IMG/VR virus record: IMGVR_UViG_3300030044_000014 | Coordinates: 1-64,000 of that record | Strand: one strand, 5' to 3' | DNA: 64,000 nt | Origin: a virus | Part shown: piece after piece, positions 1-64,000 of the stretch | Layout: each line of letters starts with the position of its first letter | Position numbering within the stretch: position 1 is the first letter of the stretch | Position numbers and translations under genes: made by a program | The notes under the pieces: generated by a model | What the model saw: only the letters and a program-made list of their open reading frames with translations | What the model was told of the DNA's origin: nothing | Database searches by the model: none

Positions 1-175
1 AGAAGCTGAACTTGAATTGAAGTTTAAAGAGCGGGAACACGAGCTTAAATTGAAGCATGCAGAGATGCTTGCTCAGAAGAAGCTTAAAGAAAAGCTCGCC
101 GAGAAACCAGCACCTAAGGCTCCTGCAAAGAAGCTAAAGAAGTCGGAAGATGAGGAATACGATGTCGAGGATTGA
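1..175 (+). CDS. 3' end of a charged, coiled-coil-like protein (partial)
   Basis: Only the last 57 codons are inside the window; the frame is open from base 2 to a TGA at 173-175. The visible part is almost entirely Lys, Glu, Ala and Leu and would form a long charged helix or coiled coil, then a Pro/Ala/Lys linker and an acidic tail. It overlaps the start of the next gene, as is normal for co-transcribed phage genes. No function can be assigned. By position before the fibre genes it could be a head or neck protein (inference). Confidence 0.75.
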   Translation, partial: EAELELKFKEREHELKLKHAEMLAQKKLKEKLAEKPAPKAPAKKLKKSEDEEYDVED

Positions 176-1394
176 ATTAGAACAAATTAGTGAAAACGAA
201 GTTGAAGTAGTTCTTCCGCCTGAGACTCCAATGGAGATGGTGCAGCAGCTGACTAAAGGTCTGGCTGCTCGCGGCCTCATTGAAGACTTAGCTAAGAGCA
301 CAGTTTCGGTTCGCTACTTCAAGCGTCCTATCGATAAGGCAAACACAGTGGCTGATGAGCTCATCAAGTCTCTTTCTCGCCTTGCGAAAGATGATGAACT
401 TCCATACTGGCATCCTAAAGCTCAGATGGCCAACCAGCGTCGAATCAAAGACGTTGAGATTGGTGAGCGCCGTGCTAAGCTTGGAATTAAGCAACCAACT
501 AACATGTCACCTGCTCCTGAGCCTGGTGTAGTTCCAGCTCCCGCAACGCCAGCTGCACCAGCAGCTCCGGTCGCACCAGGAGTAGCAACCGTTAACACAT
601 CGCCTAAGATGTATGATCACACTCCTACTGCACAACCGACCGCAGGCGGTACTGGTAAGCGCTACGCGTATATCAATGACCCTGTGAGCCAATCTGAGCA
701 TGTAGAAGGCTGTCAGTGCGACAAATGCCTTGATATGGCAAAGTCTGGTTATGGACCTAAAGGCGCAAGCCAATATAACCCTGCTGACAACGCTCGTCGT
801 AAAGCTAACAACACTGGCGATCAGACTGGCTTCGGTGCTAATACAAACACCAAGGCCTACACATCTGCTAAGTTTGCCGGCAAAGACATGCAATCTAGTC
901 CTGCACAGAAACGTCCAGGACCGGTTAAGACAATGAAAGATATGTCTCCGGACGTCGTAGCACAGATCAAAGCAAGACATGAGAGCAAGCTCACTAAGAG
1001 CGGTTGGGCGAACCATAATCCGTTCCCTAGCGCAGAAGAAGAGATCATGCGCCTTGCTAAGAACAAGCCACAAGACGGCGAAGAGGCTGCAGCGCAGCAA
1101 CTTGCTAATCTTATGGCCGGTAAGTCAATGCTAGGTGAAAACGTACCTCCGCAAGTTAAAGCAATGTTTGCAGCTCCTGCTCCGCAACCTACAGATGAAC
1201 AGATGTTCGGCGGTGGCGTCGTAACTGAGGACATGGCTAAGGCTGCAGAACATAAGTGGAATAACAGCTTTAACAACTGGATGCAAGAGGCTGCAAAGCC
1301 TATCACTCAGCGGTTTGCATCCCAGGCTGAAGAAGAAGTGTACTGGGCAAATATTAAAGTTAGTGACAGAGACGACGGACAGTCAGGGTTTTAA
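162..1394 (+). CDS. hypothetical protein, possible virion component
   Basis: About 410 residues. I chose the ATG at 162 over the in-frame ATG at 150 because GAGGA at 152-156 lies 5 nt before it; it overlaps the end of the preceding gene. The N-terminal ~110 residues look globular, followed by a Pro/Ala-rich flexible linker (about residues 117-140), a Cys cluster CQCDKC near residue 184 that could bind metal, and a Gly/Asn/Lys-rich low-complexity middle. The C-terminal third is helical. The linker-plus-domains layout and the position just before fibre genes suggest a structural or assembly protein. I do not recognise the family. Confidence 0.7.
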   Translation: MSRIELEQISENEVEVVLPPETPMEMVQQLTKGLAARGLIEDLAKSTVSVRYFKRPIDKANTVADELIKSLSRLAKDDELPYWHPKAQMANQRRIKDVEIGERRAKLGIKQPTNMSPAPEPGVVPAPATPAAPAAPVAPGVATVNTSPKMYDHTPTAQPTAGGTGKRYAYINDPVSQSEHVEGCQCDKCLDMAKSGYGPKGASQYNPADNARRKANNTGDQTGFGANTNTKAYTSAKFAGKDMQSSPAQKRPGPVKTMKDMSPDVVAQIKARHESKLTKSGWANHNPFPSAEEEIMRLAKNKPQDGEEAAAQQLANLMAGKSMLGENVPPQVKAMFAAPAPQPTDEQMFGGGVVTEDMAKAAEHKWNNSFNNWMQEAAKPITQRFASQAEEEVYWANIKVSDRDDGQSGF

Positions 1395-1454
1395 CCTGAT
1401 AGAATAAGCTTAAGAGTCTGTGAACGGTCACGGATGCTTGGAACTTGGTAAGGT

Positions 1455-2072
1455 ATGTTAGAAAAGAGTTTCCCCGCGGTTTCACCGCAGCTATTTACAG
1501 CGAACGGAACAGCGAATGGTGTTATCACTATTCCTGACACACGTCTATTCAAGGTCAAGCAACACATCCAGATCACCGGAACTGGACTTCTTACTTTAAA
1601 TCTAGAAGTAAAAGAAGTCGCTAGTATCAACGAGATGACCGTTGGCCCTGTCAACGGCAGTATTCTAGCTACAACTGACGTCTCTGCATATACTACAGCA
1701 GTCGCAGCCGCAGTCGGTTGCCCAGCTCCCCAGAAGCGTCCAACCATTGGTGCGGATGACTTCGAACGTGCAGTATATGAAGAAGAACCTGTAGTCGCTA
1801 AAAGAGTTATCCTAGTTGATCAATATGGTCGCCCTATGGGAGGCGAAGACAATCCAATAGTGGCCGACGTTGACGTTACGGTAAATAGCGTAGGACTTTT
1901 TACACTACCATACGACAGCATAGCGGCAGCTTATCCCAGTTCAACAGTAGAAACATATCAATCATATCTAGGCGGCCTGTCAGGAACTCCAGTTCAGTTG
2001 ATAACTGTCACTTATGTTGATGCAACCAAAAATGTTATGCAGAGTGTTGTCAGAACGCCTACGGGTCCATAA
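1455..2072 (+). CDS. hypothetical structural protein (205 aa)
   Basis: Beta-rich sequence with few charged residues and repeated Thr/Val/Ala strands, typical of phage virion proteins. The start ATG is preceded closely by GTAAGG. The stop codon TAA shares its last base with the ATG of the next small gene, so these genes are translationally coupled. No catalytic motif is visible. It sits directly upstream of fibre genes, so a tail, baseplate or decoration role is likely (inference). Confidence 0.65.
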   Translation: MLEKSFPAVSPQLFTANGTANGVITIPDTRLFKVKQHIQITGTGLLTLNLEVKEVASINEMTVGPVNGSILATTDVSAYTTAVAAAVGCPAPQKRPTIGADDFERAVYEEEPVVAKRVILVDQYGRPMGGEDNPIVADVDVTVNSVGLFTLPYDSIAAAYPSSTVETYQSYLGGLSGTPVQLITVTYVDATKNVMQSVVRTPTGP

Positions 2073-2212
2073 TGGCTTACCCAACATGGTTAATACCTCA
2101 AATTGATGCTGTGCCTAAAAGAGATACTTTATGGATTTGTGTTTGTAATATTTGCCACACAGAAACAGACAATTATCTCAGTAAGGCAATAGGGAAATCT
2201 CATGCCATATAA
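2072..2212 (+). CDS. small CxxC protein, 46 aa
   Basis: A 46-codon ORF whose ATG overlaps the TAA of the preceding gene by one base and whose 3' end overlaps the ATG of the next gene (2202). It carries a CVCNIC stretch plus a following His, which could bind a metal ion. The double overlap is the main evidence that it is a gene. Function unknown. Confidence 0.55.
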   Translation: MAYPTWLIPQIDAVPKRDTLWICVCNICHTETDNYLSKAIGKSHAI

Positions 2213-2522
2213 GTTTAACCCATTTACTTCAAATTTAGATTATTACCAATCTGGTGGAAGCGGCAGCGGTGTTACGGGTATTTCTCCTACAACACCCAAT
2301 GCTATAGCCACATGGGTAGATACAGGTGCAACTACGATTCAAAATACAAACACTTTTGTTCAGTCTGGTGGAGCGATTCAATCACCGGGTTTTTTAACTG
2401 ACAGAAGCATAACTACACTTATTTCTATTCCTTCTGAGTACTCTATGATCTCACCGGAATTAGAGATAGAACTGTCTGGAGCTATTGAGATAGAACCAGA
2501 CGGCGAATTAATAATAATTTAA
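2202..2522 (+). CDS. small tail-fibre-associated protein (106 aa)
   Basis: The N-terminus MPYKFNPFTSNLDYY is a form often seen at the start of phage and virophage fibre-like proteins. It continues as a Gly/Ser/Thr-rich beta sequence with no catalytic motif. AGGGAA lies 6-11 nt upstream. It ends 9 nt before the large fibre gene and probably belongs to the same fibre or its attachment point. Confidence 0.6.
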   Translation: MPYKFNPFTSNLDYYQSGGSGSGVTGISPTTPNAIATWVDTGATTIQNTNTFVQSGGAIQSPGFLTDRSITTLISIPSEYSMISPELEIELSGAIEIEPDGELIII

Positions 2523-2531
2523 GGAGATACG

Positions 2532-5500
2532 ATGTCATCACCAGGAACACTTAGATTTGGGCAGGTTGCGACAAAACCGTCTCCGCCACCGTTGGGTTAT
2601 GATCTCATCTACGTTAAAACAGATGACGTTCTCTATATACAAGATTCTTCTGGAGTTGAGGTTGCCCTTGGCTCTGCTAGCGCTATCACCTCTTTAACTG
2701 GCGATGTAACAGGATCTGGTCCTGGCTCTGCTGCCACTACTGTTAACTTTGTAGGTGGAGCTAGTGCCGCTTCTATTGCAGCCGCTGCAACTGCAATTGG
2801 TACTGCAACGCCCCTTAATATTCCAAATACCGTAGTTGAGAGAGATAGCTCTGGTAACTTTGCAGCTGGAATCATTACTGCATCCTTAAATGGAAATGCC
2901 AACACTGCTACAACATCAATAAGCTTTACTGGTAGTTTGTTGGGCGATGTCACCGGAACACAAGGTGCAACTGTTGTTTCGTTTGTGGGTGGTTCTTCAG
3001 CTGCTAATGTGCACAGTGCAGAATTGGCAGCGAATGCAGCGACAGCTTTAAATACTGCGTCTACTATAGTAAAGCGTGATGCATCTGGTAACTTTGCCGC
3101 TAACGTAATCACTGCGTCATTGACAGGCAATGTAACTGGTAATTTAGTAGGTAACGTAACTGGTAACGTAAGTGGATCTGCCGCGTCATTTACCGGCAAT
3201 TTAGCTGGTGATGTTACCGGTACTCAAGGTGCCACTGTCGTTGGTGCTATACAAGGGACTGCAGTTAACCCTACTGCACCAACTGATGCTCAATTCTTAG
3301 TTTATCAAACCGGCATAACTTCTTATAAAGCTGTAAGCATGTCTGGTGCCGCCACTATGTCTGATACTGGAGTAGTTACGCTCACTAACACTTCAGTAAC
3401 CGGCCAACTATTGACAGGATATGCAACAGGCTCTAATACACCTATCACTGCAACAAATTCAATACTAACGGCTTTTGAGAATTTACAGGCTCAGATAGTT
3501 GCTACCGTTGGTGCTGCTATTACTTCACTAATTGGCGATGTAACTGCAACTGGACCTGGAGCTGCGACTGCAACTGTTGTTGCCCTTCAAGGACATGCGG
3601 TCTCTGCGACTGCACCTACCGATGCCCAAATTTTGATCTGGAACTCTGGCACCAGCTCGTGGACTCCAGAGAGCATGTCTGGCGATGTTCACATTACAGA
3701 TCTAGGTGTTACAAGTATAGTTGCCACAACAAACTCTACAATTACCACCCTGTCTGCATTGTCTTTACCTGGTTCTCAGGTTACTGGAAATATTCCTGGA
3801 AATGCGGCAAACATTACGGCCACAACCAACTCTACATTGACGACTCTTACAGCATTGAGTTTGCCAACTACTCAACTCACTGGTACTCTTCAGGCAGCGC
3901 AATTCCCAGCGTTGACTGGCGACGTAACGACTACTGCTGGTTCTCTGGTTACCCATCTAGTTGCTACTACTAACTCTACGTTAACAACTCTTTCTGCATT
4001 GAGTTTACCAACTACTCAATTGACTGGTACTCTACAAGCCGCACAAGAACCTGCACATACCGGAGATGTAACGAATACCGCTGGTTCTCTAGTATTAAGT
4101 CTAGTTGCTACAACGAATTCGACATTGACGACTCTTACAGCGTTAGCTTTGCCAACTACTCAATTGACTGGTACTCTACAAGCCGCACAAGAACCTGCAC
4201 ATACCGGAGATGTAACGAATACCGCTGGTTCTCTGGTTACTCACCTAATTGCTACTACTAACTCTACGTTAACAACTCTTTCTGCATTGAGTTTACCTGG
4301 ATCTCAGGTCACCGGTAACATCGCAGGTAACGCCGCTAATGTTACAGGTGTAGTGGCTATAGTTAACGGTGGCACCGGTCAAACTACAGCAAACGCTGGA
4401 TTTGATGCTCTGTCGCCAATGACTACTCTGGGTGACATCATCTATGAAAATGCAACACCAACTGCTGCTAGACTTCCTGGTAACACTACGACAGCTCGCG
4501 AGTTTTTGACTTCTCAAGGTACAGGTACTCTAGCAAATGCGCCATCATGGAGTTCACTAGTTTCCGGTGATATTCCTAATAATGCTGCAAATACTTCAGG
4601 TACTGCTGCTAACGTTACTGCAACAACTAATAGCACATTGACATCATTACCTAGTTTAACATCTGCCACATCCTTAGCCCTTTTAGGTTCTCAAATCGGC
4701 GGATTTACTCAAGGCAGTGTTATCTTCGCTAGCGCAACTGGAACTCTCACTCAAGATAATGCTAATTTCTACTGGAACGACACTACATTGGCTTTGGGCA
4801 TTGGTGTGCAGCCAGCTACAACAGCAGTTTTAGATATTGTTAACAACTCCGGCACTACTAAGGCCATTCAGGTTACTGGGTATGGCTCTAACGTAGGATT
4901 TAGCGGAAGAGAAGCAGGTGGTACACTTGCAAGTCCTTCTGCTACAACGAGTGGAACAAACTTGACATTCTTCTCTGGTGGAGGTTATGGCGCTACGGCA
5001 TTCGCTGTCGCTAGTACTGGCGTTGTGAACATCGTAGCAGGAGCTACCTTCACTGATACATCTATGCCTACGTACATCGGCTTTAGCGTAACGCCGGTTG
5101 GTTCAGTAACTTCCGCAGAAGCCATGAGGATCGCACCAACAGGACATCTTCTACTCGGAACAACTACGGATGGAAGTCAGCTATTACAAGTTAATGGAAG
5201 TGCTCTCTTCGCTGGTATTGCAACTTTAAGCGTTGCTCCTATTACTTCTAGCTTGACTGGTTATCTATATGGTAATGGTGCTAGTCAGGTTACTGCTTCA
5301 ACAACTATCCCAGGTACCGCTATCACAGGCAACATCTCTGGTAATGCTGCCAATGTGACAGGAATAGTTAACATTGCTAACGGCGGCACTGACCTTTCGA
5401 CTGCGCCAACCAACGGTCAATTATTGGTAGGCAATGGTACTGGATATACTCTAGCTACATTGACCCAAGGTACTGGTATTTCCATTACCAATACTGCTGG

Positions 5501-5816
5501 TGCGATCACGATTGTAAACAATGGCATCACCCCTCTCGTGACCAAAACCGCAAACTACAATATTTTATCTACCGATGGAGCAATTCTTTGTGATACTTCG
5601 GGAGGAGCGTTTACTCTCACTCTACCTTCTCCCACTGGTCTATCTGGTAAAACATTCAAAATCATTGATTCAACTGGATTCTTTCAGGCTAACAACTTAA
5701 CTCTGGCTCCTAATGGTTCAGAGAAAATTGAGGGGTTGGCAGCAAGTAAAGTTCTTCAAACACCATGGGGTTGGTTCAATGTGGTAACTGATGGCGTTTC
5801 GTGGTTTGTAGGTTAA
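2532..5816 (+). CDS. large repeat-rich tail fibre / adhesin (1094 aa)
   Basis: A 1094-residue Thr/Ser/Ala/Gly/Asn-rich protein built of short beta repeats such as LTGDVTGSGPG, ATTNSTLTTLTALSLP and NGGTG, the composition of trimeric phage fibres. Around residues 430-590 there are near-identical 48-residue units (see the repeat at 3817-4310). The C-terminal ~100 residues (from TKTANYNILSTDG) form a more complex, Trp-containing domain, probably the tip or receptor-binding head. Ribosome binding site AAGGAGATAC is just before the ATG. It is followed by three glycine-rich adhesin-like genes, consistent with a host-recognition module. No endosialidase or chaperone autoproteolysis motif was recognised. 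Confidence 0.85.
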   Translation: MSSPGTLRFGQVATKPSPPPLGYDLIYVKTDDVLYIQDSSGVEVALGSASAITSLTGDVTGSGPGSAATTVNFVGGASAASIAAAATAIGTATPLNIPNTVVERDSSGNFAAGIITASLNGNANTATTSISFTGSLLGDVTGTQGATVVSFVGGSSAANVHSAELAANAATALNTASTIVKRDASGNFAANVITASLTGNVTGNLVGNVTGNVSGSAASFTGNLAGDVTGTQGATVVGAIQGTAVNPTAPTDAQFLVYQTGITSYKAVSMSGAATMSDTGVVTLTNTSVTGQLLTGYATGSNTPITATNSILTAFENLQAQIVATVGAAITSLIGDVTATGPGAATATVVALQGHAVSATAPTDAQILIWNSGTSSWTPESMSGDVHITDLGVTSIVATTNSTITTLSALSLPGSQVTGNIPGNAANITATTNSTLTTLTALSLPTTQLTGTLQAAQFPALTGDVTTTAGSLVTHLVATTNSTLTTLSALSLPTTQLTGTLQAAQEPAHTGDVTNTAGSLVLSLVATTNSTLTTLTALALPTTQLTGTLQAAQEPAHTGDVTNTAGSLVTHLIATTNSTLTTLSALSLPGSQVTGNIAGNAANVTGVVAIVNGGTGQTTANAGFDALSPMTTLGDIIYENATPTAARLPGNTTTAREFLTSQGTGTLANAPSWSSLVSGDIPNNAANTSGTAANVTATTNSTLTSLPSLTSATSLALLGSQIGGFTQGSVIFASATGTLTQDNANFYWNDTTLALGIGVQPATTAVLDIVNNSGTTKAIQVTGYGSNVGFSGREAGGTLASPSATTSGTNLTFFSGGGYGATAFAVASTGVVNIVAGATFTDTSMPTYIGFSVTPVGSVTSAEAMRIAPTGHLLLGTTTDGSQLLQVNGSALFAGIATLSVAPITSSLTGYLYGNGASQVTASTTIPGTAITGNISGNAANVTGIVNIANGGTDLSTAPTNGQLLVGNGTGYTLATLTQGTGISITNTAGAITIVNNGITPLVTKTANYNILSTDGAILCDTSGGAFTLTLPSPTGLSGKTFKIIDSTGFFQANNLTLAPNGSEKIEGLAASKVLQTPWGWFNVVTDGVSWFVG
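3817..4310 (+). repeat. tandem 144-bp repeats inside the fibre gene
   Basis: Successive 144-bp (48-codon) units encode ATTNSTLTT(L)xALxLPTTQLTGTLQAAQ followed by a TGDV...AGSLV segment. An 83-base stretch at 4008-4090 recurs exactly at 4152-4234. A 49-base stretch at 3961-4009 recurs exactly at 4249-4297, two periods away. Such identity at DNA level implies recent duplication or gene conversion. Confidence 0.9.
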
Positions 5817-5819
5817 TTT

Positions 5820-6683
5820 ATGTCTAAATATGTAAAACAATTATTCACTACATCTGGAACCTGGACTTGTCCTGCCGGTATTACAAACATAGTAGTTTGG
5901 GGTCGCGGTGGAACTGGCGGAGGCGGTGGCGGAGGTGGCGGATCTGGCGGCTCCACAACTAGCGGTGGAACTGGCGGTGGAAGTGGTGGACCAGGTGGAT
6001 CTCTAACTTCTCTATCTTTTCAACTAACAGTTGTTCCTGGAACCGCTTACACAATAACTATCGGACAAGGTGGAGCCGGTGGTGCCGGTGGTGCAGGTGG
6101 TGTAGCAGGCGGTGCTGGGGGCACTGGAAGTAATGGAATCGTAGGAACTCCATCATCTTTTGATGGTATTTTATCTTTTCAACCTAGTGCTCCTGGTTTT
6201 GGTGGTACTGGAGGAGTAACAGGCGGTGCGAATGGAGTTGCAGGCACATATGGTCCTGGAGAATTTCAAGGAACTCCATCTTTGTCTTTTGCTAGTGGCA
6301 ATGGTGGAGGCCGTGGTTCGGCGGGCTATGCTGGTTACGTACCAGTTGGAGCATGGAATCCATTTTTTACCTACGGCACTGCTGGCGCTGGCGGAAGTGC
6401 CACTTCGGGAATTGGGAGTGGAGGCGGTGGAGGCGGTGGTTCAGCACCAGTTGCAGGAGATGCGACTGGTCCAAACGGCTCTACTGGAGGAAATGGTGGT
6501 GCCTCTGGTTCTAATGGCGGAAATGCTCCAACAGCTTCTTCAGCAATTGCTGGATCAGGTGGACCCGGTGGAGGTGGTGGTGGTGCAGGTGGATTAAAAG
6601 CAACTACTGGAACAACTGGCGGTAACGGCGCAACTGGAGCAACTGGAAGTAACGGTCAGATTATTGTTACGTGGGTGGAATAA
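5820..6683 (+). CDS. glycine-rich adhesin-like protein, copy 1 (287 aa)
   Basis: The N-terminus has the signature TTSGTWTCPAGITNIVVWGRGG, followed by ~230 residues that are mostly Gly with Ala/Ser/Thr and a terminal GQIIVTWVE. This matches the glycine-rich domain of phage tail-tip adhesins and fibre-associated proteins (polyglycine II-type sandwich, as in T-even gp38-like adhesins). It begins 4 nt after the fibre stop. Two further paralogues follow (6683, 7646). Role: probable receptor binding at the fibre tip. It is unclear which copies are in the virion. Confidence 0.8.
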   Translation: MSKYVKQLFTTSGTWTCPAGITNIVVWGRGGTGGGGGGGGGSGGSTTSGGTGGGSGGPGGSLTSLSFQLTVVPGTAYTITIGQGGAGGAGGAGGVAGGAGGTGSNGIVGTPSSFDGILSFQPSAPGFGGTGGVTGGANGVAGTYGPGEFQGTPSLSFASGNGGGRGSAGYAGYVPVGAWNPFFTYGTAGAGGSATSGIGSGGGGGGGSAPVAGDATGPNGSTGGNGGASGSNGGNAPTASSAIAGSGGPGGGGGGAGGLKATTGTTGGNGATGATGSNGQIIVTWVE

Positions 6684-7555
6684 TGGCAAAAATGGTTAGA
6701 GAATTATTCACTACATCTGGAACCTGGACTTGTCCTGCTGGCATTACGAATATTATTGTCTGGGGACGAGGTGGCTCTGGTGGCGGAGCTGGTGGCGGAG
6801 GAGGTGGCGGAGGATCTACTACTGCTGGAGCTGGCGGTGGATCTTCTGGTGGACCAGGCGGAAGTATGGTAACTCTTCCATTTGAACTTATCGTCGTTCC
6901 AGGGACCTCTTATACTATAACCATAGGTACTGGTGGTGCAGGAGGTGCAGGTGGTGCAGGTGGTGTAGCAACTGCTGGTGGATCAATTGGAACTGCTGGT
7001 GGCGCAGGTTCATCTGGTACTGCAACTACCTTTGACGTCCTTTTATCCTTCCAACCAGGTCGCGGTGGAACTGGCGGTGGAGGCGGAGGAAGTGGTGGAC
7101 TTAGTGCTACTGCTGGTGCTGGTGGTTTTGGAACTTATGGCATCTTACCGTTTCAACCGTATGGTGTTGGCGGTGGCGGTGGTGCAGGAACGGCGGGTAA
7201 TGCTGGTCGCACTATATATGGTTCTCAATCTCCATTTTTTGTTAGTGGAGCTGGAGGAGCGGGCGGGGCTTCAGGTGGTGCAGGTGGAGGCGGTGGCGGT
7301 GGTGGAAGTTCAGCTGCTCCAGCAGGAGATGCGACTGGCCCAAGCAGCAGCGCTGCTGGAGGAAATGGTGGTGCCTCTGGTTCTAATGGAGGAAATGGTG
7401 GTGCAGCTTCATCTGCTATATCAGGCTCTGGTGGTGGAGGTGGCGGAGGTGGCGGAGGTGGTGGTACACTTGCAACGACTGGATCCACTGGCGGCATCGG
7501 AGCAAATGGAGCAGCTGGAAGTAACGGTCAAATTATTGTTCAGTGGGTTGAATGA
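6683..7555 (+). CDS. glycine-rich adhesin-like protein, copy 2
   Basis: Paralogue of the gene before it: MAKMVRELFTTSGTWTC start, Gly-rich body, GQIIVQWVE end. The ATG at 6683 overlaps the preceding TAA and matches the start of copies 1 and 3, so I prefer it to the in-frame start 12 nt upstream. Sequence between the conserved ends differs mainly in the length and composition of Gly/Ala loops, as expected for receptor-binding loops under diversifying selection (inference). Confidence 0.8.
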   Translation: MAKMVRELFTTSGTWTCPAGITNIIVWGRGGSGGGAGGGGGGGGSTTAGAGGGSSGGPGGSMVTLPFELIVVPGTSYTITIGTGGAGGAGGAGGVATAGGSIGTAGGAGSSGTATTFDVLLSFQPGRGGTGGGGGGSGGLSATAGAGGFGTYGILPFQPYGVGGGGGAGTAGNAGRTIYGSQSPFFVSGAGGAGGASGGAGGGGGGGGSSAAPAGDATGPSSSAAGGNGGASGSNGGNGGAASSAISGSGGGGGGGGGGGGTLATTGSTGGIGANGAAGSNGQIIVQWVE

Positions 7556-7653
7556 AAAAATACAATTACTTTCAAGTTTTACCTTTGACTGTAGGCCAGA
7601 ATCTATCCATAATTCACACATTATATACATTAATGGCGGTTGTCAATGTCTAA
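7552..7653 (+). CDS. possible 33-aa peptide between adhesin genes
   Basis: The ATG overlaps the TGA of copy 2 (ATGA) and the ORF ends inside the start of copy 3. The peptide (MKKYNYFQVLPL...) is unlike the surrounding Gly-rich frames. The coupling suggests translation, perhaps only to carry ribosomes into copy 3. No function is recognised. Confidence 0.35.
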   Translation: MKKYNYFQVLPLTVGQNLSIIHTLYTLMAVVNV

Positions 7654-8536
7654 ATATGTAAAACGAATTTTCACGTCTTCTGGAACCTGGACTTGCCCTG
7701 CTGGCATTACGAATATAACTGTTATCGGGAGAGGTGGCACTGCCGGAGGTAGTGGTGGAGGAGGAGGCGGTGGTGGTGGTGGAAGTTCTAATGGAGGTGG
7801 TGGTGGATCTGCTGGTTCTTCTGGACCCGCTAATATATCTTTACCGTATCCCGTCACTGTCGTTCCCGGAACTACTTATACGATCACTATCGGGGCAGCA
7901 GGAACTGCAGGCAGCGGAGGCGCTGCTGGAACAATAACAGGTCAAGGTGGTACAGGAGGTCAAGGTGGACCAGGTGGCAGTAGTTCTTTTGGGTCTTTGG
8001 TTTCATTTTTAGGATCTGCATATGATGGTTCTACTGTAGGTGGAGGAGGAACTGCTGCTGGAGTGGGAGCTATTTATTATGACAGCACCTCTCCAAAAGC
8101 ATTTGGAACATTTCAATCATCTGGTCTATCTTTACTATATGCATGTGGAGAAGGTGGTACAGGAGGAGCAGCATCTACTGCAGGTGGCAATGCGACTGAT
8201 ACAACAACATTAGTAGGAGCACTTTCTCCTTTCTTCTTGGCTGGAAGTGGTGCGTTGGGAGGAACTGCCGGTGGTGTTAACGGAGGCGGAGGTGGTGGAG
8301 CTGGTGCGAGTGGCGGCGCTGGAGATGCACCATCCAATATTGGAGCAGCTGGTGGCAATGGTGGTACCTCTGGAGTTGCTGGTAGTGCGGGAGCAAATGC
8401 TTTACCTTCCACCGCTGGATCTGGTGGACTAGGTGGTGGAGGAGGAGGCGGTGGCGGATCAGGTGCCGCTGGAGGGAAGGGTGGCAATGGTAGTGCGGGA
8501 AGTTCTGGACAAATTGTCGTATTGTGGGTAGAGTAA
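7646..8536 (+). CDS. glycine-rich adhesin-like protein, copy 3
   Basis: Third paralogue (MSKYVKRIFTSSGTWTC start, GQIVVLWVE end). I use the ATG at 7646 because it aligns with MSKYVKQLF of copy 1 and has GGCGG 6 nt upstream; an in-frame TTG at 7640 is also possible. It differs more from copies 1 and 2 in the middle, with a less Gly-rich stretch (around FGSLVSFLGSAYDG) that could form an exposed loop. An imperfect hairpin follows the stop at 8549-8565. Confidence 0.8.
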   Translation: MSKYVKRIFTSSGTWTCPAGITNITVIGRGGTAGGSGGGGGGGGGGSSNGGGGGSAGSSGPANISLPYPVTVVPGTTYTITIGAAGTAGSGGAAGTITGQGGTGGQGGPGGSSSFGSLVSFLGSAYDGSTVGGGGTAAGVGAIYYDSTSPKAFGTFQSSGLSLLYACGEGGTGGAASTAGGNATDTTTLVGALSPFFLAGSGALGGTAGGVNGGGGGGAGASGGAGDAPSNIGAAGGNGGTSGVAGSAGANALPSTAGSGGLGGGGGGGGGSGAAGGKGGNGSAGSSGQIVVLWVE

Positions 8537-8587
8537 TATGGAGCACAATCCCCTATTGTGTGATGTAGTTTTACAGAGAGGTGGATC

Positions 8588-9124
8588 TTGATTTACGCGC
8601 AGATAAGAAATAATACAATTGTAAATACATTAGAACTTGAGGATTCAAGTCTTGTATCTTTATTCCAAAATGACTCCAATGGAGTTCCTTATGACTCGGT
8701 TCAACAGATAGACGCTTTGTCTCCTCAACCTGGGATTGGATGGATTTTTGATAATATTGGTTGGAATCCTCCCAACTCAACTACTCCACCACAAAGTGCA
8801 GTTCAAATTTATACAACACTTGTTCAAAATGCTATTATTTTTGGACAAAATCTAACAATTCAATTTGCAACTCAAAATATTATGTCAGGAATTACTCAAT
8901 CGGGTAAAACACAAGCAGTATTAGATTACGCTTCAGACCTTTATACTTACCTTTCTACTGGATCACTCTATGTAGCCATCACAGAAATTCAAACAATGAT
9001 TGCCGATACAAGCGATGCAAAAACTGCTCTTGCCCCTTTTATCACAAATAGCATACTATATTCTTATATGAATCAGATTCAGGGATATCTCAACCTTCCC
9101 TTAACCATAAACCCAGGATCGTAA
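8588..9124 (+). CDS. tail-fibre-associated protein, TTG start
   Basis: 178 residues. No ATG is available; a TTG at 8588 follows a strong ribosome binding site (AGAGAGGTGG, 8576-8584). The N-terminal part (MIYAQIRNNTIVNTLELED..., PGIGWIFDN.GW.PP) resembles the small N-terminal domain common in fibre assembly or hinge proteins of many phages. The rest is helical. Its TAA overlaps the next ATG. Probably a fibre accessory or assembly protein (inference). Confidence 0.6.
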   Translation: MIYAQIRNNTIVNTLELEDSSLVSLFQNDSNGVPYDSVQQIDALSPQPGIGWIFDNIGWNPPNSTTPPQSAVQIYTTLVQNAIIFGQNLTIQFATQNIMSGITQSGKTQAVLDYASDLYTYLSTGSLYVAITEIQTMIADTSDAKTALAPFITNSILYSYMNQIQGYLNLPLTINPGS

Positions 9125-9648
9125 TGAAACAAATTACTATAGGTTTTTCTCGGGCTTGTACAACTTTTCCTATTTTCAGTTGGCTGATCCAATTAGTTCA
9201 AAAGACTAACTATTCGCATGTCTATTTGAAATATCACGATGAATATTTAGGGCAAGATATGATTTTTCAAGCATCGCATAGTGTTGTAAATTCTATGAGT
9301 TTGCCAGTGTTTTTAGCACAAGAAACTGTGGTTAAAGAATTCACATTCAATGTTTCAGATGTCACTTTTCTAAAAACTATGCAGTTTGCGGCAAATCAGG
9401 CTGGAAAGCCGTATGGAGTGCTTGAGATATGTGGACTTGCACTAGTTGAACTATGTGCCCTGATCGGAATAAAGATCCAGAATCCAGTGAAGGATTCTGG
9501 CCAGACCTACATCTGCGATCAATTAGTTGCGGCCATATTGAATGAATGTGAAAATGTTGTGTTGCCAACAAACATTAATAATATGATACCAAAGGATGTA
9601 TTTGCTTTGGTATCAACTCTACCCGCTACATTATCAATCGACAAGTAA
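9124..9648 (+). CDS. permuted NlpC/P60 (YiiX/YaeF-like) cysteine hydrolase
   Basis: 174 residues with the order seen in circularly permuted papain-like enzymes: an early His in YSHVYLKY (His32) and a late Cys in TYICDQLVAAIL (Cys131). That family includes amidases and peptidases acting on peptidoglycan stem peptides or lipids. It lies after the fibre genes and before the holin-like gene, so a role in cell-wall passage or lysis is possible. No signal peptide is seen. The fold assignment is fairly firm; substrate is unknown. Its 3' end overlaps the convergent gene by 15 bp. Confidence 0.65.
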   Translation: MKQITIGFSRACTTFPIFSWLIQLVQKTNYSHVYLKYHDEYLGQDMIFQASHSVVNSMSLPVFLAQETVVKEFTFNVSDVTFLKTMQFAANQAGKPYGVLEICGLALVELCALIGIKIQNPVKDSGQTYICDQLVAAILNECENVVLPTNINNMIPKDVFALVSTLPATLSIDK

Positions 9649-10017
9649 ATCGCCCAAAGCCATAACATCACTCACTGTGATGCCTTCGACTTTGGTGCCA
9701 AGTTCTGCAACGCTAATGGCTGGAACTGGAGCATCAATCTGAAGAAGCTCAGAAAGCTCAGCAGCATAAGCTTCTAAATTTACCGGATCAACGTTGATTT
9801 TCTTATTTGCATCTTCAACGAAATTACCCTCTGCATCTTTCGCGGCGTATTTCCTCACCAATTCATTGCGCATCTGCTCATACATGATAGCATGCTCATT
9901 AAACTTCAATACGAGCTTTTTAAGCTTCCATACAGTCGCGATGGGAATGTGCGGCGACTGGACAATCTTTTCTAAAACTTCTTTCGCAGCAGTCGTAGAT
10001 ACAGTCAATAATTTCAT
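9634..10017 (-). CDS. small helical phage protein, paralogue A
   Basis: 127 residues, mostly helical, with the pattern MKLLTV...AAKEVLEKIVQS..IPIATVWKLKKL...YEQMRNELVRKYAAKDAEG. It is clearly paralogous to the gene at 10166-10540 (shared KLP/IP...KLK..., E..Y..R...RYG/KYA and AxPxxSVxELG motifs, and a similar LLVD/FLVE end). Similar small proteins occur in many siphophages and myophages without known function. A good promoter (10048-10076) precedes it. Confidence 0.65.
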   Translation of the reverse strand: MKLLTVSTTAAKEVLEKIVQSPHIPIATVWKLKKLVLKFNEHAIMYEQMRNELVRKYAAKDAEGNFVEDANKKINVDPVNLEAYAAELSELLQIDAPVPAISVAELGTKVEGITVSDVMALGDLLVD

Positions 10018-10047
10018 GGACTCTCCTTGAGAATGTAGGTTTCAAAT

Positions 10048-10076
10048 ATCGTACCATACGTCTTATAATAAGTCAA
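10048..10076 (-). promoter_or_regulatory. sigma-70-like promoter for paralogue A
   Basis: On the minus strand, TTGACT (10076-10071) and TACGAT (10053-10048) are separated by 17 bp, 30 bp before the start codon of the downstream gene. Five of six -35 bases match consensus. Confidence 0.6.
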
Positions 10077-10165
10077 GATTATTTTATTACGTACCCATTC
10101 TTTAGTGAAATCATATAGTTAAAGGTAAATCTTAATCTTTGGAGTATGTATGGAACTTAATGCAA

Positions 10166-10540
10166 TCACTCAACAAGAAAGTCTAAGAGCATAAGCTCCT
10201 CAGACGAGATCGAGATATCGTTACCAAGCTCGCTGACAGAAAGCGTAGGGATAGCGATGTCTAGATCTAAGAGTTCGTTCAACTCGTTAACAAACAACTG
10301 ACCGTTATCGCCTTCCAAAGGGACATTGCCTTGATCGTCGGTATCTAGGCTACCGTCATCTTTCTTCTTGCCGTAACGGTTCAAAGACGCAAGACGAACT
10401 TCATCATACTTGCTGTACTCTTCGTCGATCTTTTTGATGATGGTCTTGAGTTTAAATGCAGCTTTAAGCGGCAGTTTCTGCGAATTAAGCTGAGTTAGAG
10501 TCGCTTTAAATTTAGGGTCGATCAACCTAGATAACTTCAT
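10166..10540 (-). CDS. small helical phage protein, paralogue B
   Basis: 124 residues, paralogue of 9634-10017. N-terminal MKLSRL..PKFKATLTQL...KLPLKAAFKLKTI, a Y..YDEVRLASLNRYGKK motif and a closing IPTLSVSELGN segment align with it. Both genes have their own promoter, so the pair seems to form independently expressed units rather than part of the long leftward operon. Function unknown. Confidence 0.65.
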   Translation of the reverse strand: MKLSRLIDPKFKATLTQLNSQKLPLKAAFKLKTIIKKIDEEYSKYDEVRLASLNRYGKKKDDGSLDTDDQGNVPLEGDNGQLFVNELNELLDLDIAIPTLSVSELGNDISISSEELMLLDFLVE

Positions 10541-10562
10541 TTAGGCTCCTTTTTCTGATAGG

Positions 10563-10591
10563 ATTATACTATGGGCAATTTCTTCCGCCAA
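10563..10591 (-). promoter_or_regulatory. sigma-70-like promoter for paralogue B
   Basis: Minus strand TTGGCG (10591-10586), 17 bp, then TATAAT (10568-10563), 22 bp before the ATG of 10166-10540. A perfect -10 box with ideal spacing. It overlaps the first codons of the divergent holin-like gene. Confidence 0.7.
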
Positions 10592-10891
10592 CTTTTTAGT
10601 GAAAACTCAGGTGTGAGCATGATGCGAGTCATGTCTCTCCTAGCACTATTTGCGGCAATCGGAATTGGATTCTACGGAATGACAAAACTCCCAGTCGATT
10701 ATAGTGGAATCACTATGTTGACAGGTGTATTCTTGAGTGCTGCCTTCGGTGGTAAGGTTATGCAGAAACGCATCGAAGCTAACGGTGCTAAGTCTGATAC
10801 CGAGATGACCACACGCCCTAATGAGGCTATGGCCCCGGTCTCTGAGAAGACTGTCACAAAGATCGACGTTAAGGTCGATAATCCAGACTAA
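10571..10891 (+). CDS. holin-like two-TM membrane protein (106 aa)
   Basis: Two hydrophobic segments (about residues 18-38 and 45-62) joined by a short polar turn, then a hydrophilic charged tail. The pattern FFRQLFSE...MRVMSLLALFAAIGIGFYG...AAFGGKVMQKRIEA matches a group of short phage membrane proteins usually annotated as holin or lysis-associated. It neighbours a cell-wall hydrolase candidate (9124) and a coiled-coil membrane protein (11161), which fits a lysis cassette. Holin activity is inferred only from topology and context. Confidence 0.6.
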   Translation: MGNFFRQLFSENSGVSMMRVMSLLALFAAIGIGFYGMTKLPVDYSGITMLTGVFLSAAFGGKVMQKRIEANGAKSDTEMTTRPNEAMAPVSEKTVTKIDVKVDNPD

Positions 10892-10949
10892 AAACGACCG
10901 GACCTACCCTAATCGGATAGGCCCGATCTACTCCTCGGGAGAGTAACCG

Positions 10950-11075
10950 ATGATTGCCATCGATACATATCCCTTGATTCAGATTTCAATCCTATCGCGT
11001 TTAAATCGTTCAAATGATAAAGATATCATTCGTTCTTGTCGTGTGTTCTTGGACGTCCTAGGGCCATTAGATTGA
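10950..11075 (+). CDS. possible 41-aa protein
   Basis: A short ORF with a good ribosome binding site (GGGAGAG, 6 nt before the ATG). The product (MIAIDTYPLIQISILSRLNR...) reads as an amphipathic helical peptide rich in Arg/Asp. It fills part of the 270-bp gap after the holin-like gene. No function is recognised. The remainder of that gap shows only short imperfect hairpins. Confidence 0.45.
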   Translation: MIAIDTYPLIQISILSRLNRSNDKDIIRSCRVFLDVLGPLD

Positions 11076-11160
11076 ATTGTTACCAGCCCCCTCCAATAGA
11101 CTACTGACTAACTACTGTTCATGTTAAGATAAGGCTAGGTATCTATAGGGTGGAGTCGAG

Positions 11161-11565
11161 ATGGAAAAGAAAACCGGCAAGTCGCTTGAAGACAAAGTAG
11201 ACGCTATTAGCGAACAGCTCCACAAGATGGACAAGGATTTAGCACTTCAACAGGCTGCATTCGTAGAACTGTCGCGCCACCATGAGCTGCTATATCAAGA
11301 ACTTAAACGCTCAAACGATATCCTAAAAGCTAATACAGACTCTCTCAGAGAGCACATGCACAGAACCGAACTACTCGAGGATCTGGCTAACAAGATGGAC
11401 GGACGTCTATCACCTATCGAAAAAAGACAAATTGAAGAAGACGCTGTTCGCAAGCACAAGCATGAGACCTTAGTCCGTTGGGGCAAGATACTTGCTGCAC
11501 TTGTTGCATTTAGCGGTCTTCTAATGTGGGCTAAGCCTTTACTGCTTAAGTTGCTTCTCCCATAA
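11161..11565 (+). CDS. coiled-coil protein with C-terminal TM segment
   Basis: 134 residues: ~95 residues of heptad-rich helix including SLREHMHRTELLED, a motif seen in many small phage membrane-associated proteins, then a basic stretch and one C-terminal hydrophobic segment (about 109-130) ending near the terminus. This tail-anchored layout, next to a holin-like gene, suggests a membrane partner in lysis or superinfection exclusion (inference). The ribosome binding site GGGTGGAG precedes the ATG. Confidence 0.6.
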   Translation: MEKKTGKSLEDKVDAISEQLHKMDKDLALQQAAFVELSRHHELLYQELKRSNDILKANTDSLREHMHRTELLEDLANKMDGRLSPIEKRQIEEDAVRKHKHETLVRWGKILAALVAFSGLLMWAKPLLLKLLLP

Positions 11566-11577
11566 CTCTGGTATAAT
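11551..11577 (+). promoter_or_regulatory. extended -10 promoter before 11635 gene
   Basis: TGGTATAAT (TATAAT at 11572-11577) is an extended -10 box. A TTGCTT at 11551-11556 is a possible -35 with a short 15-bp spacer. It lies 58 bp upstream of the next gene, giving a short 5' leader. Confidence 0.55.
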
Positions 11578-11634
11578 GTTATAAATAGGCCGTGAGACTT
11601 ACCTCACGCCCAATTATCTTCAAAGGAGATAAAT

Positions 11635-12018
11635 ATGGCCCTACTTCCTCCAATTCCGGACAATCAGTCTGGCAACATGGGTGGCAGCTCTTCAGCTCCT
11701 AACCGTGCACCTGCTGCTAAAGTTATTCAAAAAGCTTTGGCAAACACTCGCGTTGCTAACCAAGTTGTCGCCGCTCTTAGCGGTCTTTCAACTCCAGCAG
11801 CTATCATCGCTACCCATGCTGATGCTACTACTGACTTCGCAGCTCTTATGGTCGGCGACATCGTCCTCCATATTCCTGCGACAGCTGGTAACACGTCTTT
11901 CGGCGTTGTTGCTACTGCTGGAACTGCTCCTGCAGCTGCAGTTGTTGGTGACTTGTACCTTGTGCACCGTCCAGTAAACTTGGACAGCAACATCGGTACA
12001 GCTCCCGCGCTCGTTTAA
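11635..12018 (+). CDS. hypothetical small virion-like protein (127 aa)
   Basis: Ala/Thr/Val-rich, beta-type sequence with a polar N-terminus (PPIPDNQSGNMGGSSS) and a strand-rich body around HIPATAGNTSFGVV. Such composition is common for abundant phage head-decoration or minor structural proteins. It has its own promoter, a strong ribosome binding site (AAAGGAG) and a strong terminator, so it is a monocistronic unit that may be highly expressed. The family is not recognised. Confidence 0.6.
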   Translation: MALLPPIPDNQSGNMGGSSSAPNRAPAAKVIQKALANTRVANQVVAALSGLSTPAAIIATHADATTDFAALMVGDIVLHIPATAGNTSFGVVATAGTAPAAAVVGDLYLVHRPVNLDSNIGTAPALV

Positions 12019-12033
12019 TTTCAACTCGTTAAA

Positions 12034-12450
12034 CTAGCTCTTATTGGGTCTGGTGTGTTCCACCAGACCCTTTATTTTTTCAGCCACGTATTCCGGATCG
12101 TTAAGTAATCGATTCAATCCGGAGGGGTGGGGCAATTCATAAAAGTTCACACCTAGCATCTTCAATGCGGTAGCGGCAGTTTTTCCTACAGCTATAATTG
12201 GTACATCTTTGTGGTGTGCAATGATCATTGCAAGATGGTTAAGTCTACCCTTGATCTCTTTCATCGTCAGTTGTCTATTGCCTGGTGTTGGTGTATTGAC
12301 CAGATTGTGCATAATAGATATGTTTATCCCTGCCTTTTCAATCCATTCGTGCAACGTTTTACCACTACCGGTGGACATATCGAATGCTCCATTGCCCTTA
12401 GACGCTTGCGATGGATTAGATCCAATGAATAAAGCTGTGCGCGGTTTCAC
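12034..12450 (-). CDS. uracil-DNA-glycosylase-superfamily-like protein
   Basis: 138 residues. A GTG start at 12450 is preceded by GAGGA. The N-terminal ALFIGSNPSQAS, a middle IIAVGKTAATALK segment and a late PHPSGLNRLL are arranged like the motifs of the UDG superfamily (family 4/MUG-type: motif A GxNPS, strand IVAxG, motif B HPSxxN). It lacks the Fe-S cysteines of family 4. Possible roles are removal of uracil or a mismatched base, or a nucleotide-binding non-enzymatic role. It lies next to dCMP deaminase, whose product dUMP raises uracil pressure. Fold call is moderate; activity unproven. Confidence 0.6.
   Translation of the reverse strand: MKPRTALFIGSNPSQASKGNGAFDMSTGSGKTLHEWIEKAGINISIMHNLVNTPTPGNRQLTMKEIKGRLNHLAMIIAHHKDVPIIAVGKTAATALKMLGVNFYELPHPSGLNRLLNDPEYVAEKIKGLVEHTRPNKS
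12046..12080 (+). terminator. rho-independent terminator after 11635 gene
   Basis: Perfect 10-bp stem GGGTCTGGTG / CACCAGACCC (12046-12055, 12061-12070) with a 5-nt loop, followed by TTTATTTTTT. The hairpin DNA also encodes the C-terminus of the convergent gene. Confidence 0.9.
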
Positions 12451-13547
12451 GATGTCCTCGGTTTAATCTGTAAATGATAAAAATCACCAACCGTAGAGCA
12501 ATTGATTTCTAAGTCTAGCATGGCTGAACTATCTTCAAAGTCACTATATTTTTCTTTAAAATAAAACTCACTTATGCCTGCCTGCCACAACATTCTGATA
12601 CACTTAGTGCAAGGAGATAGGGTGCAATAAAGTATACAATCACCAGTCTTAACTCCTGATCGCACTGCGTTACATAATAAGTTTGTTTCTGCGTGTATTA
12701 TATAATTATATTTTTCTGGACGAGATGTGGGTAGAGAACTGTCTGGTCCACCCCTAACGAACCCATTAAAACCTTCTGCCGTAACCGCTAATGTTTTAGG
12801 GTCTATTAATAGGGCTGCAACTTTAGTATGTATGTCGTGTGACTGTGACGCTATAACTACAGCTCTATCGTGATAGATTTTAAGTTTTTTCTCTGAGATC
12901 GGGTTATTGGTTTGGTTAAACTTGTTATTTTTAACTATTCTCTGTATTTGTTCTAAAAAATGTGTTGCAGAGTAATCTAATTTCATAGTGTTGCAAGTAG
13001 CACAACTTGTGACACAGTTTGATGTTTGGTACCCAATAGAGTTATCCAATCTATCGATTCCATTGTATTTAACTATTGTGTGTTTATTTTTTTGAATGTT
13101 GGCAGGGGAAGCGTCACAGTAGAAACAATTTTGAAAAATAAGCCCCTTAAACTCATCTAAGGTTAGATTAAAATCATAATTTCTAGCCTTAGCATTGCCC
13201 TTATAATCTAGAAAAATATTATTGATAGATGTCGTTTTTAGCTGTTCGTCTGTTCGAGCATATCTATTGCCACAGTGGCCACATCCACTTGAGGTGCCAT
13301 TAATTAAACTTGCAACTTTTATTGACTTAAGAACACCACATTTACACTTTACATCTACATATCGTGTTTTTTTTGATTTTAAGTTTATCTTAATGTAAGG
13401 AAGAGACATTATTGTCCATTTATTTATGACAGAATTTAAGGCAATATTCTCTGTCTTAGATGGACGTTTCATACTCTTATTTAACCTCTGCCTACAAAGG
13501 CATTTCTCTATCTTTGATTCACACGTAGGATAGATACACCGACGCAT
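12447..13547 (-). CDS. HNH endonuclease-dCMP deaminase fusion
   Basis: 366 residues in one uninterrupted frame. Residues ~1-210 are an HNH homing-endonuclease type protein: zinc-ribbon-like CxCG...GCGHCG (68-92), then CFYC (141-144), GIDRLDN (163-169) and CATC (182-185). Residues ~217-366 are a complete dCMP/cytidine deaminase: KKLKIYHDRAVVIASQS start, zinc site HAE (285-287) and PCTKC (312-316). The deaminase converts dCMP to dUMP for dTMP synthesis by ThyX (58612). The fusion could have arisen by a homing gene inserting at the deaminase start with loss of the stop. Whether both halves are active is unknown. Confidence 0.85.
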   Translation of the reverse strand: MRRCIYPTCESKIEKCLCRQRLNKSMKRPSKTENIALNSVINKWTIMSLPYIKINLKSKKTRYVDVKCKCGVLKSIKVASLINGTSSGCGHCGNRYARTDEQLKTTSINNIFLDYKGNAKARNYDFNLTLDEFKGLIFQNCFYCDASPANIQKNKHTIVKYNGIDRLDNSIGYQTSNCVTSCATCNTMKLDYSATHFLEQIQRIVKNNKFNQTNNPISEKKLKIYHDRAVVIASQSHDIHTKVAALLIDPKTLAVTAEGFNGFVRGGPDSSLPTSRPEKYNYIIHAETNLLCNAVRSGVKTGDCILYCTLSPCTKCIRMLWQAGISEFYFKEKYSDFEDSSAMLDLEINCSTVGDFYHLQIKPRTS

Positions 13548-14353
13548 TACTTTTTCTTCTCTTCGATTGCGGGTTCTTGCGTATATAATATGTAATCTCT
13601 GTATTCAAAGACATATCTATTATCCCGATGACGACTTGACGTTGAAACCTTATAGGTATATGAAGAGTTAAAGAACGGAGTGAAAGCTTCGCCTTTGCGA
13701 GTCATCTCGCGTTCGCATTCCATGATACATCTAACCATGTAGTCAGACTGAATGTCTTGGGCACTCATAGGAACCTTAACGATCTCGTTAATAACAACTT
13801 CTGTTTTATATCTACCTGTGAAATCCTGAGTGGTCCAGTATTTATCTCCAACTTTAAGCTTATCGAAGAAGTCATTAAACCCCTGAAGTGTTTTAAACTT
13901 CTGACCCTTCTTGCGGTTGACCTTAGTGATGATCTTGCGTTGCTCTAACGCCTGCGAGTGGATCTTCTTGATGTCAAAGTCGCCACCCAAGAACGTTGCT
14001 TCTGCAAACTCAGGATCAACTTCAAATCTTGTGGATTTGTAGTCAAAATCAGTCATCGACCAGATCTCTTGACCAAGAGTGCCGTTAGCAACGCGAAGCT
14101 GCTTAATATAGCCGATACCAAACTCGTCTTCATGGATGTAGACGTAACGCTGAGCCATCTTATTGTCGGAATTTATATTTTCCGTAATCCACTCAGTCTC
14201 ATCACGAGGCTTATATCGAGCCTGTTTACGAATGAGAACGTCGCCGATCTCGAACTTCATGAATTCTTTAATCACCATCCACTTGCGGATAGGATTACTA
14301 TTCATCTCGCCTTCGAGTTGCTGTTTCTGTTTATCGTCAAGCTCAACTTTCAT
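13547..14353 (-). CDS. hypothetical protein (268 aa)
   Basis: Charged, soluble protein with mixed alpha/beta pattern and many aromatic residues (YKSTRFEVDPEFAEATFLGG; DYMVRCIMECEREMTRKGE). No catalytic motif or signal is recognised. The ATG is one base after the TAG that ends the extended reading of the neighbouring 14355-14597 ORF, and GGAAG serves as ribosome binding site. Part of the leftward array with nucleotide-metabolism genes. Confidence 0.6.
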   Translation of the reverse strand: MKVELDDKQKQQLEGEMNSNPIRKWMVIKEFMKFEIGDVLIRKQARYKPRDETEWITENINSDNKMAQRYVYIHEDEFGIGYIKQLRVANGTLGQEIWSMTDFDYKSTRFEVDPEFAEATFLGGDFDIKKIHSQALEQRKIITKVNRKKGQKFKTLQGFNDFFDKLKVGDKYWTTQDFTGRYKTEVVINEIVKVPMSAQDIQSDYMVRCIMECEREMTRKGEAFTPFFNSSYTYKVSTSSRHRDNRYVFEYRDYILYTQEPAIEEKKK

Positions 14354-14354
14354 A

Positions 14355-14597
14355 CTATCTTCCTGTGTCCGATTTCATAGGTCCGCAAACTTTGCAGACA
14401 ATACGAGTGCCCTGAGAATTGCCGTGCTGGTCAACTACTTCTTGCCAGAATCACTGGTGAGGAGGACATTCTTTCTTCTCCACGATAATCTGGTTACCAT
14501 GAGCAGATCCATCTGTAGGCTTAGCGGCAGATGCTGCTAGACGTGGAACAATGACTACTAGTGCAAAAATGACGATTAAGACAAATACAAAGTCCAT
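14355..14597 (-). pseudogene. membrane-anchored zinc-ribbon protein split by in-frame TGA
   Basis: The ATG at 14597 overlaps the preceding TAA. Forty-eight codons encode an N-terminal hydrophobic helix and a linker ending ECPPHQ, then a TGA (14453-14451). The same frame stays open for 31 more codons (FWQEVVDQHG...IVCKVCGP) to a TAG at 14357-14355, one base from the next gene. CPPH-x-W-x-W plus CKVCG looks like one zinc ribbon that needs both parts; a Trp (TGG) is expected where TGA stands. Explanations are a point nonsense mutation, readthrough or a base-calling error. Translation of the 48-aa form alone is possible. Confidence 0.6.
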
Positions 14598-14851
14598 TAT
14601 TCCTCCGGATCGAGTTCAGTTGACGAGATACTATCTTCTTTAGCTTCTAAGTCATCGATGATGCTCTGTGCACCAACAAATACACGATGTGGATCGTGAG
14701 TCACCTTCTTAAGGCGTTTCATTTTAACTTTTTGCTTGATCTTTCCACGGATAGGACAATTAAACTCTACTTCAACTTCCACGATCTCTTCAATTGTCGG
14801 GTCTTCGAATACATGCTTCTTTTTGTTTTTAGCACCCTTGGGTCTAGCCAT
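14597..14851 (-). CDS. small basic/acidic hypothetical protein (84 aa)
   Basis: I start it at the ATG overlapping the TAA of the upstream gene (14851), giving MARPKGAKNKKK. The N-terminal ARPKGAKNKKK resembles a short nucleic-acid-binding tail, and the C-terminus is acidic. One Cys; no zinc motif. Function unknown. It is sandwiched by start/stop overlaps on both sides, so it is certainly within an operon. Confidence 0.6.
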   Translation of the reverse strand: MARPKGAKNKKKHVFEDPTIEEIVEVEVEFNCPIRGKIKQKVKMKRLKKVTHDPHRVFVGAQSIIDDLEAKEDSISSTELDPEE

Positions 14852-15387
14852 TATTTCCACTCCGTATCAATAATCTGTTGCAATGCCATTGTGTATGCCT
14901 TGATGGGCCCTGGTACTTTGCGCGTATACGCGTACGAACACCATTCTTTGTACGATCCTTGAATAATCAAGGTTGTATATATGTTAATGGGGGTAAGGAC
15001 CTGTGATACAAACGCATCTGCGCCATCTGCTTGATAGGCTCTGGGATTGATAAGAAGGGCAGCAGTTGTGCGAGAAATATCATTAGAGATCGCTTGTGCT
15101 GTAACGACGTCGCTTCCTCCAAGCTGAGCTGCCGAAGGGATATATGCTTCTGACTCGACATCTGCATTCTCCGTGTTGATGATCTTAAATGCAAACTTAG
15201 ATAGGTCTAGCTGAACAAACAGTGGACACTTCATAACTACAGTGAGTGACCCCAAGTCTTCAAGAACAGTAGGGTATTTACCAAAGAAGAACTCTTGATC
15301 TATATCTCTTAGTTTCTGAGTGGTATTGCAGCTATCGATAAGGGCAACGAAGCCCTTATCGAGAACTGGTATCTTATTGAGTAGCAT
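14851..15387 (-). CDS. possible degenerate ThyX-like protein (178 aa)
   Basis: The C-terminal half (SRTTAALLINPRAY...QVLTPINIYTTLIIQGSYKEWCSYAYTRK) resembles the ThyX segment ending in the YTT...G.....W/L..F helix, and MKCPLFVQLDLSKFAFK may correspond to the region that carries RHR in true ThyX. No RHR(x7)S motif is present, so flavin-dependent thymidylate synthase activity is not expected. A bona fide ThyX is encoded at 58612. It may be a non-catalytic derivative in the nucleotide-metabolism block. The relation is my reading and uncertain. Confidence 0.4.
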   Translation of the reverse strand: MLLNKIPVLDKGFVALIDSCNTTQKLRDIDQEFFFGKYPTVLEDLGSLTVVMKCPLFVQLDLSKFAFKIINTENADVESEAYIPSAAQLGGSDVVTAQAISNDISRTTAALLINPRAYQADGADAFVSQVLTPINIYTTLIIQGSYKEWCSYAYTRKVPGPIKAYTMALQQIIDTEWK

Positions 15388-15866
15388 TACAGGTCCTCGT
15401 CTTCCTCTTCGACCTTAGCTTCTTCTTCTTCTTCTTCTTTTTTCTGAGCAAAAGGATTATTCTCGTTGTCGTCTTCAGCAATACCTGCACGACAAGTGTA
15501 ATCCTTAACGTCGTCAAACACGCCATCGAGCATCGACTCAGTAATGATGTCTTGGAAGTGAGCTTCGATATAATCAACCGTGTTCTCGTCCAAGATCTTC
15601 ATAGCAGCAGCCAGATCTTTTTGCAAGATAACAACTTTAGCATGATGCTGGTGATCTTTCCACATGATGCCGACAGTCTCACACATCTCTTCAAATGTGA
15701 AGACGCCGCGGATCGTAGAGGGTAAGAACTTAGCTTTAGAGCGATCGCCTGAGCTAACAGCCACGAGGAATGATTCTGATTTAAGGGAAGAGAGATCCAT
15801 CGTCTCTAATTCACCAATGAAATCATCTCCGGTCTTAACTGGCAAGTTCATATTTGGATCAGACAT
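15387..15866 (-). CDS. hypothetical acidic-tailed protein (159 aa)
   Basis: A globular N-terminal ~125 residues (KAKFLPSTIRGVFTFEEMCETVGIMWKDHQHHAKVVILQ) is followed by an almost pure Glu/Asp tail (EEEEEEAKVEEEDEDL). Acidic tails like this are found on phage DNA-mimic or chaperone-like proteins, but no family is recognised. The start codon is 21 bp from the 3' end of the frame-shifted ORF at 15888-16094. Confidence 0.6.
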   Translation of the reverse strand: MSDPNMNLPVKTGDDFIGELETMDLSSLKSESFLVAVSSGDRSKAKFLPSTIRGVFTFEEMCETVGIMWKDHQHHAKVVILQKDLAAAMKILDENTVDYIEAHFQDIITESMLDGVFDDVKDYTCRAGIAEDDNENNPFAQKKEEEEEEAKVEEEDEDL

Positions 15867-15887
15867 TTATCACCTCTGGATTATATA

Positions 15888-16094
15888 TTATTTCGGATCT
15901 TTTAACTCACCGTATGTACGTGGACGCACAGTATACAGGGCAGTATAGCGAAAGCTATCTACCGATAAAGTCTTGATCTTGCCCTTAGAGTCTTGAATCT
16001 TAATGAAAGGATCTGTAGCTTGAAGTCGATTAGCTCTATCTCTAGGTGCAGGCTTAATCTCTAAAACAGTGAAGTGGCTCTTAGCTGAACCAGT
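15888..16094 (-). other. ORF in shifted frame without a canonical start
   Basis: Sixty-eight codons open after a TGA at 16097-16095 contain a convincing protein sequence (VLEIKPAPRDRANRLQ, DPFIKIQDSKGKIKTL, RYTALYTVRPRTYGEL) but no ATG, GTG or TTG near the beginning. It overlaps the end of the 16061-16315 gene by 34 bases in the -1 frame. It could be the C-terminal part of that gene reached by a -1 shift, the result of an indel, or a gene with a rare start such as ATT. No classical slippery heptamer is present in the overlap. Confidence 0.5.
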
Positions 16095-16315
16095 TCAGCT
16101 TGTTCTGCTGGAGTCAACGGCTGCATGAGCTGGCCAAGCAGTGTCGTAATTTGTGACACAGTTAGAGTACTCGTACCAGTTGTAAGCTGCGGCATACCAA
16201 GGCCACCGATATTATTGTTGTTGCCGCCAGGAATCGGCTGATTCTGGTTCAACATATCGTTTAGATCTTTTGTAAGCTGATCTATTGGATCGTCTTTTTT
16301 ATCGAATGGCCACAT
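16061..16315 (-). CDS. small disordered-linker protein (84 aa)
   Basis: The ATG at 16315 gives MWPFDKKDDPIDQLTKDLN; GAGGTG lies 5 nt upstream, which favours it over a GTG two codons earlier. A helical N-terminus, an Asn/Gly/Pro linker (PIPGGNNNNIGGLG) and a second helical part follow. The frame ends at TAG 16063-16061, while a coherent continuation is open in the -1 frame (15888-16094). Possibly the N-terminal half of a ~145-residue protein. Function unknown. Confidence 0.55.
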   Translation of the reverse strand: MWPFDKKDDPIDQLTKDLNDMLNQNQPIPGGNNNNIGGLGMPQLTTGTSTLTVSQITTLLGQLMQPLTPAEQAELVQLRATSLF

Positions 16316-16317
16316 AC

Positions 16318-17115
16318 TCACACCTCACCGAGCATCTTTTTTACCATCTCTTCGTTCTTCTCATAGATGTGTAAGCTGTGCACAGTGTGAGTGTAATGTC
16401 CTTTAGTGAGGTTAGGATACACATCTTTAAGTTCTGCAACCATCTTATCCATGAGACCGCAGAACCACGGAAGGTCGTATACAAGACCCAGAGTGAGATC
16501 GTTCGAGCGCATGACGACAGATAGATGTAACTGGTCGTTGCGGATCAAGAAGTTGCCATGCATCGTGCAAGTCTGATCCTTATTGCCGACCCACTGATGT
16601 TCTGGAAGAGAGAAACGTAGGATAGCCTGACGAGTATCTTTATCAGCAAGAAGAGACTGCTTCGCCCACTCCCAAGGAGTGCGCATAACGTTTTCTTCTA
16701 CTAGGAAGTGCGCAGTTTCTCCGTTTTCGTAGACACCTTCGTGGACAACTGTTTGGCGCTCAAAATGAGATCCGCTTGACTTTTTAGACCAGATAAGATG
16801 GCCGTACGCGCTGTTAACAGTGCCGTCAGGGTTAGCGAGACTGAGCCAAAATTTTGAGGCTCGTCCGAAATCCTCTGCAGAATTCGTGCAGGAATCATAT
16901 AGCTCCACTTCTTTCCGGGTGTATGAAGCAATAGTTTCGTTGCGCTTTGGATCTCGAGTAACGATAGGATCATCAGTAGGTCCCAAAACCCGGAATGAGT
17001 AGTCGAGTACTTCTCTGCAAGGTTGCCCGCGTGGCGCGCTCTTGACGTCAGGGTTGTAGTAGACATCCGCGAGGGTACCGAGATAGGCTTCCGAGACATT
17101 TTTATATACTTTCAT
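16318..17115 (-). CDS. ThyA-family pyrimidine methylase, dCMP-hydroxymethylase-like
   Basis: 265 residues with thymidylate-synthase architecture: PRGQPCRE near residue 28, catalytic Cys183 in QTCTMHGNF, RSND (203-206), and the C-terminal HTVHSLHIYE (243-252). In dTMP synthases the base-reading residue is Asn (PFN); here the aligned segment reads VYD with Asp214, the residue used by T4 dCMP hydroxymethylase to bind cytosine. This points to dCMP as substrate (known family rule; assignment inferred). The phage already encodes ThyX for dTMP. Alternatives are a divergent dUMP methylase or a dCMP C5-methylase. It shares 4 bases with the next ORF's GTG. Confidence 0.75.
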   Translation of the reverse strand: MKVYKNVSEAYLGTLADVYYNPDVKSAPRGQPCREVLDYSFRVLGPTDDPIVTRDPKRNETIASYTRKEVELYDSCTNSAEDFGRASKFWLSLANPDGTVNSAYGHLIWSKKSSGSHFERQTVVHEGVYENGETAHFLVEENVMRTPWEWAKQSLLADKDTRQAILRFSLPEHQWVGNKDQTCTMHGNFLIRNDQLHLSVVMRSNDLTLGLVYDLPWFCGLMDKMVAELKDVYPNLTKGHYTHTVHSLHIYEKNEEMVKKMLGEV

Positions 17116-17141
17116 GCGATCTCCTTACGGAGGCGATTGTA

Positions 17142-17828
17142 CTAATACTCTTTGGTCATTAGTTCTAATTCAGCCGAGTAAATGTTTGAGCGAAGAAGCT
17201 CGACGAAGAATACACTCTGGTGTGACTCAATCTCAAAACCCTTCTTGATGTATTTAGTGAGGCGACGAATGCTAACCCCACGTGGAACGGGATTGAAGCA
17301 GATCTTCTTCTGAGTGCAGTCTTCCATAGAGCCTGCAACTACATAAAGAACACCTAGATTGGGATCGATCGCCATGGAGCAAGCGCGAATGTCAAAACGA
17401 GAGATAAGGTGGGCAGGCGAAGTGTGCTCTACTCCGTAGATCAAGTTTACTTTCTGTGAACCTAGATGACCGTATGCGCACATAGGATTAGTAAAGTCAA
17501 AGTGTGCGGCATTAAGTTTAGCAAACTCCTGAGCAAGTTCTTTGGTCTGGAAGTATAGATCGATATCGTCGTACGTGAGTATGAGTCCAGCTAGCTGTTT
17601 AGCAACGATGCTCATTACGTATGAACCAGAGATAAGTGTGCCAAACGGAAACTTAACTCCGGTGTTTATGTTTATAGAACCTTTGCGCACTTCTACGTTA
17701 GCATCGTAGTCATCCATCAGAAGAGCGCTGCCGAGATGTGACAGTTGCTCTTTATATAGAGCTTCACCCTTTTTGATATCTTGAACAAGAGGAATAAAGA
17801 ACTTAGGGTTGATTAAGAAATCGCTCAT
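17142..17828 (-). CDS. nucleotidyltransferase-like protein (228 aa)
   Basis: Contains GTLISGSYVMSIVAKQL followed by YDDIDLYF, which fits the G-S/G-x(n)-DxD active-site pattern of nucleotidyltransferase-superfamily proteins (here Asp-Ile-Asp). A further region (KICFNPVPRGVSIRRLTKYIKKGFEI) is basic. Homologous phage proteins are of unknown role; candidates include RNA or protein nucleotidylation or a tRNA-related activity. The ATG overlaps the stop of the broken HNH gene upstream. Confidence 0.45.
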   Translation of the reverse strand: MSDFLINPKFFIPLVQDIKKGEALYKEQLSHLGSALLMDDYDANVEVRKGSININTGVKFPFGTLISGSYVMSIVAKQLAGLILTYDDIDLYFQTKELAQEFAKLNAAHFDFTNPMCAYGHLGSQKVNLIYGVEHTSPAHLISRFDIRACSMAIDPNLGVLYVVAGSMEDCTQKKICFNPVPRGVSIRRLTKYIKKGFEIESHQSVFFVELLRSNIYSAELELMTKEY

Positions 17829-18311
17829 GCTTTCTCCAGATATTGAATAGCTCTGATAAGAGTGTTTATATTCTCTTTAGAGTTGCCAATCATCACGTTG
17901 CAATTGAAACATAAAAGCCCTCTCACTTTACCTGTCGTATGACAATGATCAACATGGAACCTAGAACTAAACTCTGATGCATATCTTTCACAGACTCCGC
18001 ATTTGTTGTCTTGAGAATGAAGCAATAGTTCATAGGCCATGATAGCTTCTTTAGGAGATAATTCTGGCCAATACTTAGTTAAGTGGTGACCTTTATTGTT
18101 TCTTTTTTTCTTGTACGGTATTTAAAGATTTCCAATTTGCTTTTAACTTAGAAATAAACTCTGGATTATTTTCACGATAGTTTTTCGAAGTTTGACAAGT
18201 GCATTCGCGACATGAAGGCTCTAAACCATCTTTTGCTTTTTTCTTTTTATTAAAAAGCTTTAAAGGTTTAGGTGTTTTGCACTTTGTACAAACTTTATTT
18301 TTCACTATCAT
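17825..18311 (-). pseudogene. HNH homing endonuclease broken by homopolymer frameshift
   Basis: The start at 18311 (MIVKNKVCTKCKTPKPLKLF, ribosome binding site GGGAGC) encodes the N-terminal zinc motif CxxC...CxxC. The frame stops at 18093 just after a run of seven A's (T-run on the plus strand, 18103-18109). Removing one A joins it to HHLTKYWPELSPKEAI and the HNH half ending at 17825 (CGVCERY, FHVDHCHTTGKVRGLLC, CNVMIGN). The joined protein matches intact relatives at 36056, 51865 and 56702. It may be a real inactivating indel or a homopolymer sequencing error. Confidence 0.8.
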
Positions 18312-18783
18312 GCTCCCACAAAGTCTCCTCAATGTTCGCGTGCCACACACCGTATCCATAACGCTTCTTGGTGAGACGCTTCATCATCTGACCAGTGCGA
18401 TTAAACAAGTGTTGGAACACAAACGTGGATTCCTTGACAGAGCGACCTTCTTTAGTACGGTAGTTAGGATTGTAATTGTAGAGTGCAATACAAACTTCCG
18501 TGCGAAGATGCTGGCGAATATCATTCAAGGACATACCAGTGTTTCCAAGGGAATTATCCCCTTGACCTTTCTTGGTGTTCGCCTCGTTCCAGTTCTTAGC
18601 AACGTTATCGCGGATATACTTTTCGACCATAGGCTCGTACTTAAGAATGTCTTCGTTTGTCAAGGTGCGGTCATACTTGTTAAAGTTCTTAACCGGCTTC
18701 TCGTCATTTTCTTCTTCAGACTCTTCGACTTCTACCCCGAGGTCAATGAGCGTCTCTTCGGTATCAGAATTATCGTTGTTCAC
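18295..18783 (-). CDS. hypothetical protein, possibly sigma-factor-like (162 aa)
   Basis: An acidic N-terminal ~30 residues is followed by a helical domain with ALYNYNPNYRTKEG..VKESTFVFQHLFNRTGQMMKRLTKK. The spacing of 'Y(N/D)P......STFV.....NR...MKRL' recalls region 2 of small phage sigma factors, but the similarity is weak. If correct it would direct phage promoters. Otherwise it is an unknown DNA-associated protein. It overlaps the broken HNH gene start by 17 bp. Confidence 0.4.
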   Translation of the reverse strand: MNNDNSDTEETLIDLGVEVEESEEENDEKPVKNFNKYDRTLTNEDILKYEPMVEKYIRDNVAKNWNEANTKKGQGDNSLGNTGMSLNDIRQHLRTEVCIALYNYNPNYRTKEGRSVKESTFVFQHLFNRTGQMMKRLTKKRYGYGVWHANIEETLWEHDSEK

Positions 18784-19273
18784 TATATTTCTCCTCCATA
18801 GCTGTTAGTAGCGCGATTGCATTGTCCACGTGTGCTTTGCTACCGATATCGGCACGCATGTCGTCGTCTGAGAACGAACGCAAGTATTTATACACAAGTA
18901 CCAGAGTATCGTTGAACTCTGTTGTGTTTGGCATACCTCTGTAGGTCCAGCGGTATAGTTTAGATTGACGCGGGTTCTTCATTCCAATGTTCTTCTCAAT
19001 GAACCGACCGATAGAAGATCGGACGACTTCCATGGCCTCTTGAGCGATTTTGTCGGCATCTACGAGAAATTCTTTCGTGCCCAGATCGAATACCTCTGCG
19101 AAACGGTCCGTGACTATCTCATTGATTACATTGCCTTCTTCGGCAACCGGACGCCACGGATGAACAGGTTCATGGACGTTAAGATCAATACTATCTCCAT
19201 CCGATGAGAATGTCAATCTAAATACTGGACGAGAACGATCAAATGTTTCTGCAACTTCTAATAACTCTTTCAC
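18770..19273 (-). CDS. hypothetical protein (167 aa)
   Basis: Beta-strand N-terminus (PVFRLTFSSDGDSIDLNVHEP) and helical C-terminus (LVLVYKYLRSFSDDDMRADIGSKAHVDNAIALLTAMEEKY). No recognised motif. Overlaps both neighbours by a few bases, so it is co-translated with 18295 and 19270. Confidence 0.55.
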   Translation of the reverse strand: MKELLEVAETFDRSRPVFRLTFSSDGDSIDLNVHEPVHPWRPVAEEGNVINEIVTDRFAEVFDLGTKEFLVDADKIAQEAMEVVRSSIGRFIEKNIGMKNPRQSKLYRWTYRGMPNTTEFNDTLVLVYKYLRSFSDDDMRADIGSKAHVDNAIALLTAMEEKYSEQR

Positions 19274-19986
19274 TTAATCTCCTCCATAGAATAGATTGGG
19301 TCACCTTTGTGAGTCATAACTTTAAGGCGGCAGAAGTTTGCATAGGCACGTGCGTCTCCGTCTTGGATGTAACCGCGGATCCAGCTACCCACTTTATTTG
19401 CTAACTCTGTATCCTTGATCTTCCACTCATTGTCTTTGAAGAGTTGTTTCAGACGGCGAGATAAATATGTGCGCTTCTTATATGTAGAGCGAGTCTTCAT
19501 TCCGTCTTTACAGTTGCCGAGCAACTCCATGATGTCGTTGCAGCGGTTAATGCTGTCAGTATATAGGCTCATGTTGGAGACCATGTCGCATCCCTCTTTC
19601 CCCAGCAGACCCTCGAGCACCTTCTCGTCCATAGTTGTTGCCAACTTAACGAGTGTGATCTTACCGCCACGGATCTCTTTTTTCTCGAAATCCAACTCAA
19701 TTCCTTCGCCGTAAGTTTCTATTTCGAAATTGAATAGGTTGGTTATCGCAGAACGATTGCTATAGCTCATGTAGATCTTAGCTTCGTGTGCGAGAATGTT
19801 AACTACACGGTCAACAGTAAGATTGAGGCTGCATGAGCTTTCCAGGAACTTACAAAAGAGATCGAATGTAATCTCTACTTGATCTGGTAAAGCAGCTAGA
19901 ACATCGTTAAGCTGCGAATCCATTGGCTCGGTCGCTTGCGAGATCCAATCTAACTCTTCGAACTTCTTATCGTCAAATACACCCAT
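19270..19986 (-). CDS. hypothetical protein (238 aa)
   Basis: I place the start at 19986 (MGVFDDKKFEELDW) because GGGAGA lies 6 nt upstream, rather than at an in-frame upstream start at 20007. Mostly helical, with scattered Cys (KFLESSCSLNL, NRCNDIMELLGNC) and a basic helix (YKKRTYLSRRLKQLFKDNEW). Function not recognised. Confidence 0.55.
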   Translation of the reverse strand: MGVFDDKKFEELDWISQATEPMDSQLNDVLAALPDQVEITFDLFCKFLESSCSLNLTVDRVVNILAHEAKIYMSYSNRSAITNLFNFEIETYGEGIELDFEKKEIRGGKITLVKLATTMDEKVLEGLLGKEGCDMVSNMSLYTDSINRCNDIMELLGNCKDGMKTRSTYKKRTYLSRRLKQLFKDNEWKIKDTELANKVGSWIRGYIQDGDARAYANFCRLKVMTHKGDPIYSMEEIK

Positions 19987-20021
19987 ATAAGTTCTCCCTA
20001 CAATCAATTATTGGATCGGAT

Positions 20022-20204
20022 TTACTTACAGTAGTTGGGATCGTCCGTGTATTCTGCTGCACCCCAAGTTTTAGAGGAGATGCAACCTAGATCAAATAGA
20101 AACTCGACGAGTAGCATAAACGCTGCCTCGTCGAGTGCTTCTTCATACTGAACGCCGTCATCTTCGGCGTACCCGGGAGGGTATCTATCACTTAGTTGGG
20201 ACAT
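20022..20204 (-). CDS. small acidic protein (60 aa)
   Basis: Best start is the ATG at 20204 (MSQLSDRYPPGYAEDDG), overlapping the end of the upstream gene by 17 bp; the longer reading would run through that gene in another frame. Acidic helix EEALDEAAFMLLVEFLFDLG in the middle. Function unknown. Confidence 0.5.
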   Translation of the reverse strand: MSQLSDRYPPGYAEDDGVQYEEALDEAAFMLLVEFLFDLGCISSKTWGAAEYTDDPNYCK

Positions 20205-20475
20205 TGAAGCCAGCCGCTTCAGCGGCTTTAATGGATAGATCGCCGCGCGCCTCGTCTGTGCGACGAGTGCGAACGTAAGAGATATGGTCGAAGGTAACAA
20301 ACTTGCCGTCAGGAACGACGATCTTGTAAACTGTTCCTTCTTCGTCTTGGAAGAATCCGTCAATGCCAACTTCAGCTTTGACTTCTTCAATAGCCAACTT
20401 TAAGTTCTCATAGAACTTCTTAACTTCAGCCTTTTGTTTCTCAAGAGCAACGAACTTCTTTTGTGCTTCGGTCAT
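20188..20475 (-). CDS. small coiled-coil/beta protein (95 aa)
   Basis: N-terminal coiled coil (AQKKFVALEKQKAEVKKFYE) and a beta domain (GTVYKIVVPDGKFVTFDHIS) ending in a helical ARGDLSIKAAEAAGF. This layout occurs in short phage accessory proteins of unknown role. An AGTGGAGGC-type ribosome binding site precedes the ATG. Confidence 0.55.
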   Translation of the reverse strand: MTEAQKKFVALEKQKAEVKKFYENLKLAIEEVKAEVGIDGFFQDEEGTVYKIVVPDGKFVTFDHISYVRTRRTDEARGDLSIKAAEAAGFNVPTK

Positions 20476-20492
20476 AGTGCCTCCACTAAATG

Positions 20493-20975
20493 TTACTTAC
20501 GCAAACGTTTTACTTTCTTAATCGGCAGGCGCTTCTTCTTGGCCTTGCCGACCGAAGTAGCTTTCAACTGAACTGCCTTAATGTCTTCTTCCCAGCAGTC
20601 TTCGTCTTTTTCTTGCTTCTCAACAAGTTCTTCCATGTTAACGCCAGCGAGCATACGCTCGAGTGCTGTATCCAGATACAACTGATCGGGCATTTGTTCA
20701 CGAATCTGTTGAATCAGATTTGCAAAGACTTTGTGTGCGCTAGCCGCGCCACGGATAATAACTGAGCATTCTTTTTGTTCAGGCTCACGTCCATTTGACG
20801 AGTTAGCCTGAGTCTGCTCAGGGATATAGATAACAGTGATCTGGAAGTACTTATCAACGACGGTGCGATAGCGACCGCTAGTCGAACGTACTTCATGGTG
20901 TTGAACTTGTTCATCCATAGTGATATGGCTGATCTTGTGGGCCAGGATATATTGGTTCTGAGTAACGATTACCAT
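20493..20975 (-). CDS. hypothetical protein (160 aa), small-family member
   Basis: Starts MVIVTQNQYILAHKISHITMD, similar in form to the following gene's MTIVINETTMLQMDKMQSCMI; both have a beta N-terminal part with ITVIYIPE or LQIKYRTT, then a helix reading HKVFANLIQQIREQM. The C-terminus is very basic (KAKKKRLPIKKVKRLRK). The tandem pair looks like an old duplication. Function unknown. Confidence 0.55.
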   Translation of the reverse strand: MVIVTQNQYILAHKISHITMDEQVQHHEVRSTSGRYRTVVDKYFQITVIYIPEQTQANSSNGREPEQKECSVIIRGAASAHKVFANLIQQIREQMPDQLYLDTALERMLAGVNMEELVEKQEKDEDCWEEDIKAVQLKATSVGKAKKKRLPIKKVKRLRK

Positions 20976-21305
20976 TTACTTACCTTTCAAGACTACATCT
21001 TCGAATGCAGTATCGATATATTTATCGTCATACTTTTGTACCTGAGCGATCACAGACTTTGCAAGCTTGGCGAGTGTAGCGTGATCACTGTGGCTACATT
21101 TCCATAGCCGAGCCCCGCGATCCTCAGTAGTCCTATACTTAATTTGTAATTCGTAGTAAGGCTTTTCTATAGTCTTGTACTGAGGAAATAAGCCAAGAAA
21201 GTCAGAAGTCTTTAGGACCTTTTCTTTCTCTGTAGCTGTAATGATCATGCAAGATTGCATCTTGTCCATCTGGAGCATGGTGGTCTCGTTGATGACAATT
21301 GTCAT
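20976..21305 (-). CDS. hypothetical protein with FEDxVLK tail (109 aa)
   Basis: Beta domain with YYELQIKYRTTEDRGARLW, then a helix and the C-terminal motif DTAFEDVVLKGK. The closing F-E-D/E-x-V/L-L-K motif recurs in 22805, 33304 and 46971. It begins one base after the stop of 20493's frame partner and ends next to it. Function unknown; see findings. Confidence 0.55.
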   Translation of the reverse strand: MTIVINETTMLQMDKMQSCMIITATEKEKVLKTSDFLGLFPQYKTIEKPYYELQIKYRTTEDRGARLWKCSHSDHATLAKLAKSVIAQVQKYDDKYIDTAFEDVVLKGK

Positions 21306-21314
21306 GCTTACTCC

Positions 21315-21836
21315 TTAGTGAGTGGTTCCGCTACCGTCGTCTTTGCCACCCTTATGAACAGTAAACTTACCCACGACGCTAGATTTAGAAGGCGGAGTAG
21401 GTACTGAAGGCTTAGGTGCAACAAGTACCATTTCAGCCATGAAGTCAGACAGGAACATCTCAGTGACTACGCCAGCTGGATCCATAGTGGTAATCTTAGG
21501 ATCATGTCCGTCTGCAAGAATGCTTTTGAGAAGATCGCTCTTCTCTTGTTCGATCTCTTTTATCGCAGAATTAAGAGAGTTCTTGTATTTACCGTCAAGA
21601 CCGTTCTTCTGCGGTTGATCCAGTTGACCGATAAGGTCTAACTGCTCATTGGTCAAATCTTTGACACGCTTCATTCGTTTCTCGATCTCAGAGCGAGTAA
21701 CTTTCTTTGGCTCAGCTGGCTTACCGCTCTTATTTTTAACTGGGCGACTGCCGATATACATGATGGCCGCAACTACGCCAGCTGCACCAGTTAATAATCC
21801 AAGGAAATAGAAAGTTAATGCAGTCACCATAGTCAT
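21315..21836 (-). CDS. N-terminally membrane-anchored coiled-coil protein (173 aa)
   Basis: One hydrophobic segment near the N-terminus (TALTFYFLGLLTGAAGVVAAIMYIG) with a basic cytoplasmic-side flank, then a long charged helix (SEIEKRMKRVKDLTNEQLDLIGQL) and a Pro/Ser-rich tail. Likely inserted in the host inner membrane with a cytoplasmic coiled coil. No known family. It overlaps the stop of the peptide deformylase by 4 bp. Confidence 0.6.
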   Translation of the reverse strand: MTMVTALTFYFLGLLTGAAGVVAAIMYIGSRPVKNKSGKPAEPKKVTRSEIEKRMKRVKDLTNEQLDLIGQLDQPQKNGLDGKYKNSLNSAIKEIEQEKSDLLKSILADGHDPKITTMDPAGVVTEMFLSDFMAEMVLVAPKPSVPTPPSKSSVVGKFTVHKGGKDDGSGTTH

Positions 21837-22336
21837 TTGCTTCTCCCGCGCAATTTTAGATACTTCTTATGCTTGCTGACAACTAGGTTCTTCTTCACCG
21901 GTCCCAGTTGGTCGATGTATAGTTTACCGTTGAGGTGATCGACCTCGTGTTGAACCGCTGCAGCCGTAAACCCTTTATACTCCTGCGTTTGCTCTTCAAA
22001 GTTCTCATCAAGATACTTGAGTGTGAGGACTTGAGCTCGCTCTGTATCAGAGAAGGTTCCAGGAATAGATAGGCAACCTTCTTGGAATGGAAGCATCTCA
22101 CCTATCGCAGTTATCTCAGGGTTGATATAGAGTTTAGATTCATCAGTCTCTAAGTTCTTCAAGATAAAGAATCGCTTAGAGATGCCTACTTGATTTGCTG
22201 CAAGACCTGCGCCTTCAGCCTCATTCATTGTGGTGATCATTTCTGGGACTAGGGACTTAACGTAATCTAACTCTTCACGAGTAACAGGCTCTGTGACCTT
22301 GCGTAGAACAGGGTCAGTCATCATTGCTATCTTCAT
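21833..22336 (-). CDS. def: peptide deformylase
   Basis: 167 residues from the ATG at 22336, chosen for the perfect AGGAGG 6 nt upstream and because the longer reading runs through the upstream gene. All three deformylase motifs are intact: GAGLAANQVG (42-51), EGCLS (86-90) and QHEVDHLNG (129-137; metal ligands Cys88, His130, His134). The enzyme removes formyl groups from nascent N-termini using Fe2+ in the cytoplasm. Phage deformylases occur in several marine and jumbo phages. Here it fits with an initiator-type tRNA (48641) and peptidyl-tRNA hydrolase (32381). Confidence 0.95.
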   Translation of the reverse strand: MKIAMMTDPVLRKVTEPVTREELDYVKSLVPEMITTMNEAEGAGLAANQVGISKRFFILKNLETDESKLYINPEITAIGEMLPFQEGCLSIPGTFSDTERAQVLTLKYLDENFEEQTQEYKGFTAAAVQHEVDHLNGKLYIDQLGPVKKNLVVSKHKKYLKLRGRSK

Positions 22337-22571
22337 CGCAAGCCTCCTGTTTATGTTTATCATCAGGCAGGGCAGGACCATAGTAGAAGATCGGGCTTCC
22401 ACCAGCAATATACTTCTCCTGAGCTCCAGGAAGATGGATCTCCATGTATCCGCGGACAATGTTAAGAACTTCACCCCACTGTAAATCGTGGTCGCAGCAC
22501 ATCTCCATGATGATGTCTTCAAGGTCTAGGGTGATGTCACCCATTGGACGAAGCTTCTTTTTCTTGGGCAT
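22314..22571 (-). CDS. small hypothetical protein (85 aa)
   Basis: Basic N-terminus (MPKKKKLRPMGDI), an aromatic/acidic middle (DHDLQWGEVLNIVRGYMEIHLPG) and an acidic tail. Its 3' end contains the ribosome binding site of the deformylase gene, so the two are coupled. No function recognised. Confidence 0.55.
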   Translation of the reverse strand: MPKKKKLRPMGDITLDLEDIIMEMCCDHDLQWGEVLNIVRGYMEIHLPGAQEKYIAGGSPIFYYGPALPDDKHKQEACDEDSNDD

Positions 22572-22777
22572 TAGACCCTCACGTAGCTGCTATCTTCAGA
22601 GATAACTTCGCCATCTTGCAACAGCTTAACAGTTACACGAAGACGATCTGAGCCGTGCTCTTTAACCTTCTCTAGGTTAACAGAGACTGAGAGTCCAGAT
22701 TTTGGGGATGTAGGGATATTTTCTTGCTCTGCAGCTTGTGCGGGAGCAACGGATTCTTTCTTGCTTTTCTTTGCCAT
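22571..22777 (-). CDS. small hypothetical protein (68 aa)
   Basis: Start chosen at 22777 (MAKKSKKESVAPAQ) with GGAG 6 nt upstream. A Lys/Ala/Gln-rich disordered N-terminus is followed by two or three beta strands (LSVSVNLEKV, DRLRVTVKLLQDGEVISED). Ends in an overlap with the next ATG. Function unknown. Confidence 0.55.
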   Translation of the reverse strand: MAKKSKKESVAPAQAAEQENIPTSPKSGLSVSVNLEKVKEHGSDRLRVTVKLLQDGEVISEDSSYVRV

Positions 22778-22804
22778 GCTTTTCTCCAATATAGAAACTT
22801 ATAC

Positions 22805-23179
22805 TTATTTCTTTAACAAAGCGTCCTCGAAAGCCTCATTGACTCTATTAGGAAAAGCCTTCATGATGGCCTCATTCTGTTTTCGTTCTATTGTGATCGC
22901 TTCAGCGTTGTCTATTAAGTAGCGAATAGCATTTCTTAATCTTTTGATTTTTCGGTGTTTCCACGGGAAGATGGAGGTGTGAAAGTTGTCGCCACTAAGG
23001 TTAGCTATTTCCATAGCAATGGAGTTACGCTCAAAGTCTATCTTCACGTCATAGTAAGAACCTTTGCGGACCTTATATTCGCGATATCCTCCGTAGAAAC
23101 CTAAGTTATCTGCTCCTTTAGCTAAGTCAGATAACACTTCACCTAGAACAATAATGATTTTATCTTCTGCCCACACCAT
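22805..23179 (-). CDS. hypothetical protein with FEDxLLK tail (124 aa)
   Basis: A beta-rich N-terminal part (DVKIDFERNSIAMEIANL), a basic helix (PWKHRKIKRLRNAIRYLIDN) and the end MKAFPNRVNEAFEDALLKK. The helix-plus-tail resembles 42866 (RSYRMFMRLRRDLIARK ... FPTTGTDELFK) and the FEDxVLK group. Suggests a dispersed paralogous family; function unknown. Confidence 0.55.
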   Translation of the reverse strand: MVWAEDKIIIVLGEVLSDLAKGADNLGFYGGYREYKVRKGSYYDVKIDFERNSIAMEIANLSGDNFHTSIFPWKHRKIKRLRNAIRYLIDNAEAITIERKQNEAIMKAFPNRVNEAFEDALLKK

Positions 23180-23211
23180 GGAACCTCTCTTAAAATGAGA
23201 TTATACTTGTG

Positions 23212-23285
23212 TGGCAAACCGCCCAGGAATCGAACCCGGTCTAAGAGGTTTGGAATCTCTTGTGCTACCGTTACACCAGCGGAAT
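23212..23285 (-). tRNA. tRNA-Trp (anticodon CCA)
   Basis: Minus strand cloverleaf with encoded 3' CCA, discriminator G (normal for Trp), T-arm CCGGG-TTCGATT-CCTGG and anticodon loop TTCCAAA giving CCA. The acceptor stem has weak T-T positions in the middle. It reads UGG only, so it would not suppress the UGA in 14355-14597. A 21-codon ORF (23336 downward) runs into it and is probably not a gene. Confidence 0.85.
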
Positions 23286-23332
23286 GTGGTTATCTTTCTC
23301 TTCAACAATGTTAAATACTTCATCGACCATAA

Positions 23333-23482
23333 TCATCTTAGTTCCTCAAGAGCTATGCGCATGTCGGTTTCACGAGTGCGCACGTTGAGTTTATATAGTA
23401 AGCGCAATAGTTGAATTTTGATGCGATTCTGCTTCTCGTAAGCTCGCTTCTCTTTCCAGTAGTCAGACATTGCATCGCTCAT
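23333..23482 (-). CDS. small helical protein (49 aa)
   Basis: MSDAMSDYWKEKRAYEKQNR followed by IKIQLLRLLYKLNVRTRETD; starts 8 bp after the stop of the ParB-like gene and ends just before the tRNA. The LLxLLxKLNxRT helix resembles the C-terminus of 24053 (VLTLLRKLNIRTASG) and parts of 45231 and 61289, so it is likely a truncated or single-helix member of a local small-protein family. Confidence 0.55.
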   Translation of the reverse strand: MSDAMSDYWKEKRAYEKQNRIKIQLLRLLYKLNVRTRETDMRIALEELR

Positions 23483-23489
23483 GGGGTGT

Positions 23490-24053
23490 TTATACTTTCT
23501 TGTATCCCGGAAGTTTCTTGCCTTTTACACGGCAGAGTTTGAGTGCCTTTTCGATGCTGGCACTAGAGAATGGATTAGCGACGGATTTCATGTTCTTCCT
23601 GAGCATCTGTGCCCAGTAGAACTCTGCGAAAGGAATAGTAGACTTGTCGAAGCCACCCAACTCACGTACCATCCAAGCGAGTGAACGGTAAGGGTTATCA
23701 GACATACAGCGGATGTCAGCAGGCAGATCATACGGACTATGGGGACCTTTACCGAAGGCGTCATATAAGAAGACATACTTCATCTTCTTCATCTTTGCCC
23801 AGAATTTCTTCTTGCCCATCTTAGAGTAGTCGGCTTTTACTTCAACCACTACATGACGGTGGCCACATTCCCACATAGCTCTAACATAGTGATGGTGGTC
23901 GATTAGATACATCAATCCACCAGGTCCTACGATGACTGGAACTTTCTTCTCAGAGTTATGTTCTCCGCGTTTTACCTTGGCGATCTTGTCATCAACATCT
24001 TTGAATCCTAGAGAGAACTGGGTAGGTTTTAGATCTAGAAGTAGTTTCTTCAT
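23490..24053 (-). CDS. ParB-like nuclease family protein (ParBc_2 type)
   Basis: 187 residues with the motif order of the putative ParB-like nuclease family: DLKPTQFSLGFKDV, KVPVIVGPGGLMYLIDHHHYVRAMWE, LPADIRCMSDNPYRSLAWMVREL and PFAEFYWAQMLR. It is usually a stand-alone protein in bacteria and phages; biochemical role is unsettled (nuclease or CTP-binding ParB fold). The His-rich IDHHHYVRA stretch is the best candidate active or nucleotide-binding site. Overlaps the upstream gene by one base. Confidence 0.8.
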   Translation of the reverse strand: MKKLLLDLKPTQFSLGFKDVDDKIAKVKRGEHNSEKKVPVIVGPGGLMYLIDHHHYVRAMWECGHRHVVVEVKADYSKMGKKKFWAKMKKMKYVFLYDAFGKGPHSPYDLPADIRCMSDNPYRSLAWMVRELGGFDKSTIPFAEFYWAQMLRKNMKSVANPFSSASIEKALKLCRVKGKKLPGYKKV

Positions 24054-24313
24054 TACCAGCCTCTTTCGTATGCAAGACCACTTGCTGTTCTGATGTTAAG
24101 CTTGCGAAGCAGTGTCAACACTTTCATTTGATGGTATTCGTCCATAGAACCGACATAGCCTGGGCGCTCACCGTAGTAAGACCACCAACTATGATCTTCG
24201 TCATCCCAGTAATAGGGATACCAACAATCAGTCTCCTGCTCTACAATCTGTAGCCAGTACTCATTGTGCTCTGATCTATTGTATTTATCTGTTCGATCAC
24301 TGCGCCAGCTCAT
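24053..24313 (-). CDS. small aromatic-rich hypothetical protein (86 aa)
   Basis: Very rich in Trp, Tyr, Asp and Glu (DCWYPYYWDDEDHSWWSYYGE), then a helix MKVLTLLRKLNIRTASG shared in form with 23333. Follows a terminator and a TATAAT box on the same strand (24325-24320), so it may start its own transcript. Function unknown. Confidence 0.55.
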   Translation of the reverse strand: MSWRSDRTDKYNRSEHNEYWLQIVEQETDCWYPYYWDDEDHSWWSYYGERPGYVGSMDEYHQMKVLTLLRKLNIRTASGLAYERGW

Positions 24314-24330
24314 CTAAGCATTATACAGTG

Positions 24331-24356
24331 AGAAAGGCCCCGGCTTGGAACCGGGG
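24331..24356 (-). terminator. rho-independent terminator after 24365 gene
   Basis: Minus-strand stem CCCCGG / CCGGGG with a 7-nt loop (TTCCAAG) followed by CCTTTCT; placed directly after the gene at 24365-24598. Confidence 0.75.
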
Positions 24357-24364
24357 TCGGGAAC

Positions 24365-24598
24365 TTAGTACTTGAATACGTAGAACTCGTTATCGCTTGC
24401 TGCTGTCTTTTTAACGGCATACTGTGTGATCATGGGGGCTTCAGCTGTAATGTGAATGCTGTACCCTTCCTTTGCAACGATCTCAATATCAACAAGATCT
24501 GCTTTAGCTAGGTTCTCAACCAAGGGCACCGGCAAACAGACAGTGCGGGTTGCCAGATAACGAGAGCTTGAACGGGTCTTATATACGATGGTCGCCAT
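24365..24598 (-). CDS. small hypothetical protein (77 aa)
   Basis: Beta-rich: MATIVYKTRSSSRYLATRTV, then VDIEIVAKEGYSIHITAEAP and a short C-terminal strand NEFYVFKY. Last gene of the NAD-related transcript before a terminator and one base from the NAMPT stop. A role connected to NAMPT is possible from context only. Confidence 0.5.
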   Translation of the reverse strand: MATIVYKTRSSSRYLATRTVCLPVPLVENLAKADLVDIEIVAKEGYSIHITAEAPMITQYAVKKTAASDNEFYVFKY

Positions 24599-24599
24599 A

Positions 24600-26027
24600 T
24601 TACACCTTTACAGGATAAGCACGAGCACGCACTTGATCCAGAGTTGATTGGTTAGTCAACACACCGTTCAAGAAGACCTGCTCAAGCAGTCCACCTTTTT
24701 CGTCAGCAGCAGATACTTGATCTGTTGTGACGTAACGACCGTTGATGAAATCAAGACGCATTCTACCCTTGTGCGATTTCTTGCCCGAGTCAGTAATAGG
24801 GTCCTTAACGATGTCGCGCTCTTCTCCATTAACTTCTACGTAAGTGGTCTTAACAGCGAAGCCTTGGTCGTCACGGCTGTGCGATTGCAACAGCAATCCA
24901 CCAACACCGATAACGAGATTAGAAGACGCAAATCCCATGCCCTTTAGACGCGCGAGGATGCACTCGTAACGGTCAAAATACATTCCGTCGCCGTAGATCA
25001 GGCCTACTTTAGGATTCAATTCTTGGAAGCCTAATGCGTTCGTTGTCGTACCGAACTGGCGAGCCAACAGACGCATAGCACCGAGGTTCTCAGCAGAACC
25101 AGCAGGAGCAGACGGGTTTCCACAGATGATGAGCTCTGGGTCACCAGAGTCCGGGCGGAATACCACTTTGCCGTCACGAGCCATGATGCGCTTGTAAAGT
25201 ACCTGAGTGAAGTTCTCAAGAACATTCCACAGGTTATAGGTATCAGACACGATAGAGACGATGCCGGTAGGGTAAGTGTTGAGCATGTGCTCAAACGCCT
25301 TCAACTCATGTTCCTGACCGTACGAACACATAACTGAGTGCTCAGATGCAGGGACAGAAGCACCGATAAGGCCAGTCGCAGCGTAGTTCTCCATCAAGAA
25401 CTTAACAGCCGGAACGGTATCTGTTCCACGGAAGTTGATCAAGTGAGCAGCACCAGAGATAGCCGCAGTCTCCTCAGACGAGCAACCACGGTATCCGAAG
25501 TCATGGACAGCCCAATCGCAGTGGAGACGGTTGCCTACAGTTTCATCCGCGTATGTGTCTACAAGGTTACGCAACTTCATAGAGTACGAACCAACAGTTG
25601 TCGGGTTCCATACTTTAAGAACGAGCGACTCAAAGAAGCCAACTGTCCAAGCGAAGTCAGGATGAGTATTGGTCATCGTGAGAAGAACGTTCTTAACGGG
25701 CAGAACAGTTCCTTCTGGAACAGCTTTGATCTCCAAGGGGATATAACCAAGGTCTGCCAATGCGTGCATCTTTTCAAAGATGTGGCGCGGGGTAGGTCCG
25801 AGAATCGATTCACGTACCTGCAAGAACTCGTTCACCATTGGGTGAGTGATCTTCTGTGCCAAGTAGTTCTTCAAGATAGGCTGAAGCCCATTGAAGAGCG
25901 TGAACGGAATCTTCTTGTCGGAGCGAGCAACGAGATAGGCGTAGGCCTTAGTGATCCCCTCTGGGAACTGCTCCATGTGCCCCATCTTATATACGTCAGT
26001 GCAAAGTAATACGTTATCGTTAATCAT
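24600..26027 (-). CDS. nadV: nicotinamide phosphoribosyltransferase (NAMPT/NadV)
   Basis: 475 residues, full family length. Visible active-site landmarks in order: HDFGYRGCSS (~175-184), FRGTDTVPA with Asp203, SEH with His230 (the autophosphorylated His in human NAMPT), SDTYNLW (261-267), FRPDSGDP with Arg291 and GGLLLQ. It condenses nicotinamide with PRPP to NMN, the rate-limiting NAD salvage step. Together with the PRPP synthetase two genes upstream it can turn nicotinamide released by NAD-consuming defence systems back into NMN. An NMN adenylyltransferase would complete the route (see 52387). Confidence 0.95.
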   Translation of the reverse strand: MINDNVLLCTDVYKMGHMEQFPEGITKAYAYLVARSDKKIPFTLFNGLQPILKNYLAQKITHPMVNEFLQVRESILGPTPRHIFEKMHALADLGYIPLEIKAVPEGTVLPVKNVLLTMTNTHPDFAWTVGFFESLVLKVWNPTTVGSYSMKLRNLVDTYADETVGNRLHCDWAVHDFGYRGCSSEETAAISGAAHLINFRGTDTVPAVKFLMENYAATGLIGASVPASEHSVMCSYGQEHELKAFEHMLNTYPTGIVSIVSDTYNLWNVLENFTQVLYKRIMARDGKVVFRPDSGDPELIICGNPSAPAGSAENLGAMRLLARQFGTTTNALGFQELNPKVGLIYGDGMYFDRYECILARLKGMGFASSNLVIGVGGLLLQSHSRDDQGFAVKTTYVEVNGEERDIVKDPITDSGKKSHKGRMRLDFINGRYVTTDQVSAADEKGGLLEQVFLNGVLTNQSTLDQVRARAYPVKV

Positions 26028-26035
26028 GTTTCTCC

Positions 26036-26245
26036 TTAAAAGTTAAATGTAGCTGTTACGTAGAAGCGGACTTCGCCCTCGTCTTCTTCTACTGAGTAGT
26101 CGAACGTTGTACCATCATCAAAATGTTCTGCGAGAGCATCAACCTTAGCCTGCGCAAGAGTGTGCTCCACAGACATATCAACCCCTGGGATCTTCTTCAC
26201 AACGTGAATTGGTTTCTTCTTCTTAGGGTCGATGGTATCGCTCAC
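26036..26245 (-). CDS. small hypothetical protein (69 aa), GTG start
   Basis: The GTG at 26245, inside the TGA of the macro-domain gene (GTGAGC) and behind GGTGGAAGC, is the best start; the longer reading would overlap the macro gene. Lys-rich N-terminus (DPKKKKPIHVVKKIPGVDM) and beta C-terminus (RFYVTATFNF). Unknown function between macro and NAMPT genes. Confidence 0.5.
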   Translation of the reverse strand: MSDTIDPKKKKPIHVVKKIPGVDMSVEHTLAQAKVDALAEHFDDGTTFDYSVEEDEGEVRFYVTATFNF

Positions 26246-26751
26246 GCTTCCACCATATCTGGATCGCAGACGATCCAATTGATTCTTGGATAATCTTTTA
26301 AGAGGATTTCAAGGATAAGTTCTGAGTCTTTCCAAGGTACAGCGAACAGACCAGAGTTAAACTTATTAGAGTAGACGTCGATCTGTGGGTACGTGTCGCT
26401 TGGGTGGGCGAGATAGATCTTACGTAAGAGATCACGGAGAGCTAGAGTTGTATTGATCTTGATCTCTTCTACGCCGTCTTTCTTAGGTCCGTAGTCATGA
26501 GATGTAACGATCCAGCCGACCCAGTGAGCTTCGGATTCAGGGAACGATGATAGACCAGCAAGACCTACAGCCGTTCCACGCTGCATGTTAGCAGACTCGC
26601 AGAACATCTTGTAGTCGAGAAAGCTCTGAAGATACTTCTCTTTGAAAGGCTTGGCAATGCCAGAACCCCAGACACCCTGCGAGTTGCAGGCATGAATGAT
26701 TACACTCTCACGAGGAGCGTCAAAGAGACTCATCTTCTTGTGGGTTACCAT
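26242..26751 (-). CDS. macro-domain protein (ADP-ribose binding)
   Basis: 169 residues. IIHACNSQGVWGSGIAKPF is the macro-domain loop 1 (Asn and the GxG turn that contact ADP-ribose), and YSNKFNSGLFAVPW matches the second ligand loop. Relatives hydrolyse ADP-ribose-1''-phosphate, O-acetyl-ADP-ribose or ADP-ribosyl groups. Placed between PRPP synthetase and NAMPT, it could process ADP-ribose derived from NAD cleavage or reverse ADP-ribosylation. Coupled by overlap to 26745. Confidence 0.8.
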   Translation of the reverse strand: MVTHKKMSLFDAPRESVIIHACNSQGVWGSGIAKPFKEKYLQSFLDYKMFCESANMQRGTAVGLAGLSSFPESEAHWVGWIVTSHDYGPKKDGVEEIKINTTLALRDLLRKIYLAHPSDTYPQIDVYSNKFNSGLFAVPWKDSELILEILLKDYPRINWIVCDPDMVEA

Positions 26752-27533
26752 ACTTTATATCCTTCCGGGTTCCTGAGCAGAGAGTTCGTGGTGTGAATAT
26801 CACGGATCCCTGCATCAAATAATACCTGCTTCCCTTTTGAGAATAGTCCGTGTGAGACTGCTAGGTCGATTGGTCCTGTCTTATATTCTTTAAGTGCTTC
26901 AGCTACTTTGATGAAGGTCATCCCGCCGTCGCAGATGTCGTCGATGATTAGGACACTCTTGCCGTAGAGATCCTGGTGAGATGTATTAACTTTAAGTCCA
27001 GTGATCTCGCCCGTCTGCTGGTTGCGAACCTTCTCGCACCAGATGAACTGCTTACCAGTGGTCTTAGCGTAGCGCTCAGCTGCGCCTTTGTCTGGGTAAC
27101 ATACAAAGTCATAACCGATGGTGTTAAACAGAGTCTGATGAAACTCTTTGGGAGTTGTAGACTCCATTGGAAAGACGAGATCAGACTTGGAGTGTGGGTC
27201 AAAAGCCTCGATGCGCGTGATACCTGCGTTATATAGGATCTCTGTGAATGTCTTGAGCGCGAAGCTCAACTTATTGTTTACTTCCTTATCTTGACGAGCG
27301 TAAGGAAGATAAGGACATACAAGATCAACACTGGTATCGAAAACGTCATAGCATAACTGCGCCACTTGGCATACTTGGATTAACTCAGCTTCATTCTCAA
27401 ACAGCCATAGTATATATGTGACGCTGTTCGGATCCATCTTTGACTCATCAATCTTCCAGACCTGGGAAGTTCCATCTGGAAAGATGGTTATCGTAAAACT
27501 TACTTCTTCGCCGTCGCTGATGAGCTTAATCAT
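26745..27533 (-). CDS. prs: ribose-phosphate pyrophosphokinase (PRPP synthetase)
   Basis: About 262 residues from the ATG at 27533 (GAGAGA upstream, overlapping the stop of 27530). CPYLPYARQDK is the conserved flexible-loop region and VLIIDDICDGGMTF is the PRPP-binding loop (type I PRTase motif). It forms PRPP from ribose-5-phosphate and ATP, feeding NAMPT (24600). It is shorter than cellular Prs (~315 aa), as is usual for phage versions associated with nadV. Confidence 0.9.
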   Translation of the reverse strand: MIKLISDGEEVSFTITIFPDGTSQVWKIDESKMDPNSVTYILWLFENEAELIQVCQVAQLCYDVFDTSVDLVCPYLPYARQDKEVNNKLSFALKTFTEILYNAGITRIEAFDPHSKSDLVFPMESTTPKEFHQTLFNTIGYDFVCYPDKGAAERYAKTTGKQFIWCEKVRNQQTGEITGLKVNTSHQDLYGKSVLIIDDICDGGMTFIKVAEALKEYKTGPIDLAVSHGLFSKGKQVLFDAGIRDIHTTNSLLRNPEGYKVW

Positions 27534-28030
27534 GTGTTCTCTCCCAGTAAGAAATCTAAGTGGCGCCACATAGCATCGTGCTCGCCGTCTTTCTTGAGCA
27601 TCAGCTTGAAGTGCGGATACTCTTTCTTGTACATGTCAAGCTGTTTCGCTTGATCTAGTACAGACCGTTCTACGTTTGCTATACGGTCAGCCAGCTTCAG
27701 GGTCGTAGCCTCTCTAGAGGCTTGAATCTTAGGGTAGGTCTTTTCGTGACGCTCTTTGCGGTTCTTACCAGGCTCGTTTGTTACTCGGTGAACTAGATCT
27801 GCTACATGCCTACCGAATGTAATCTCGATCTGGAACACTGTTGCATCTGTGTCTTCGACTACATCATGCAACCAGGCTGCGACCTGAAGGTCCTCGCTAT
27901 CAAACTTGAAGCGGCGCAAGACTTCAGCTACGGCAGCGAGATGCTCTGTGTAGGGAGAATTCTCCCCGTATTTCTGGTCTTTGTGCTTTGCTGCTGCAAA
28001 TGCCGCTGCTGCTTGAATAGCGAGGCTCAT
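27530..28030 (-). CDS. HD-domain hydrolase, SpoT/MESH1-like
   Basis: 166 residues. HD signature: YTEHLAAVAEVL (His30), AAWLHDVVEDT (His55-Asp56) and TTLKLADRIANVE (Asp115), the arrangement of the (p)ppGpp hydrolase domain and of small alarmone hydrolases or MESH1. No synthetase domain. It may hydrolyse (p)ppGpp, relieving the stringent response, or act on NADPH like some MESH1 proteins. First gene of the PRPP/NAD block. Confidence 0.85.
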   Translation of the reverse strand: MSLAIQAAAAFAAAKHKDQKYGENSPYTEHLAAVAEVLRRFKFDSEDLQVAAWLHDVVEDTDATVFQIEITFGRHVADLVHRVTNEPGKNRKERHEKTYPKIQASREATTLKLADRIANVERSVLDQAKQLDMYKKEYPHFKLMLKKDGEHDAMWRHLDFLLGENT

Positions 28031-28031
28031 A

Positions 28032-28145
28032 TTAGTCTTTCTTCTGTGTTGCCGCTTCTTTAATCAACTTGATACCAACGTATAGTACGAGAGAAGCTAC
28101 GCCAAGGATCAATACTCCGATACCGATATCAACTAATGCGATCAT
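28032..28145 (-). CDS. small single-TM protein (37 aa)
   Basis: Strong ribosome binding site AAGGAG upstream of MIALVDIGIGVLILGVASL; one transmembrane helix and a short basic tail (KLIKEAATQKKD). Its TAA is one base before the next gene's ATG. Probably an inner-membrane miniprotein; function unknown. Confidence 0.75.
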   Translation of the reverse strand: MIALVDIGIGVLILGVASLVLYVGIKLIKEAATQKKD

Positions 28146-28172
28146 ATTTTCTCCTTAAATAAGTCTATCTAG

Positions 28173-28200
28173 AAAAGGCACCACCCGGAGGTGATGCCTT
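28173..28200 (-). terminator. rho-independent terminator after the SPFH gene
   Basis: Minus-strand stem AAGGCATCACC / GGTGGTGCCTT with a TCCG loop (one G-T-type pair), followed by TTCT. It separates the SPFH gene from the PRPP/NAD block. Confidence 0.8.
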
Positions 28201-28211
28201 CAAAGATATAC

Positions 28212-29465
28212 TTAGTTGTCTTCAGACTTGTTTGCTGCAGCAGGCACTTTAGTGCGTGGAGCTTTAGCAGGTTGATCTTTGTTCATGCGATCGTTCAAAT
28301 CCATGAAGGACTTAAGACCGATTGCGTCGAAGGGGTTCATTGCCGATTGACCGTTAGATCCACCGCCGATTACCATCATGCCTGGGAACTGAACACCAGC
28401 AAGCTCATGTGCTACACCGATGCGAGTCTCTTTGTCGATCGTCGCACGCTCAAGGGGAGTAAGACCTGCTTGAACTTTGAGGCGGTTAACTTCAGCAAGA
28501 GCTTTACCGTTCGTTACTTCAGCCGCAGCATCTTGTTCAGCTTGTTTGCGTTTCAGCTGAGATACTTCGAACTCTTTCTGAGCGATAGTGACTTCTTTGA
28601 TCTTCTCAACTTCTTGCTTAGCTTTCTCAATCGCGATCTGAGCATTACCTTGTTCGCGTGCAGTGATCGCATCTTGCTTAGCTTTTTCAGCGTTAGCTTT
28701 AGCGACAACTTTCATCTGCTCAGCTTCTTTTTTCTTCTGGATCAGAGCATCGATAGTCTGGTCGAAGTCGATGTCTTTGATAACGAACTGGATGATGGTT
28801 ACGTTATAAGCTTTGAGCGGAGAGATCTTGCGAACAACTGGCTGTCCAGCTTTGTCAAGCTTGATGTTGACTTCACGAGTCACGAACTCATTGCCGTCTG
28901 CATCTTTCTCTTTGAATTCCTTAGCTTCAGTCTCGTAGATCCCGTTCTTTACTTGATCTTCCACAAGTGAAGTGAACTCAGAGCGACGAGTAGAGTACGA
29001 CTCTTCAGCGCGCATCAGAGTAGCCGTCTGCATCAAGGCTTCAGCAACAGTCTGACGAATCAGATCGTGCTTGACGCGCTCGTAAGACTTGAAGTCTTTA
29101 TGCAGGAGCTTCTGAGTCTCAGGGTCAGAAGGTAGACGGAATTTGATGCCGCCAGACACCTTCGCAGTACCGCCGTCGTTGAAGCGAATGTCGATCGTGT
29201 CTGACTCAGCACCTTTGCCGCCGTCAAGATCTGACTTCGAGAAGTAGTACATGTCCGACACGTGGTAAGTTGTTACGTTACCGAAGAGCTTCAGATACGT
29301 ACCTGACTCATTGTGAACAGTTACATCACCAGTAACAGCTGCCTGTTTAATCTGATAATAGCCTTGGTCATTCGTCGTGAACACTTCACGTCCGACCGTT
29401 GCCAGGATAAGAACTGCGACCAATCCGCCTACGGCGAGACCAATCAATTTAACTCGTGCGTCCAT
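28212..29465 (-). CDS. SPFH/band-7 (prohibitin-like) membrane protein
   Basis: 417 residues. N-terminal TM helix (LIGLAVGGLVAVLILATVG), an SPFH beta domain (~residues 40-230), then a long Ala/Glu/Lys/Gln coiled coil (~235-330) and a polar C-terminus. SPFH proteins oligomerise into membrane rings that scaffold proteases such as FtsH. Large T4-like phages also carry SPFH genes. Here it could protect phage proteins from membrane proteases or organise membranes during infection (inference). Confidence 0.85.
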   Translation of the reverse strand: MDARVKLIGLAVGGLVAVLILATVGREVFTTNDQGYYQIKQAAVTGDVTVHNESGTYLKLFGNVTTYHVSDMYYFSKSDLDGGKGAESDTIDIRFNDGGTAKVSGGIKFRLPSDPETQKLLHKDFKSYERVKHDLIRQTVAEALMQTATLMRAEESYSTRRSEFTSLVEDQVKNGIYETEAKEFKEKDADGNEFVTREVNIKLDKAGQPVVRKISPLKAYNVTIIQFVIKDIDFDQTIDALIQKKKEAEQMKVVAKANAEKAKQDAITAREQGNAQIAIEKAKQEVEKIKEVTIAQKEFEVSQLKRKQAEQDAAAEVTNGKALAEVNRLKVQAGLTPLERATIDKETRIGVAHELAGVQFPGMMVIGGGSNGQSAMNPFDAIGLKSFMDLNDRMNKDQPAKAPRTKVPAAANKSEDN

Positions 29466-29531
29466 CTATAAAACTCCTTTGTATGAAAAGGCGTTAGCGT
29501 TCAAATTTAATTACAATCAGGACAGGTTCTA

Positions 29532-29789
29532 CTATCTCCAAACAGTCCATGTCACTCGCTTCTGTTCAGCAGGTGGAAGATGTTCAGTATAGAAGGCGAC
29601 CATAGATTCGTATGTTCTAGATAATAGACCTTGAGCGGCAATATAGTCACAGCAATCAGACGCCTCTTGAATAGTCATGTTGCAAGAAGATGCAATCTTG
29701 TTCATTCCTGGTTTAGCTTTCCCGTGCTTACTAATGATGCCTTTAAGGTAGGCCTGAACGATATTAACTTTTACTTGACAGATAGCCAT
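29532..29789 (-). CDS. small hypothetical protein, possible winged-helix (85 aa)
   Basis: MAICQVKVNIVQAYLKGIIS, then a helix-turn-helix-like stretch (MNKIASSCNMTIQEASDCCDYIAAQGLLSRTY) that reads like a MarR/wHTH 'N-x-x-A..LG....A...I..L...G.I' pattern. May bind DNA. Located between SPFH and the tRNA cluster. Confidence 0.45.
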   Translation of the reverse strand: MAICQVKVNIVQAYLKGIISKHGKAKPGMNKIASSCNMTIQEASDCCDYIAAQGLLSRTYESMVAFYTEHLPPAEQKRVTWTVWR

Positions 29790-29840
29790 ATAAAATCCTT
29801 TGTGATGAGTTGTGTGATTGGATTTTACAGATTAAAAGAA

Positions 29841-29914
29841 TGGAGTCCCACCGCGGTAATTCTCCGCGTTATCTGGGTTTGCAAGCCAGAACATTAATTT
29901 TATGTTAGAGGGAC
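29841..29914 (-). tRNA. tRNA-Cys (anticodon GCA), degenerate arms
   Basis: Encoded CCA, discriminator T (normal for Cys), anticodon loop TTGCAAA on stem CTGGC/CCCAG, T-stem CGCGG/CCGCG. The T-loop is AGAATTA instead of TTCRANT and the D-loop (AAAATTA) has no GG, so the usual elbow contacts are missing. It could be non-functional or a specialised tRNA. Confidence 0.7.
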
Positions 29915-29919
29915 AAGAG

Positions 29920-30007
29920 TGGAGGAGAGCAACGGACTTGCACCGTAAACCTCGAAAGGTCCGTGTTGCTTAGCAGGCAAACCCAGCGCTTCGCCGGTTT
30001 ACTCTCC
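29920..30007 (-). tRNA. tRNA-Ser (anticodon GCT)
   Basis: Acceptor GGAGAGT/GCTCTCC, encoded CCA, anticodon loop CTGCTAA (GCT; AGC/AGU codons), long class II variable arm (ACCT-TTCG-AGGT), T-loop TGCAAGT. Confidence 0.85.
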
Positions 30008-30008
30008 A

Positions 30009-30078
30009 TGGTAGACCTATGAGGAGTCGAACCTCGTTAGCTAGATTAGAAGTCCAGCGACCTTCCTTTGGTAGGTCC
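30009..30078 (-). tRNA. tRNA-Arg (anticodon TCT)
   Basis: Acceptor GGACCTA/TAGGTCT, encoded CCA, T-arm CGAGG-TTCGACT-CCTCA (outer pair weak), anticodon stem CTGGA/TCTAG and loop CTTCTAA (TCT; AGA codons, rare in many hosts). Confidence 0.85.
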
Positions 30079-30085
30079 ATAAAAC

Positions 30086-30162
30086 TGGTACTCGAGGTGA
30101 GACTTGAACTCACACTGTGCAGGGTTTAAGTCTGCTGCCTCTGCCAGTTGGGGTAGTCAAGC
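30086..30162 (-). tRNA. tRNA-Leu-like (anticodon TAA) with short variable loop
   Basis: Good T-arm GTGAG-TTCAAGT-CTCAC, encoded CCA, anticodon loop CTTAAAC giving TAA (UUA codons). The variable region is only 5 nt (ACAGT), whereas bacterial tRNA-Leu is class II with a long arm. The acceptor (GCTTGAC/CTCGAGT) and D-stem contain mismatches. Confidence 0.65.
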
Positions 30163-30163
30163 A

Positions 30164-30252
30164 TGGTGAGTGATGAAGGAATCGCACCATTCGTCGCCTT
30201 CCCACATGTTTTATGACAACTGTTTTACAGACAGCTTGCGGGGACATCACTC
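30164..30252 (-). tRNA. tRNA-Tyr (anticodon GTA), short D region
   Basis: Acceptor GAGTGAT/ATCACTC with encoded CCA, anticodon stem GCTGT/ACAGT and loop CTGTAAA (GTA). A long variable region fits bacterial tRNA-Tyr. Only ~10 nt separate acceptor and anticodon stems, too short for a normal D arm, and the T-stem has two mismatches; the fold may be imperfect or my boundaries off. Confidence 0.6.
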
Positions 30253-30253
30253 T

Positions 30254-30349
30254 TGGAGGAAGGTATCCGATTCGCACGGATGAAACCCAGTGTTAGTGGG
30301 TTTACCAGGGTTCAAGCCTGGCGCAATAATCTATCTCTGCCAACCTTCC
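30254..30349 (-). tRNA. tRNA-Ser (anticodon TGA)
   Basis: Acceptor GGAAGGT/ACCTTCC, encoded CCA, anticodon stem CCAGG/CCTGG and loop CTTGAAC (TGA; UCN codons), long variable arm (AAACCCA...TGGGTTT), T-arm ATCCG-TGCGAAT-CGGAT. Confidence 0.85.
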
Positions 30350-30350
30350 G

Positions 30351-30878
30351 TTAAAATTTATTCGACTTCTTTAAGTTCTCTTCCCTAGGTAAATGTTGTA
30401 AATTCCAGGGCACATGTAGTCCACTTACGTTATCACCCTGTAATGGGACTATATGGTCCACATGGTGCCCTTCAGGACGATCTTTATAAATCTGCTTAAT
30501 GTCGTCCATATTGACCCATTTTGGAGTTTGCAACTTAATCAACTTTCTTCTCTGTGTAGCATCGATGGACTCTTTCTGTCTAAATTCTTCGTTGGTTCTG
30601 TATTTCTCTCTTCTGAAGAGTTTAGTTCTTTCTTGCTCTGCTGCTCTATATTCTTCGTTATTGTTATAACGCTTTTTCATGTTTTTTAGATTTTGAGCAT
30701 TATGTCTAGCTTTAACATTCGGATCTTTTAAAGATTCAGTTTTGCGTTTGGCTGAACTCAAAATTCTCTTTTGTCTATAAACAGGATCTGAGTCATACTT
30801 CCACTTAATATAATGGTTTTGACAAAACCCTTTACCCTTATGTTTTCTCTCACAGCCTTCAATACTACACTTCTTCAT
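30351..30878 (-). CDS. HNH homing endonuclease in tRNA cluster (175 aa)
   Basis: N-terminal zinc motif [20 protein letters not shown], a long Lys/Arg/Glu-rich helical linker, and a C-terminal HNH nuclease ([28 protein letters not shown]). Stand-alone HNH of this kind is typical of mobile elements that home into phage genomes. It sits between tRNA-Ser(TGA), one base away, and the folded region at 30894-31206. Confidence 0.8.
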
Positions 30879-30893
30879 AAATTCCCATAAAGC

Positions 30894-31206
30894 GATCTAA
30901 AGAGGAGCGACTATACGCGGAGTTCTATCTTTGTGTTATCATCTGTCTTGATGTTATGTTGCCATAACATTCTTTGCCCATAACCCGACTGCTAAGCGAG
31001 TAGCCTCATCGCAGTCCTATTTATAGTTGCTACACATACCCTGTCGCCCGTTTCACCCGTTAGATTTACCCAACGACTCGTCTCTGATGCCGTGACTTAC
31101 CTTACGGTAGGTGGCCGTTAACCACTATGTTACTCTATGTAGCTCCGACGTTCTTCTCTCCAACATTGCATTGGTCGAGCGATAACCTGTCGCTCCTCTT
31201 TAGATC
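30894..31206. repeat. 18-bp inverted repeat enclosing a ~310-bp non-coding, structured region
   Basis: GATCTAAAGAGGAGCGAC (30894-30911) is exactly complementary to GTCGCTCCTCTTTAGATC (31189-31206). Inside, a competing hairpin (GAGCGA / TCGCTC, 31178-31196) and several smaller ones occur, including GTTATG..CATAAC and a CTTACC..GGTAGG pair. No ORF of note is seen on either strand. Another GC-rich foldable stretch (31215-31300) lies between it and tRNA-Asn. It could be a processed non-coding RNA of the tRNA operon. I could not match it to RNase P RNA, tmRNA or group I intron cores. Confidence 0.7.
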
Positions 31207-31319
31207 ATAAAATTTTAGTTTCAGAATCCCCTAAGTAAAGTTTGGTCCCACCTGTCCGTTCCGCCCGGACCTCTTCGCTTCTTCAGAGCGACACTTTCAC
31301 TAGATTGGCTTAAATGGGA

Positions 31320-31395
31320 TGGCTGACGAGACAGGGTTCGAACCTGTGACCTAACCGTTAACAGCGGTTTGCTCTACCAACTGAGCTACACGTCA
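31320..31395 (-). tRNA. tRNA-Asn (anticodon GTT)
   Basis: Canonical cloverleaf: D-arm TAGCTCAGTTGGTAGAGC, anticodon stem AACCG/CGGTT with loop CTGTTAA (GTT), T-arm ACAGG-TTCGAAC-CCTGT, discriminator G and encoded CCA; one T-T mismatch in the acceptor. A minus-strand TATAAT (31405-31400) stands just upstream and may drive the cluster. Confidence 0.9.
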
Positions 31396-31419
31396 ATGAA
31401 TTATAATGAATGTTTGGAT

Positions 31420-31482
31420 TTAACGTCTCGCGGACTTACGTATTAGTTTAGCTATTAAAGCAACTAAAATACGAAAAATCAT
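31420..31482 (-). CDS. possible 20-aa cationic hydrophobic peptide
   Basis: MIFRILVALIAKLIRKSARR is an amphipathic/hydrophobic helix with a basic tail, the shape of small membrane-active peptides. No ribosome binding site is obvious, and it lies in the leader of the tRNA cluster, so translation is doubtful. Confidence 0.25.
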   Translation of the reverse strand: MIFRILVALIAKLIRKSARR

Positions 31483-31567
31483 TAATCGCAGAACGCGATA
31501 AATTTGATCTCAAATATGATGTATGAGCGAATGCTTTCATAAGGTCTAGCATACCACAAGATTTAGA

Positions 31568-31744
31568 TTAAGAAGTGAATTTATCAACAAATAATTTGTT
31601 TGCGCTTATTAGTGGATTTATATGGACGGTAATGTCGCAATAGGTCACAAAGTCATCCCAGGATATAACCTTGAGTTTGAACAGTGTGTACATGAGGGCT
31701 TTATAGGCAATAATTTTTTGAGAGTTAACTATTCCACCCCTCAT
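31568..31744 (-). CDS. small hypothetical protein (58 aa)
   Basis: Starts with ATGA overlapping the stop of 31741-32208. Protein-like sequence with MRGGIVNSQKIIAYKALMYT and a WDDFVTYCDITVHINPL segment. Translational coupling is the main support. Function unknown. Confidence 0.55.
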   Translation of the reverse strand: MRGGIVNSQKIIAYKALMYTLFKLKVISWDDFVTYCDITVHINPLISANKLFVDKFTS

Positions 31745-32208
31745 GCCCAGCTCGGTTTCTGCCGGTTAGTCCACTTGGGAGGACGCTTGTCGTGGTTCCA
31801 CTTGTCTCGAAGAGTTAGCTTATAAGCATCGAATATACCTGTGTTTTTGTAGGTACTGCAGTTTGCAAACGGGGTAATTTGACCTGGAGGCATGAGCTTT
31901 GTACCACCACAGAGAGTGTTGAAGATGTCGTATGATTTATGTCCTTTGCCAGTACGATTATGACGTTCCTCTACGAGATCAGACATGTAGAGAAGTGTCC
32001 ATCGATAATTCTCACTAGACTCGCGAACCCACACAGCGCAAGGATGATTTACATGCGTAGACTTATAGATATCATTTCCAGTGTATCCTTGAACACGCAT
32101 CGCTGTGCTAAGCAACTGTGCGGTCTCGATAATCATCTTGTTGAGACGTAGATCGTCAAGTGCTTTTGCACATTCCATTGTGTCTTCACTTACAACAAAG
32201 ATGTTCAT
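31741..32208 (-). CDS. Pyr_excise-like protein (pyrimidine dimer glycosylase family-like)
   Basis: 155 residues beginning MNIFVVSEDTMECAKALDDLRLNKMIIETAQLLSTAM, a form shared by phage proteins grouped with pyrimidine-dimer DNA glycosylase (T4 DenV-related Pyr_excise) families: conserved N-terminal DD-LRL-K helix, HPCAVWVR, and a YDIFNTL segment. T4 DenV uses its N-terminal amine; here the N-terminus is not Thr, so lyase chemistry is unproven. Likely DNA-repair or accessory role. Confidence 0.55.
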   Translation of the reverse strand: MNIFVVSEDTMECAKALDDLRLNKMIIETAQLLSTAMRVQGYTGNDIYKSTHVNHPCAVWVRESSENYRWTLLYMSDLVEERHNRTGKGHKSYDIFNTLCGGTKLMPPGQITPFANCSTYKNTGIFDAYKLTLRDKWNHDKRPPKWTNRQKPSWA

Positions 32209-32216
32209 AAAACTCC

Positions 32217-32384
32217 CTAGTATTTCTGTCTTGCTCTCAATTCAGGATTAGCGCGATTGATTGCTTTGAGTGTCCGCCAAGCAGTGTCACCCTTTAAGAA
32301 TCCAGACCGCATTAAGAAATGTAACAGTTGTTTCTTCATAAAGAAATCACGAAACGCGTCGTCATTACGAGGACCGAAGCTCAT
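32217..32384 (-). CDS. small hypothetical protein (55 aa)
   Basis: ATGA overlap with the stop of the peptidyl-tRNA hydrolase gene; MSFGPRNDDAFRDFFMKKQL and a basic C-terminal helix (RTLKAINRANPELRARQKY). Ends 8 bp before the next start. Function unknown. Confidence 0.6.
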   Translation of the reverse strand: MSFGPRNDDAFRDFFMKKQLLHFLMRSGFLKGDTAWRTLKAINRANPELRARQKY

Positions 32385-32812
32385 AACAACTTTAAGTGTT
32401 TTGTAAGAGGATCGATGACTTCGGGATAGTCAGGTCCAATAGCTACAGCAGTATATGTTGGAACACCATCGAACTCTGTAAGTCCTGCATCTTGAATTAG
32501 AGAGCAGAGAATCCCAGCAGCTTGCGCCTTATTAAAGATGTCGCGAAGCTCTTCTTCAGAATCTACTGATACGCAGATCTTTGTGAACTTGCCGTCAAGC
32601 CACTCTTGAATGCGCTTGAAACCAAGAGTATCTGCACTTAGGAATAAGCCACCCTCATCTGCGAAATCTGTATCTGGATCACTAGGAATAGAACGCGACT
32701 CCAAAAGATTAACAATAACTGCCATTGATGCATGAGCACCTTGAGCAACCATCTTGCCCTTGCGCATGTTTAGATCTTTACGTAAGATGATGACCTGCTT
32801 TGGTGCCGACAT
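32381..32812 (-). CDS. peptidyl-tRNA hydrolase, PTH2 type
   Basis: 143 residues from the ATG at 32812 (AAGGAA upstream; the longer reading overlaps the NifU-like gene). QVIILRKDLNMRKGKMVAQGAHASM matches the PTH2 signature (K-x-D-L-x-M--GK--AQ--HA), and the C-terminal GVPTYTAVAIGP matches its last strand. PTH2 enzymes release stalled peptidyl-tRNA and are typical of archaea/eukaryotes, with bacterial and phage examples. Supports a translation-maintenance set with deformylase and tRNAs. Confidence 0.85.
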   Translation of the reverse strand: MSAPKQVIILRKDLNMRKGKMVAQGAHASMAVIVNLLESRSIPSDPDTDFADEGGLFLSADTLGFKRIQEWLDGKFTKICVSVDSEEELRDIFNKAQAAGILCSLIQDAGLTEFDGVPTYTAVAIGPDYPEVIDPLTKHLKLL

Positions 32813-32813
32813 A

Positions 32814-33104
32814 TTATTCCTTATAGTAAGCGTTCGTCTTATCTGTGTGATCCGTGATATCAACCACATGATTGATAGATGGATCAAAGTTCATGATGTG
32901 GTTCTTCACCAGCATGTTGAGCGTGTACTTAGCGCCAGCACAACCTCGACATCCGCCGATCATCTTTACATAAGCGATAACGAAGTAATGTTCAGCATTG
33001 TCGCCACGATTTATCTCTGTGATCTCAACACGACCACGATGTTGACCAAGTAGAGTATTTACACTCTCGTCAAGCATCGCTTGTACTTCTTGAACTGTTT
33101 TCAT
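32814..33104 (-). CDS. NifU C-terminal-domain-like Fe-S scaffold protein (96 aa)
   Basis: VQAMLDESVNTLLGQHRGRVEITEI... and IGGCRGCAGAKYTLNMLV with the CxxC (Cys52, Cys55) of NifU/NfuA C-terminal domains, which bind a labile Fe-S cluster for delivery to client enzymes. Here the domain stands alone. A client within the phage (for example RNR maturation or repair enzymes) is speculation. Confidence 0.75.
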   Translation of the reverse strand: MKTVQEVQAMLDESVNTLLGQHRGRVEITEINRGDNAEHYFVIAYVKMIGGCRGCAGAKYTLNMLVKNHIMNFDPSINHVVDITDHTDKTNAYYKE

Positions 33105-33311
33105 TTAATCCTTCTTACTTACAGAACCAGTGCCCCTAAATGCAGAAGCTAACAATGCAAACCCAAATGCTTCCAACCAGCTAAGGTCTGCAAGGTGAAA
33201 CACTGGAACCATAAATAGTGCCCAGCCAATCTTAATCATGATGAGGCTGATAAGGGTGAATACCACCATGATACCAAGAATCGCGAACATTGCAGCTATT
33301 AACTTATCCAT
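33105..33311 (-). CDS. small membrane protein (68 aa)
   Basis: Two hydrophobic stretches: AAMFAILGIMVVFTLISLIMIKIG and WALFMVPVFH...LEAFGFALLASAF, with a short charged tail. Adjacent genes overlap or abut. Inner-membrane protein of unknown function. Confidence 0.6.
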   Translation of the reverse strand: MDKLIAAMFAILGIMVVFTLISLIMIKIGWALFMVPVFHLADLSWLEAFGFALLASAFRGTGSVSKKD

Positions 33312-33507
33312 TGTTATCTCCTTTTAATACGGTTTCTTCAAACACGTCGTTTACTGTCATCTTCGTAATGTTTATATCAACACCAGAAGTAATCATGATC
33401 TCGACATTTTGTAAACCCTTAGTCTTAAGCCATATTTCTAATTTACGGCGCATGTTCTCTATATAGCTTTGACTTACTGCTCCGCCTTCTGGTGCAGTAA
33501 GCGTCAT
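33304..33507 (-). CDS. hypothetical protein with FEETVLK tail (~67 aa)
   Basis: The ATG at 33507 (or GTG at 33510, GGAG about 8 nt upstream) avoids a 60-bp overlap with the HAD gene; a start at 33585 is also open. A beta/helix protein (MTLTAPEGGAVSQSYIENMR) with a VEIMITSGVDINITKM strand and the C-terminal motif NDVFEETVLKGDNNG shared with 20976, 22805 and 46971. Confidence 0.5.
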   Translation of the reverse strand: MTLTAPEGGAVSQSYIENMRRKLEIWLKTKGLQNVEIMITSGVDINITKMTVNDVFEETVLKGDNNG

Positions 33508-33523
33508 CACTAAGAAATCTCCG

Positions 33524-33943
33524 TCACTTACCTTCAGGTTTGATATCACTTGGAATACCCCATCTGCTATCTTTAGCAGGATCATTGATGTCTAGAAAGA
33601 TAGGAGCTTTCATCCAGGCCGTTGCATGTAAGTCGTCAACATACCAATTAGGCTTATCCATAACTAGATCAACCAGATTCTCAATGCCGAGCGTCTTAAC
33701 TACAGACTCAGCCCACTCGTGTCCACCCTGACTCCAGACTACAACCGTATGTCCGCGGGCTTTAAACCGTCTCATCAACTCTATGTGTCTAAGGTGAGGA
33801 AGAACGAGCTCAGAGCAGGCGCCATCAGGGTTGACTATTGATATAAGACCGACACCGCTTGGGTTTACTGCTTTCCAGTCCCAGATCACTAGTGTGTCGT
33901 CAACGTCAAAGAATACTGATCGTGTAGCTCTGATTACTTTCAT
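33524..33943 (-). CDS. HAD-superfamily phosphatase-like protein (139 aa)
   Basis: DVDDT (Asp13-Thr17) is HAD motif I; HTVVVWSQGG provides motif II (Ser); APIFLDIND is a late acidic motif. Such small HAD proteins in phages act as nucleotidases, polynucleotide phosphatases or sugar-phosphate phosphatases. Substrate cannot be told. The motif II layout resembles phage 'hydrolase of the HAD family' proteins. Confidence 0.75.
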   Translation of the reverse strand: MKVIRATRSVFFDVDDTLVIWDWKAVNPSGVGLISIVNPDGACSELVLPHLRHIELMRRFKARGHTVVVWSQGGHEWAESVVKTLGIENLVDLVMDKPNWYVDDLHATAWMKAPIFLDINDPAKDSRWGIPSDIKPEGK

Positions 33944-34278
33944 CTGTTCTTCTTCATACTCTCGACCTGCTTGATCAGATCTTCAAGGGACATATCGACT
34001 GCATCATTAGCGTCGATTTTAAAGGTTGCTTTTGAATTAGCTTTCTTTGTTGTAGTTTTAGTGGTCGTTTTCGACTGTTCGAATAACTCAGCAAGAGACT
34101 GAGCCTTCTGACGAGCCGTTTGCGGAGGAGCTGGTACAGACTTAGGCGGACGTGAGTTTCTCAATGCCGCACGCTGATCAGCCTGTTTCTGTTTTGCTAC
34201 CTTCAAGGCGTCGTGAAACATCGTTACTGCGACACCTACGATAAACAGTACGAATCCGAGGATGATTAGGGTTAACAT
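33940..34278 (-). CDS. N-terminal TM protein with basic linker (112 aa)
   Basis: TM helix at residues 2-22 (LTLIILGFVLFIVGVAVTMF), then Lys/Gln/Arg-rich helix, Pro-rich and Thr/Lys-rich linker (KTTTKTTTKKANSK) and an acidic helix. Membrane-tethered adaptor of unknown function; overlaps both neighbours by 1-4 bp. Confidence 0.6.
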   Translation of the reverse strand: MLTLIILGFVLFIVGVAVTMFHDALKVAKQKQADQRAALRNSRPPKSVPAPPQTARQKAQSLAELFEQSKTTTKTTTKKANSKATFKIDANDAVDMSLEDLIKQVESMKKNR

Positions 34279-34820
34279 TACCAGTCACTCCCACCAGAAG
34301 AGTCAGACGATCCACTGTCATAGCTCGAACTATCGTCTGATGAAGATGAATCATCGCTAGAAGAGCTGTCGTCAGAGCTATCATCCGATGAATCGTCGCT
34401 GTCGTTTGAATCAGTTGTATCTGGAGTAGGGTCGATGTTGTGTTCTGTGTGGCTTGACTCAGCAAGCTCAGAACCTACAAGAGCGCCTAAAAAGTCTCCA
34501 CCGATAAGTCCGCCTGCTACAGGAGAACCGGTAAGAGCACCGATAACAGCTGATGTAGCGAAGCTTCCACCACTATCGTGGTCGTGAAGTTCTTGTTGGT
34601 TGTTTGCGTTATTGACTGATGCGTCTTTACGGATCTGATATACGTCTGCGCCGACTGGAAGTACAGGAGTCGTTAAAGGCTGCTGAGCTTGCTGCTGAGC
34701 TTGCTGCTGAGCTTGAAATTCTGCTTCGCGAGCATTCTGAATCTTAACTGCACGTTCTTTGAAGTAAGCGACGATCGAAATAAAGCCGAATGCACCGGCC
34801 AAAATAAGTACTAATTCCAT
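34278..34820 (-). CDS. membrane protein with Ser/Asp-repeat tail (180 aa)
   Basis: N-terminal TM helix (ELVLILAGAFGFISIVAYF), Gln/Ala repeats (QQQAQQQAQQ), a glycine-rich hydrophobic segment (VIGALTGSPVAGGLIGGDFLGAL) and ~60 residues of Asp/Ser (DDSSDDSSSSDDSS). Low-complexity tails of this kind are flexible and negatively charged. Its ribosome binding site lies inside a hairpin (34822-34845). Function unknown. Confidence 0.6.
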   Translation of the reverse strand: MELVLILAGAFGFISIVAYFKERAVKIQNAREAEFQAQQQAQQQAQQPLTTPVLPVGADVYQIRKDASVNNANNQQELHDHDSGGSFATSAVIGALTGSPVAGGLIGGDFLGALVGSELAESSHTEHNIDPTPDTTDSNDSDDSSDDSSDDSSSSDDSSSSDDSSSYDSGSSDSSGGSDW

Positions 34821-34821
34821 T

Positions 34822-34845
34822 GAATGCCTCCTGTTGAAGGCATTC
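34822..34845 (-). promoter_or_regulatory. hairpin covering the ribosome binding site of 34278
   Basis: Minus-strand 8-bp stem GAATGCCT/AGGCATTC with loop TCAACAGG; AGGAGG spans loop and 3' arm, and the ATG begins 2 nt after the stem. Folding would hide the ribosome binding site, so translation may be thermally or otherwise controlled. A minus-strand AATAAT lies just upstream. Confidence 0.55.
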
Positions 34846-34860
34846 TACAATCAGATTATT

Positions 34861-36051
34861 CTATGTCTCTTCTGGTTCTATTTTAGGTGCTTCTTGAGGC
34901 TTAACTGGGTTTGCGTAATCATACATTCCAGGCTTAACAGTAAAATGCATGTGATCAGGTGCTGCGTGGTGCGAAGCCAGTTCGCGCATTTGTTTATTTG
35001 AGCCTGAATTATTACTCTGACCTGGGAGTCTAGATCCTATAGTCTGAATGTGAGATACTGGAACCCATGCAGAGTGAAGATCGCCGTACGTCTTAGCTGC
35101 ATCCTCGTTAGTCCACCAGCCTTCGCCTTTGTGACCTACTTTTCCATCTTTAACTTCAAAGAGAGAATCTTTCCAGTCAGGACCGTAGTTTTCTTCAGAG
35201 GCCGCTTCATCATAGTTCATGCCGCGATGAAGCTTCAAATGAAGCTCTGGCTTACCAGTAGCAGAGTTGGTGCGTGTCTGAAAATGGCTCTTAGCGTCTG
35301 GTTGGCCATTAAAATATTTAACTGCCGCTAACTGTGTTCGCTTTTCCTCTGATGGATCATTAGTACGAGGATTATGCTCTAATGTACTAGCACTTCTAGG
35401 AAAAAAGTCATCTTCATTCTTGATTGGGTTTACAGGCTTGGGGGCAAGGCGACGCATAGCACCTTTTTCCAAGCCATCAGACTTTGGGTCTTCACTCTCC
35501 TGGTCGCGATCAAACAGCTCAATAAAGTCAGAGAGACCTTGAGGAGATAGGGACTTGATGAGGTCAGAGAGCTGAGCGTCATCTTGGAACTTCGCCTTCA
35601 TCAGAGTGTAGAGTTCATCTACAGTGATGTCGTTCTTCTTGAGGCGTTTCTTCCAGGCGCGAAGCTTCTTAGGGTCAACATGATGACGACCACGGTTAAG
35701 CTTCTCAGGGACTGCACGGGTGTTAGATGCTGCGTAGCCCTTGCTGTTATCTTTACGATCTGGAGAGAGTTTCTCGCCGGTCTTCTTCTCAGCAGTTTGA
35801 ATCTGCTTCACGATGCTCTTACGTGAACCAAGTCCTGATGACTTCTTAGAAGCCGTACCGTTCTTGCCCTTTTGGCGGCGAAGAGCGTCATCAGCTTTAG
35901 TCTGAGCACGTTGTGAAGAACCTGGCTTCTTCTTAGCAGCGGCAAGTTTCTTTAAGCAAGCTGAGCAGCGGCCACTAGGGTTTCCCTTAGAGGCAGAGGC
36001 GCCACCACAGCGAGGACATTTCTTTTCGAGAACTTCAGTGAATTCACTCAT
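34861..36051 (-). CDS. zinc-ribbon protein with possible ADP-ribosyltransferase-like C-terminus (396 aa)
   Basis: N-terminal zinc ribbon CPRCGGASASKGNPSGRCSAC, a Lys/Gln/Ser-rich disordered segment, a helical middle (HHVDPKKLRAWKKRLKKN, TVDELYTLMKAKFQDD) and a C-terminal domain with LHRGMNYDE...GEGWWTNEDAAKTYGD...WVPVSHI. The Arg, then W(T)..AAKTYG, then beta-strand spacing recalls R-S-E ADP-ribosyltransferases in phage head-associated proteins, but the final E-x-E is not found. It may be a virion-injected protein. Function uncertain. Confidence 0.45.
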   Translation of the reverse strand: MSEFTEVLEKKCPRCGGASASKGNPSGRCSACLKKLAAAKKKPGSSQRAQTKADDALRRQKGKNGTASKKSSGLGSRKSIVKQIQTAEKKTGEKLSPDRKDNSKGYAASNTRAVPEKLNRGRHHVDPKKLRAWKKRLKKNDITVDELYTLMKAKFQDDAQLSDLIKSLSPQGLSDFIELFDRDQESEDPKSDGLEKGAMRRLAPKPVNPIKNEDDFFPRSASTLEHNPRTNDPSEEKRTQLAAVKYFNGQPDAKSHFQTRTNSATGKPELHLKLHRGMNYDEAASEENYGPDWKDSLFEVKDGKVGHKGEGWWTNEDAAKTYGDLHSAWVPVSHIQTIGSRLPGQSNNSGSNKQMRELASHHAAPDHMHFTVKPGMYDYANPVKPQEAPKIEPEET

Positions 36052-36055
36052 GATA

Positions 36056-36529
36056 CTATTCTACCGCACTATGCTTCTCAACATATTCGGCTAGGCGTCT
36101 AATAACTTCAGGATCACTTCTAAGATAACCTTCTGCCCTATTACACGCATCACACAGTAAGCCTCTAATTTTATTAGTCTTATGGCAATGGTCAACGGCT
36201 AATTGTTTAACGGTTCCATTTTTATGAGTAGAAGTCTCTGGTCTTAAACACACAGCGCATACATAATTTTGCTTTATTAGCATTTCATTATATTGAGATA
36301 AAGAGATCCCATACAATCTCTTGAATCGAGCGTTATCTCCTTTTCTCGGATTCTGCTTATATAACTCTTTTGCTCTTACAGAATAATAGTCTTTATAGTT
36401 TTTTCTCACTCTAGCTGCAACACAGATTTTACATGAAGATTGCAGCAAATTTGAATTCTTACCTCTTTTAGAGAATTCGTTGTTTGGTTTGCTTAACTTG
36501 CATTTATTACAAATTTTATGGCCAAGCAT
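36056..36529 (-). CDS. HNH homing endonuclease (157 aa)
   Basis: N-terminal CNKCKLSKPNNEFSKRG...CKIC zinc motif, helical linker, YGISLSQYNEMLIKQNYVCAVC and the HNH core LAVDHCHKTNKIRGLLCDACN. Same family as 51865, 56702 and the broken copy at 17825. Its start overlaps the end of the phosphatase gene, suggesting insertion at that gene's 3' end without disrupting it. Confidence 0.9.
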   Translation of the reverse strand: MLGHKICNKCKLSKPNNEFSKRGKNSNLLQSSCKICVAARVRKNYKDYYSVRAKELYKQNPRKGDNARFKRLYGISLSQYNEMLIKQNYVCAVCLRPETSTHKNGTVKQLAVDHCHKTNKIRGLLCDACNRAEGYLRSDPEVIRRLAEYVEKHSAVE

Positions 36530-37223
36530 AAATAACTTCTTTTGTATCTAAATTGACAGCACAAAGTGGCGCCTTAGGTGAGCATCCGCATCCTGAGTCC
36601 AAATAGTAATGATGATCGTAGAATCTAGGTGCCATAATGCCTTTACGTAGTTGGTGTATGTGTCCTGATACACCTATGATTCCGTTGCCATGGTTGCGTG
36701 CAACACCTTTTTCATCTGAGTGATAGGTCCACATAAGTTCATCTGGGCTAAATTCTGGCTGACCTCTATCTAAGATGTTGCGAGCCCACTCAGCTGGTGC
36801 TGGTGCATGACTTATAAAGTAGTTTCGCTCTTCATGTTTTAGTGGGAGCTTAGAGAGCCACACTACATGGTCGTTGATCATGTCGCTGTAGCCCATGTAC
36901 TGATAAGACTCGATAGTCTGAATCCCACCATTCCTAAACCACAGGTCAGTATCGCTAGCATTCTTACCTCTAGCATAGTACATGATGGCGATCCACTCGT
37001 GGTTGCCCGCCAAGCAGATAACGTTGTTTGGATGTGTCTCTTGTAAGTCTTTAAGGAAAGCTACAACTCCATAAGACTCAGGTCCTCGGTCAACATAGTC
37101 ACCAGTGAAGATGACCTTATCCGATGTGAGGTCTAATGCGTGGTTAGTAAGAAGATCGTTCCAGAGTTTCTTCAGGAGATCTAGGCGTCCATGGATGTCT
37201 GCAATAGCGAATAGTCTATTCAT
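36516..37223 (-). CDS. PPP-family metallophosphoesterase (Ser/Thr phosphatase / Ap4A hydrolase-like)
   Basis: 235 residues with ADIHGRLD (Asp9, His11), GDYVDRGPES, LAGNHEW and a late VSGHIH, all metal ligands of the PPP fold, as in lambda NinI phosphatase and ApaH. It could dephosphorylate host proteins or cleave dinucleoside polyphosphates. The C-terminus (YYLDSGCGCSPKAPLCAVNL) is typical of lambda-type phosphatases. Confidence 0.9.
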   Translation of the reverse strand: MNRLFAIADIHGRLDLLKKLWNDLLTNHALDLTSDKVIFTGDYVDRGPESYGVVAFLKDLQETHPNNVICLAGNHEWIAIMYYARGKNASDTDLWFRNGGIQTIESYQYMGYSDMINDHVVWLSKLPLKHEERNYFISHAPAPAEWARNILDRGQPEFSPDELMWTYHSDEKGVARNHGNGIIGVSGHIHQLRKGIMAPRFYDHHYYLDSGCGCSPKAPLCAVNLDTKEVIYAWP

Positions 37224-37698
37224 CTTTCTTTGGACCTTTCAAAACTTGTTTGATGAGGTCTTTATACATCTTAGGTGTGCGAGTTGGTGGAGCTTCAAAG
37301 TCAGGCAAAGTGGATCCACCGAGAAGCTGCTTCTCAACGATCATCTCTACGATCTTGTCTGTGTCCATGAACGAGGAGTTCTCAGGGAATGTGGCTTCAG
37401 CGATACCTGAGATAGAGGGCGCAGTAACATACTGACGTGTCTGTGGATTCCAGGTGTGCTGAGTCTTCTGACCCTTCACTAGGATCTTAACGGGAATAGC
37501 TGTACCTGGGTAAAGAAACTTAATCTCTTTCCGCATGCTCTGCCCAATCATATTCTTAGCACCAACTAAGAATACTTCCTTACAGAAGTCATAGAAGAAA
37601 CCGATGATCTCGTCAGTCGGCTGCTTTGTTACCTGTTGTATCAAGTACATCAGGCCGGTGTCCGGTCGGAATGACAGTTGTTTCTCGTTGAAATTCAT
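37216..37698 (-). CDS. hypothetical protein, paralogue of 38188 (160 aa)
   Basis: LMYLIQQVTKQPTDEIIGFFYDFCKE near the N-terminus matches LAYLIQQVTKDSTQEILGYFYGISS of 38188-38646, and the rest aligns in outline (FYKDTAI/LYPGTAI, FP-E-N--). The start at 37698 is kept because the homologous N-terminus needs it, although it overlaps 37613 by 86 bp. Function unknown. Confidence 0.6.
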   Translation of the reverse strand: MNFNEKQLSFRPDTGLMYLIQQVTKQPTDEIIGFFYDFCKEVFLVGAKNMIGQSMRKEIKFLYPGTAIPVKILVKGQKTQHTWNPQTRQYVTAPSISGIAEATFPENSSFMDTDKIVEMIVEKQLLGGSTLPDFEAPPTRTPKMYKDLIKQVLKGPKKDE

Positions 37699-37933
37699 CT
37701 ACGCGCTCGCTTGTCAAATAGGCTTCGGCTAAAGCTTCTTCTAGTTCTTTAATGCGATCTTCATAGACCTTAACTTGGTCAATGAGTCCATCGCATTCGT
37801 CAGTAAGCTCTTTGTTTTCAGCTTCAAGCTTAGTGACTTGGTCTTCTAGATTTTCTATCTCTGAGGTAAACTCATCGGCAGCATCTCTAAGACCTTCTAC
37901 AAGTTTGCGTAAATCTCGGTCACCGATAGCCAT
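37613..37933 (-). CDS. coiled-coil protein (106 aa)
   Basis: Long Glu/Leu/Asp heptad helix from residue ~8 to 75 (EIENLEDQVTKLEAENKELT), with a polar tail. The last 86 bp overlap the next gene in another frame. Likely a dimeric scaffold or adaptor; no family recognised. Confidence 0.6.
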   Translation of the reverse strand: MAIGDRDLRKLVEGLRDAADEFTSEIENLEDQVTKLEAENKELTDECDGLIDQVKVYEDRIKELEEALAEAYLTSERVDEFQRETTVIPTGHRPDVLDTTGNKAAD

Positions 37934-37934
37934 C

Positions 37935-38219
37935 TTAGTTCTCTTTTGTACCAGTTAGAGCTAGTTCAGCGACCTTCTCTTGAATCAGTGTATCATGAGC
38001 TTTCAGTGCAGCGATCAGGACATCTTGCATCTCAACGATGCGGGCGAATATAGTACTCATCTCTCCAGTAGGCTTGTATGGAGACATAGTAGAGCTACGA
38101 GCATAGTGATCTTCTTTAGGCTTCTGCATATAGACATGCATCAGCGCGTGCATGCGCTCCAGCTCGTTGTCAAGGATTCCATATAGATTAAGTGCTGGAC
38201 TTTTTGTCTCGCTGCTCAT
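37935..38219 (-). CDS. small hypothetical protein (94 aa)
   Basis: Helical with LDNELERMHALMHVYMQKPKE and IFARIVEMQDVLIAALKAHD; similar short helical proteins with 'arm' helices are common in phage early regions. Overlaps 38188 by 32 bp. Function unknown. Confidence 0.55.
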   Translation of the reverse strand: MSSETKSPALNLYGILDNELERMHALMHVYMQKPKEDHYARSSTMSPYKPTGEMSTIFARIVEMQDVLIAALKAHDTLIQEKVAELALTGTKEN

Positions 38220-38646
38220 TTTGTGCGATCCTTATCTTACGTAAACATGCCGGGGTTTTTAATTCTGGTTTTTGAAAGAGAGGCATTTCTTCTTCAATTA
38301 ACCCAAGACCACTCTCTACTACCTTAGTCATAAGGTCTGTGATGTTTTGGTTCTCTTCAGAGTTAGGGAAGCTAACAGCTATTGTCTGCCGCTTTCTCTC
38401 GTGTGAGGCACCAGCCGGAATACCACCACAGTAGATTCTCAACCTAAATGAGATTGCAGTATCTTTATAGAACAGAACTATATCTTTGTTGACGTAGTTA
38501 GCTTTAGATTTCTTGTAGACATCATCGATAACAAAAGATGATATGCCGTAGAAGTACCCAAGAATCTCTTGAGTTGAATCTTTTGTAACCTGTTGAATAA
38601 GATATGCTAGACTCTTATTAACTTTGAATTCCTGTATTTTCAGCAT
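38188..38646 (-). CDS. hypothetical protein, paralogue of 37216 (152 aa)
   Basis: Start at 38646 (MLKIQEFKVNKS) with GGGAG 5 nt upstream. Shares LxYLIQQVTKxxTxEIxGxFY and later FPNSEENQN/FPENSSFMD with 37216. Two-gene separation suggests duplication followed by insertion of the coiled-coil and small helical genes. Function unknown. Confidence 0.6.
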   Translation of the reverse strand: MLKIQEFKVNKSLAYLIQQVTKDSTQEILGYFYGISSFVIDDVYKKSKANYVNKDIVLFYKDTAISFRLRIYCGGIPAGASHERKRQTIAVSFPNSEENQNITDLMTKVVESGLGLIEEEMPLFQKPELKTPACLRKIRIAQNEQRDKKSST

Positions 38647-38668
38647 ATTCACTCCCAAGATTAGAAAA

Positions 38669-39430
38669 TTATCGAATCGGTATATTGCGACCCTTTAGTT
38701 CTTCTAAACTCCAAACTTCTACATTGATAGAAGGATAGTCTTGCTTAAGTAATTCATACTTAACTTTGGCGTCATCTTGCCACCAACCTTTTATCTCAAC
38801 GTAGTGGTCTCTACTTCTATCATAGAAGTCAATTATATAAGTTCGACCATCAGAAAGATTAAAAGGAACTTGCCAGTCAAAATCTACCTTATTAGTATTT
38901 AAGTAGTTAACTACATTGCGCTCCCATTTTCCTTTACATTTAAGAATATCTAGTGTCTTCCAATGTTCAACTTCATAGATATTAGAACAGTTAGTGACCC
39001 TTTTTAAGATAAGTTCTGGGTCATGGTTACGAGCTATGATTTTTTCTAAGTTGAGACAACCACAGGATTTAGCATTACCTGAAGTAAGTGAACCTGCTCT
39101 GATTGTGGTTTCTTTGCCACAGTCACACAAACATCTATAAACAACTCCCCTTTTAGGGAGTTGAATTCGTTCTAATGCTAAAAGCCTATTAAGCTTTTGA
39201 CCAGTGAGATTTTTATTGCGTGTTATACGTATCTTCTCTAAGTTTAGACAACCACAAGATTTGGTATTACCGGTTACTAGTCCATAACTTCTTACAATAA
39301 GAGAATTACCACAATCGCATTTACATTCATAAGCAGTTTTGTCCAAACCACTTTCTTTTCCTGTAAGACGCTTAATTGTAAGTAAACGCCCAAATCTTTT
39401 ACCTGTATGATCTTTAGCTCCATTTTTCAT
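38669..39430 (-). CDS. putative homing endonuclease with twin Cys motifs and PD-(D/E)XK-like domain (253 aa)
   Basis: Two copies of a Cys motif (CKCDCG...KSCGCL and CLCDCG...KSCGCL, ~35-130) of the type fused to homing nucleases, then a C-terminal domain with WERNVVNYL..NKVDFDWQVPF, IIDFYDRSRDHYVEIKGWW. The Asp...Glu-x-Lys pattern (IIDF ... VEIK) is that of PD-(D/E)XK/Vsr-like nucleases, unlike the HNH domains elsewhere in the window. A free-standing gene between 38188 and the VWA gene. Confidence 0.75.
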   Translation of the reverse strand: MKNGAKDHTGKRFGRLLTIKRLTGKESGLDKTAYECKCDCGNSLIVRSYGLVTGNTKSCGCLNLEKIRITRNKNLTGQKLNRLLALERIQLPKRGVVYRCLCDCGKETTIRAGSLTSGNAKSCGCLNLEKIIARNHDPELILKRVTNCSNIYEVEHWKTLDILKCKGKWERNVVNYLNTNKVDFDWQVPFNLSDGRTYIIDFYDRSRDHYVEIKGWWQDDAKVKYELLKQDYPSINVEVWSLEELKGRNIPIR

Positions 39431-39468
39431 ATAACTATTATACTAGATATGGCGATTAAATTAACAGT

Positions 39469-40860
39469 TTATTTTCTATGGCTTGTACTACCATCAGGAC
39501 ATTTTACTGTGTCACCCAAATTTTTCATTGGGTGGTCTTCTGTTCCGCCCTTAGAGATAATCCATAGTATTTGAGGAGGATTTTGACCTGGTCTAAGCCA
39601 TGACTCCCAGTCAACCTTACTGTAACATCCATCGGTAATAAAAATATTAAGATCACCTTTGCGCTTAAATACATCCTCAAGCGACTTAGTGAGATCTGTA
39701 CCACCAGACTGAATCATAGATTTGTCAATCTTCGTGCCCATCTTGTACTGCTGACGTCCGTAGAGATCAGTGTGGAAGAACGAGAGGTTACACTTTCGTG
39801 CGCCAACCTTCAAGAACTGATCCACGATCTCAAGGAATTCATTCAACTCCTCAGTGCTGATAGAACCAGACGTATCGAGGTGAAGCTCAAGCTTAGGCAG
39901 ATCGCCTACTTTAGTGCCTGGAGCTTTGAAGCCCAGACGCTTGTTCTTGCGCATCCACGTGCCTTTGCGGTTGTGACCGTTGGCGTGTTTCTTCATCGCC
40001 ATCAAGATCAACGCTTTGTAGTTCAACTCAGCACGGCGAGTCTTGATGTCCTCAAGAAGATCTTTGACGTGACCAGGGAGATCGTCGTATGACAGACGAG
40101 CTTTAACCATTGCACGTTTTACGAGCTCTTCAGTAGCATCGAGCATCTCTTTTTCGTCGCCAGCGCCATCCCACATGTGTTCGTCGATCGTCTGTGGAAG
40201 GTCACCAGTCTCAGCTCCGCCACCAGCATTGCCCTGACCTTCGCCATCGCCATCGCCATCTTCTGGATCTTCAAAGCGCTTGATCAATTTCTCGTAGTAA
40301 TGTTCCATGGTCTGAACAGTCTGCCAAGGAGTCTTGGTGCCAGTCTTTTCATCTACGTCATGGTAATGAGCTACATCGATACACTGGCCTGGGCAAAGCT
40401 CATTGGGGCAAGGCTGACCGTCTTTAGTACACTGTGGGCAACCAGCAGGAAGATCCTTAATGAATTGATTGATCGCCATATCAGCTGCGATGTTCATGAG
40501 CATGCGCTTACGAGCGCTGATCTTCATGAACGGAACGCGCAATGGATGCTTATGTGTGATGTGAGAAAGTTCATGAATAAACACGGCTTTACGCTGAGCT
40601 GCGTTCAATTTCTTACAGAAGAAGTACGGATTTACCAACATATCCCAGCGCTTAGCATCTGTATTGAACATGATACCGGCTGTAGGAAGTTGGTGGGAAT
40701 AGGAGATTGTCAAGCACTGCAGAACCGATCCTAAGAACGGGTGCGTTTTTGAAGTCTCATAGATGGTAGTGGCCAAGCATTGGGATTTCTCCTCAACTGG
40801 CACGAACTCTTTGTCCATCTGCTTTTTAATCTCTTTAGGATCTCTAATTCTTGATGACAT
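39469..40860 (-). CDS. VWA domain protein with metallopeptidase-like N-terminus (partner of MoxR)
   Basis: 463 residues. The N-terminal domain carries a perfect HExxH in VFIHELSHITHKH (His96-His100) and a Cys-rich insertion (CPQCTKDGQPCPNELCPGQC, 141-160), resembling the DUF2201 N-terminal metallopeptidase-like domain. An acidic Gly/Asp linker follows, then a VWA domain with the MIDAS motif DTSGSIS (329-335). Such proteins act with MoxR AAA ATPases (RavA-ViaA type) as chaperone or metal-insertion systems. The MoxR gene lies immediately upstream, with a terminator between. Confidence 0.85.
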   Translation of the reverse strand: MSSRIRDPKEIKKQMDKEFVPVEEKSQCLATTIYETSKTHPFLGSVLQCLTISYSHQLPTAGIMFNTDAKRWDMLVNPYFFCKKLNAAQRKAVFIHELSHITHKHPLRVPFMKISARKRMLMNIAADMAINQFIKDLPAGCPQCTKDGQPCPNELCPGQCIDVAHYHDVDEKTGTKTPWQTVQTMEHYYEKLIKRFEDPEDGDGDGEGQGNAGGGAETGDLPQTIDEHMWDGAGDEKEMLDATEELVKRAMVKARLSYDDLPGHVKDLLEDIKTRRAELNYKALILMAMKKHANGHNRKGTWMRKNKRLGFKAPGTKVGDLPKLELHLDTSGSISTEELNEFLEIVDQFLKVGARKCNLSFFHTDLYGRQQYKMGTKIDKSMIQSGGTDLTKSLEDVFKRKGDLNIFITDGCYSKVDWESWLRPGQNPPQILWIISKGGTEDHPMKNLGDTVKCPDGSTSHRK

Positions 40861-40925
40861 ATAATTGTCTCCCTCGTTACACTACTATTGTATCAGCACG
40901 AGTCGCCCCCGGTTAAAGAAAAGGA

Positions 40926-40965
40926 ACCAACCTGGGTGCTAGGGAGGAGTCACACCCAGGTTGGT
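40926..40965 (-). terminator. hairpin terminator between MoxR and VWA genes
   Basis: Minus-strand ACCAACCTGGGTG / CACCCAGGTTGGT (13 bp) with a 14-nt loop, followed by TCCTTTTCTTT. It probably stops or attenuates transcripts from the MoxR gene before the VWA gene, setting their ratio. Confidence 0.8.
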
Positions 40966-40975
40966 ATAGTCGCTA

Positions 40976-42115
40976 TTACTTAGTCTTTTTATCGACGCCA
41001 GTAGCACGACTGATTTTGATATTGTCTTTAAGGACTTTAACCAGTTCAGGATGGCGGCCAGTGAACTCTTTGAAGAAGTTCGTGATCTGACCTTTCGACT
41101 GCTTGTAACCACATTGTTTGATGAGGTTTACAGCGTGATCGGCAGGGATGATCTTGGCAACTTCTGCCATTATATCCTCGTCGATCTGGTCAGCCTTACA
41201 ATCTTTCTTCAAACCACCGTAGTATTTCTCGATGGACTCAACAGTTGCAGCGATCATATCGCCTTGGTATGTCTGTGGATCCGACATAGAGACGAGACGC
41301 TTCATTGCTGCAGAACGATCTTTCAACAAATCCTGAGCAGTAACCGGAGCCGAGTCGTAGCAGAACTTGTGGTATTCGTTACCGATGTCTTTACCGAGGA
41401 TCGAGCAGACAGTCAAACGGTGAAGAGCGCGGTTCTGATTGACACCAGCAAGCTCAGCAGCGTTAACTTTCGACCAAGTACGTGAAGAGATGTACTTGCC
41501 GTCTTTACCGATCTCTTTCGTGGACTTGTAAGTCCAGATACCAGAAGACACGAACATTTGGACAGAATCATGCCAGTTGGCAGCGTCCATGAAATCGATG
41601 AACGCAACGTGGTCGAATTCAACTTCGAACTCAACGAAACGATCTTTAAGAGCAGCATCCATTGTGTTGACATCGTACTCAGACGAGTCAGGGTTGATAC
41701 ATGAAGCAATCATCCAACCTGCGGGAACTGTGTAGTTGTGGACTTTGAAATCGGTCAACAGCTGCATTAAACAATTCATGACGCCAGTTGTTCCACGATT
41801 CGGTTCTTCAAGAAGGATCAAGCCTTCACCTTCAGTTGGCCAGAATTCAGGGAGCAAATGCTTCGTACGAGCAAGACCGTTCACGTCAACGCCTTCTGAA
41901 GGGAACCCGATCAAATCCGGTGCCTCCATGTATGCGATACGAAGATCGATGAATCCGAAGTTCGGATTACGCTTCTGCTCTTTTTTCACCCATGCTTGGG
42001 TGATCTCAGATTTACCGAGACCAGCTTCGCCGGTGAAGATAGGGTTGATTGTTTTGCCCATAAGGCGTGACTTATATGCCAGATCCAATACTGCGAAAAT
42101 GTTACTAGGTTTCAT
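40976..42115 (-). CDS. MoxR-type AAA+ ATPase (379 aa)
   Basis: Walker A GEAGLGKS (29-36), Walker B GLILLEEPNR (about 96-105), sensor region ASCINP, and an Arg finger candidate in ALKDRFVEF, typical of MoxR/RavA ATPases. The C-terminal ~150 residues are helical and family-specific. It should form hexamers acting with the neighbouring VWA protein on an unknown client, for example in virion assembly or host takeover. Confidence 0.85.
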   Translation of the reverse strand: MKPSNIFAVLDLAYKSRLMGKTINPIFTGEAGLGKSEITQAWVKKEQKRNPNFGFIDLRIAYMEAPDLIGFPSEGVDVNGLARTKHLLPEFWPTEGEGLILLEEPNRGTTGVMNCLMQLLTDFKVHNYTVPAGWMIASCINPDSSEYDVNTMDAALKDRFVEFEVEFDHVAFIDFMDAANWHDSVQMFVSSGIWTYKSTKEIGKDGKYISSRTWSKVNAAELAGVNQNRALHRLTVCSILGKDIGNEYHKFCYDSAPVTAQDLLKDRSAAMKRLVSMSDPQTYQGDMIAATVESIEKYYGGLKKDCKADQIDEDIMAEVAKIIPADHAVNLIKQCGYKQSKGQITNFFKEFTGRHPELVKVLKDNIKISRATGVDKKTK

Positions 42116-42163
42116 CTAATCTCCTCCAAAGAGATGTTTCGTTATTTTAATATAATTTCAGAA

Positions 42164-42505
42164 TTAGTGCACGTCTCTCGACAGCGGTTCAGGCATTTTT
42201 ACACAATCCGCTAGCTTAGTCGCAAAAGCATTACTAAGTTGCCAGCGTGCTTGCAAGATCTTGAATGTCGGTGCATCATCTTTAGTTGCAGCTTCCATAG
42301 CAAGACTCTCAAATGTCTTAGTCACGATCGACATAAGGTTAGCAAACGTAAGCAGGTCAGACTCGCTAATAGCGATACTCACCATGCCAGGATCAAGTTG
42401 TTGCCGCGGCTTGGGAAGGACTTCCTCAACCTTTGCGGGTGGAACCTCCGCCGCTGGTGGATTCGTCTTCGGTTTCTTCAAGTTCTTCTTCGTAATCTTC
42501 GCCAT
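42164..42505 (-). CDS. small hypothetical protein (113 aa)
   Basis: Start at 42505 (MAKITKKNLKKPK) behind GAGAGGA; the longer reading runs through 42426. Basic N-terminus, Pro/Glu linker, then a helical domain (LTFANLMSIVTKTFESLAMEAATKD ... ATKLADCVKMP). Function unknown. Confidence 0.55.
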   Translation of the reverse strand: MAKITKKNLKKPKTNPPAAEVPPAKVEEVLPKPRQQLDPGMVSIAISESDLLTFANLMSIVTKTFESLAMEAATKDDAPTFKILQARWQLSNAFATKLADCVKMPEPLSRDVH

Positions 42506-42806
42506 CAGTTTCCTCTCTAATTTTCGCCAGTATCTTCTCCCGTAAAGCAGGAGGAAGCGCATTGAGATCAATGCTGAACGACGACTTGGCTTTCTTCGTT
42601 TTCAGCTTCTTCGTTTCACCGAAGAACAGATCTGCTTCCTCAAGAGTCAGAAATACAGCAGGACCACCATTGGTTGTCTTACGTGTAACATCTGGTTGCT
42701 TCTCTTTAGAGGACGCCGGAACAAACTGGATAGATCCGCCGCGAGCAAGATATTCTGCTACGGTTTCTACCTTCTTACGAGATTTCACTTTGGTGTTATC
42801 CGACAT
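42426..42806 (-). CDS. small hypothetical protein (126 aa)
   Basis: KKVETVAEYLARGGSIQFVPAS is a short motif seen at the start of many phage proteins; the middle is helical (ALPPALREKILAKIREE) and the tail is acidic/Ser-Gly rich. Overlaps 42164 by 80 bp at its 3' end. Function unknown. Confidence 0.55.
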   Translation of the reverse strand: MSDNTKVKSRKKVETVAEYLARGGSIQFVPASSKEKQPDVTRKTTNGGPAVFLTLEEADLFFGETKKLKTKKAKSSFSIDLNALPPALREKILAKIREETDGEDYEEELEETEDESTSGGGSTRKG

Positions 42807-42865
42807 CTAAATCCTCCGTTTACAGGACCATCTAATATCGGATTATACGTACCAAAACTGTAGCT

Positions 42866-43333
42866 CTATTTGAACAGTTCGTCGGTACCAGTCGTGGGGA
42901 AGATAGCGTTTAGCTTCTTCATGTAGTCGAGGTATTCTTTTTCGTTCTTGCGAGCGATTAAATCTCTTCGCAAGCGCATGAACATGCGATAGGATCTATT
43001 GAAAGACAGGGGAAGATGCTGGTGATATTGTACGACGGCAGACGTATCAGCGTGGCCGGAGTAGCTCATAGTGTTGATTTCTTTATTATAAATCTGACAG
43101 GTTAGCTGTCGCGCAATAGAGTTATAGCTCACTATGATAGTCTTAGTTGAATTAAGCGGATCAGATATGAACTTATTCGCTTCGACTTCGACCTTGAATT
43201 GCCAGATCACAGTTGGTCCGGGAAATCCGTTACTGCCAGTGCTAGGATCCTCAAGACGAAAGTTCTCTGGAGTAGTCTTGAGTGACTCGCAGAGTGACTT
43301 CAGTGTGATATGGACCAATTCCTCTTTTGTCAT
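42866..43333 (-). CDS. hypothetical protein (155 aa)
   Basis: Beta N-terminal domain (VIWQFKVEVEANKF, IIVSYNSIARQLTCQIYN), then a basic helix (FNRSYRMFMRLRRDLIARK) and the end IFPTTGTDELFK. The arrangement parallels 22805, suggesting a dispersed family. Its start codon overlaps the -35 box of the divergent promoter at 43327. Confidence 0.55.
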   Translation of the reverse strand: MTKEELVHITLKSLCESLKTTPENFRLEDPSTGSNGFPGPTVIWQFKVEVEANKFISDPLNSTKTIIVSYNSIARQLTCQIYNKEINTMSYSGHADTSAVVQYHQHLPLSFNRSYRMFMRLRRDLIARKNEKEYLDYMKKLNAIFPTTGTDELFK

Positions 43334-43355
43334 GCAATCCCTTGTCAGGTATAAT
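43327..43355 (+). promoter_or_regulatory. consensus sigma-70-like promoter for the ClpP-like gene
   Basis: TTGTCA (43327-43332), 17 bp, TATAAT (43350-43355), 41 bp before the ATG at 43397. Five of six -35 bases and all -10 bases match. The isolated rightward gene within a leftward array therefore has its own strong promoter. Confidence 0.8.
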
Positions 43356-43396
43356 GTAAATACCTAAGTCTATCTTATCAGAGGAACTAGTTATTT

Positions 43397-44227
43397 ATGG
43401 CTGCAATCACTGAGCTAACAGATAATCTGGCATACGGAGTCGATGTAAAAAATCGCCGAATCTACTTTGGTGTTAACTTAGATACAGCAGAGTCCACTGA
43501 AGCCACCGACTTTACTTTAGCCTCGGTAGAGATGGCTGTTAGAGCCATGCATAGAATGGCTTCGGATGCACCTAATAAACCTATTGAACTACACATGTCT
43601 TCGTATGGTGGAGACACGTACGCGATGCTCCGGTTGCACGACGAGATCTTGGCATGCCCTTGTCAGGTTCGCTTCTTCGGAAGCGGTCCTATCATGTCCT
43701 CGGCCACTTTTATAATGTCTGTCTGTGACGAGCGTAATCTGCATGCTAACACCGTTGTAATGGTTCATGAACTTACTTCTGGTGGCGGTGGAAAACACAC
43801 TGACATTAAGATCGACGCTGCTGAGAACATGCGACTCATGGACCAACTCTGTGGTATCTATGAAGCCAACTCTCGTATGCCCAAGGAGTTCTGGTTAGAC
43901 ATCTGTCAACGGGACGTGTACCTGACGGCCGGCGAAGCAGTGTCATTAGGTCTCGCCGATCGCATCTTAGAACCTAAGAAACGTGGTAACTTACGTAAGG
44001 CTCGCCAAGTAGCTATGCGTAAAGAAGTAGATGTTAAAGAGATGAAGGACTTAGTGAAGAGCTTGTATGAGCGTACGAGCCGCACTCGTATTCCTAAGCT
44101 AGAATTCAACGAGATCAAGAAAGAAGTAGCTGATCCACATCTGTTCGTAGATGAAAGCAAAACGCCTGAGAAATCCGTCTTGGATGCTCAGGCGCCCATC
44201 GTTCAGCTAGATGTAAAGAAAGATTAG
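43397..44227 (+). CDS. ClpP-like serine protease 1 (276 aa)
   Basis: ClpP/crotonase fold: ELHMSSYGGDTYAM (substrate groove), GPIMSSATFIMS with nucleophile candidate Ser101, VVMVHELTSGG with His124, and a C-terminal extension of ~90 mostly basic residues (KRGNLRKARQVAMRKEVDVK) absent from cellular ClpP. It could serve as a virion maturation (prohead) protease or as a ClpP homologue in host takeover. A paralogue is at 55945. It is transcribed alone from a strong promoter. Confidence 0.85.
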   Translation: MAAITELTDNLAYGVDVKNRRIYFGVNLDTAESTEATDFTLASVEMAVRAMHRMASDAPNKPIELHMSSYGGDTYAMLRLHDEILACPCQVRFFGSGPIMSSATFIMSVCDERNLHANTVVMVHELTSGGGGKHTDIKIDAAENMRLMDQLCGIYEANSRMPKEFWLDICQRDVYLTAGEAVSLGLADRILEPKKRGNLRKARQVAMRKEVDVKEMKDLVKSLYERTSRTRIPKLEFNEIKKEVADPHLFVDESKTPEKSVLDAQAPIVQLDVKKD

Positions 44228-44277
44228 ACAGTGCGGTCCTCCAAAGCTTTTGCCGCCATTATTAAGCTTCTGTCTAA
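44224..44277. terminator. inverted repeat at the 3' end of the ClpP-like gene
   Basis: TTAGACAG (44224-44231) and CTGTCTAA (44270-44277) pair around an inner GCGG...CCGC stem; AAAATT follows. Located between convergent genes, so it may act as a terminator in both directions, though the U-run is short. Confidence 0.5.
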
Positions 44278-44284
44278 AAATTGA

Positions 44285-44533
44285 TTAAGCGTTACGAACC
44301 AGAGAGATGAGGATGCTTTTTGCATCCGAACCTTCAGCGTATTTGAATACGTCACGAAGATTGCTAACACCAACCACGGACTTCAATGCAGCAACTTTAG
44401 CACTGCGCAATCCTACGCGCGGGCTAAGTGCAGTTGCCAGTGTGTTAAAGCTAGAGAAGTTGTTCGCACCCAATTTGCGAAGTTCTTTAGCAAGCACCGG
44501 ACGAGTGTACTTTTTAGTCGAGAAATTAGCCAT
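44285..44533 (-). CDS. small basic protein (82 aa)
   Basis: MANFSTKKYTRPVLAKELRK, followed by a repetitive Ser/Ala/Val-rich helical sequence (LATALSPRVGLRSAKVA). Lys/Arg-rich with no Cys; might bind nucleic acid. A minus-strand TATAAT (44579-44574) is 40 bp upstream. Confidence 0.5.
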   Translation of the reverse strand: MANFSTKKYTRPVLAKELRKLGANNFSSFNTLATALSPRVGLRSAKVAALKSVVGVSNLRDVFKYAEGSDAKSILISLVRNA

Positions 44534-44597
44534 TCATTACTCCTGTTTTAATTTAGCGGACATTTGAAATATCATTATACGAATCATCTTTAGAGGG

Positions 44598-44669
44598 TTA
44601 AGGAATAGCGGGTTTGATGTCATCGCCCCCGCACCAGTCAACCCATTCATCTTTTAACAAGTACGCCAT
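44598..44669 (-). CDS. possible 23-aa peptide
   Basis: GGGGA lies 4 nt before the ATG of MAYLLKDEWVDWCGGDDIKP. Short but with reasonable codon use and a Trp/Asp-rich sequence. Could equally be part of a non-coding leader. Confidence 0.3.
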   Translation of the reverse strand: MAYLLKDEWVDWCGGDDIKPAIP

Positions 44670-44824
44670 AATTCCCCAGCCGTTCAGACTGCTCCAGCTA
44701 GTTTACCGGTGGTTTCCCGACATGCCTATATGGTTTGGTCCTACTCTACAGCATGCTACTCGTGTAGGCCATTCCACCGTAAATTTAGTACAGGAAGCGG
44801 GTGGACGCGCTTCATCCCTGTATT
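44670..44824 (-). other. unassigned intergenic region with inverted repeats
   Basis: About 155 bp without a convincing gene. On the minus strand GGTGG (near 44775) can pair with CCACC (near 44705) around a CTAC...GTAG hairpin, and an ACAGG...CCTGT pair lies at 44790-44820. It could be a leader RNA of 44285 or a small RNA; no known riboswitch signature was recognised. Confidence 0.35.
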
Positions 44825-45046
44825 TTAGGCTAATAAAAGTCTTTCAACTTTTGCCATAATTGTCTTGAATTTATACTTTGCTTGTTTCTTAGCGTATTTA
44901 TAGTCTCTGTATGTGCCGACTACTCTTCCATCTGGATCATGTAGCTCAAACTTCCACCAAGCATAGTCATCACTGAATATATCATCATTCCACTCTTCTT
45001 GTGGAATATCTATCTGAACTATCTTGTAGTAGTCTGACCACTTCAT
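44825..45046 (-). CDS. small hypothetical protein (73 aa)
   Basis: Start at 45046 (MKWSDYYKIVQIDIPQEEWN), overlapping the stop of 45043. Acidic/aromatic (DIFSDDYAWWKFELHDPDGRV) with a basic C-terminal helix (KYAKKQAKYKFKTIMAKVE). Function unknown. Confidence 0.5.
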   Translation of the reverse strand: MKWSDYYKIVQIDIPQEEWNDDIFSDDYAWWKFELHDPDGRVVGTYRDYKYAKKQAKYKFKTIMAKVERLLLA

Positions 45047-45246
45047 AGTCTCGCCTTGAGAATGATCTCGTAACAACCGTCGTAGTCTTTAACATAGGTC
45101 AGGACTTTAAGGTAATCAAGCATCTCTAAAAGAAGATGTCGCTTAAATACATCCTCTAAGACTTTATCTGACGGATCGAGGTCGCCTAAATGATGGAAGT
45201 AACGATAATAAAGGTTACCGTCAAAGCCTTCTATCGGTTGCCACAT
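45043..45246 (-). CDS. small hypothetical protein (67 aa)
   Basis: MWQPIEGFDGNLYYRYFHHL, then a helix KVLEDVFKRHLLLEMLDYL. Forms a run of three overlapping small genes (44825, 45043, 45231) with similar helical parts. Function unknown. Confidence 0.5.
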   Translation of the reverse strand: MWQPIEGFDGNLYYRYFHHLGDLDPSDKVLEDVFKRHLLLEMLDYLKVLTYVKDYDGCYEIILKARL

Positions 45247-45443
45247 ATCCTTATTCCATCCAGACCTTCATATACATAGTCGCACTCAACAACCTTTAAA
45301 AGGTGTAGCAGATATAGAAGGTTTCGAGTCTCTCTAATAATTTCATGGTCATCAAACGTATACATCCAAGTACTTCCCTGCGGAGGGTTATGCTCCGCCC
45401 AGAAGTCATTGTTAGGACCGTAGTGCCAGAAATTTCTAGTCAT
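45231..45443 (-). CDS. small hypothetical protein (70 aa)
   Basis: Start chosen at 45443 (MTRNFWHYGPNNDFWAEHNP), overlapping the end of the AAA ATPase gene; contains the helix HEIIRETRNLLYLLHLLKV. The same style of LL-rich helix appears in 23333, 24053 and 61289. Function unknown. Confidence 0.5.
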   Translation of the reverse strand: MTRNFWHYGPNNDFWAEHNPPQGSTWMYTFDDHEIIRETRNLLYLLHLLKVVECDYVYEGLDGIRICGNR

Positions 45444-46443
45444 CGTCTCCGCCGAAGCCAAGACCCAAGCGGCCTTTTGCTTTCTCTTCGAAGTCACGCT
45501 TGAAGAGCTTAGAGTGTTCGACGATCTCTTTCACAACCTGCATATAGGTCTTGTCATCGAGCTCTGCACGGACAGCGATCTCTTCCAAGTGGGCAACCGA
45601 GAACTCTTCAGTTCCCTTTGTGCCAAGGCATTCCTTCTCGTCTTCAGTGAGATCACGCTTGCTGATGAATGTCATCAGGCTGATCTTCTCGTCATGACTC
45701 GGAGGAGCGAGCTTCAACATGAGGTCAAAGCGACCTGGGCGATCTGCGAGAGATGCCAACAGGCTCTGTGGATGGTTAGTAGTAGCTACAATGAACGTAG
45801 GGAGGCTGAATACAACCCCAACGCCATCAAGGAGGTTCAACATTCCCGAGTCAACACCCGAGTTAGAGCGATGACGCTCGCTGTCGCCTCCACCGATGTC
45901 CTCGATGACGAGGATCATGCGGGTGCAATCCGCAGTGTACTTGCTGTTAGTAGACAGGAGCTTGGCGATATCATCAGCCTCGATCTCTGAGGTCGGCCAC
46001 ATGATAACTACTGTACCTGGATCTTCAGCGATGAGGTCAGAACAGAACTTCTCGATAGCAGAGCTCTTACCCATACCTGGGGCAGAGTAGAGCAATACGC
46101 CACGCTTCTTAAGGCGACCAAGCTTCTCGTACACGTGGAGACGCGAGAAGAACTTGTTGGCTTCAGCCATGATCTTAGTGGTGTTCGTAACCGTCTCAAG
46201 GAGGTTACGCTTCTTAAACTCGATTGGACGAAGTCCAAGACCAGCCATCGTCTTAGTGAAGACGAAAGTGCCAGGCTTGATCTCGTACTGGCGCTCGTCT
46301 TCAGGCTTCTCAAACTTATACTGATAGATGAACTGACCATCCTGGAAGCAGAGATCCGACTCAGGGAGCTCGTTCTCTAGACCAGCGTTCATGTCGTTAA
46401 AGGATGTTTTCTTCTTCAGTACGAACTTGCCTTCGTCAATCAT
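45436..46443 (-). CDS. AAA ATPase, BCS1/FtsH-like fold (335 aa)
   Basis: Walker A APGMGKSS (121-128), Walker B ILVIED (177-182), sensor 1 ATTN (220-223) and Arg fingers in DRPGRFD. N-terminal ~90 residues are phage-specific. Single AAA domain, probably hexameric; phage homologues occur in several large myophages with unknown clients. Acidic DDD C-terminus. It is the first large gene of an operon of small proteins. Confidence 0.8.
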   Translation of the reverse strand: MIDEGKFVLKKKTSFNDMNAGLENELPESDLCFQDGQFIYQYKFEKPEDERQYEIKPGTFVFTKTMAGLGLRPIEFKKRNLLETVTNTTKIMAEANKFFSRLHVYEKLGRLKKRGVLLYSAPGMGKSSAIEKFCSDLIAEDPGTVVIMWPTSEIEADDIAKLLSTNSKYTADCTRMILVIEDIGGGDSERHRSNSGVDSGMLNLLDGVGVVFSLPTFIVATTNHPQSLLASLADRPGRFDLMLKLAPPSHDEKISLMTFISKRDLTEDEKECLGTKGTEEFSVAHLEEIAVRAELDDKTYMQVVKEIVEHSKLFKRDFEEKAKGRLGLGFGGDDD

Positions 46444-46739
46444 TATGAGCTCCCTCTGCCATTCACTTTTTCTTGTTTGTAGTGAACATAACCACTCTTG
46501 CCGTGGGCTCTGTTCTTCTTTTTCATTACATCTTTACGAAGAAACTCATCGTTAGGACCGGAACCAACAACTCGAGGGTTTCTCGCGATGTCTGCATTCC
46601 ATAATCTTCTCGATACCTTATGTGTTTCCTTTAATGTGTTATACTCTAATCCATATCCTGGGTCACCCCAGCGGAACACTCTCTTGCCCTCAGCTAGAGC
46701 CTTCTTAAACTTATTGAGTAGCCCAAGTAAACTGCTCAT
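46443..46739 (-). CDS. small hypothetical protein (98 aa)
   Basis: N-terminal amphipathic helix (LLGLLNKFKKALAEGKRVFRW), then NPRVVGSGPNDEFLRKDVMKKK, a basic C-terminus. Overlaps the ATPase start by one base. Function unknown. Confidence 0.5.
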   Translation of the reverse strand: MSSLLGLLNKFKKALAEGKRVFRWGDPGYGLEYNTLKETHKVSRRLWNADIARNPRVVGSGPNDEFLRKDVMKKKNRAHGKSGYVHYKQEKVNGRGSS

Positions 46740-46996
46740 GCTTCTTCATTCTTACCTACATGGTTACCATCAAAGTTAATCCCTTGCGAAGATATTAACC
46801 ATGTTTTCTTATTGATGCCATAGCTACCAGAAGTTCCATCAACATATCCTACATAAGCATGATCAGAATGAAACATTAACGAGTTAGGTGACACACTATA
46901 GTCATTAGACATCCAATTAGCTTTATTAGGACGATGTCCTTCCCACTTGTCGCCATATCTACGCTTGTAATCAACTACCCGATTTGCCATTTTCAT
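46736..46996 (-). CDS. small hypothetical protein (86 aa)
   Basis: Aromatic and Gly/Asn-rich sequence (YRRYGDKWEGHRPNKANWMSN...YVGYVDGTSGSYGINKKTW). AGGAT precedes the ATG. Overlaps 46971 by 26 bp at its 5' end. Function unknown. Confidence 0.5.
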   Translation of the reverse strand: MKMANRVVDYKRRYGDKWEGHRPNKANWMSNDYSVSPNSLMFHSDHAYVGYVDGTSGSYGINKKTWLISSQGINFDGNHVGKNEEA

Positions 46997-47786
46997 CTTG
47001 ATCCTTATTCTTTAGAACTGTATCTTCGAAGATCTTTTGTTGCAGAGCTTGTAGATCAATCCCCATCTCTTTCATGACCTTGCGGTAAGTCGTTTTCTTT
47101 AGAGTTACTGTTCTCTTACCGTTATACTCACCATACGTAACTGAAACAGAGTCGGGATTGTATTCATTCTCAATGTTATAAGAGACACCTGCATCCCAGA
47201 ATGACTCAAGGGGTGTGTAAGCACCTTTCATAGCAATCTTGATCTCACAGATGCGAACCTGCTTCTCTACATATTCCTCGTATGCATCAGGAGTATGAAA
47301 GTAGCAGTGAAGCGTTCCGTACTTCTCTTTCAGCTGACCAAGAGTGATCTTGGGCTTATCAATCTTATTGAGTATAGGGTTAACATACTTAATCTTAAGA
47401 GCTTTTGCGCCATAGAAATAGCTATGGAAGAAGCTACTGATAACTTTGCCAATCGCCTTAATGGGGTTTTTCTCTCGGTACTTGCCGTGCTTACCAAAAC
47501 CCAATTGAGTCTTAATAGCGTGGAACATGTTCTTCCAGGGTTCAACGATAAACCAAGCTCCGGCTCCGCTTCGGATATAGTAACCGCGCATAGTAGATTC
47601 ATTGCGCTTGAAGCCTAATTCCTTCTGGAGCAGATCCATCATCTCAAGTACTTCTGGTGCCCAAGCTAGTGGACAATCAGGTGAGCACTCAGATTTACTG
47701 AAGTACTTACGCTCTAGCTCTGCAAGAGCCTTCTCGTTCTCAGGTGTCTTCCACTTATCGTGGTAAGTAACTTCATTATTAAACAT
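46971..47786 (-). CDS. hypothetical protein with FEDTVLK tail (271 aa)
   Basis: Contains QLKEKYGTLHCYFHT, VRICEIKIAMKGAYTPLESF and the C-terminal QALQQKIFEDTVLKNKDQ. The QxKEKYGTL motif is common in phage proteins of unknown function. The closing FEDxVLK motif links it to 20976, 22805 and 33304. No catalytic motif was found. Confidence 0.6.
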   Translation of the reverse strand: MFNNEVTYHDKWKTPENEKALAELERKYFSKSECSPDCPLAWAPEVLEMMDLLQKELGFKRNESTMRGYYIRSGAGAWFIVEPWKNMFHAIKTQLGFGKHGKYREKNPIKAIGKVISSFFHSYFYGAKALKIKYVNPILNKIDKPKITLGQLKEKYGTLHCYFHTPDAYEEYVEKQVRICEIKIAMKGAYTPLESFWDAGVSYNIENEYNPDSVSVTYGEYNGKRTVTLKKTTYRKVMKEMGIDLQALQQKIFEDTVLKNKDQDENGKSGS

Positions 47787-48202
47787 TAGTCGATCTCTCT
47801 TTCGTACTCAGTGATCCACATCAGGATGAATCCAACTACTGCCATGCCGACAGCAGTGCCTAGAGCCATAGTTGTTCCGCTCACACCGAGAGTGTGATAC
47901 AAGATGGAGCAGATTACGCCAACCTCTGCATCAGCTTTCGATCTCATCGCTCCTTTATAGGCTGAATCTATGCAATTTTTCTCAATGTTGTACTGAGGTT
48001 CACCTTTGTCAGGATAGTAGCGACATTCCCAGTCAGAGTATTTTGCGAACTGTTCAATCATATCTTTACCAAAGTCGCCAGTAACGTAATGCGTATCATC
48101 TATAGTAACAGCTTTGTATCCATCTGTTAAAAACAGGAATAGGCCACCAATAAAGAACATAATTAAAAGTAATGAATTAAGTCTTACTAAAAACTGCTTC
48201 AT
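47786..48202 (-). CDS. membrane protein (138 aa)
   Basis: An N-terminal TM helix (NSLLLIMFFIGGLFLFLTDG), an extracytoplasmic-looking middle with three Cys (WECRYYPD, NCIDSAY, VGVICSI) and a C-terminal TM (ALGTAVGMAVVGFILMWI). Possibly a periplasmic-loop protein in superinfection exclusion or lysis control. Function unknown. Confidence 0.55.
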   Translation of the reverse strand: MKQFLVRLNSLLLIMFFIGGLFLFLTDGYKAVTIDDTHYVTGDFGKDMIEQFAKYSDWECRYYPDKGEPQYNIEKNCIDSAYKGAMRSKADAEVGVICSILYHTLGVSGTTMALGTAVGMAVVGFILMWITEYEREID

Positions 48203-48214
48203 GTCTAGTCTCCT

Positions 48215-48451
48215 CTATTCGCATGTTTCGCTGGAGTAAACTACAGTCTTGTCATTAAGAGTGTACTTGCATCCATCCCACTCAGTTAGATCGCAGGTAA
48301 CATTAGAACACTTAGTGTATTTAATATCTTTCTTAGATACGATCTGCTCGGTACGAAGATTAGATGTACCGTGATCAGTGCATGAAAGAACTTGTTTGTT
48401 TCCATGCTGGGTCATAGTACAGACCAGAACAGCAACAGTTAAAAATCCCAT
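48215..48451 (-). CDS. small exported Cys-rich protein (78 aa)
   Basis: Start at 48451 (AGAGGTG upstream): MGFLTVAVLVCTMTQHGNKQ looks like a signal or anchor sequence, then a domain with five further Cys (SCTDHG, TKCSNVTC, DGCKY, SSETCE) likely disulfide-bonded in the periplasm. It is next to the membrane protein 47786. Confidence 0.6.
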   Translation of the reverse strand: MGFLTVAVLVCTMTQHGNKQVLSCTDHGTSNLRTEQIVSKKDIKYTKCSNVTCDLTEWDGCKYTLNDKTVVYSSETCE

Positions 48452-48480
48452 TAGCACCTCTGAATGTTTATATATTCAGA

Positions 48481-48633
48481 TTACTTATACTTTTGTCTGT
48501 AAATGAAAAGTCTGACATTATCCATTGTTAGGTAGCGATCGCCTTTAATAACTTTGAGTTGGCGGAGTAGAGGCATCATAGCGCTAGTGGCATTTTCTTT
48601 CTTAAGATATTCTGCAGGATGAATAGGTTTCAT
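48481..48633 (-). CDS. small hypothetical protein (50 aa)
   Basis: MKPIHPAEYLKKENATSAMM plus LLRQLKVIKGDRYLTMDNVR, ending RQKYK. Lies 8 bp after the tRNA-fMet gene. No clear ribosome binding site, but the sequence is protein-like and its LLRQLKV helix echoes other small genes here. Function unknown. Confidence 0.45.
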   Translation of the reverse strand: MKPIHPAEYLKKENATSAMMPLLRQLKVIKGDRYLTMDNVRLFIYRQKYK

Positions 48634-48640
48634 AGAAAGA

Positions 48641-48718
48641 TGGTTGCGGGGGTGAGACTTGCACTCACATCATTTTGGCTTATGAGGCCAAGCTGGCACT
48701 TCTTCCAGTCACCCCGCG
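48641..48718 (-). tRNA. initiator-type tRNA-Met (anticodon CAT)
   Basis: Acceptor CGCGGGG / CCCCGCA with the C1-A72 mismatch that marks bacterial initiator tRNA, discriminator A and encoded CCA, the same acceptor sequence as E. coli tRNA-fMet. Anticodon stem TTGGC/GCCAA with loop CTCATAA (CAT); the three G-C pairs of canonical initiators are only partly present. T-arm GTGAG-TGCAAGT-CTCAC; the D arm is unusual. Confidence 0.8.
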
Positions 48719-48726
48719 AAGACATA

Positions 48727-48924
48727 TTATACACGTGTTGGTGGTTTCCCCAAAGGGGAATGTTTCATTATGAAACTGTGCGAACTAAAAACTGAGTCAC
48801 CTAAGTTGACAGCATTTAGCTTGTGAAGGAATAGACGCAGGTTCATTATATGTGCCTTTATCTCTTCTAGCTTCTCATCCACGGCTTGCATTCGAATAGA
48901 CTTAAGATACTCTGATCCTGTCAC
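48727..48924 (-). CDS. small hypothetical protein, GTG start (65 aa)
   Basis: GTG at 48924 overlaps the TGA of 48921. Helical protein (EYLKSIRMQAVDEKLEEIKAHI) with His/Ser-rich middle. Function unknown. Confidence 0.45.
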   Translation of the reverse strand: MTGSEYLKSIRMQAVDEKLEEIKAHIMNLRLFLHKLNAVNLGDSVFSSHSFIMKHSPLGKPPTRV

Positions 48925-49316
48925 ACTAGAGTCCTAGCGTAGTCAGCTAACTCTTGTGGCAATAGGTCAGGGTTCACACCTTTGGGCACGATTTTCGCTT
49001 TGACTCGGATCGTGCGAGGAACTGGATCGCTGATGCTAACAGGAGTACTAGTAAAGCTGTTTCCACCGTTTAATTCCTTGGCTTTCTTAATGTGGTTCAT
49101 CACCATGCTTCGTGCATAGCTACGGACTTCGCCGTGGTTGTTTCTATCTTTAGAGTAGTCGATGAGACCATTGATGATACCATTCATCACGTTAGCTTTC
49201 ACCGTCTCAAGTTGAGCAGAACTAAGAGCAATAAGAGCGTTATCAACATACTTATTAAACTGCGGCACCTGAAGTAAAATCTCAGCAATAACCGCTTCTT
49301 TTTGACCTAAGCTCAT
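48921..49316 (-). CDS. hypothetical protein (131 aa)
   Basis: Helical N-terminal domain (EAVIAEILLQVPQFNKYVDNALIAL, INGLIDYSKDRNNHGEVRSYARSMVMNHIKKAKEL) and a beta/Pro C-terminus. The ATG overlaps the stop of the small TM gene (49313). Function unknown. Confidence 0.5.
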   Translation of the reverse strand: MSLGQKEAVIAEILLQVPQFNKYVDNALIALSSAQLETVKANVMNGIINGLIDYSKDRNNHGEVRSYARSMVMNHIKKAKELNGGNSFTSTPVSISDPVPRTIRVKAKIVPKGVNPDLLPQELADYARTLV

Positions 49317-49426
49317 TTTAAACTCCCAATGAACCCGTTCAAGTGTACGTGGATTCCGAGCGTATTAAATGAAAAGCCCACTAGGCAAATGTAAATAACA
49401 AAAGCAAGAAATAAAAGTCTCAGCAT
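49313..49426 (-). CDS. small single-TM protein (37 aa)
   Basis: GGAGG 5 nt before MLRLLFLAFVIYICLVGFSF; one hydrophobic helix with a short tail. Its stop overlaps the next ATG (ATGA) and its start lies one base from the neighbouring gene. Membrane miniprotein of unknown role. Confidence 0.7.
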   Translation of the reverse strand: MLRLLFLAFVIYICLVGFSFNTLGIHVHLNGFIGSLK

Positions 49427-49427
49427 A

Positions 49428-49730
49428 TCAGCCTCCAAACGTAAATTCTTTTTGATTCCTATCAGTAATAATAAAGACTCTAATGTTCTCTACAGGAAGC
49501 ACTGTCCACTCGTATTGACAGAGCTGAAGTTTACCTGCAGCTTTGAGACCAGAGAGTAGCTTCTGCACCTCTTTAGCATGGTCTGGCTGCTGCTTTACTG
49601 TACGAATAACACCATCATCGATGAGAAGTTCTTGTTTCAGAAAGTAAATGATTTCATCTAGCTGCTGAGTCGTTTCCTGCAACCTCTGTAAGCACTGAAT
49701 CTCTCTAGATACTTTCCCGTGTACGCTCAC
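49428..49730 (-). CDS. hypothetical protein, GTG start (100 aa)
   Basis: GTG at 49730 lies inside the stop of the exonuclease gene behind GGAG. A helical N-terminus (VSREIQCLQRLQETTQQLDEIIYFLKQE) and a beta C-terminus (YEWTVLPVENIRVFIITD). Function unknown. Confidence 0.5.
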   Translation of the reverse strand: MSVHGKVSREIQCLQRLQETTQQLDEIIYFLKQELLIDDGVIRTVKQQPDHAKEVQKLLSGLKAAGKLQLCQYEWTVLPVENIRVFIITDRNQKEFTFGG

Positions 49731-50293
49731 ATCATCTCCATCAGCTTCATCCACACAGCCATAGTGGCTTGCGTGTCGTACTTCGCCTCGTGTACTTCAC
49801 CAGGTATTACGATCTTGAAGTATTCTACCAATGAGCCTAAAGACAGACCAAGGTCTGGCGGAAGCTTACCCTTAATCAGAAGACTGAATGCAATGCCAGT
49901 GATATCAACTGTGCGATAAGACACGAACTTATCCATCGTTTTCTTGCCCAGCAAATGCTCCTGCAACCAGGCTACATCGCGATGGACCTGCTTACCGACA
50001 GGAATTAACTGGATCTTGCCGTCATTAGAGTTCTTCTGTAAGAACCGGAACAACTTCTGTCCTGCCTCAGAGTAAGTGATAGAGACTTTGTCGTGGTTCA
50101 CAAGATTGATCTTGTTGATCTCAAGACCACCAGCTTCAACGTGGTAGACTCCATCGTTAGGCTTGACGAACATAGACAGACAGTCTACTACTTCCAGCTT
50201 AGTGTTCACTACTTCAAGATAGGTAGAGAGCAGGGAAACACCCTTGCTCAATCCACCTGTCTCATTGTCCATCGGTAAGAATAAGAACTCCAT
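49727..50293 (-). CDS. DnaQ-family (RNase T/DEDD) 3'-5' exonuclease (188 aa)
   Basis: DEDDh motifs: DNETGG with Asp9/Glu11, VGKQVHRDVAWL with Asp106, and HEAKYDTQATMAVW with His168 and Asp173. Length matches single-domain DnaQ/oligoribonuclease-like phage exonucleases. It acts on single-stranded DNA or RNA 3' ends and may proofread or degrade nucleic acid; located upstream of the ligase gene in the same direction. Confidence 0.85.
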   Translation of the reverse strand: MEFLFLPMDNETGGLSKGVSLLSTYLEVVNTKLEVVDCLSMFVKPNDGVYHVEAGGLEINKINLVNHDKVSITYSEAGQKLFRFLQKNSNDGKIQLIPVGKQVHRDVAWLQEHLLGKKTMDKFVSYRTVDITGIAFSLLIKGKLPPDLGLSLGSLVEYFKIVIPGEVHEAKYDTQATMAVWMKLMEMM

Positions 50294-50607
50294 TAGATCT
50301 CCCCAGGCTCTTTGCCGTCAATAACCATATTCTCGATACCTAGCTGCAGCTCTAGCTCGTCTCTCTGCTTGCGTAGGTCCTCAATGCACTCGATAAGCTT
50401 TACCATGTTGTTCATTGCAGCTGCAGCAAACTGAGCGTCATCGCCGCACCATGCAACATGTTGCTTATACTGTTCTGGCACATCTGTAACATTGAACCAT
50501 CTATTGAATGGTCCACGTACTGTACCGCCATTGGCATACCACTCATTAACTTTAGTGGACGCAGCAGCGATTGCTTTAAGCTTCTCTAACTCTGCGATTG
50601 AGATCAT
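50293..50607 (-). CDS. hypothetical protein (104 aa)
   Basis: MISIAELEKLKAIAAASTKVNEWYANGG, WFNVTDVPEQYKQHVAWCGDDAQFAAAA, then a coiled coil (IECIEDLRKQRDELELQLG). The first and second segments resemble many short early phage proteins of unknown function. Confidence 0.55.
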   Translation of the reverse strand: MISIAELEKLKAIAAASTKVNEWYANGGTVRGPFNRWFNVTDVPEQYKQHVAWCGDDAQFAAAAMNNMVKLIECIEDLRKQRDELELQLGIENMVIDGKEPGEI

Positions 50608-50681
50608 TAGTTCACCAATACAAAGAGTACCAATAGAGTTGGTTCAAGGTAAAGATACAGGAAGTAGGTTGCAAACATCAT
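50607..50681 (-). CDS. 24-aa membrane peptide
   Basis: Begins with ATGA overlapping the ligase stop and ends TAATG overlapping the next start. MMFATYFLYLYLEPTLLVLF is almost wholly hydrophobic. The overlap at both ends supports translation. Could be a small inner-membrane peptide. Confidence 0.5.
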   Translation of the reverse strand: MMFATYFLYLYLEPTLLVLFVLVN

Positions 50682-51811
50682 AACTCATCCTTAAACCGCT
50701 CGCCGACGGGGAAGATTGGGATACCGTACTTAGAGATATACTGGTACTTAACAACAAGGGTTTTACCCTGCCACAATGAATGGTCGTTGAAGAAGTCCAT
50801 TAGGCGTTCTTTAGGACCGCGCATCTTAACATCAAACGTGTCCTCACCTTTGGGTGCAGTAGGCGAATGACATACGAAGATGGCGCAGCCAGCATAGCCG
50901 CCACGACCCTCTTTAATACCGACGATTTGGAAGTCTGCGTCTTGAAACTCTTTAATCTTCTGTAGTCCATAGCTACGCTTACCTTGGTACTCGCCCTCGA
51001 TATTGCGAGCCATTCCGCCTTCATATCCACGCTTCAAGAAAGACTCAAACGCATTCATCATGTCGTCTTCAGTCTTAACAGATACAGTCTCAGTAACGAA
51101 TATGTAGTTGCACATACCGTTGACCATCTCGTAGCAATGAACGCTAGTGCGAAGGTTTTCAAATCTAGTAGCAAAACCATCCTTAGATGGCTTGTCGTAC
51201 ACGTGGTATTGAACCTCAGTACAGTTCTTCGCAGGCACTTCTTGACGAATCAATGAAGCAAGCTCTTCGAAGTTATCTTTGTAGGCGTGATTGTAAAGCT
51301 CTCCGTCGATCTCGTGGTATCCAGTAGTGAAGATCTTTTGAAGCTCCTCTACGATATGAGGACAGCTTGTGATGGGCTTGCGAGTACGAGACCAGAGCTT
51401 AGCAACACCGTCTTTAATGGTAGCAAGACAACGGTGACCGTTCAACTTAGGTTGAGTGTACGCTGGATACTTGATCTTATGGCCGTGGTCTGCGAACTTG
51501 TGAGCAAGCATGCAGTCATATCCACCGTCGATGTCTTTTTCGCCAGCTTCAGCACGGGAAACGTCTTCAACGTATCCCTTCTTGATCTTGCCTTCCCACT
51601 TTGCAGTGGCTTCGGCTAATGCTTGTTGTTCAGGAGTAGTAGCGTTCGCACGACCGGCATTCTTGCCCTCTTTGATTACTTCTTCAGTGCGTTGAATCTT
51701 ACCGTCTTGTTGCCCAAAGTTAACAATAATGTTATTGCCATCAACACCAATTGACCACATTTGAGTCTTACCAGAACTAGCTTTTTTATACAAAACCGGC
51801 AAAGTTTTCAT
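50678..51811 (-). CDS. ATP-dependent DNA ligase (377 aa)
   Basis: Start at 51811 (MKTLPVLYKKASSGKTQMWS). An N-terminal WGR-like domain (~1-45), then the nucleotidyltransferase core: PKLNGHRC with the adenylation Lys122 (the usual KxDG has Asp where Asn stands), YHEIDGEL (motif III-like), GGMARNIEGEY and YGLQKIKEF motifs, and a C-terminal OB-fold-like part. Seals DNA nicks using ATP. The Asn in the KxDG motif is unusual but could be tolerated. Confidence 0.85.
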   Translation of the reverse strand: MKTLPVLYKKASSGKTQMWSIGVDGNNIIVNFGQQDGKIQRTEEVIKEGKNAGRANATTPEQQALAEATAKWEGKIKKGYVEDVSRAEAGEKDIDGGYDCMLAHKFADHGHKIKYPAYTQPKLNGHRCLATIKDGVAKLWSRTRKPITSCPHIVEELQKIFTTGYHEIDGELYNHAYKDNFEELASLIRQEVPAKNCTEVQYHVYDKPSKDGFATRFENLRTSVHCYEMVNGMCNYIFVTETVSVKTEDDMMNAFESFLKRGYEGGMARNIEGEYQGKRSYGLQKIKEFQDADFQIVGIKEGRGGYAGCAIFVCHSPTAPKGEDTFDVKMRGPKERLMDFFNDHSLWQGKTLVVKYQYISKYGIPIFPVGERFKDEL

Positions 51812-51864
51812 GTATTTCACCACCATAAGATCAAATTTATCCAGTTATATGATATAATCAGAAT

Positions 51865-52386
51865 ATGAAAAATTGTTCCAATTCTAGTTGTACACAAGTA
51901 AATCCTCAACCATTAATTAACTTTGCTAAAAATCAAAAGAGCAAAGATAAACTACAACCATGGTGCAAATTATGTTGTAAAAGGCGACAAGCTGAATATC
52001 AAGTACAAAATAGAGAAAGTGTCAACAAAACTGCAAGAGAGTGGTGTAGACGCAATAAAGAAAAAACCAACAAGAAATGCAAAGAATATTATGACAATAA
52101 TCCAGATAAAGTTAAAGACTATAAGTTGCGAACTAGTTTTGGCATAACATTAGAACAATATAGGAAAATGTCTGCAAGTCAGAATCACACTTGTGCTATA
52201 TGTAAACAGCCAGAAACTTCTAAAGATCATAGAGGGAAGTTGAGATATTTAGCAGTCGATCACTGTCATAAAACAGGTAAAATTAGAGGCCTATTGTGTC
52301 AAAAACATAATAGAATGCTTGGTCTTGCAAACGATGAACAACATATACTGTTGGCAGCTGCAGATTACGTTAGTAAAAATAAATAA
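51865..52386 (+). CDS. HNH homing endonuclease (173 aa)
   Basis: Rightward gene between two leftward genes. Zinc motif CSNSSCTQ...WCKLCCKRR, linker, FGITLEQYRKMSASQNHTCAIC and HNH core LAVDHCHKTGKIRGLLCQKHN. Paralogue of 36056, 56702 and the broken 17825. A TATAAT (51853-51858) stands just upstream. Probably a mobile intergenic homing gene. Confidence 0.9.
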   Translation: MKNCSNSSCTQVNPQPLINFAKNQKSKDKLQPWCKLCCKRRQAEYQVQNRESVNKTAREWCRRNKEKTNKKCKEYYDNNPDKVKDYKLRTSFGITLEQYRKMSASQNHTCAICKQPETSKDHRGKLRYLAVDHCHKTGKIRGLLCQKHNRMLGLANDEQHILLAAADYVSKNK

Positions 52387-52809
52387 TCATTTAAACTTCT
52401 CCACTGCTCTGATTGCAGAGCTAGAAATATGAACCAAAGTGCGATCACAGATGAAATATACGATCGGAATCGTAAGTCCAAGGTCCTCACACCAGTACTG
52501 CTGAGTCTTCTCTGCATCTAGATCTTTGCCGTCACGTAGGCCACGAATGATTGCTACTGCGTCAACATGTTTTGCAAAGTCAGGAAGTAGTCCGTCATAA
52601 GTTTGCACATCAACATACTGATCGTTATATCTAACGTGTTCTGGAATCCTAAAGATTGGATTGTTATTGTGAGGGTTATTGAAGTTCTTTTCTGGGTTAT
52701 TACCAATGCCAATAATAACCTTATCGAACAAGAGCAATGACTTATTTAGTATTTCTTCGTGACCTTTATGCCACGGGTTAAAGCTTCCTGGATATATTGC
52801 TACTCTCAT
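52387..52809 (-). CDS. cytidylyltransferase-like / CoaD-like adenylyltransferase (140 aa)
   Basis: MRVAIYPGSFNPWHKGHEEIL carries the (T/H)xGH motif; VQTYDGLLPDFAKH...AIIRGLRDGKDLDAE.Q and the C-terminal ISSSAIR follow phosphopantetheine adenylyltransferase (CoaD) closely. The same fold includes NMN adenylyltransferases, which would complete NAMPT-based NAD salvage, but the IIRGLR and YDGLL motifs favour CoaD. Cellular CoaD is ~160 aa. Substrate should be tested. Confidence 0.8.
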   Translation of the reverse strand: MRVAIYPGSFNPWHKGHEEILNKSLLLFDKVIIGIGNNPEKNFNNPHNNNPIFRIPEHVRYNDQYVDVQTYDGLLPDFAKHVDAVAIIRGLRDGKDLDAEKTQQYWCEDLGLTIPIVYFICDRTLVHISSSAIRAVEKFK

Positions 52810-53237
52810 AAGAACAGCCCAGCCATAGCAAGAATGGTTAGACCATGCAAGAGCTGATCAAACCCGATTGTGGTGTAAAACAGGTGATCATTCCAGTACT
52901 GCCAGTTCTTACCACTCTCAGCCATCCACTTATTTTTCTCTTCTTGAGAAATTGTGAAGGCATCAGCTTCTTTCTTGATTCGATAGTAGGCGCTTGCCTT
53001 ATATAAGCGCCAGATGTTCCAATCAATCACGCCATGAATAAGGGAATTTAGTAGGGCAATCTTAAGTGCTATCAACGGATTGACAACGATCATAAGTCCA
53101 AATAAGAAGAATGCGGTTTGAATAGCCAGGTGCTTTGCGAGCCAGATAAACTCTGAACTCTTCTTTTGACCCATCTCACGCGATTGAAATATAAAATCTG
53201 CCACAAAATGCAGAATAAACATGTATGCGATGATCAT
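52806..53237 (-). CDS. DUF3307-like membrane protein (143 aa)
   Basis: LHFVADFIFQSREMGQKKSSEFIWLAKHLAI, NSLIHGVIDWNIWRLYKA, WNDHLFYTTIGFDQLLHGLTI: conserved HxxxD..FQ, H..ID and DHxFxxxIGxDQxLH elements of DUF3307 proteins with about four TM helices. Function of the family is unknown. Confidence 0.65.
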   Translation of the reverse strand: MIIAYMFILHFVADFIFQSREMGQKKSSEFIWLAKHLAIQTAFFLFGLMIVVNPLIALKIALLNSLIHGVIDWNIWRLYKASAYYRIKKEADAFTISQEEKNKWMAESGKNWQYWNDHLFYTTIGFDQLLHGLTILAMAGLFL

Positions 53238-53269
53238 AGACCCTCCTTATAGAGGATTATACGATCAGA

Positions 53270-53944
53270 TTATTCGTCAGTGCCCGAGCATGTATGAGGA
53301 GCAAGGTAAGAGATATACACGTCGCAATCGAGCTTAACGATCTTCTGAGCGAGGTGTAACTTCACCATCTCTTCAGAGTCAACAGACCATTCGGTATCGG
53401 TGATCTTTTTTTCGTAATCAGCCTTAGACATACCAATCACAGAGTAGATGGCTTCGTCGAACTCATCAGATGATCTCTGTAAGCCCTCGATGGCACGAGT
53501 ATTGTGAACTAGTTTAGCAGTTGCGTGTTGCCAGAACATCTCGTGCATAATCATTCTAGAGTTTGCTACGACAAGGCGATGTAGACTGGTTGCTTGGATG
53601 TATCCTGCAGCAGAGCCACAGTACTTACAGATAACTACGACATTGGGGAGTTGAGCTATTAGCTTTCTGAGTACGACTGCTTGGTCGTATTGTCCGCCAC
53701 CAGAGTTAATAATAAGGTAGATATTCTGGTCTTGTGGAACCATCACGCGCTTACCAATGATGGCATTGAACCAAGTGTTGACGGATACCGCGGTGAACTC
53801 ACCCTCGAGCACCATCGTATTTTGAGCTGTCATGGTGACTGTTTCAATTGGCTTATTAGGAGTTACGGCTGCGACAACCACTAGGGTGAAGAACAATGAC
53901 AAGAAAAGAATTGACATTCTTTTAAGGATCTGTCTGACGATCAT
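53270..53944 (-). CDS. membrane-anchored SppA/ClpP-like serine protease (224 aa)
   Basis: Start at 53944 (MIVRQILKRMSIL), GGAG 6 nt upstream. TM helix (about residues 10-27), then a ClpP/SppA-fold domain: LIINSGGGQYDQAVVLRK, KYCGSAAGYIQATS (candidate nucleophile Ser in CGSAAG) and RMIMHEMFWQ (His). Localised to the membrane with the catalytic domain probably periplasmic. May degrade membrane or signal peptides, or entry-blocking proteins. Third member of this fold in the window. Confidence 0.75.
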   Translation of the reverse strand: MIVRQILKRMSILFLSLFFTLVVVAAVTPNKPIETVTMTAQNTMVLEGEFTAVSVNTWFNAIIGKRVMVPQDQNIYLIINSGGGQYDQAVVLRKLIAQLPNVVVICKYCGSAAGYIQATSLHRLVVANSRMIMHEMFWQHATAKLVHNTRAIEGLQRSSDEFDEAIYSVIGMSKADYEKKITDTEWSVDSEEMVKLHLAQKIVKLDCDVYISYLAPHTCSGTDE

Positions 53945-53994
53945 AATTAACTCCAGGTTCATCTTCTAATGATACCCTGGATAAGGATTAGACA

Positions 53995-54801
53995 CTATTG
54001 GTTACCGAGTAGTTCTCGCACCATTTTGCCAGTCTTAATCGCTGTTGCTTGCGATGTTCCAGTCATGAATGCTTGACCTTCAGCAGATGAATACGAGCGT
54101 GCGTTTGTACCAAACTCCCACACTTTTACAGTCGAACCATAGTTAGAAGTTGGTGCTCTCTTGCCACTCTCTTCCTTATTGCCGACAACAACGATGCGCT
54201 TGTCGTAGTAAGCAGGATAGTAATGCTTGCCAGCCTGATCGATGTCAGACTTCTCATTGCCTGCAGCAAATACCAGAGTGATACCCTTGTTCAAGGCTTC
54301 CTCAACAAGAGCTTTCTCTTCTGAACTTGAGTCAGTACCGCCACCAGAGATGTTGATAAAGTCTACCTTCTCGTCTATAGCAGCCCTAATAGCCTTTTTC
54401 ATTGATTCGAGGTTATTATTGTAAGGTTTAGTGGGGTCATAATACTTCAGAACCACGATGCAGAAATTAGCTTTCATGTTTGCAATTGTCTTAGGATAGA
54501 CGCCATAACCTAGGAATTTGTTCTTGGCATATTGATCGATGAGACCAGCGATATGAGTGCCATGGCCATGATGATCTGTCAGACCAGTATCAGTGAAGTC
54601 CTTGCTTCCGGTCTCGCAGATCATTGGGGAATAGCGTAAAGAATCGGCGATACCTGTGTCGATAACTGCGATCTTAATAAGATGATGTAGCTTGCTAGCC
54701 TGAGTAACCACTTCTTTAGCCGGAGGCGTGGTATTTGCCTCACTGGCCGAACAGCCAGCGATTATAGCTATACTAGGTATTAGAACCTTTAGGCTTTTCA
54801 T
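53995..54801 (-). CDS. subtilisin-like (S8) serine protease lipoprotein (268 aa)
   Basis: Start at 54801 (GGAAGGTG upstream). Lipobox IIAGC with Cys17 suggests a lipid-anchored periplasmic or outer-membrane enzyme. Catalytic triad: Asp48 in VIDTG, His80 in GHGTHIAG, Ser250 in GTSQATA, oxyanion Asn182 in AAGNE. No propeptide longer than ~15 residues. A lipoprotein subtilase in a phage is uncommon; it could cleave host surface proteins, phage receptors, or prevent superinfection. Next to the SppA-like gene. Confidence 0.9.
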   Translation of the reverse strand: MKSLKVLIPSIAIIAGCSASEANTTPPAKEVVTQASKLHHLIKIAVIDTGIADSLRYSPMICETGSKDFTDTGLTDHHGHGTHIAGLIDQYAKNKFLGYGVYPKTIANMKANFCIVVLKYYDPTKPYNNNLESMKKAIRAAIDEKVDFINISGGGTDSSSEEKALVEEALNKGITLVFAAGNEKSDIDQAGKHYYPAYYDKRIVVVGNKEESGKRAPTSNYGSTVKVWEFGTNARSYSSAEGQAFMTGTSQATAIKTGKMVRELLGNQ

Positions 54802-54919
54802 TCGAAACACCTTCCGCAAGTCTTATTACTCGTGTAAGTATCTCATTTCGGAAACTACATTTAGTCTCGTGCCTAGCAAATTCGGCATATCGTTTGATAT
54901 ATGCCGAATCATAGTTCAT
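54773..54919 (-). CDS. small hypothetical protein (48-75 aa)
   Basis: The ATG at 54919 (MNYDSAYIKRYAEFARHETK) has AAGGAT upstream and begins after the stop of 54925; an upstream start at 55003 would overlap that gene by 79 bp. Short basic, helical protein. Function unknown. Confidence 0.45.
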   Translation of the reverse strand: MNYDSAYIKRYAEFARHETKCSFRNEILTRVIRLAEGVSNEKPKGSNT

Positions 54920-54924
54920 CGACT

Positions 54925-55521
54925 TTAATCCTTCGAAGAGTTCGTAGGCTTCGTTCGATGTCCGGTTTTTGGCCCTAATCCTGTCGTCTTCTGAGAATCC
55001 CATTTGTCACGCTCTTCTTTCCGTTTCTTCTCTTCGATCTCATACGCGTAATGCTCACGCATTAATTCTTCTACCTGTTCGCGTGAATAGGTCGGATAGT
55101 TCTTAGGCATCGTCATCATTGGAGGCTGTTCATACGGAGCATTAGAAGCAGCAAGAAGCTCTGCAACCTGCTCACGAGTATAAGTTCCATAAGCGCTTGG
55201 GCCGTTCTTAGGCTTGTCGGCGGCTTTCTTATTGATCTTAAACTCTAACTCAGGATCAAACTCAGGTTCTTCATACTTCTCAGGATGAGACTCGCGGAGT
55301 TCAAACTCTTCTTCTTGCTCAGGGGTAAGCTGTCTTTCTTTGAGAGCATCGAGCATAGCCTTTTCGATATCTTTGAACTTAGTTCCAAGTATCTCATGGC
55401 AAATAGCCTGTTTAAGTTCAACAGAGTTGAGAATCTCGTTAGCGCGGAGTACTTTTTCCTCGCGACTTAGTTTATCAAGGCCACAGAGCTGCTGAATTCG
55501 ACGCTTCAATTTTTTACTCAA
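54925..55521 (-). CDS. hypothetical protein, TTG start, repeat motif (198 aa)
   Basis: TTG at 55521 behind GAGGAG. A helical N-terminus is followed by two copies of a Y-T/S-REQV-x-ELL/M motif (GTYTREQVAELLAAS; YPTYSREQVEELMREH) separated by ~25 residues and a Lys/Glu-rich tail. Such repeat linear motifs often bind partner proteins. Function unknown. Confidence 0.55.
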   Translation of the reverse strand: MSKKLKRRIQQLCGLDKLSREEKVLRANEILNSVELKQAICHEILGTKFKDIEKAMLDALKERQLTPEQEEEFELRESHPEKYEEPEFDPELEFKINKKAADKPKNGPSAYGTYTREQVAELLAASNAPYEQPPMMTMPKNYPTYSREQVEELMREHYAYEIEEKKRKEERDKWDSQKTTGLGPKTGHRTKPTNSSKD

Positions 55522-55541
55522 GAAGACTCCTCGTTAAGAAC

Positions 55542-55550
55542 ATTATATCA
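55542..55550 (-). promoter_or_regulatory. extended -10 promoter before 54925
   Basis: Minus strand TGATATAAT (TATAAT at 55547-55542) with the TGN extension; no good -35 was seen. It lies 21 bp upstream of the TTG start codon. Confidence 0.5.
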
Positions 55551-55597
55551 CCCGGGCCACTAGGACCCAGATGACGGTGTCTAACTAACGGGCACTC

Positions 55598-55933
55598 TTA
55601 CTTGTTATTAACGTCGAGCGTCTTCTCCAAGTCTTGGTCGAATTGTAAGTCGAATGATACAGCTGCAGTCTCTTCAACAATCTTATTGAACATCTCATCC
55701 TTGAAGGCCTGATGATCAGTCTCAGAGATAGCTTTGCAGATCTCCAACTTCACTACTTCTTGGTTCTGCCAAGTTGGATCCTTAGCGAATACATCCATGG
55801 CAGCCTGTAAGTTAGCAGGAATTGGGATATTAAAGTGTCTCCAAAAATCAAGAGCGGCATTGCAATCTTCAGGGGAGATTGCGACCTTTTGATCTACTTC
55901 GTTTGTTGCTTTTTGCTCGTTTTGATCCGACAT
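55598..55933 (-). CDS. hypothetical protein (111 aa)
   Basis: Start at 55933 (MSDQNEQKATNEVD) behind GGGAGG. Acidic and helical (AISPEDCNAALDFWRHFNIPIPANLQAAMD), ending LEKTLDVNNK. Function unknown. In the same transcript as the ClpP-like gene upstream. Confidence 0.5.
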   Translation of the reverse strand: MSDQNEQKATNEVDQKVAISPEDCNAALDFWRHFNIPIPANLQAAMDVFAKDPTWQNQEVVKLEICKAISETDHQAFKDEMFNKIVEETAAVSFDLQFDQDLEKTLDVNNK

Positions 55934-55944
55934 AGGACCTCCCA

Positions 55945-56661
55945 TTAACGTTTCTTAGTATCGGTTTTCTTTTTAGGAGACGATTTGCGTTTTCCAGCAG
56001 TCTTTTTACCTGTCGTAATTGACTGCTTCTGACGTGAAGCAAACGGAGCCTTAATGGGTTGTTTAGTAACTTCGTATTGAACTTTACCAAAGACCTTAGG
56101 TGTACCGATAGTGTCTACGATGCCGAACTTAACAGCTTCTTGGCCGACTAAGTAACGATCAGTTCCGTCTTGTTGCTTGATAACTGAGCGGAATTCATCA
56201 TAGTTCTTGAAGCCGCAGTTGCGTGCCAACAGACCCATGAAATACTCGTTTAAGCGAGTAGTCTCATTAACGTCTGCCTTCATGTCGTGTACGTTCCCGC
56301 CGGTCCCAGATGAGACTTCGTGGACCATGACACGTGAGTGTCGGCCCAAGAAACGGACGTCCCCGTGTGACAATAGGACAGCTCCGCAGCTCATTGCCTT
56401 ACCCATACAGACAGTAACAATGGGGTTCGGGACTTCATCAATGGTCTCAATCATCTTGGCCAAGGCGTCTACATAGCCACCATAAGAGTCGATGTGAATA
56501 GTAATAGGTCGGCTGGGGTCAGTTGCAGCGATAGCTATAACTGATGCTCTGAACTTTTGCGCGTGTTCCTCGTCGAATTTGGTAACCCAGATTTCTGGGA
56601 GCTTAAGAGTATCGTCTTCCATTAGAACCACCTTTCCAGTAAAAGAATTGTACTTGGCCAT
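55945..56661 (-). CDS. ClpP-like serine protease 2 (238 aa)
   Basis: HIDSYGGYVDALA, CMGKAMSCGAVLLS with Ser91, MVHEVSSGTGGNVHD with His114, and a C-terminal very basic tail (KRKSSPKKKTDTKKR). Similar in layout to 43397 but on the opposite strand and clearly diverged. Could form a heteromer with it or be a maturation protease. The basic tail is unlike cellular ClpP and may bind nucleic acid or direct localisation (inference). Confidence 0.85.
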   Translation of the reverse strand: MAKYNSFTGKVVLMEDDTLKLPEIWVTKFDEEHAQKFRASVIAIAATDPSRPITIHIDSYGGYVDALAKMIETIDEVPNPIVTVCMGKAMSCGAVLLSHGDVRFLGRHSRVMVHEVSSGTGGNVHDMKADVNETTRLNEYFMGLLARNCGFKNYDEFRSVIKQQDGTDRYLVGQEAVKFGIVDTIGTPKVFGKVQYEVTKQPIKAPFASRQKQSITTGKKTAGKRKSSPKKKTDTKKR

Positions 56662-56701
56662 AATTCATAACTAATAGAGTTGACATAGTAAAATAGCTAA
56701 T

Positions 56702-57175
56702 ATGGTAAAACAATGTCGTAGATGTAATGAGTCAAAATCTGTCGGTGATTTTCCAAAATGCAAAACCAATAAAGATGGTCTATACTCTTATTGTAAAGAA
56801 TGCAATTCTCGTAAAGTTAAAGGCCACTACGTGGTTAAATCAGAAGAAAGAAAAGCATATCAAAGGTCTGTATCTAAGGCAATACAAAAGGATAGGGATC
56901 TTAAGTCAGTTTATGGAATTACTCTCGAGCAATATAAGTTAATGCTGAAAAATCAAGACGGTAAGTGTGCAATTTGCAAACAATATGAGACAAAAGTTAA
57001 TTCAAAAAGCAAAGAAACTTTAATGCTCTCTGTGGATCATAGTCATAGAACGGGCAAAGTAAGGGCCTTATTGTGTAATAGATGCAATAGAGGACTTGGT
57101 TACTTTAAAGATAATCCAGAGTTTTGCATTTCTGCGGCAAATTATCTAACCGAACATAAAGATATAATAGAGTGA
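56702..57175 (+). CDS. HNH homing endonuclease (157 aa)
   Basis: CRRCNESKSVGDFPKCKTNKDGLYSYCKEC zinc motif, YGITLEQYKLMLKNQDGKCAIC, HNH core LSVDHSHRTGKVRALLCNRCN. Same family as 36056 and 51865. Divergent from the ClpP-like gene and upstream of 57189. Confidence 0.9.
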   Translation: MVKQCRRCNESKSVGDFPKCKTNKDGLYSYCKECNSRKVKGHYVVKSEERKAYQRSVSKAIQKDRDLKSVYGITLEQYKLMLKNQDGKCAICKQYETKVNSKSKETLMLSVDHSHRTGKVRALLCNRCNRGLGYFKDNPEFCISAANYLTEHKDIIE

Positions 57176-57188
57176 GAACGAGGTCATA

Positions 57189-57989
57189 ATGGATAAAATC
57201 GACGCACTCATAAAGAAACTCCAAGAAGCTAAAGAAGAGCTGTCTAAAGCTGATGTCGTGAAGCCAGACACCGGATACGGAAAGATTACAATCAAGGATA
57301 ATACTCCGAAGTCGCAGAAACCTGCTGACCCACAGAAACCCTACGGTAAGGTAATCATCAAGGCTGAATCTGCTCCTGCAGCACCTAAGCCACAAGCCGT
57401 TAGCATCGGTAAGCACTCCAATGGCAAGTTTAAAGCTTATAACTGGAAGGCAGGCCAAGTAGCTATGCACCCAGAAGAGTTCGACACTCATGATGCAGCT
57501 AAGGCTCACTATGAAGCCAAAGGTCATATGATCAAGTCTGAAGAAGAATTAGAGAAAGATGCAGCTAACCCTAAGCTTGCACCCAAAGAAGTAAAGATCA
57601 AAGAACTTCAAGGCAAGATCGACTCAGGTACCTACAAAATTCCTGCTGCCAAAATTGCTGACAAGATGCTTGGTAAGAGCGACAAAGAGACTGAAAAAGA
57701 AGCTATGGACGCTGAGTTCGGCAAAATGGCTAAAGATGAAGCAATGATGATGGGCGAAGGATGCGGAATGGAAGCTATGGCTATGTCTAAAGACGGCCAA
57801 TGGTCTTTCAAGAAATCTGCATTCAAAGAGCTCGAAAGCAAACTCGAGCATGAAGGCAAGTCGAAAGAATCAGCCGGCGCTATTGCTTACTCTGTAGGCG
57901 AGAAGAAATACGGTAAAGCTGGTATGGAAGCGAAAGCTAAAGCCGGCGAAGCCAAGAAAGGCGACATGGGCGACGGAGAGATGTGCTGA
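57189..57989 (+). CDS. Lys/Ala-rich protein with a FlgM-like motif (266 aa)
   Basis: Low-complexity Lys/Pro/Ala/Gly with repeated GYGKITIKD / PYGKVIIKAE. Residues ~135-160 read EVKIKELQGKIDSGTYKIPAAKIADKML, close to the C-terminal helix pair of anti-sigma28 FlgM. The C-terminus (EHEGKSKESAGAIAYSVGEKKYGKA) is a motif found in phage head-associated proteins. Probably a virion or scaffolding protein; an anti-sigma role is only a hypothesis. GAACGAGGT upstream provides a weak ribosome binding site. Confidence 0.6.
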   Translation: MDKIDALIKKLQEAKEELSKADVVKPDTGYGKITIKDNTPKSQKPADPQKPYGKVIIKAESAPAAPKPQAVSIGKHSNGKFKAYNWKAGQVAMHPEEFDTHDAAKAHYEAKGHMIKSEEELEKDAANPKLAPKEVKIKELQGKIDSGTYKIPAAKIADKMLGKSDKETEKEAMDAEFGKMAKDEAMMMGEGCGMEAMAMSKDGQWSFKKSAFKELESKLEHEGKSKESAGAIAYSVGEKKYGKAGMEAKAKAGEAKKGDMGDGEMC

Positions 57990-58586
57990 TTACCAAATCA
58001 AAGGTCCTCTTAGTAACTTGAGGACTTTGATGATTTCTAAGAATTCTGAGTAAGAAACTAAATCAGACTTAAGTCTGTTGCAGCTTTCACAACATGTAAC
58101 TACGTTTTGTTTAATGTATCCAAGCGAAGAGTCTTTTCTATCAAGACCATTATAGACATAAGCACCATTCAGTCTAGAATCGTTCATTAAAGTCGACGGC
58201 TTCATGTCGCAATAATGACAATCCATTTTAGTTAGAAGACTAAAATCCTCTTTAGAAATCTCAAAGACTAAATCTCTTAACTTTGCTGAACCTTTATAGT
58301 TCTTATAGACATAATTCATGGCAGCTTCACCAACGGGCTTTGTATGAGCTGGTTGTTTACCTCTTGCTAGGTTGCCAATAAAGCTTTTTAGATGTTCTTT
58401 CTTCAGACAGCCACAGCTCTTCTTGCTTCCGCGTTTTAAATTGCTGGCATTCACCTTAACCTTATTTCCACAAGAGCAAATGCAGTTAGTATAAAGTCGA
58501 CCTCTCTCGCCTACAAAAGTAGATTCAACATATAGTCGGCCAAATTGCTTATTTAATACTTCTTCTTTTAGATGCGGATTGTTCAT
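57990..58586 (-). CDS. HNH endonuclease with CxCG...SCGCL zinc motif (198 aa)
   Basis: FGRLYVESTF motif, CICSCGNKVKV...KKSCGCL, then the HNH region DCHYCDMKPS, YNGLDRKDSSLGYIKQNVVTCCESCN. Related to the HNH half of the dCMP deaminase fusion and to the Cys motifs of 38669. Its stop lies immediately next to the end of 57189. Confidence 0.85.
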   Translation of the reverse strand: MNNPHLKEEVLNKQFGRLYVESTFVGERGRLYTNCICSCGNKVKVNASNLKRGSKKSCGCLKKEHLKSFIGNLARGKQPAHTKPVGEAAMNYVYKNYKGSAKLRDLVFEISKEDFSLLTKMDCHYCDMKPSTLMNDSRLNGAYVYNGLDRKDSSLGYIKQNVVTCCESCNRLKSDLVSYSEFLEIIKVLKLLRGPLIW

Positions 58587-58611
58587 GGTTTAATGATACC
58601 ACATACGAACC

Positions 58612-59316
58612 TTAACTAAAAAGTTCAGTGTAGTTTTCTCTTAAAGATTGAGCTATATCAGGCAACTCTTTTTCAAAAACTTCAAACGCTGCTGCTGCAA
58701 TTTCTCTATGTTCTAGTTGAGTTGACTTATCAAGTCTTGTCATAAAATAAGTCATCCACGATCTAATAGATCCACTCATATAGAGTGTAGTTGAGCAACC
58801 GAGAGGCAATACAAATCTAGCACATTCCTTAGCAATCCCATTGTCAAGCGCCCAAGTATAATGTTCAAATGAACTCTTCCAATTCTGGTCTTGGCGATCG
58901 AGCCACTCTTGCTTTACTAATTCTGACAGATCGTCTATTGAATTCTGGCGGTTCTTTACGTCTTGTCTTCTTGCAGCATATAGCTGAAGTCCGCCTGCGT
59001 CTACCGCCGCATATCGCTGGCTAAACTCTTGAAATGTAAAAGAACGATGTCTCAATAGTTGAGGACTAATTCCTCTTGAGGTTTTCACTTGAATGGTGAG
59101 AGTTCCCATCTCAAATGGACTCCAATGTTTATGCTTTAACAGATAATTTATCAACCTAATTGAAGTGTCGAACTTAAGTTGATTTTGTGGCGCAGAAACT
59201 CTCGCACAATACACAATTAACTCCTGAGCTCCAGGCGTACAAGATAATAATTCGACTAGCTTTTCTGAAGAAGAAACATTCGATAATTCTTCGATAATTT
59301 TGTCATCACTCTGCAT
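58612..59316 (-). CDS. thyX: flavin-dependent thymidylate synthase ThyX (234 aa)
   Basis: Start at 59316 (MQSDDKIIEELSNVSSSE) behind AGGAGCC. ThyX motif RHRSFTFQEFSQRY (89-102) matches RHR(x7)S plus the following SxRY, and the C-terminal FVLPLGCSTTLYMSGSIRSWMTYF is typical. Makes dTMP from dUMP using FAD/NADPH and methylenetetrahydrofolate, taking the dUMP produced by the deaminase at 12447. Genes for RNR and ThyX are adjacent and divergent. Confidence 0.95.
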   Translation of the reverse strand: MQSDDKIIEELSNVSSSEKLVELLSCTPGAQELIVYCARVSAPQNQLKFDTSIRLINYLLKHKHWSPFEMGTLTIQVKTSRGISPQLLRHRSFTFQEFSQRYAAVDAGGLQLYAARRQDVKNRQNSIDDLSELVKQEWLDRQDQNWKSSFEHYTWALDNGIAKECARFVLPLGCSTTLYMSGSIRSWMTYFMTRLDKSTQLEHREIAAAAFEVFEKELPDIAQSLRENYTELFS

Positions 59317-59396
59317 TATTTGGCTCCTCATTTCTGGTAAGATTATCATACCGCGAACGACCGCAATTCAAATAAAAAGTTAAAAGGAAATACAAC

Positions 59397-61286
59397 ATGA
59401 ATGTGAAGACTCCATGGGGCGAGATTGGCTATGTTACGTACAAGAGAACTTACTCTCGCAAGATGAACGACACTACGGAAGAATTCACAGACACGGTTGA
59501 ACGAGTCCTTAACGCAGCAGACACACAACTCAATGTTGGATTCACTGCAGCTGAGCGTGCGCGAGCTCGAGACTATATGCTCGGACTAAAAGGAATTGTC
59601 GCGGGACGTTTCCTCTGGCAACTTGGAACAAAGACAGTAGAGAAGTTTGGACTCGCATCGCTTCAGAACTGCGCAGTCACTCTCGTAGATCATCCAATTC
59701 GTCCTTTCACTTGGGCATTTGATATGCTCATGCTTGGATCTGGCGTAGGATACAACATCCAACGCGAGTACGTATATAAGATCCCACCTGTAATGGATCG
59801 CGAGATCAAGGTCACACGCAAAGATACTAACGATGCTGACTTCATTATTCCTGATTCTCGTGAAGGATGGGTTAAGCTTCTTGAACACACGCTCTCCGCT
59901 TATCTCGTAGAAGGTAAGTCTTTCTCGTACTCTACTGTTCTCGTCCGTGGCAAAGGTGCTCCAATCAAGAGCTTCGGTGGTACTGCATCAGGACCAGAAG
60001 AGCTCTGCTGGGGTATTGAGCAGATCTGCAAGGTGCTTGACTCTCGTCGTGGCAAACAGGTTCGTCCTATCGATTGCCTAGACATCATGAACATCATCGG
60101 ATACATCGTTGTATCTGGTAACGTACGTCGCTCAGCTCAGATCGCTATCGGTGATATGGATGACCTTCAGTTCCTCAATGCTAAGCGTTGGGACTTAGGC
60201 AATATCCCTAACTGGCGCGCGATGTCTAATAACTCGGTTGTATGCAATGACATGGCACTTCTCCCTGAAGCATTCTGGCAAGGTTACATCGGTAACGGTG
60301 AACCTTACGGACTCATCAATCTTAAGCTCGCCCGTGAAGTCGGTCGCTTAGCAGATGGCGACATGTACCCAGATCAAAAGATCATCGGCTTTAATCCTTG
60401 CGCAGAGCAATCGTTAGAAGACAAAGAGACCTGCTGTCTCGCTGAGATCTTCTTGCCTAACATCGCTTCTAAAGAAGAGCTTATGGACGTTGCTACAATT
60501 CTATACAGGATCAACAAGCATTCGTTAGCTCTGTCGTGCCATCACCCAGAGACAGAAGAAGTCGTTCACCGCAACATGCGTATGGGCATAGGCATGACTG
60601 GTATCCTTCAAGCATCTGATGAACAACGCTCGTGGCTGTCTGACTGCTATAAGCATTTACGTCAATATGACGCTCGCTACTCTGCTGAGAAGGGTTGGCC
60701 GAAATCTATTAAGCTTACTACTGTTAAGCCTAGTGGAACACTTAGCACACTCGCTGGGGTTACGTCAGGCGTTCACCCAGCTATCTACCAACACTTCATC
60801 CGTCGTATCCGCATGGCATCAGACTCTCCGCTAATCGCCGTCTGTCGCACCAATGGGTACAAAGTAGAGTACCAGAAGAACTTCGATGGAACAGACGATA
60901 AGAACACCATGGTAGTGGAGTTCCCATGCTCGTATCCTAAAGGAACAGTATTGGCGAACGATACTACAGCTATCGATCAGCTCAAATGGGTTAAGAAGCT
61001 TCAAACTGAATGGTCTGACAACTCTGTCTCTTGTACTGTCTACTACCGCAAGGAAGAGCTTGAAGACATCAAAGCTTGGTTGCTTGCTAACTACAATAAC
61101 TCCCATAAGACTGTTAGCTTCTTACTACATAACGACCATGGGTTCACACAAGCTCCGTACGAAGAGATCACTGAAGATCAGTACAATACTCTACGTGCTA
61201 ACACTACACCTATTCATGGTATTGAAGAAGAGTTCGAGTTTATGGATAGTTTAGAGTGCGAAGGTGGCGTGTGCCCAATCAAGTGA
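59397..61286 (+). CDS. nrdJ: class II (adenosylcobalamin-dependent) ribonucleoside reductase (629 aa)
   Basis: Fits monomeric RTPR-type class II RNR: redox Cys92 (LQNCAV), thiyl Cys335 and Glu337 in NPCAEQ (NPCxE), the second redox Cys at 346-347, the substrate-loop KPSGTLSTLAGVTSG and a C-terminal CEGGVC pair (621-626). It needs vitamin B12 coenzyme and no oxygen or radical protein, useful to a phage with varied conditions. AAAGGA precedes the ATG. It supplies dNTPs for ThyX and the ThyA-like enzyme. Confidence 0.95.
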   Translation: MNVKTPWGEIGYVTYKRTYSRKMNDTTEEFTDTVERVLNAADTQLNVGFTAAERARARDYMLGLKGIVAGRFLWQLGTKTVEKFGLASLQNCAVTLVDHPIRPFTWAFDMLMLGSGVGYNIQREYVYKIPPVMDREIKVTRKDTNDADFIIPDSREGWVKLLEHTLSAYLVEGKSFSYSTVLVRGKGAPIKSFGGTASGPEELCWGIEQICKVLDSRRGKQVRPIDCLDIMNIIGYIVVSGNVRRSAQIAIGDMDDLQFLNAKRWDLGNIPNWRAMSNNSVVCNDMALLPEAFWQGYIGNGEPYGLINLKLAREVGRLADGDMYPDQKIIGFNPCAEQSLEDKETCCLAEIFLPNIASKEELMDVATILYRINKHSLALSCHHPETEEVVHRNMRMGIGMTGILQASDEQRSWLSDCYKHLRQYDARYSAEKGWPKSIKLTTVKPSGTLSTLAGVTSGVHPAIYQHFIRRIRMASDSPLIAVCRTNGYKVEYQKNFDGTDDKNTMVVEFPCSYPKGTVLANDTTAIDQLKWVKKLQTEWSDNSVSCTVYYRKEELEDIKAWLLANYNNSHKTVSFLLHNDHGFTQAPYEEITEDQYNTLRANTTPIHGIEEEFEFMDSLECEGGVCPIK

Positions 61287-61288
61287 TA

Positions 61289-61498
61289 CTAGTCAACGGC
61301 GTTCCCCACGTTTTTCTGTGGGGAATTCTTACTCCGCTCTGCAAGCCGGTTCGATGCGTTCGGGACTCTTTCCCAATACGTTGACCAGTATCTAAATTCA
61401 TAATTGTGATTACTCCTTGATATTCCTAGTTTTTCTAGGAGTTGGAGTAGTTCATATAGATCTGAATTATTGGTCCACATCTTTTTGCCGTCTCTCAT
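61289..61498 (-). CDS. small hypothetical protein (69 aa)
   Basis: MRDGKKMWTNNSDLYELLQL followed by LEKLGISRSNHNYEFRYWST. Similar helix to 23333/24053. Convergent with RNR, its last codons lie within the RNR terminator. Function unknown. Confidence 0.5.
   Translation of the reverse strand: MRDGKKMWTNNSDLYELLQLLEKLGISRSNHNYEFRYWSTYWERVPNASNRLAERSKNSPQKNVGNAVD
61302..61330 (+). terminator. terminator after RNR
   Basis: Stem TTCCCCAC / GTGGGGAA (61302-61309, 61318-61325), loop GTTTTTCT, followed by TTCTT. The hairpin DNA is also the 3' end of the convergent gene 61289. Confidence 0.7.
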
Positions 61499-61499
61499 A

Positions 61500-61820
61500 T
61501 CAACCCAGCTTCGTTAAGATAAGACCCAATACAATGAAGACACATCCGGCTAACGTGTAACCCGTTGGCCGGACTCCGTATAGGACTAGTGGCACGAGCA
61601 CGTATGCTCCCACAATCATGGAGTCCCAAATCAAAGCACGCACGTATAGCTGATCCTTAAGCGGAGATTCCTTCGCGATATATAGCCATAAGAAATTTAC
61701 AATGACCGCAAGAATCAAACCTATTGGGAAGAACCAATGTGTTTGCTTAAGACCATTCGAATACGATACAACCACGGATAGGATGTAGATAACGAACCCG
61801 ACTAGGTATGGTATCATCAT
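61500..61820 (-). CDS. membrane protein, four TM helices (106 aa)
   Basis: Start at 61820 (MMIPYLVGFVIYILSVVVSY) behind GGGAG. Four hydrophobic segments (VGFVIYILSVVVSY, FPIGLILAVIVNFLWLYI, ALIWDSMIVGAYVLVPLVLYG, GYTLAGCVFIVLGLILT). Unknown transporter or membrane modulator. Confidence 0.65.
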   Translation of the reverse strand: MMIPYLVGFVIYILSVVVSYSNGLKQTHWFFPIGLILAVIVNFLWLYIAKESPLKDQLYVRALIWDSMIVGAYVLVPLVLYGVRPTGYTLAGCVFIVLGLILTKLG

Positions 61821-61881
61821 TGGGACTCCCTTATTACAGGGGTTTATAGCGTCGGGACGCGAGCGGCCCGGCGTAGCAGTG

Positions 61882-62283
61882 TCAGTGGGCCGGTGCAATG
61901 CGCTCGACGAATTCTTTCGCTGCGGTAAGCGATTCGTTTGGAGACTGTAGTTTGAGCTTTCGCAACATAGACATGACCTGTCTAGTGCGCTTAACCTTAT
62001 GGATGAATTGCCTGACGTCATCTCTATCTTGGGGAGTTTCTTGTTGTTGATTGTAGTAGTCGTACTTCATCTCAACATAATCCTTAGACTCTTTGAGTCC
62101 CCAACCAAACACTTGCTGAATGAATGGTCCAGATGTTACACCAGGGTCATAATGTGATCTGTAACAAGATGGTATGCGTGTAGCTTTACCAAGGAAGCTG
62201 GTGAGCAGGCGAACAGCTTTGATATCATAAATCTTGTTCTCTACTCGACGGCGAGGTTTATTCTTGATCGGCGATGATGTCAT
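61882..62283 (-). CDS. basic hypothetical protein (133 aa)
   Basis: MTSSPIKNKPRRRVENKIYD; helical with Arg/Lys, YDYYNQQQETPQDRDDVRQFIHKVKRTRQVM. Overlaps the upstream gene by 26 bp. Function unknown. Confidence 0.5.
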   Translation of the reverse strand: MTSSPIKNKPRRRVENKIYDIKAVRLLTSFLGKATRIPSCYRSHYDPGVTSGPFIQQVFGWGLKESKDYVEMKYDYYNQQQETPQDRDDVRQFIHKVKRTRQVMSMLRKLKLQSPNESLTAAKEFVERIAPAH

Positions 62284-62566
62284 CGATGTCCATCCCTAAT
62301 AAGATGTAGTCAATTGAGCGATCCTCGTGCCACTGACGAAACTCTGCTTGAATAGAACCTTGGATATAGGTCATGCCACCGTCTTTGTTCTTCATGTATA
62401 GGTTGACAGATCCATCCTTCTCTTTTATGGCAGCGATCTTGCCAAACGATGTAGCAGAAGAACTAGTAGCTCTGATCCAGTCAGGAGCAAACCAGTATGG
62501 AACACCACGCTTAGATACGTGGTCACTTTCTCTTAGAGGCTTTTCGATCTTTGATTTCTTGCTCAC
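62258..62566 (-). CDS. hypothetical protein, GTG start (102 aa)
   Basis: GTG at 62566: MSKKSKIEKPLRESDHVSKR; beta segment RGVPYWFAPDWIRATSS, GKIAAIKEKDGSVNLYMKNKDG, acidic end MDIDDIIADQE. Function unknown. Confidence 0.5.
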   Translation of the reverse strand: MSKKSKIEKPLRESDHVSKRGVPYWFAPDWIRATSSSATSFGKIAAIKEKDGSVNLYMKNKDGGMTYIQGSIQAEFRQWHEDRSIDYILLGMDIDDIIADQE

Positions 62567-62603
62567 GTTTCTTTAACTCCTCTACTGCGTCTCGCTTAGC
62601 CAT
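62523..62603 (-). CDS. possible 26-aa peptide (RBS carrier)
   Basis: ATG at 62603 overlaps the TAA of 62596 and encodes MAKRDAVEELKKREQEIKDR plus a basic tail. Contains the ribosome binding site of the GTG-start gene at 62566, so it may work as a translational coupling leader. Confidence 0.3.
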   Translation of the reverse strand: MAKRDAVEELKKREQEIKDRKASKRK

Positions 62604-62844
62604 TCTTCTTGTTAGATAGTATATCCATGTCCCGTGCACCATGCTCGGATCCGGACTCTTTAACTTCAGCTTCACTAGCAATTTGTAAAGACCTCTTGCG
62701 TTCCTCAGCATGTCTCACTCTCGCAGCATACATCGCAAAGTTAAATTCTTTATTGTCTGGCCAATCCCACGGCAGAATATCTTGTCCTATATCTATTACC
62801 TTCAGACGAAATAGCACATGAGATAATTTATCAAGTGATTGCAT
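62596..62844 (-). CDS. small hypothetical protein (82 aa)
   Basis: Start at 62844 (MQSLDKLSHVLFRLKVIDIG), 14 nt after the RNase H stop; the longer reading overlaps RNase H. ILPWDWPDNKEFNFAMYAAR and a charged tail. Function unknown. Confidence 0.45.
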   Translation of the reverse strand: MQSLDKLSHVLFRLKVIDIGQDILPWDWPDNKEFNFAMYAARVRHAEERKRSLQIASEAEVKESGSEHGARDMDILSNKKNG

Positions 62845-62860
62845 CTCATTGAGAGTTTTT

Positions 62861-63334
62861 CTACGGGCTGCAAGGAAGTTTTGGTTCAACGAGGCCAGTG
62901 GTTCCTTTTCCAAGGCGAGCTGCTTTAGCCAATCGATCACAGCCTTCATTATGCTCATCACCGGAATGCCCCTTCACCCAACGTGTAGTCGCTTTAGTAG
63001 TTCCGTATATGCTTCTAAGTTTGATATAGAGTGGCGCAAGGTGGAGCGCTTTGCATTGGTATGCTCCGCTTGCATATCCGAGTACAAGCTGTGAGTCAGA
63101 GACGAGCACAACTTCATGAGGACCCTGTGCGAGTACATCTTGTGTGTTGAGTATCTTGAAGACGTGTTCAAGACCGACGATCGCAGCTGTAATTTCTGCA
63201 ACATTGTTAGTAGCTTTCGTGAGGTATCCATTCCCCTCTGAATGCAAGGATCCGTCGATGACGCATCTCCATCCATAGCCACCATCAGAGTCGAATGTAT
63301 TCCCGGATCCGTCAGCATATAGTTCAACCTTCAT
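62861..63334 (-). CDS. rnhA: ribonuclease HI (157 aa)
   Basis: YADGSG with Asp8, AEITAA with Glu47, VSDSQLV with Asp80, GHSGDEHNEGCDRLA with His123 and Asp133: the RNase HI catalytic set, ending with a short basic tail. Removes RNA from RNA-DNA hybrids, such as lagging-strand primers. Placed in the same transcript as small genes of unknown role. Confidence 0.9.
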   Translation of the reverse strand: MKVELYADGSGNTFDSDGGYGWRCVIDGSLHSEGNGYLTKATNNVAEITAAIVGLEHVFKILNTQDVLAQGPHEVVLVSDSQLVLGYASGAYQCKALHLAPLYIKLRSIYGTTKATTRWVKGHSGDEHNEGCDRLAKAARLGKGTTGLVEPKLPCSP

Positions 63335-63494
63335 TATCTTTCCTATTCTGGAGTCGTGTTAACATACGAAGTCCTACTGAGGTTTCATAGTATTGAGGCG
63401 CCACTCCAAATTTCCATAGTAATTTGTACAGCGCCATCCAAGCATTAATGGCTCTATCGTCTAGGTTTAAATGACCTGTCTTTAGTCTTCCCAT
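63324..63494 (-). CDS. small basic protein (56 aa)
   Basis: Start at 63494 (MGRLKTGHLNLDDRAINAWM), avoiding overlap with the divergent 63529 gene. Helical (WMALYKLLWKFGVAPQYYETSVGLRMLTRL) and overlapping the RNase H start. Function unknown. Confidence 0.55.
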   Translation of the reverse strand: MGRLKTGHLNLDDRAINAWMALYKLLWKFGVAPQYYETSVGLRMLTRLQNRKDNEG

Positions 63495-63528
63495 AGTATA
63501 ATAAACCTTACGTAGGAGATTGTACGAA

Positions 63529-63795
63529 ATGGCAATGCAACCAGATGCTCTCAAAGCTAAGATGAAAGATACCATCTACAACGGTCTTAAAGCTCAGTTC
63601 GGTTCAGCAGCTGGCAAAGGTGCTAACTACACACCTATCGCAGATGCTCAATGGCAGGCGATGGCTGAAGCAATCTCAGGTATTGCAGCCGACATCGTGA
63701 TGGAGATCACGACGAATGCTACAGTATTACCTGGTATTCCAACTGCTGGATCACCTGCAGCTCAAGTCACTGTTGGACCTGGACAGATCCTTTAA
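63529..63795 (+). CDS. small virion-like protein (88 aa)
   Basis: AGGAGA lies 9 nt before the ATG at 63529 (MAMQPDALKAKMKDTIYNGL); a TTG at 63520 is too close. The N-terminal helix M-P-D-x-L-x-x-K-M, Ala/Gly/Pro-rich body (ITTNATVLPGIPTAG) and VTVGPGQIL end are like small phage structural proteins. The next gene is convergent, overlapping by 4 bp. Confidence 0.6.
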   Translation: MAMQPDALKAKMKDTIYNGLKAQFGSAAGKGANYTPIADAQWQAMAEAISGIAADIVMEITTNATVLPGIPTAGSPAAQVTVGPGQIL

Positions 63796-64000
63796 TAGTT
63801 CTTCGTGATCTTAAACGAATTGATCTTACTAGCACGAGGCTCTTGCTTCTCGTGCTCAGGGTAAATCTCTACTTTCATTCTAGTCTCGCCATCATCATGC
63901 TCAGTAGTAGGTTTGATTGCCTCGATAGTGAGGCATTCAACCATTGCACCTGTGCCTGGATCCTCTTCACTGATAGTGAGATCAAGAGTAAGGTCTTTAC
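63792..64000 (-). CDS. 3' part of a hypothetical protein (partial)
   Basis: Continuous frame from the window edge to TAA at 63794-63792: DLTLDLTISEEDPGTG...TMKVEIYP-like strands, about 69 codons visible. Acidic beta sequence; the gene continues beyond base 64000. Function unknown. Confidence 0.65.
   Translation of the reverse strand, partial: KDLTLDLTISEEDPGTGAMVECLTIEAIKPTTEHDDGETRMKVEIYPEHEKQEPRASKINSFKITKNY

Follow-up and report, generated by a model that had tools for sequence, protein, structure and literature searches.

Why would a virus carry an HD hydrolase, a phosphoribosyl-pyrophosphokinase-like kinase, a macro domain and a NAMPT-type nicotinamide transferase side by side? The question is raised by a block in IMG/VR record IMGVR_UViG_3300030044_000014, of which we analyzed positions 1 to 64,000 (the window). 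The operon probably rebuilds NAD+ that bacteria destroy to stop infection, and its extra enzymes may feed or protect the pathway. In mechanistic terms, we put at about 0.5 the probability that the block rebuilds NAD+ as a NARP1-like operon, with an Adps-type kinase, a swapped-in transferase, a macro-domain feeder and the HD enzyme. NARP1, described in phages SPbetaL1 and DyoEdafos, comprises Adps and Namat, its NAD+-making transferase, and such pairs counter NAD+-depleting defence (PMC12774641 and the accessible part of PMC13232231), in keeping with the counter-defence theme of the first-pass annotation of this DNA.

All four genes were confirmed as minus-strand open reading frames between 24600 and 28030 (Table 1), and the identities, order, compactness and start/stop overlaps originally assigned to them were borne out by the reading frames and by Pfam, PHROGs and NCBIfam. 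Read from the sequence, the HD and kinase genes overlap at ATGA, the kinase and macro genes at ATGGTAA, and the macro stop and the start of a small ORF at GTGA. The first overlap makes a kinase start at ATG 27533 likelier than one at GTG 27569. The small ORF, which gave no Pfam or PHROG match in its longer TTG form, was absent from the first-pass annotation, as were a hydrophobic peptide, which may be part of the operon, and a terminator-like hairpin, for which a 56-nt stretch has a folding energy of -28.6 kcal/mol (z -6.6). Promoter-like matches occur at chance level (11 seen, 11.1 expected), so the earlier proposal of one transcript stands on gene spacing and the upstream hairpin, not on promoters.

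Table 1. Features of the block and its upstream flank, by coordinate
Feature	Coordinates	Strand	Length and signals	Evidence or context
NAMPT-type nicotinamide transferase	24600..26027	-	475 aa; AAGGAG ahead	phrog_448 1.6e-155; NAMPT_N + NAPRTase
Small ORF	26036..26245	-	69 aa; GTG start in macro stop	Sequence; between macro and NAMPT-type genes
Macro domain, Poa1p-like	26242..26751	-	169 aa	PF01661 7.8e-06 (above cut-off)
Phosphoribosyl-pyrophosphokinase-like kinase, Adps kin	26745..27533	-	262 aa	phrog_619 2.1e-58; kinase tree
HD hydrolase, SpoT/MESH1 (small alarmone hydrolase) kind	27530..28030	-	166 aa	PF13328 (HD_4) 2.8e-14
Hydrophobic peptide	28032..28145	-	37 aa; TAATATG junction directly before HD gene	Sequence only
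Terminator-like hairpin	28174..28201	-	12-bp stem, then T-rich tail	Upstream, between Band-7 gene and operon

The first-pass annotation had proposed a search for the same gene order in other phages, and had named the absence of linked HD and macro genes from any related phage as grounds for abandoning the grouping. A diverged relative (L012/L013) has the HD, kinase, macro and transferase genes in the same order, with identities of 61, 56, 69 and 40%, respectively, and so carries the HD and macro genes linked. The HD, kinase and macro genes and a downstream gene of 86/89 aa are common to the window and L012; the L012 transferase slot is occupied by a canonical Namat that carries the Namat SCH motif. 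At the DNA level, a similarity search against phage records returned a single match, 65 bases of tRNA.

The kinase belongs to the ribose-phosphate pyrophosphokinase family, with Pfam Pribosyltran passing its cut-off and the two Prs-specific Pfam models narrowly missing theirs. In a kinase tree built without near-duplicate or repeated loci, the incomplete L031 and L092, and L009 with its short kinase, the window kinase is the sister of the L012 kinase (support 100/99) and lies inside a 32-row clade (100/99) whose neighbors are Namat in 29 rows and Nampt-type in 3. The Namat motif was present in all 11 loci found through the kinase with a transferase in view (L012 and L021-L030). The Namat-dominated clade and the sister beside a canonical Namat point to ADP-ribose over ribose-5-phosphate as the predicted substrate, and the window kinase more closely resembles an ADP-ribose kinase (Adps) than a PRPP synthetase. 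The same neighborhoods leave the earlier statement, that NAMPT and Prs together convert ribose-5-phosphate and nicotinamide to NMN, without support as worded. By position and tree, an Adps-family kinase adjoins the transferase, as in NARP1. E. coli Prs groups among the phage kinases (97/90 with L045/L050, on a long branch), and support for the deepest forks is poor, which keeps the tree from proving ADP-ribose specificity. Residue 168 (274-aa form) splits the partner types at 0.84, a value reached in 1 of 100 label shuffles with kinship uncontrolled, and could reflect a specificity change. Given that lack of control, and since the kinases paired with tested Namats differ there (S in SPbetaL1, G in DyoEdafos), we did not rely on it as a marker of partner type.

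The window transferase, by contrast with that of NARP1, is placed by the transferase tree in the Nampt group (SH-aLRT 98-99). It lacks the whole adenine clamp of Namat, with residues R40, A362, S391, F392 and Y396 replaced by K, G, G, L and S, and where Namat has its SCH motif (GSX-phi-X-phi-X-phi-TRD, with aromatic adenine-stacking residues) it reads GGLLLQSHSRD. Position 392 is F or Y in 83 of 83 Namat-labelled rows and in 0 of 17 Nampt-labelled rows, the labels themselves being derived from the motif pattern. Mutating two clamp positions of Namat together (R40A/F392G) lowers ADPR-PP activity about 17-fold but leaves NMN synthesis in place (PMC12774641); by this clamp rule, the window transferase should prefer PRPP. 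Fold was discarded as an arbiter, human NAMPT (Z 44.8) and Namat (Z 44.6) being tied.

The two trees conflict. On the kinase tree the Nampt/Namat partner label switches 9 times, 7 of them forced by well-supported branches (shuffled mean 9.6), and on the transferase tree only 2 times; every one of the 10 Nampt-type phage rows in the Nampt group has the kinase as a near neighbor. From this conflict, together with the Namat of L012, the usual Namat seems to have been swapped in place for a Nampt-branch enzyme in the window phage. We slightly favor ADPR-PP over PRPP as the predicted substrate of the window transferase.

NARP2 consists of Nampt and an NMN adenylyltransferase. The window enzyme matches the first component; the second was not recognized in the 115-kb record or its 175-kb sister, which are possibly incomplete. 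Each has a single PF01467 match, CoaD-like by TIGR01510 (100.9 bits, cut-off 103.3); the one in the window (52387-52809) drew 36 PDB matches, all of them phosphopantetheine adenylyltransferases save two weak ones, and was rejected as a candidate. No NMN adenylyltransferase was recognized in 11 such phage records, some of them short, and PF01467 matches in L008 and L060 proved HldE-like. With a clamp-less Nampt-branch transferase and no recognized NMN adenylyltransferase, neither NARP1 nor NARP2 is exactly matched.

The kinase might instead make PRPP from ribose-5-phosphate and the Nampt-type enzyme NMN, with host enzymes completing NAD+ and the macro and HD proteins providing side activities. 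This route agrees with the tree position and clamp residues of the transferase, with the ability of Namat itself to form NMN from PRPP (PMC12774641) and with the difference at kinase residue 168 between partner types. It sits poorly with a sister kinase of 56% identity beside a canonical Namat, and with the unrecognized NMN adenylyltransferase in these phages, whereas two of the three viral records that have a Nampt-type gene but no linked kinase carry NadM- or NadR-like genes. We regard it as a real possibility, though one we lean against.

Macro genes are linked to NARP-type operons, more strongly than the first-pass annotation had claimed. Among 19 independently found macro genes, 11 lie within 2.5 kb of a transferase, against 0.98 expected, and 0 of 20,000 random placements reached 11; several are directly adjacent or overlap by a few bases. 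This count leaves out three 'macro' genes with no Pfam match at 0.01, called from a custom HMM (L084, L137) or from the depositor's label 'phosphatase' (L042). The best solved relative of the window protein (AF2 model, pLDDT 91.0) is Poa1p, both by sequence (7.8e-10) and by Foldseek (1e-13), an enzyme that converts ADPR-1''-P to ADPR (accessible part of PMC6397177). The protein has the ALC1-class macro fold, and Poa1p residues H23 and F152 correspond to its H20 and F136, which are invariant across 12 relatives.

The macro protein could alternatively be an independent counter-defence factor that binds or destroys ADPR-based signals, such as type II Thoeris effector ligands, or de-ADP-ribosylates DNA or proteins; it would then sit with NAD+ repair since both respond to immunity that uses NAD+. 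In a syntenic relative, L016, the macro gene is retained but has neither kinase nor transferase as a neighbor, and the 59.9-kb record yields no NAPRTase match, so the enzyme can have a separate job. TARG1 and DarG are close folds, TARG1 and Poa1p both scoring Z 18.9 in the VIA comparison; the likeness to DarG and TARG1 is one of fold alone (Z 16-19), and the DarG model alignment spans only residues 1-60 or fewer. Set against the tight operon linkage and a phosphatase as best sequence and Foldseek match, we consider this less likely than not. The hydrolysis it envisages would release ADPR too, so that it overlaps with a feeder role.

The HD protein has human and fly MESH1 as its best solved relatives (1e-13) and retains the HD-domain metal and catalytic residues, with H30, H55, D56, E59, D60, D115 and N119 invariant in 7 of 7 aligned phage relatives. 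Its place in the block, as first annotated, recurs in L012, but its linkage is weaker than was claimed. That nucleotide-metabolism genes of a large phage came together by chance, without joint function, is highly improbable: each enzyme type is widespread (1935 phage records for the transferase, 1460 for the kinase) and macro domains are frequent in myoviruses (accessible part of PMC9503650), but the order recurs in L012, start and stop codons overlap and the macro linkage far exceeds expectation.

In the NARP1-like pathway that we favor, the kinase, judged by its kin, would pyrophosphorylate ADP-ribose from host NADases to ADPR-PP, and the Nampt-branch enzyme in Namat's place would convert ADPR-PP and nicotinamide to NAD+. 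The macro enzyme would strip 1'' groups from ADP-ribose (ADPR-1''-phosphate, like Poa1p, and possibly acyl or nucleic-acid adducts), and by freeing ADP-ribose could supply the kinase, the role of RyDEP in DyoEdafos. The HD enzyme might lower alarmone or turn NADP(H) into NAD(H), the weakest step. We further speculate, as an unlikely extension, that phage transferases include a second lineage, without the clamp, that forms NAD+ straight from ADPR-PP, and that the linked macro phosphatase extends recovery to ADPR-1''-phosphate, left by NAD+ phosphorylase toxins, or to other capped ADP-ribose, neither of which Adps alone is expected to use. If the favored pathway is right, phage NAD+ reconstitution would be modular: the kinase stays constant, the transferase can be exchanged, and plug-in feeders (a RyR domain in one phage, macro domains in others) are fitted to the products of each defence. 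Finding 'Prs' next to 'NAMPT' in a phage would then not have to imply PRPP and NMN, and the system would directly test whether the clamp rule divides NAD+-makers from NMN-makers.

Among known systems, NARP2 and NadV-NadM or NadV-NadR salvage share the Nampt-branch transferase; the window differs in its Adps-family kinase and in having no recognized NMN adenylyltransferase. The HD protein resembles MESH1 and small alarmone hydrolases in its active-site residues, but a conserved segment, VTNEPGKNRKERHEKTYPKIQAS, identical in the window and L012, is unlike the aligned MESH1 sequence. The macro protein shares the Poa1p fold and the H23 and F152 positions, but has V27 for S30, and its K130, a residue with at least 90% conservation among 12 phage relatives, is absent from the corresponding position of aligned Poa1p. 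In the literature searched we found no discussion of macro-NARP operons; the figures of PMC9503650, accessible in part, may hold a macro-NadV neighborhood, and one 2019 gene table lists such a kinase-transferase-macro trio. By gene table, Rheinheimera phage Barba19A has consecutive nicotinate phosphoribosyltransferase, Prs and macrodomain genes (gp033-gp035), but these are 80-84 kb phages for which the authors favor ordinary nucleotide salvage; a macro gene is also listed for Barba18A, whereas prs/pncB are stated to occur in Barba19A only (all from the accessible part of PMC6715854). NARP1 is closest in its Prs-family kinase adjoining a Nampt-family transferase, in the kinship of the window kinase to Namat-paired kinases and in the canonical Namat of L012; the window departs from it in a Nampt-branch transferase without the selectivity clamp. 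In DyoEdafos, according to the accessible part of PMC13232231, the RyDEP gene is placed between those for Adps and Namat and supplies ADPR for NAD+ synthesis, and the window likewise has a candidate ADPR-processing gene between kinase and transferase, with a macro domain where DyoEdafos has a RyR domain.

The block of four genes recognized in the first-pass annotation, encoding an HD hydrolase, a Prs-like kinase, a macro domain and a NAMPT-like transferase, was confirmed as minus-strand open reading frames at 28030-24600 with overlapping starts and stops. With a 37-residue peptide at its upstream end, the linked block spans 28145-24600, and a terminator-like hairpin lies between it and the upstream Band-7 gene. 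The source record, a virus contig, measures 115 kb; identical proteins (100% identity) occur on a 175-kb IMG/VR contig, the window's sister. SPFH/Band-7 genes recur beside or within these NAD operons. A putative ParB-like nuclease (23490-24053; PF08857, 1.3e-45) is encoded three open reading frames downstream of the transferase. The window also carries a ThyA-type (1.2e-10) and a Thy1/ThyX (6.7e-45) thymidylate synthase, unrelated to each other, as well as three Clp-protease-like genes and one subtilase.

Coordinates of the operon and of other features
Feature	Locus	Position	Strand	Remark
37-aa peptide	window	from 28145	minus	block's upstream end; sequence
HD hydrolase	window	28030-27530	minus	
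Prs-like kinase	window	27533-26745	minus	
Macro domain	window	26751-26242	minus	
69-aa ORF	window	26245-26036	minus	
NAMPT-like transferase	window	26027-24600	minus	
SPFH/Band-7	window	28212-29465		
SPFH/Band-7	L012	4505-5701		
SPFH/Band-7	L021, L023, L029	each about 14.0-15.4 kb		
SPFH/Band-7	L022	9506-10867		between macro and Namat
SPFH/Band-7	L153	5949-6635		two genes after plasmid-borne Nampt
Thymidylate synthases	window	16318-17115, 58612-59349		
Clp-protease-like genes / subtilase	window	43397-44227, 53270-53962, 55945-56661, 53995-54819		

In the phage pathway NARP1, the kinase Adps and the transferase Namat convert ADPR and nicotinamide to NAD+ (PMC12774641). Scanning IMG/VR with the kinases of the window and of its sister phage locus L012 returned 15 loci: two window copies, two L012/L013 copies, ten with a complete kinase (L021-L030) and L031, which ends ahead of any transferase. 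The published Namat motif (PMC12774641) occurs in the transferases of L012 and all ten of L021-L030 (11/11). Of the 90 kinases placed in a tree, 79 adjoin Namat, 10 adjoin Nampt-type transferases and one is E. coli Prs; the window kinase is sister to that of L012 (100/99), and both fall inside a 32-row clade (100/99). SPbetaL1 Adps lies in a neighbouring 19-row group, and DyoEdafos Adps is more distant. With 29 of the 32 clade rows adjoining Namat, the earlier proposal that a Prs makes PRPP here becomes doubtful. This adjacency suggests that the window kinase is kin to Adps, yet its identity as Adps is short of proven, because the deep forks are weakly supported and E. coli Prs sits on a long branch amid phage kinases.

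Several kinase loci carry further genes. In phage Phass-1 (L043, 4471-5978), an isochorismatase-family gene deposited as nicotinamidase overlaps the kinase gene, with a Namat-like transferase adjacent. An Acinetobacter "phage" contig with bacterial-looking flanks (L049, 3099-6316) encodes consecutively Prs, a Namat-motif transferase and a third gene whose deposited name is NMN adenylyltransferase/ADPR pyrophosphatase. In L055, a 187-aa ORF (5436-5999) between kinase and transferase has no Pfam match of its own and resembles three different window proteins (12447-13547, 38669-39430 and 57990-58586), one with a deaminase domain.

The window transferase, judged by sequence, is not a Namat. In a tree of 100 transferases, built by a quick method with SH-aLRT support only, it joins nine further sequences from phages (98) and then six that are bacterial-like (99), outside the Namat rows. 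At the adenine-clamp positions 40, 362, 391, 392 and 396 (SPbetaL1 numbering) it has K, G, G, L and S versus R, A, S, F and Y in Namat, and it retains the mapped catalytic-core positions, S190 (here G) being the one exception. An aromatic residue occupies position 392 in 83/83 Namat-labelled rows versus 0/17 Nampt-labelled rows. The motif tracks descent imperfectly, since NadV of the Haemophilus ducreyi plasmid pNAD1 (L149, 2953-4440) falls within the Namat group without the aromatic clamp residues. Published mutants show that the clamp is required for ADPR-PP use and dispensable for NMN synthesis (PMC12774641), so its absence here argues for PRPP as substrate; grafting the clamp into human Nampt was unsuccessful, and further determinants must therefore exist.

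L012 and the window share 61% identity in HD, 56% in kinase, 69% in macro and 56% in the downstream small gene, with the L012 transferase, a Namat, merely 40% identical to the window's. Partner labels change nine times on the kinase tree (bootstrap range 9-9; seven forced by well-supported branches), close to the 9.6 changes of shuffled labels and thus at chance-level scatter, versus twice on the transferase tree. Well-supported sister kinases with unlike partners are L003/L012 (100/99), L005/L120 (100/100) and L057/L118 (95/92). The difference between the trees indicates that transferases have been exchanged beside a persisting kinase lineage. An assay would be most worthwhile for this swap.

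For publication, we rank the macro link first. Poa1p is the macro protein's best solved relative by sequence and by Foldseek; with VIA-align, Poa1p and TARG1 tied at Z 18.9, and DarG scored 17.6 (AF2 model, mean pLDDT 91.0). Poa1p H23 and F152, mutated in PDB entries, correspond to window H20 and F136, invariant across 12 aligned relatives, whereas S30, also mutated there, is not conserved (V27). Eleven of these relatives are encoded no more than 6 kb from a NARP-type transferase; the exception, L016, shares synteny with the window on either flank, and its slot holds the macro gene alone. Among 47 records of at least 78.7 kb, PF01661 matched one place in 21; omitting the window's sister and L012 (also found by the macro query) left 19. 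The macro gene is at most 2.5 kb from the transferase in 11/19 (0.98 expected) and at most 1 kb in 6/19 (0.56 expected), a proximity reached in 0 of 20,000 uniform placements under a null that assumes independent records, some being related (L021, L023, L029). Arrangements comprise kinase-macro-transferase (L098), kinase-macro-Band7-Namat (L022) and Namat-macro (L024, L028, L030, L083), the genes overlapping or standing apart by a few bases. In cultured Vibrio phages, a gene deposited as "phosphatase" immediately precedes the kinase. The Barba19A gene list has transferase, Prs and macrodomain consecutively; that source describes prs/pncB as absent from the other Barba isolates and lists Barba18A with a macro gene (PMC6715854).

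HD linkage was weaker: HD_4 matched in 10 of the 47 records, eight without the window's sister and L012. Four of the eight lie within 5 kb of the transferase (0.62 expected, P 0.002), two of them below the Pfam cut-off, and one within 2.5 kb (P 0.30). An orphan bacterial relative is described as cleaving alarmones and NADPH, with NADH rising (PMC9765508). A role in NAD supply would fit the NADPH cleavage; anti-alarmone action is equally possible.

A kinase neighbours the transferase in 10/10 Nampt-type phage loci of the window's group; the 13-kb loci of three viral members of the bacterial-like Nampt group (L066-L068) showed no kinase. The L066 record has a NadM-like gene, adjoining the transferase by coordinates, and L068 a NadR-like gene, both below the NCBIfam cut-off. 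Eleven records combine a kinase with a window-like transferase: the ten Nampt-type loci and L009, included although the pattern found no motif there. The adenylyltransferase profile PF01467 had no match in 8/11, an absence that is weak for the several short records, and matched CoaD-like (window's sister) or HldE-like (L008, L060) proteins in the other three. The CoaD-like adenylyltransferase of the window (52387-52809) has HxGH where TxGH is the more usual motif. Having the kinase and no NMN adenylyltransferase is consistent with NAD+ being made directly, or with the host completing the step from NMN.

The macro enzyme may supply ADPR, in the same position as RyDEP, which is encoded between Adps and Namat and converts 2'cADPR to ADPR used by both (PMC13232231). 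ADPR-1''-phosphate is a good candidate substrate, because Poa1p is described as acting on it (PMC6397177) and NAD+ phosphorylase toxins as producing it (PMC8883491). Compared with NARP1, and with NARP2 taken as a Nampt-type transferase plus NMN adenylyltransferase, the window operon matches neither in full.
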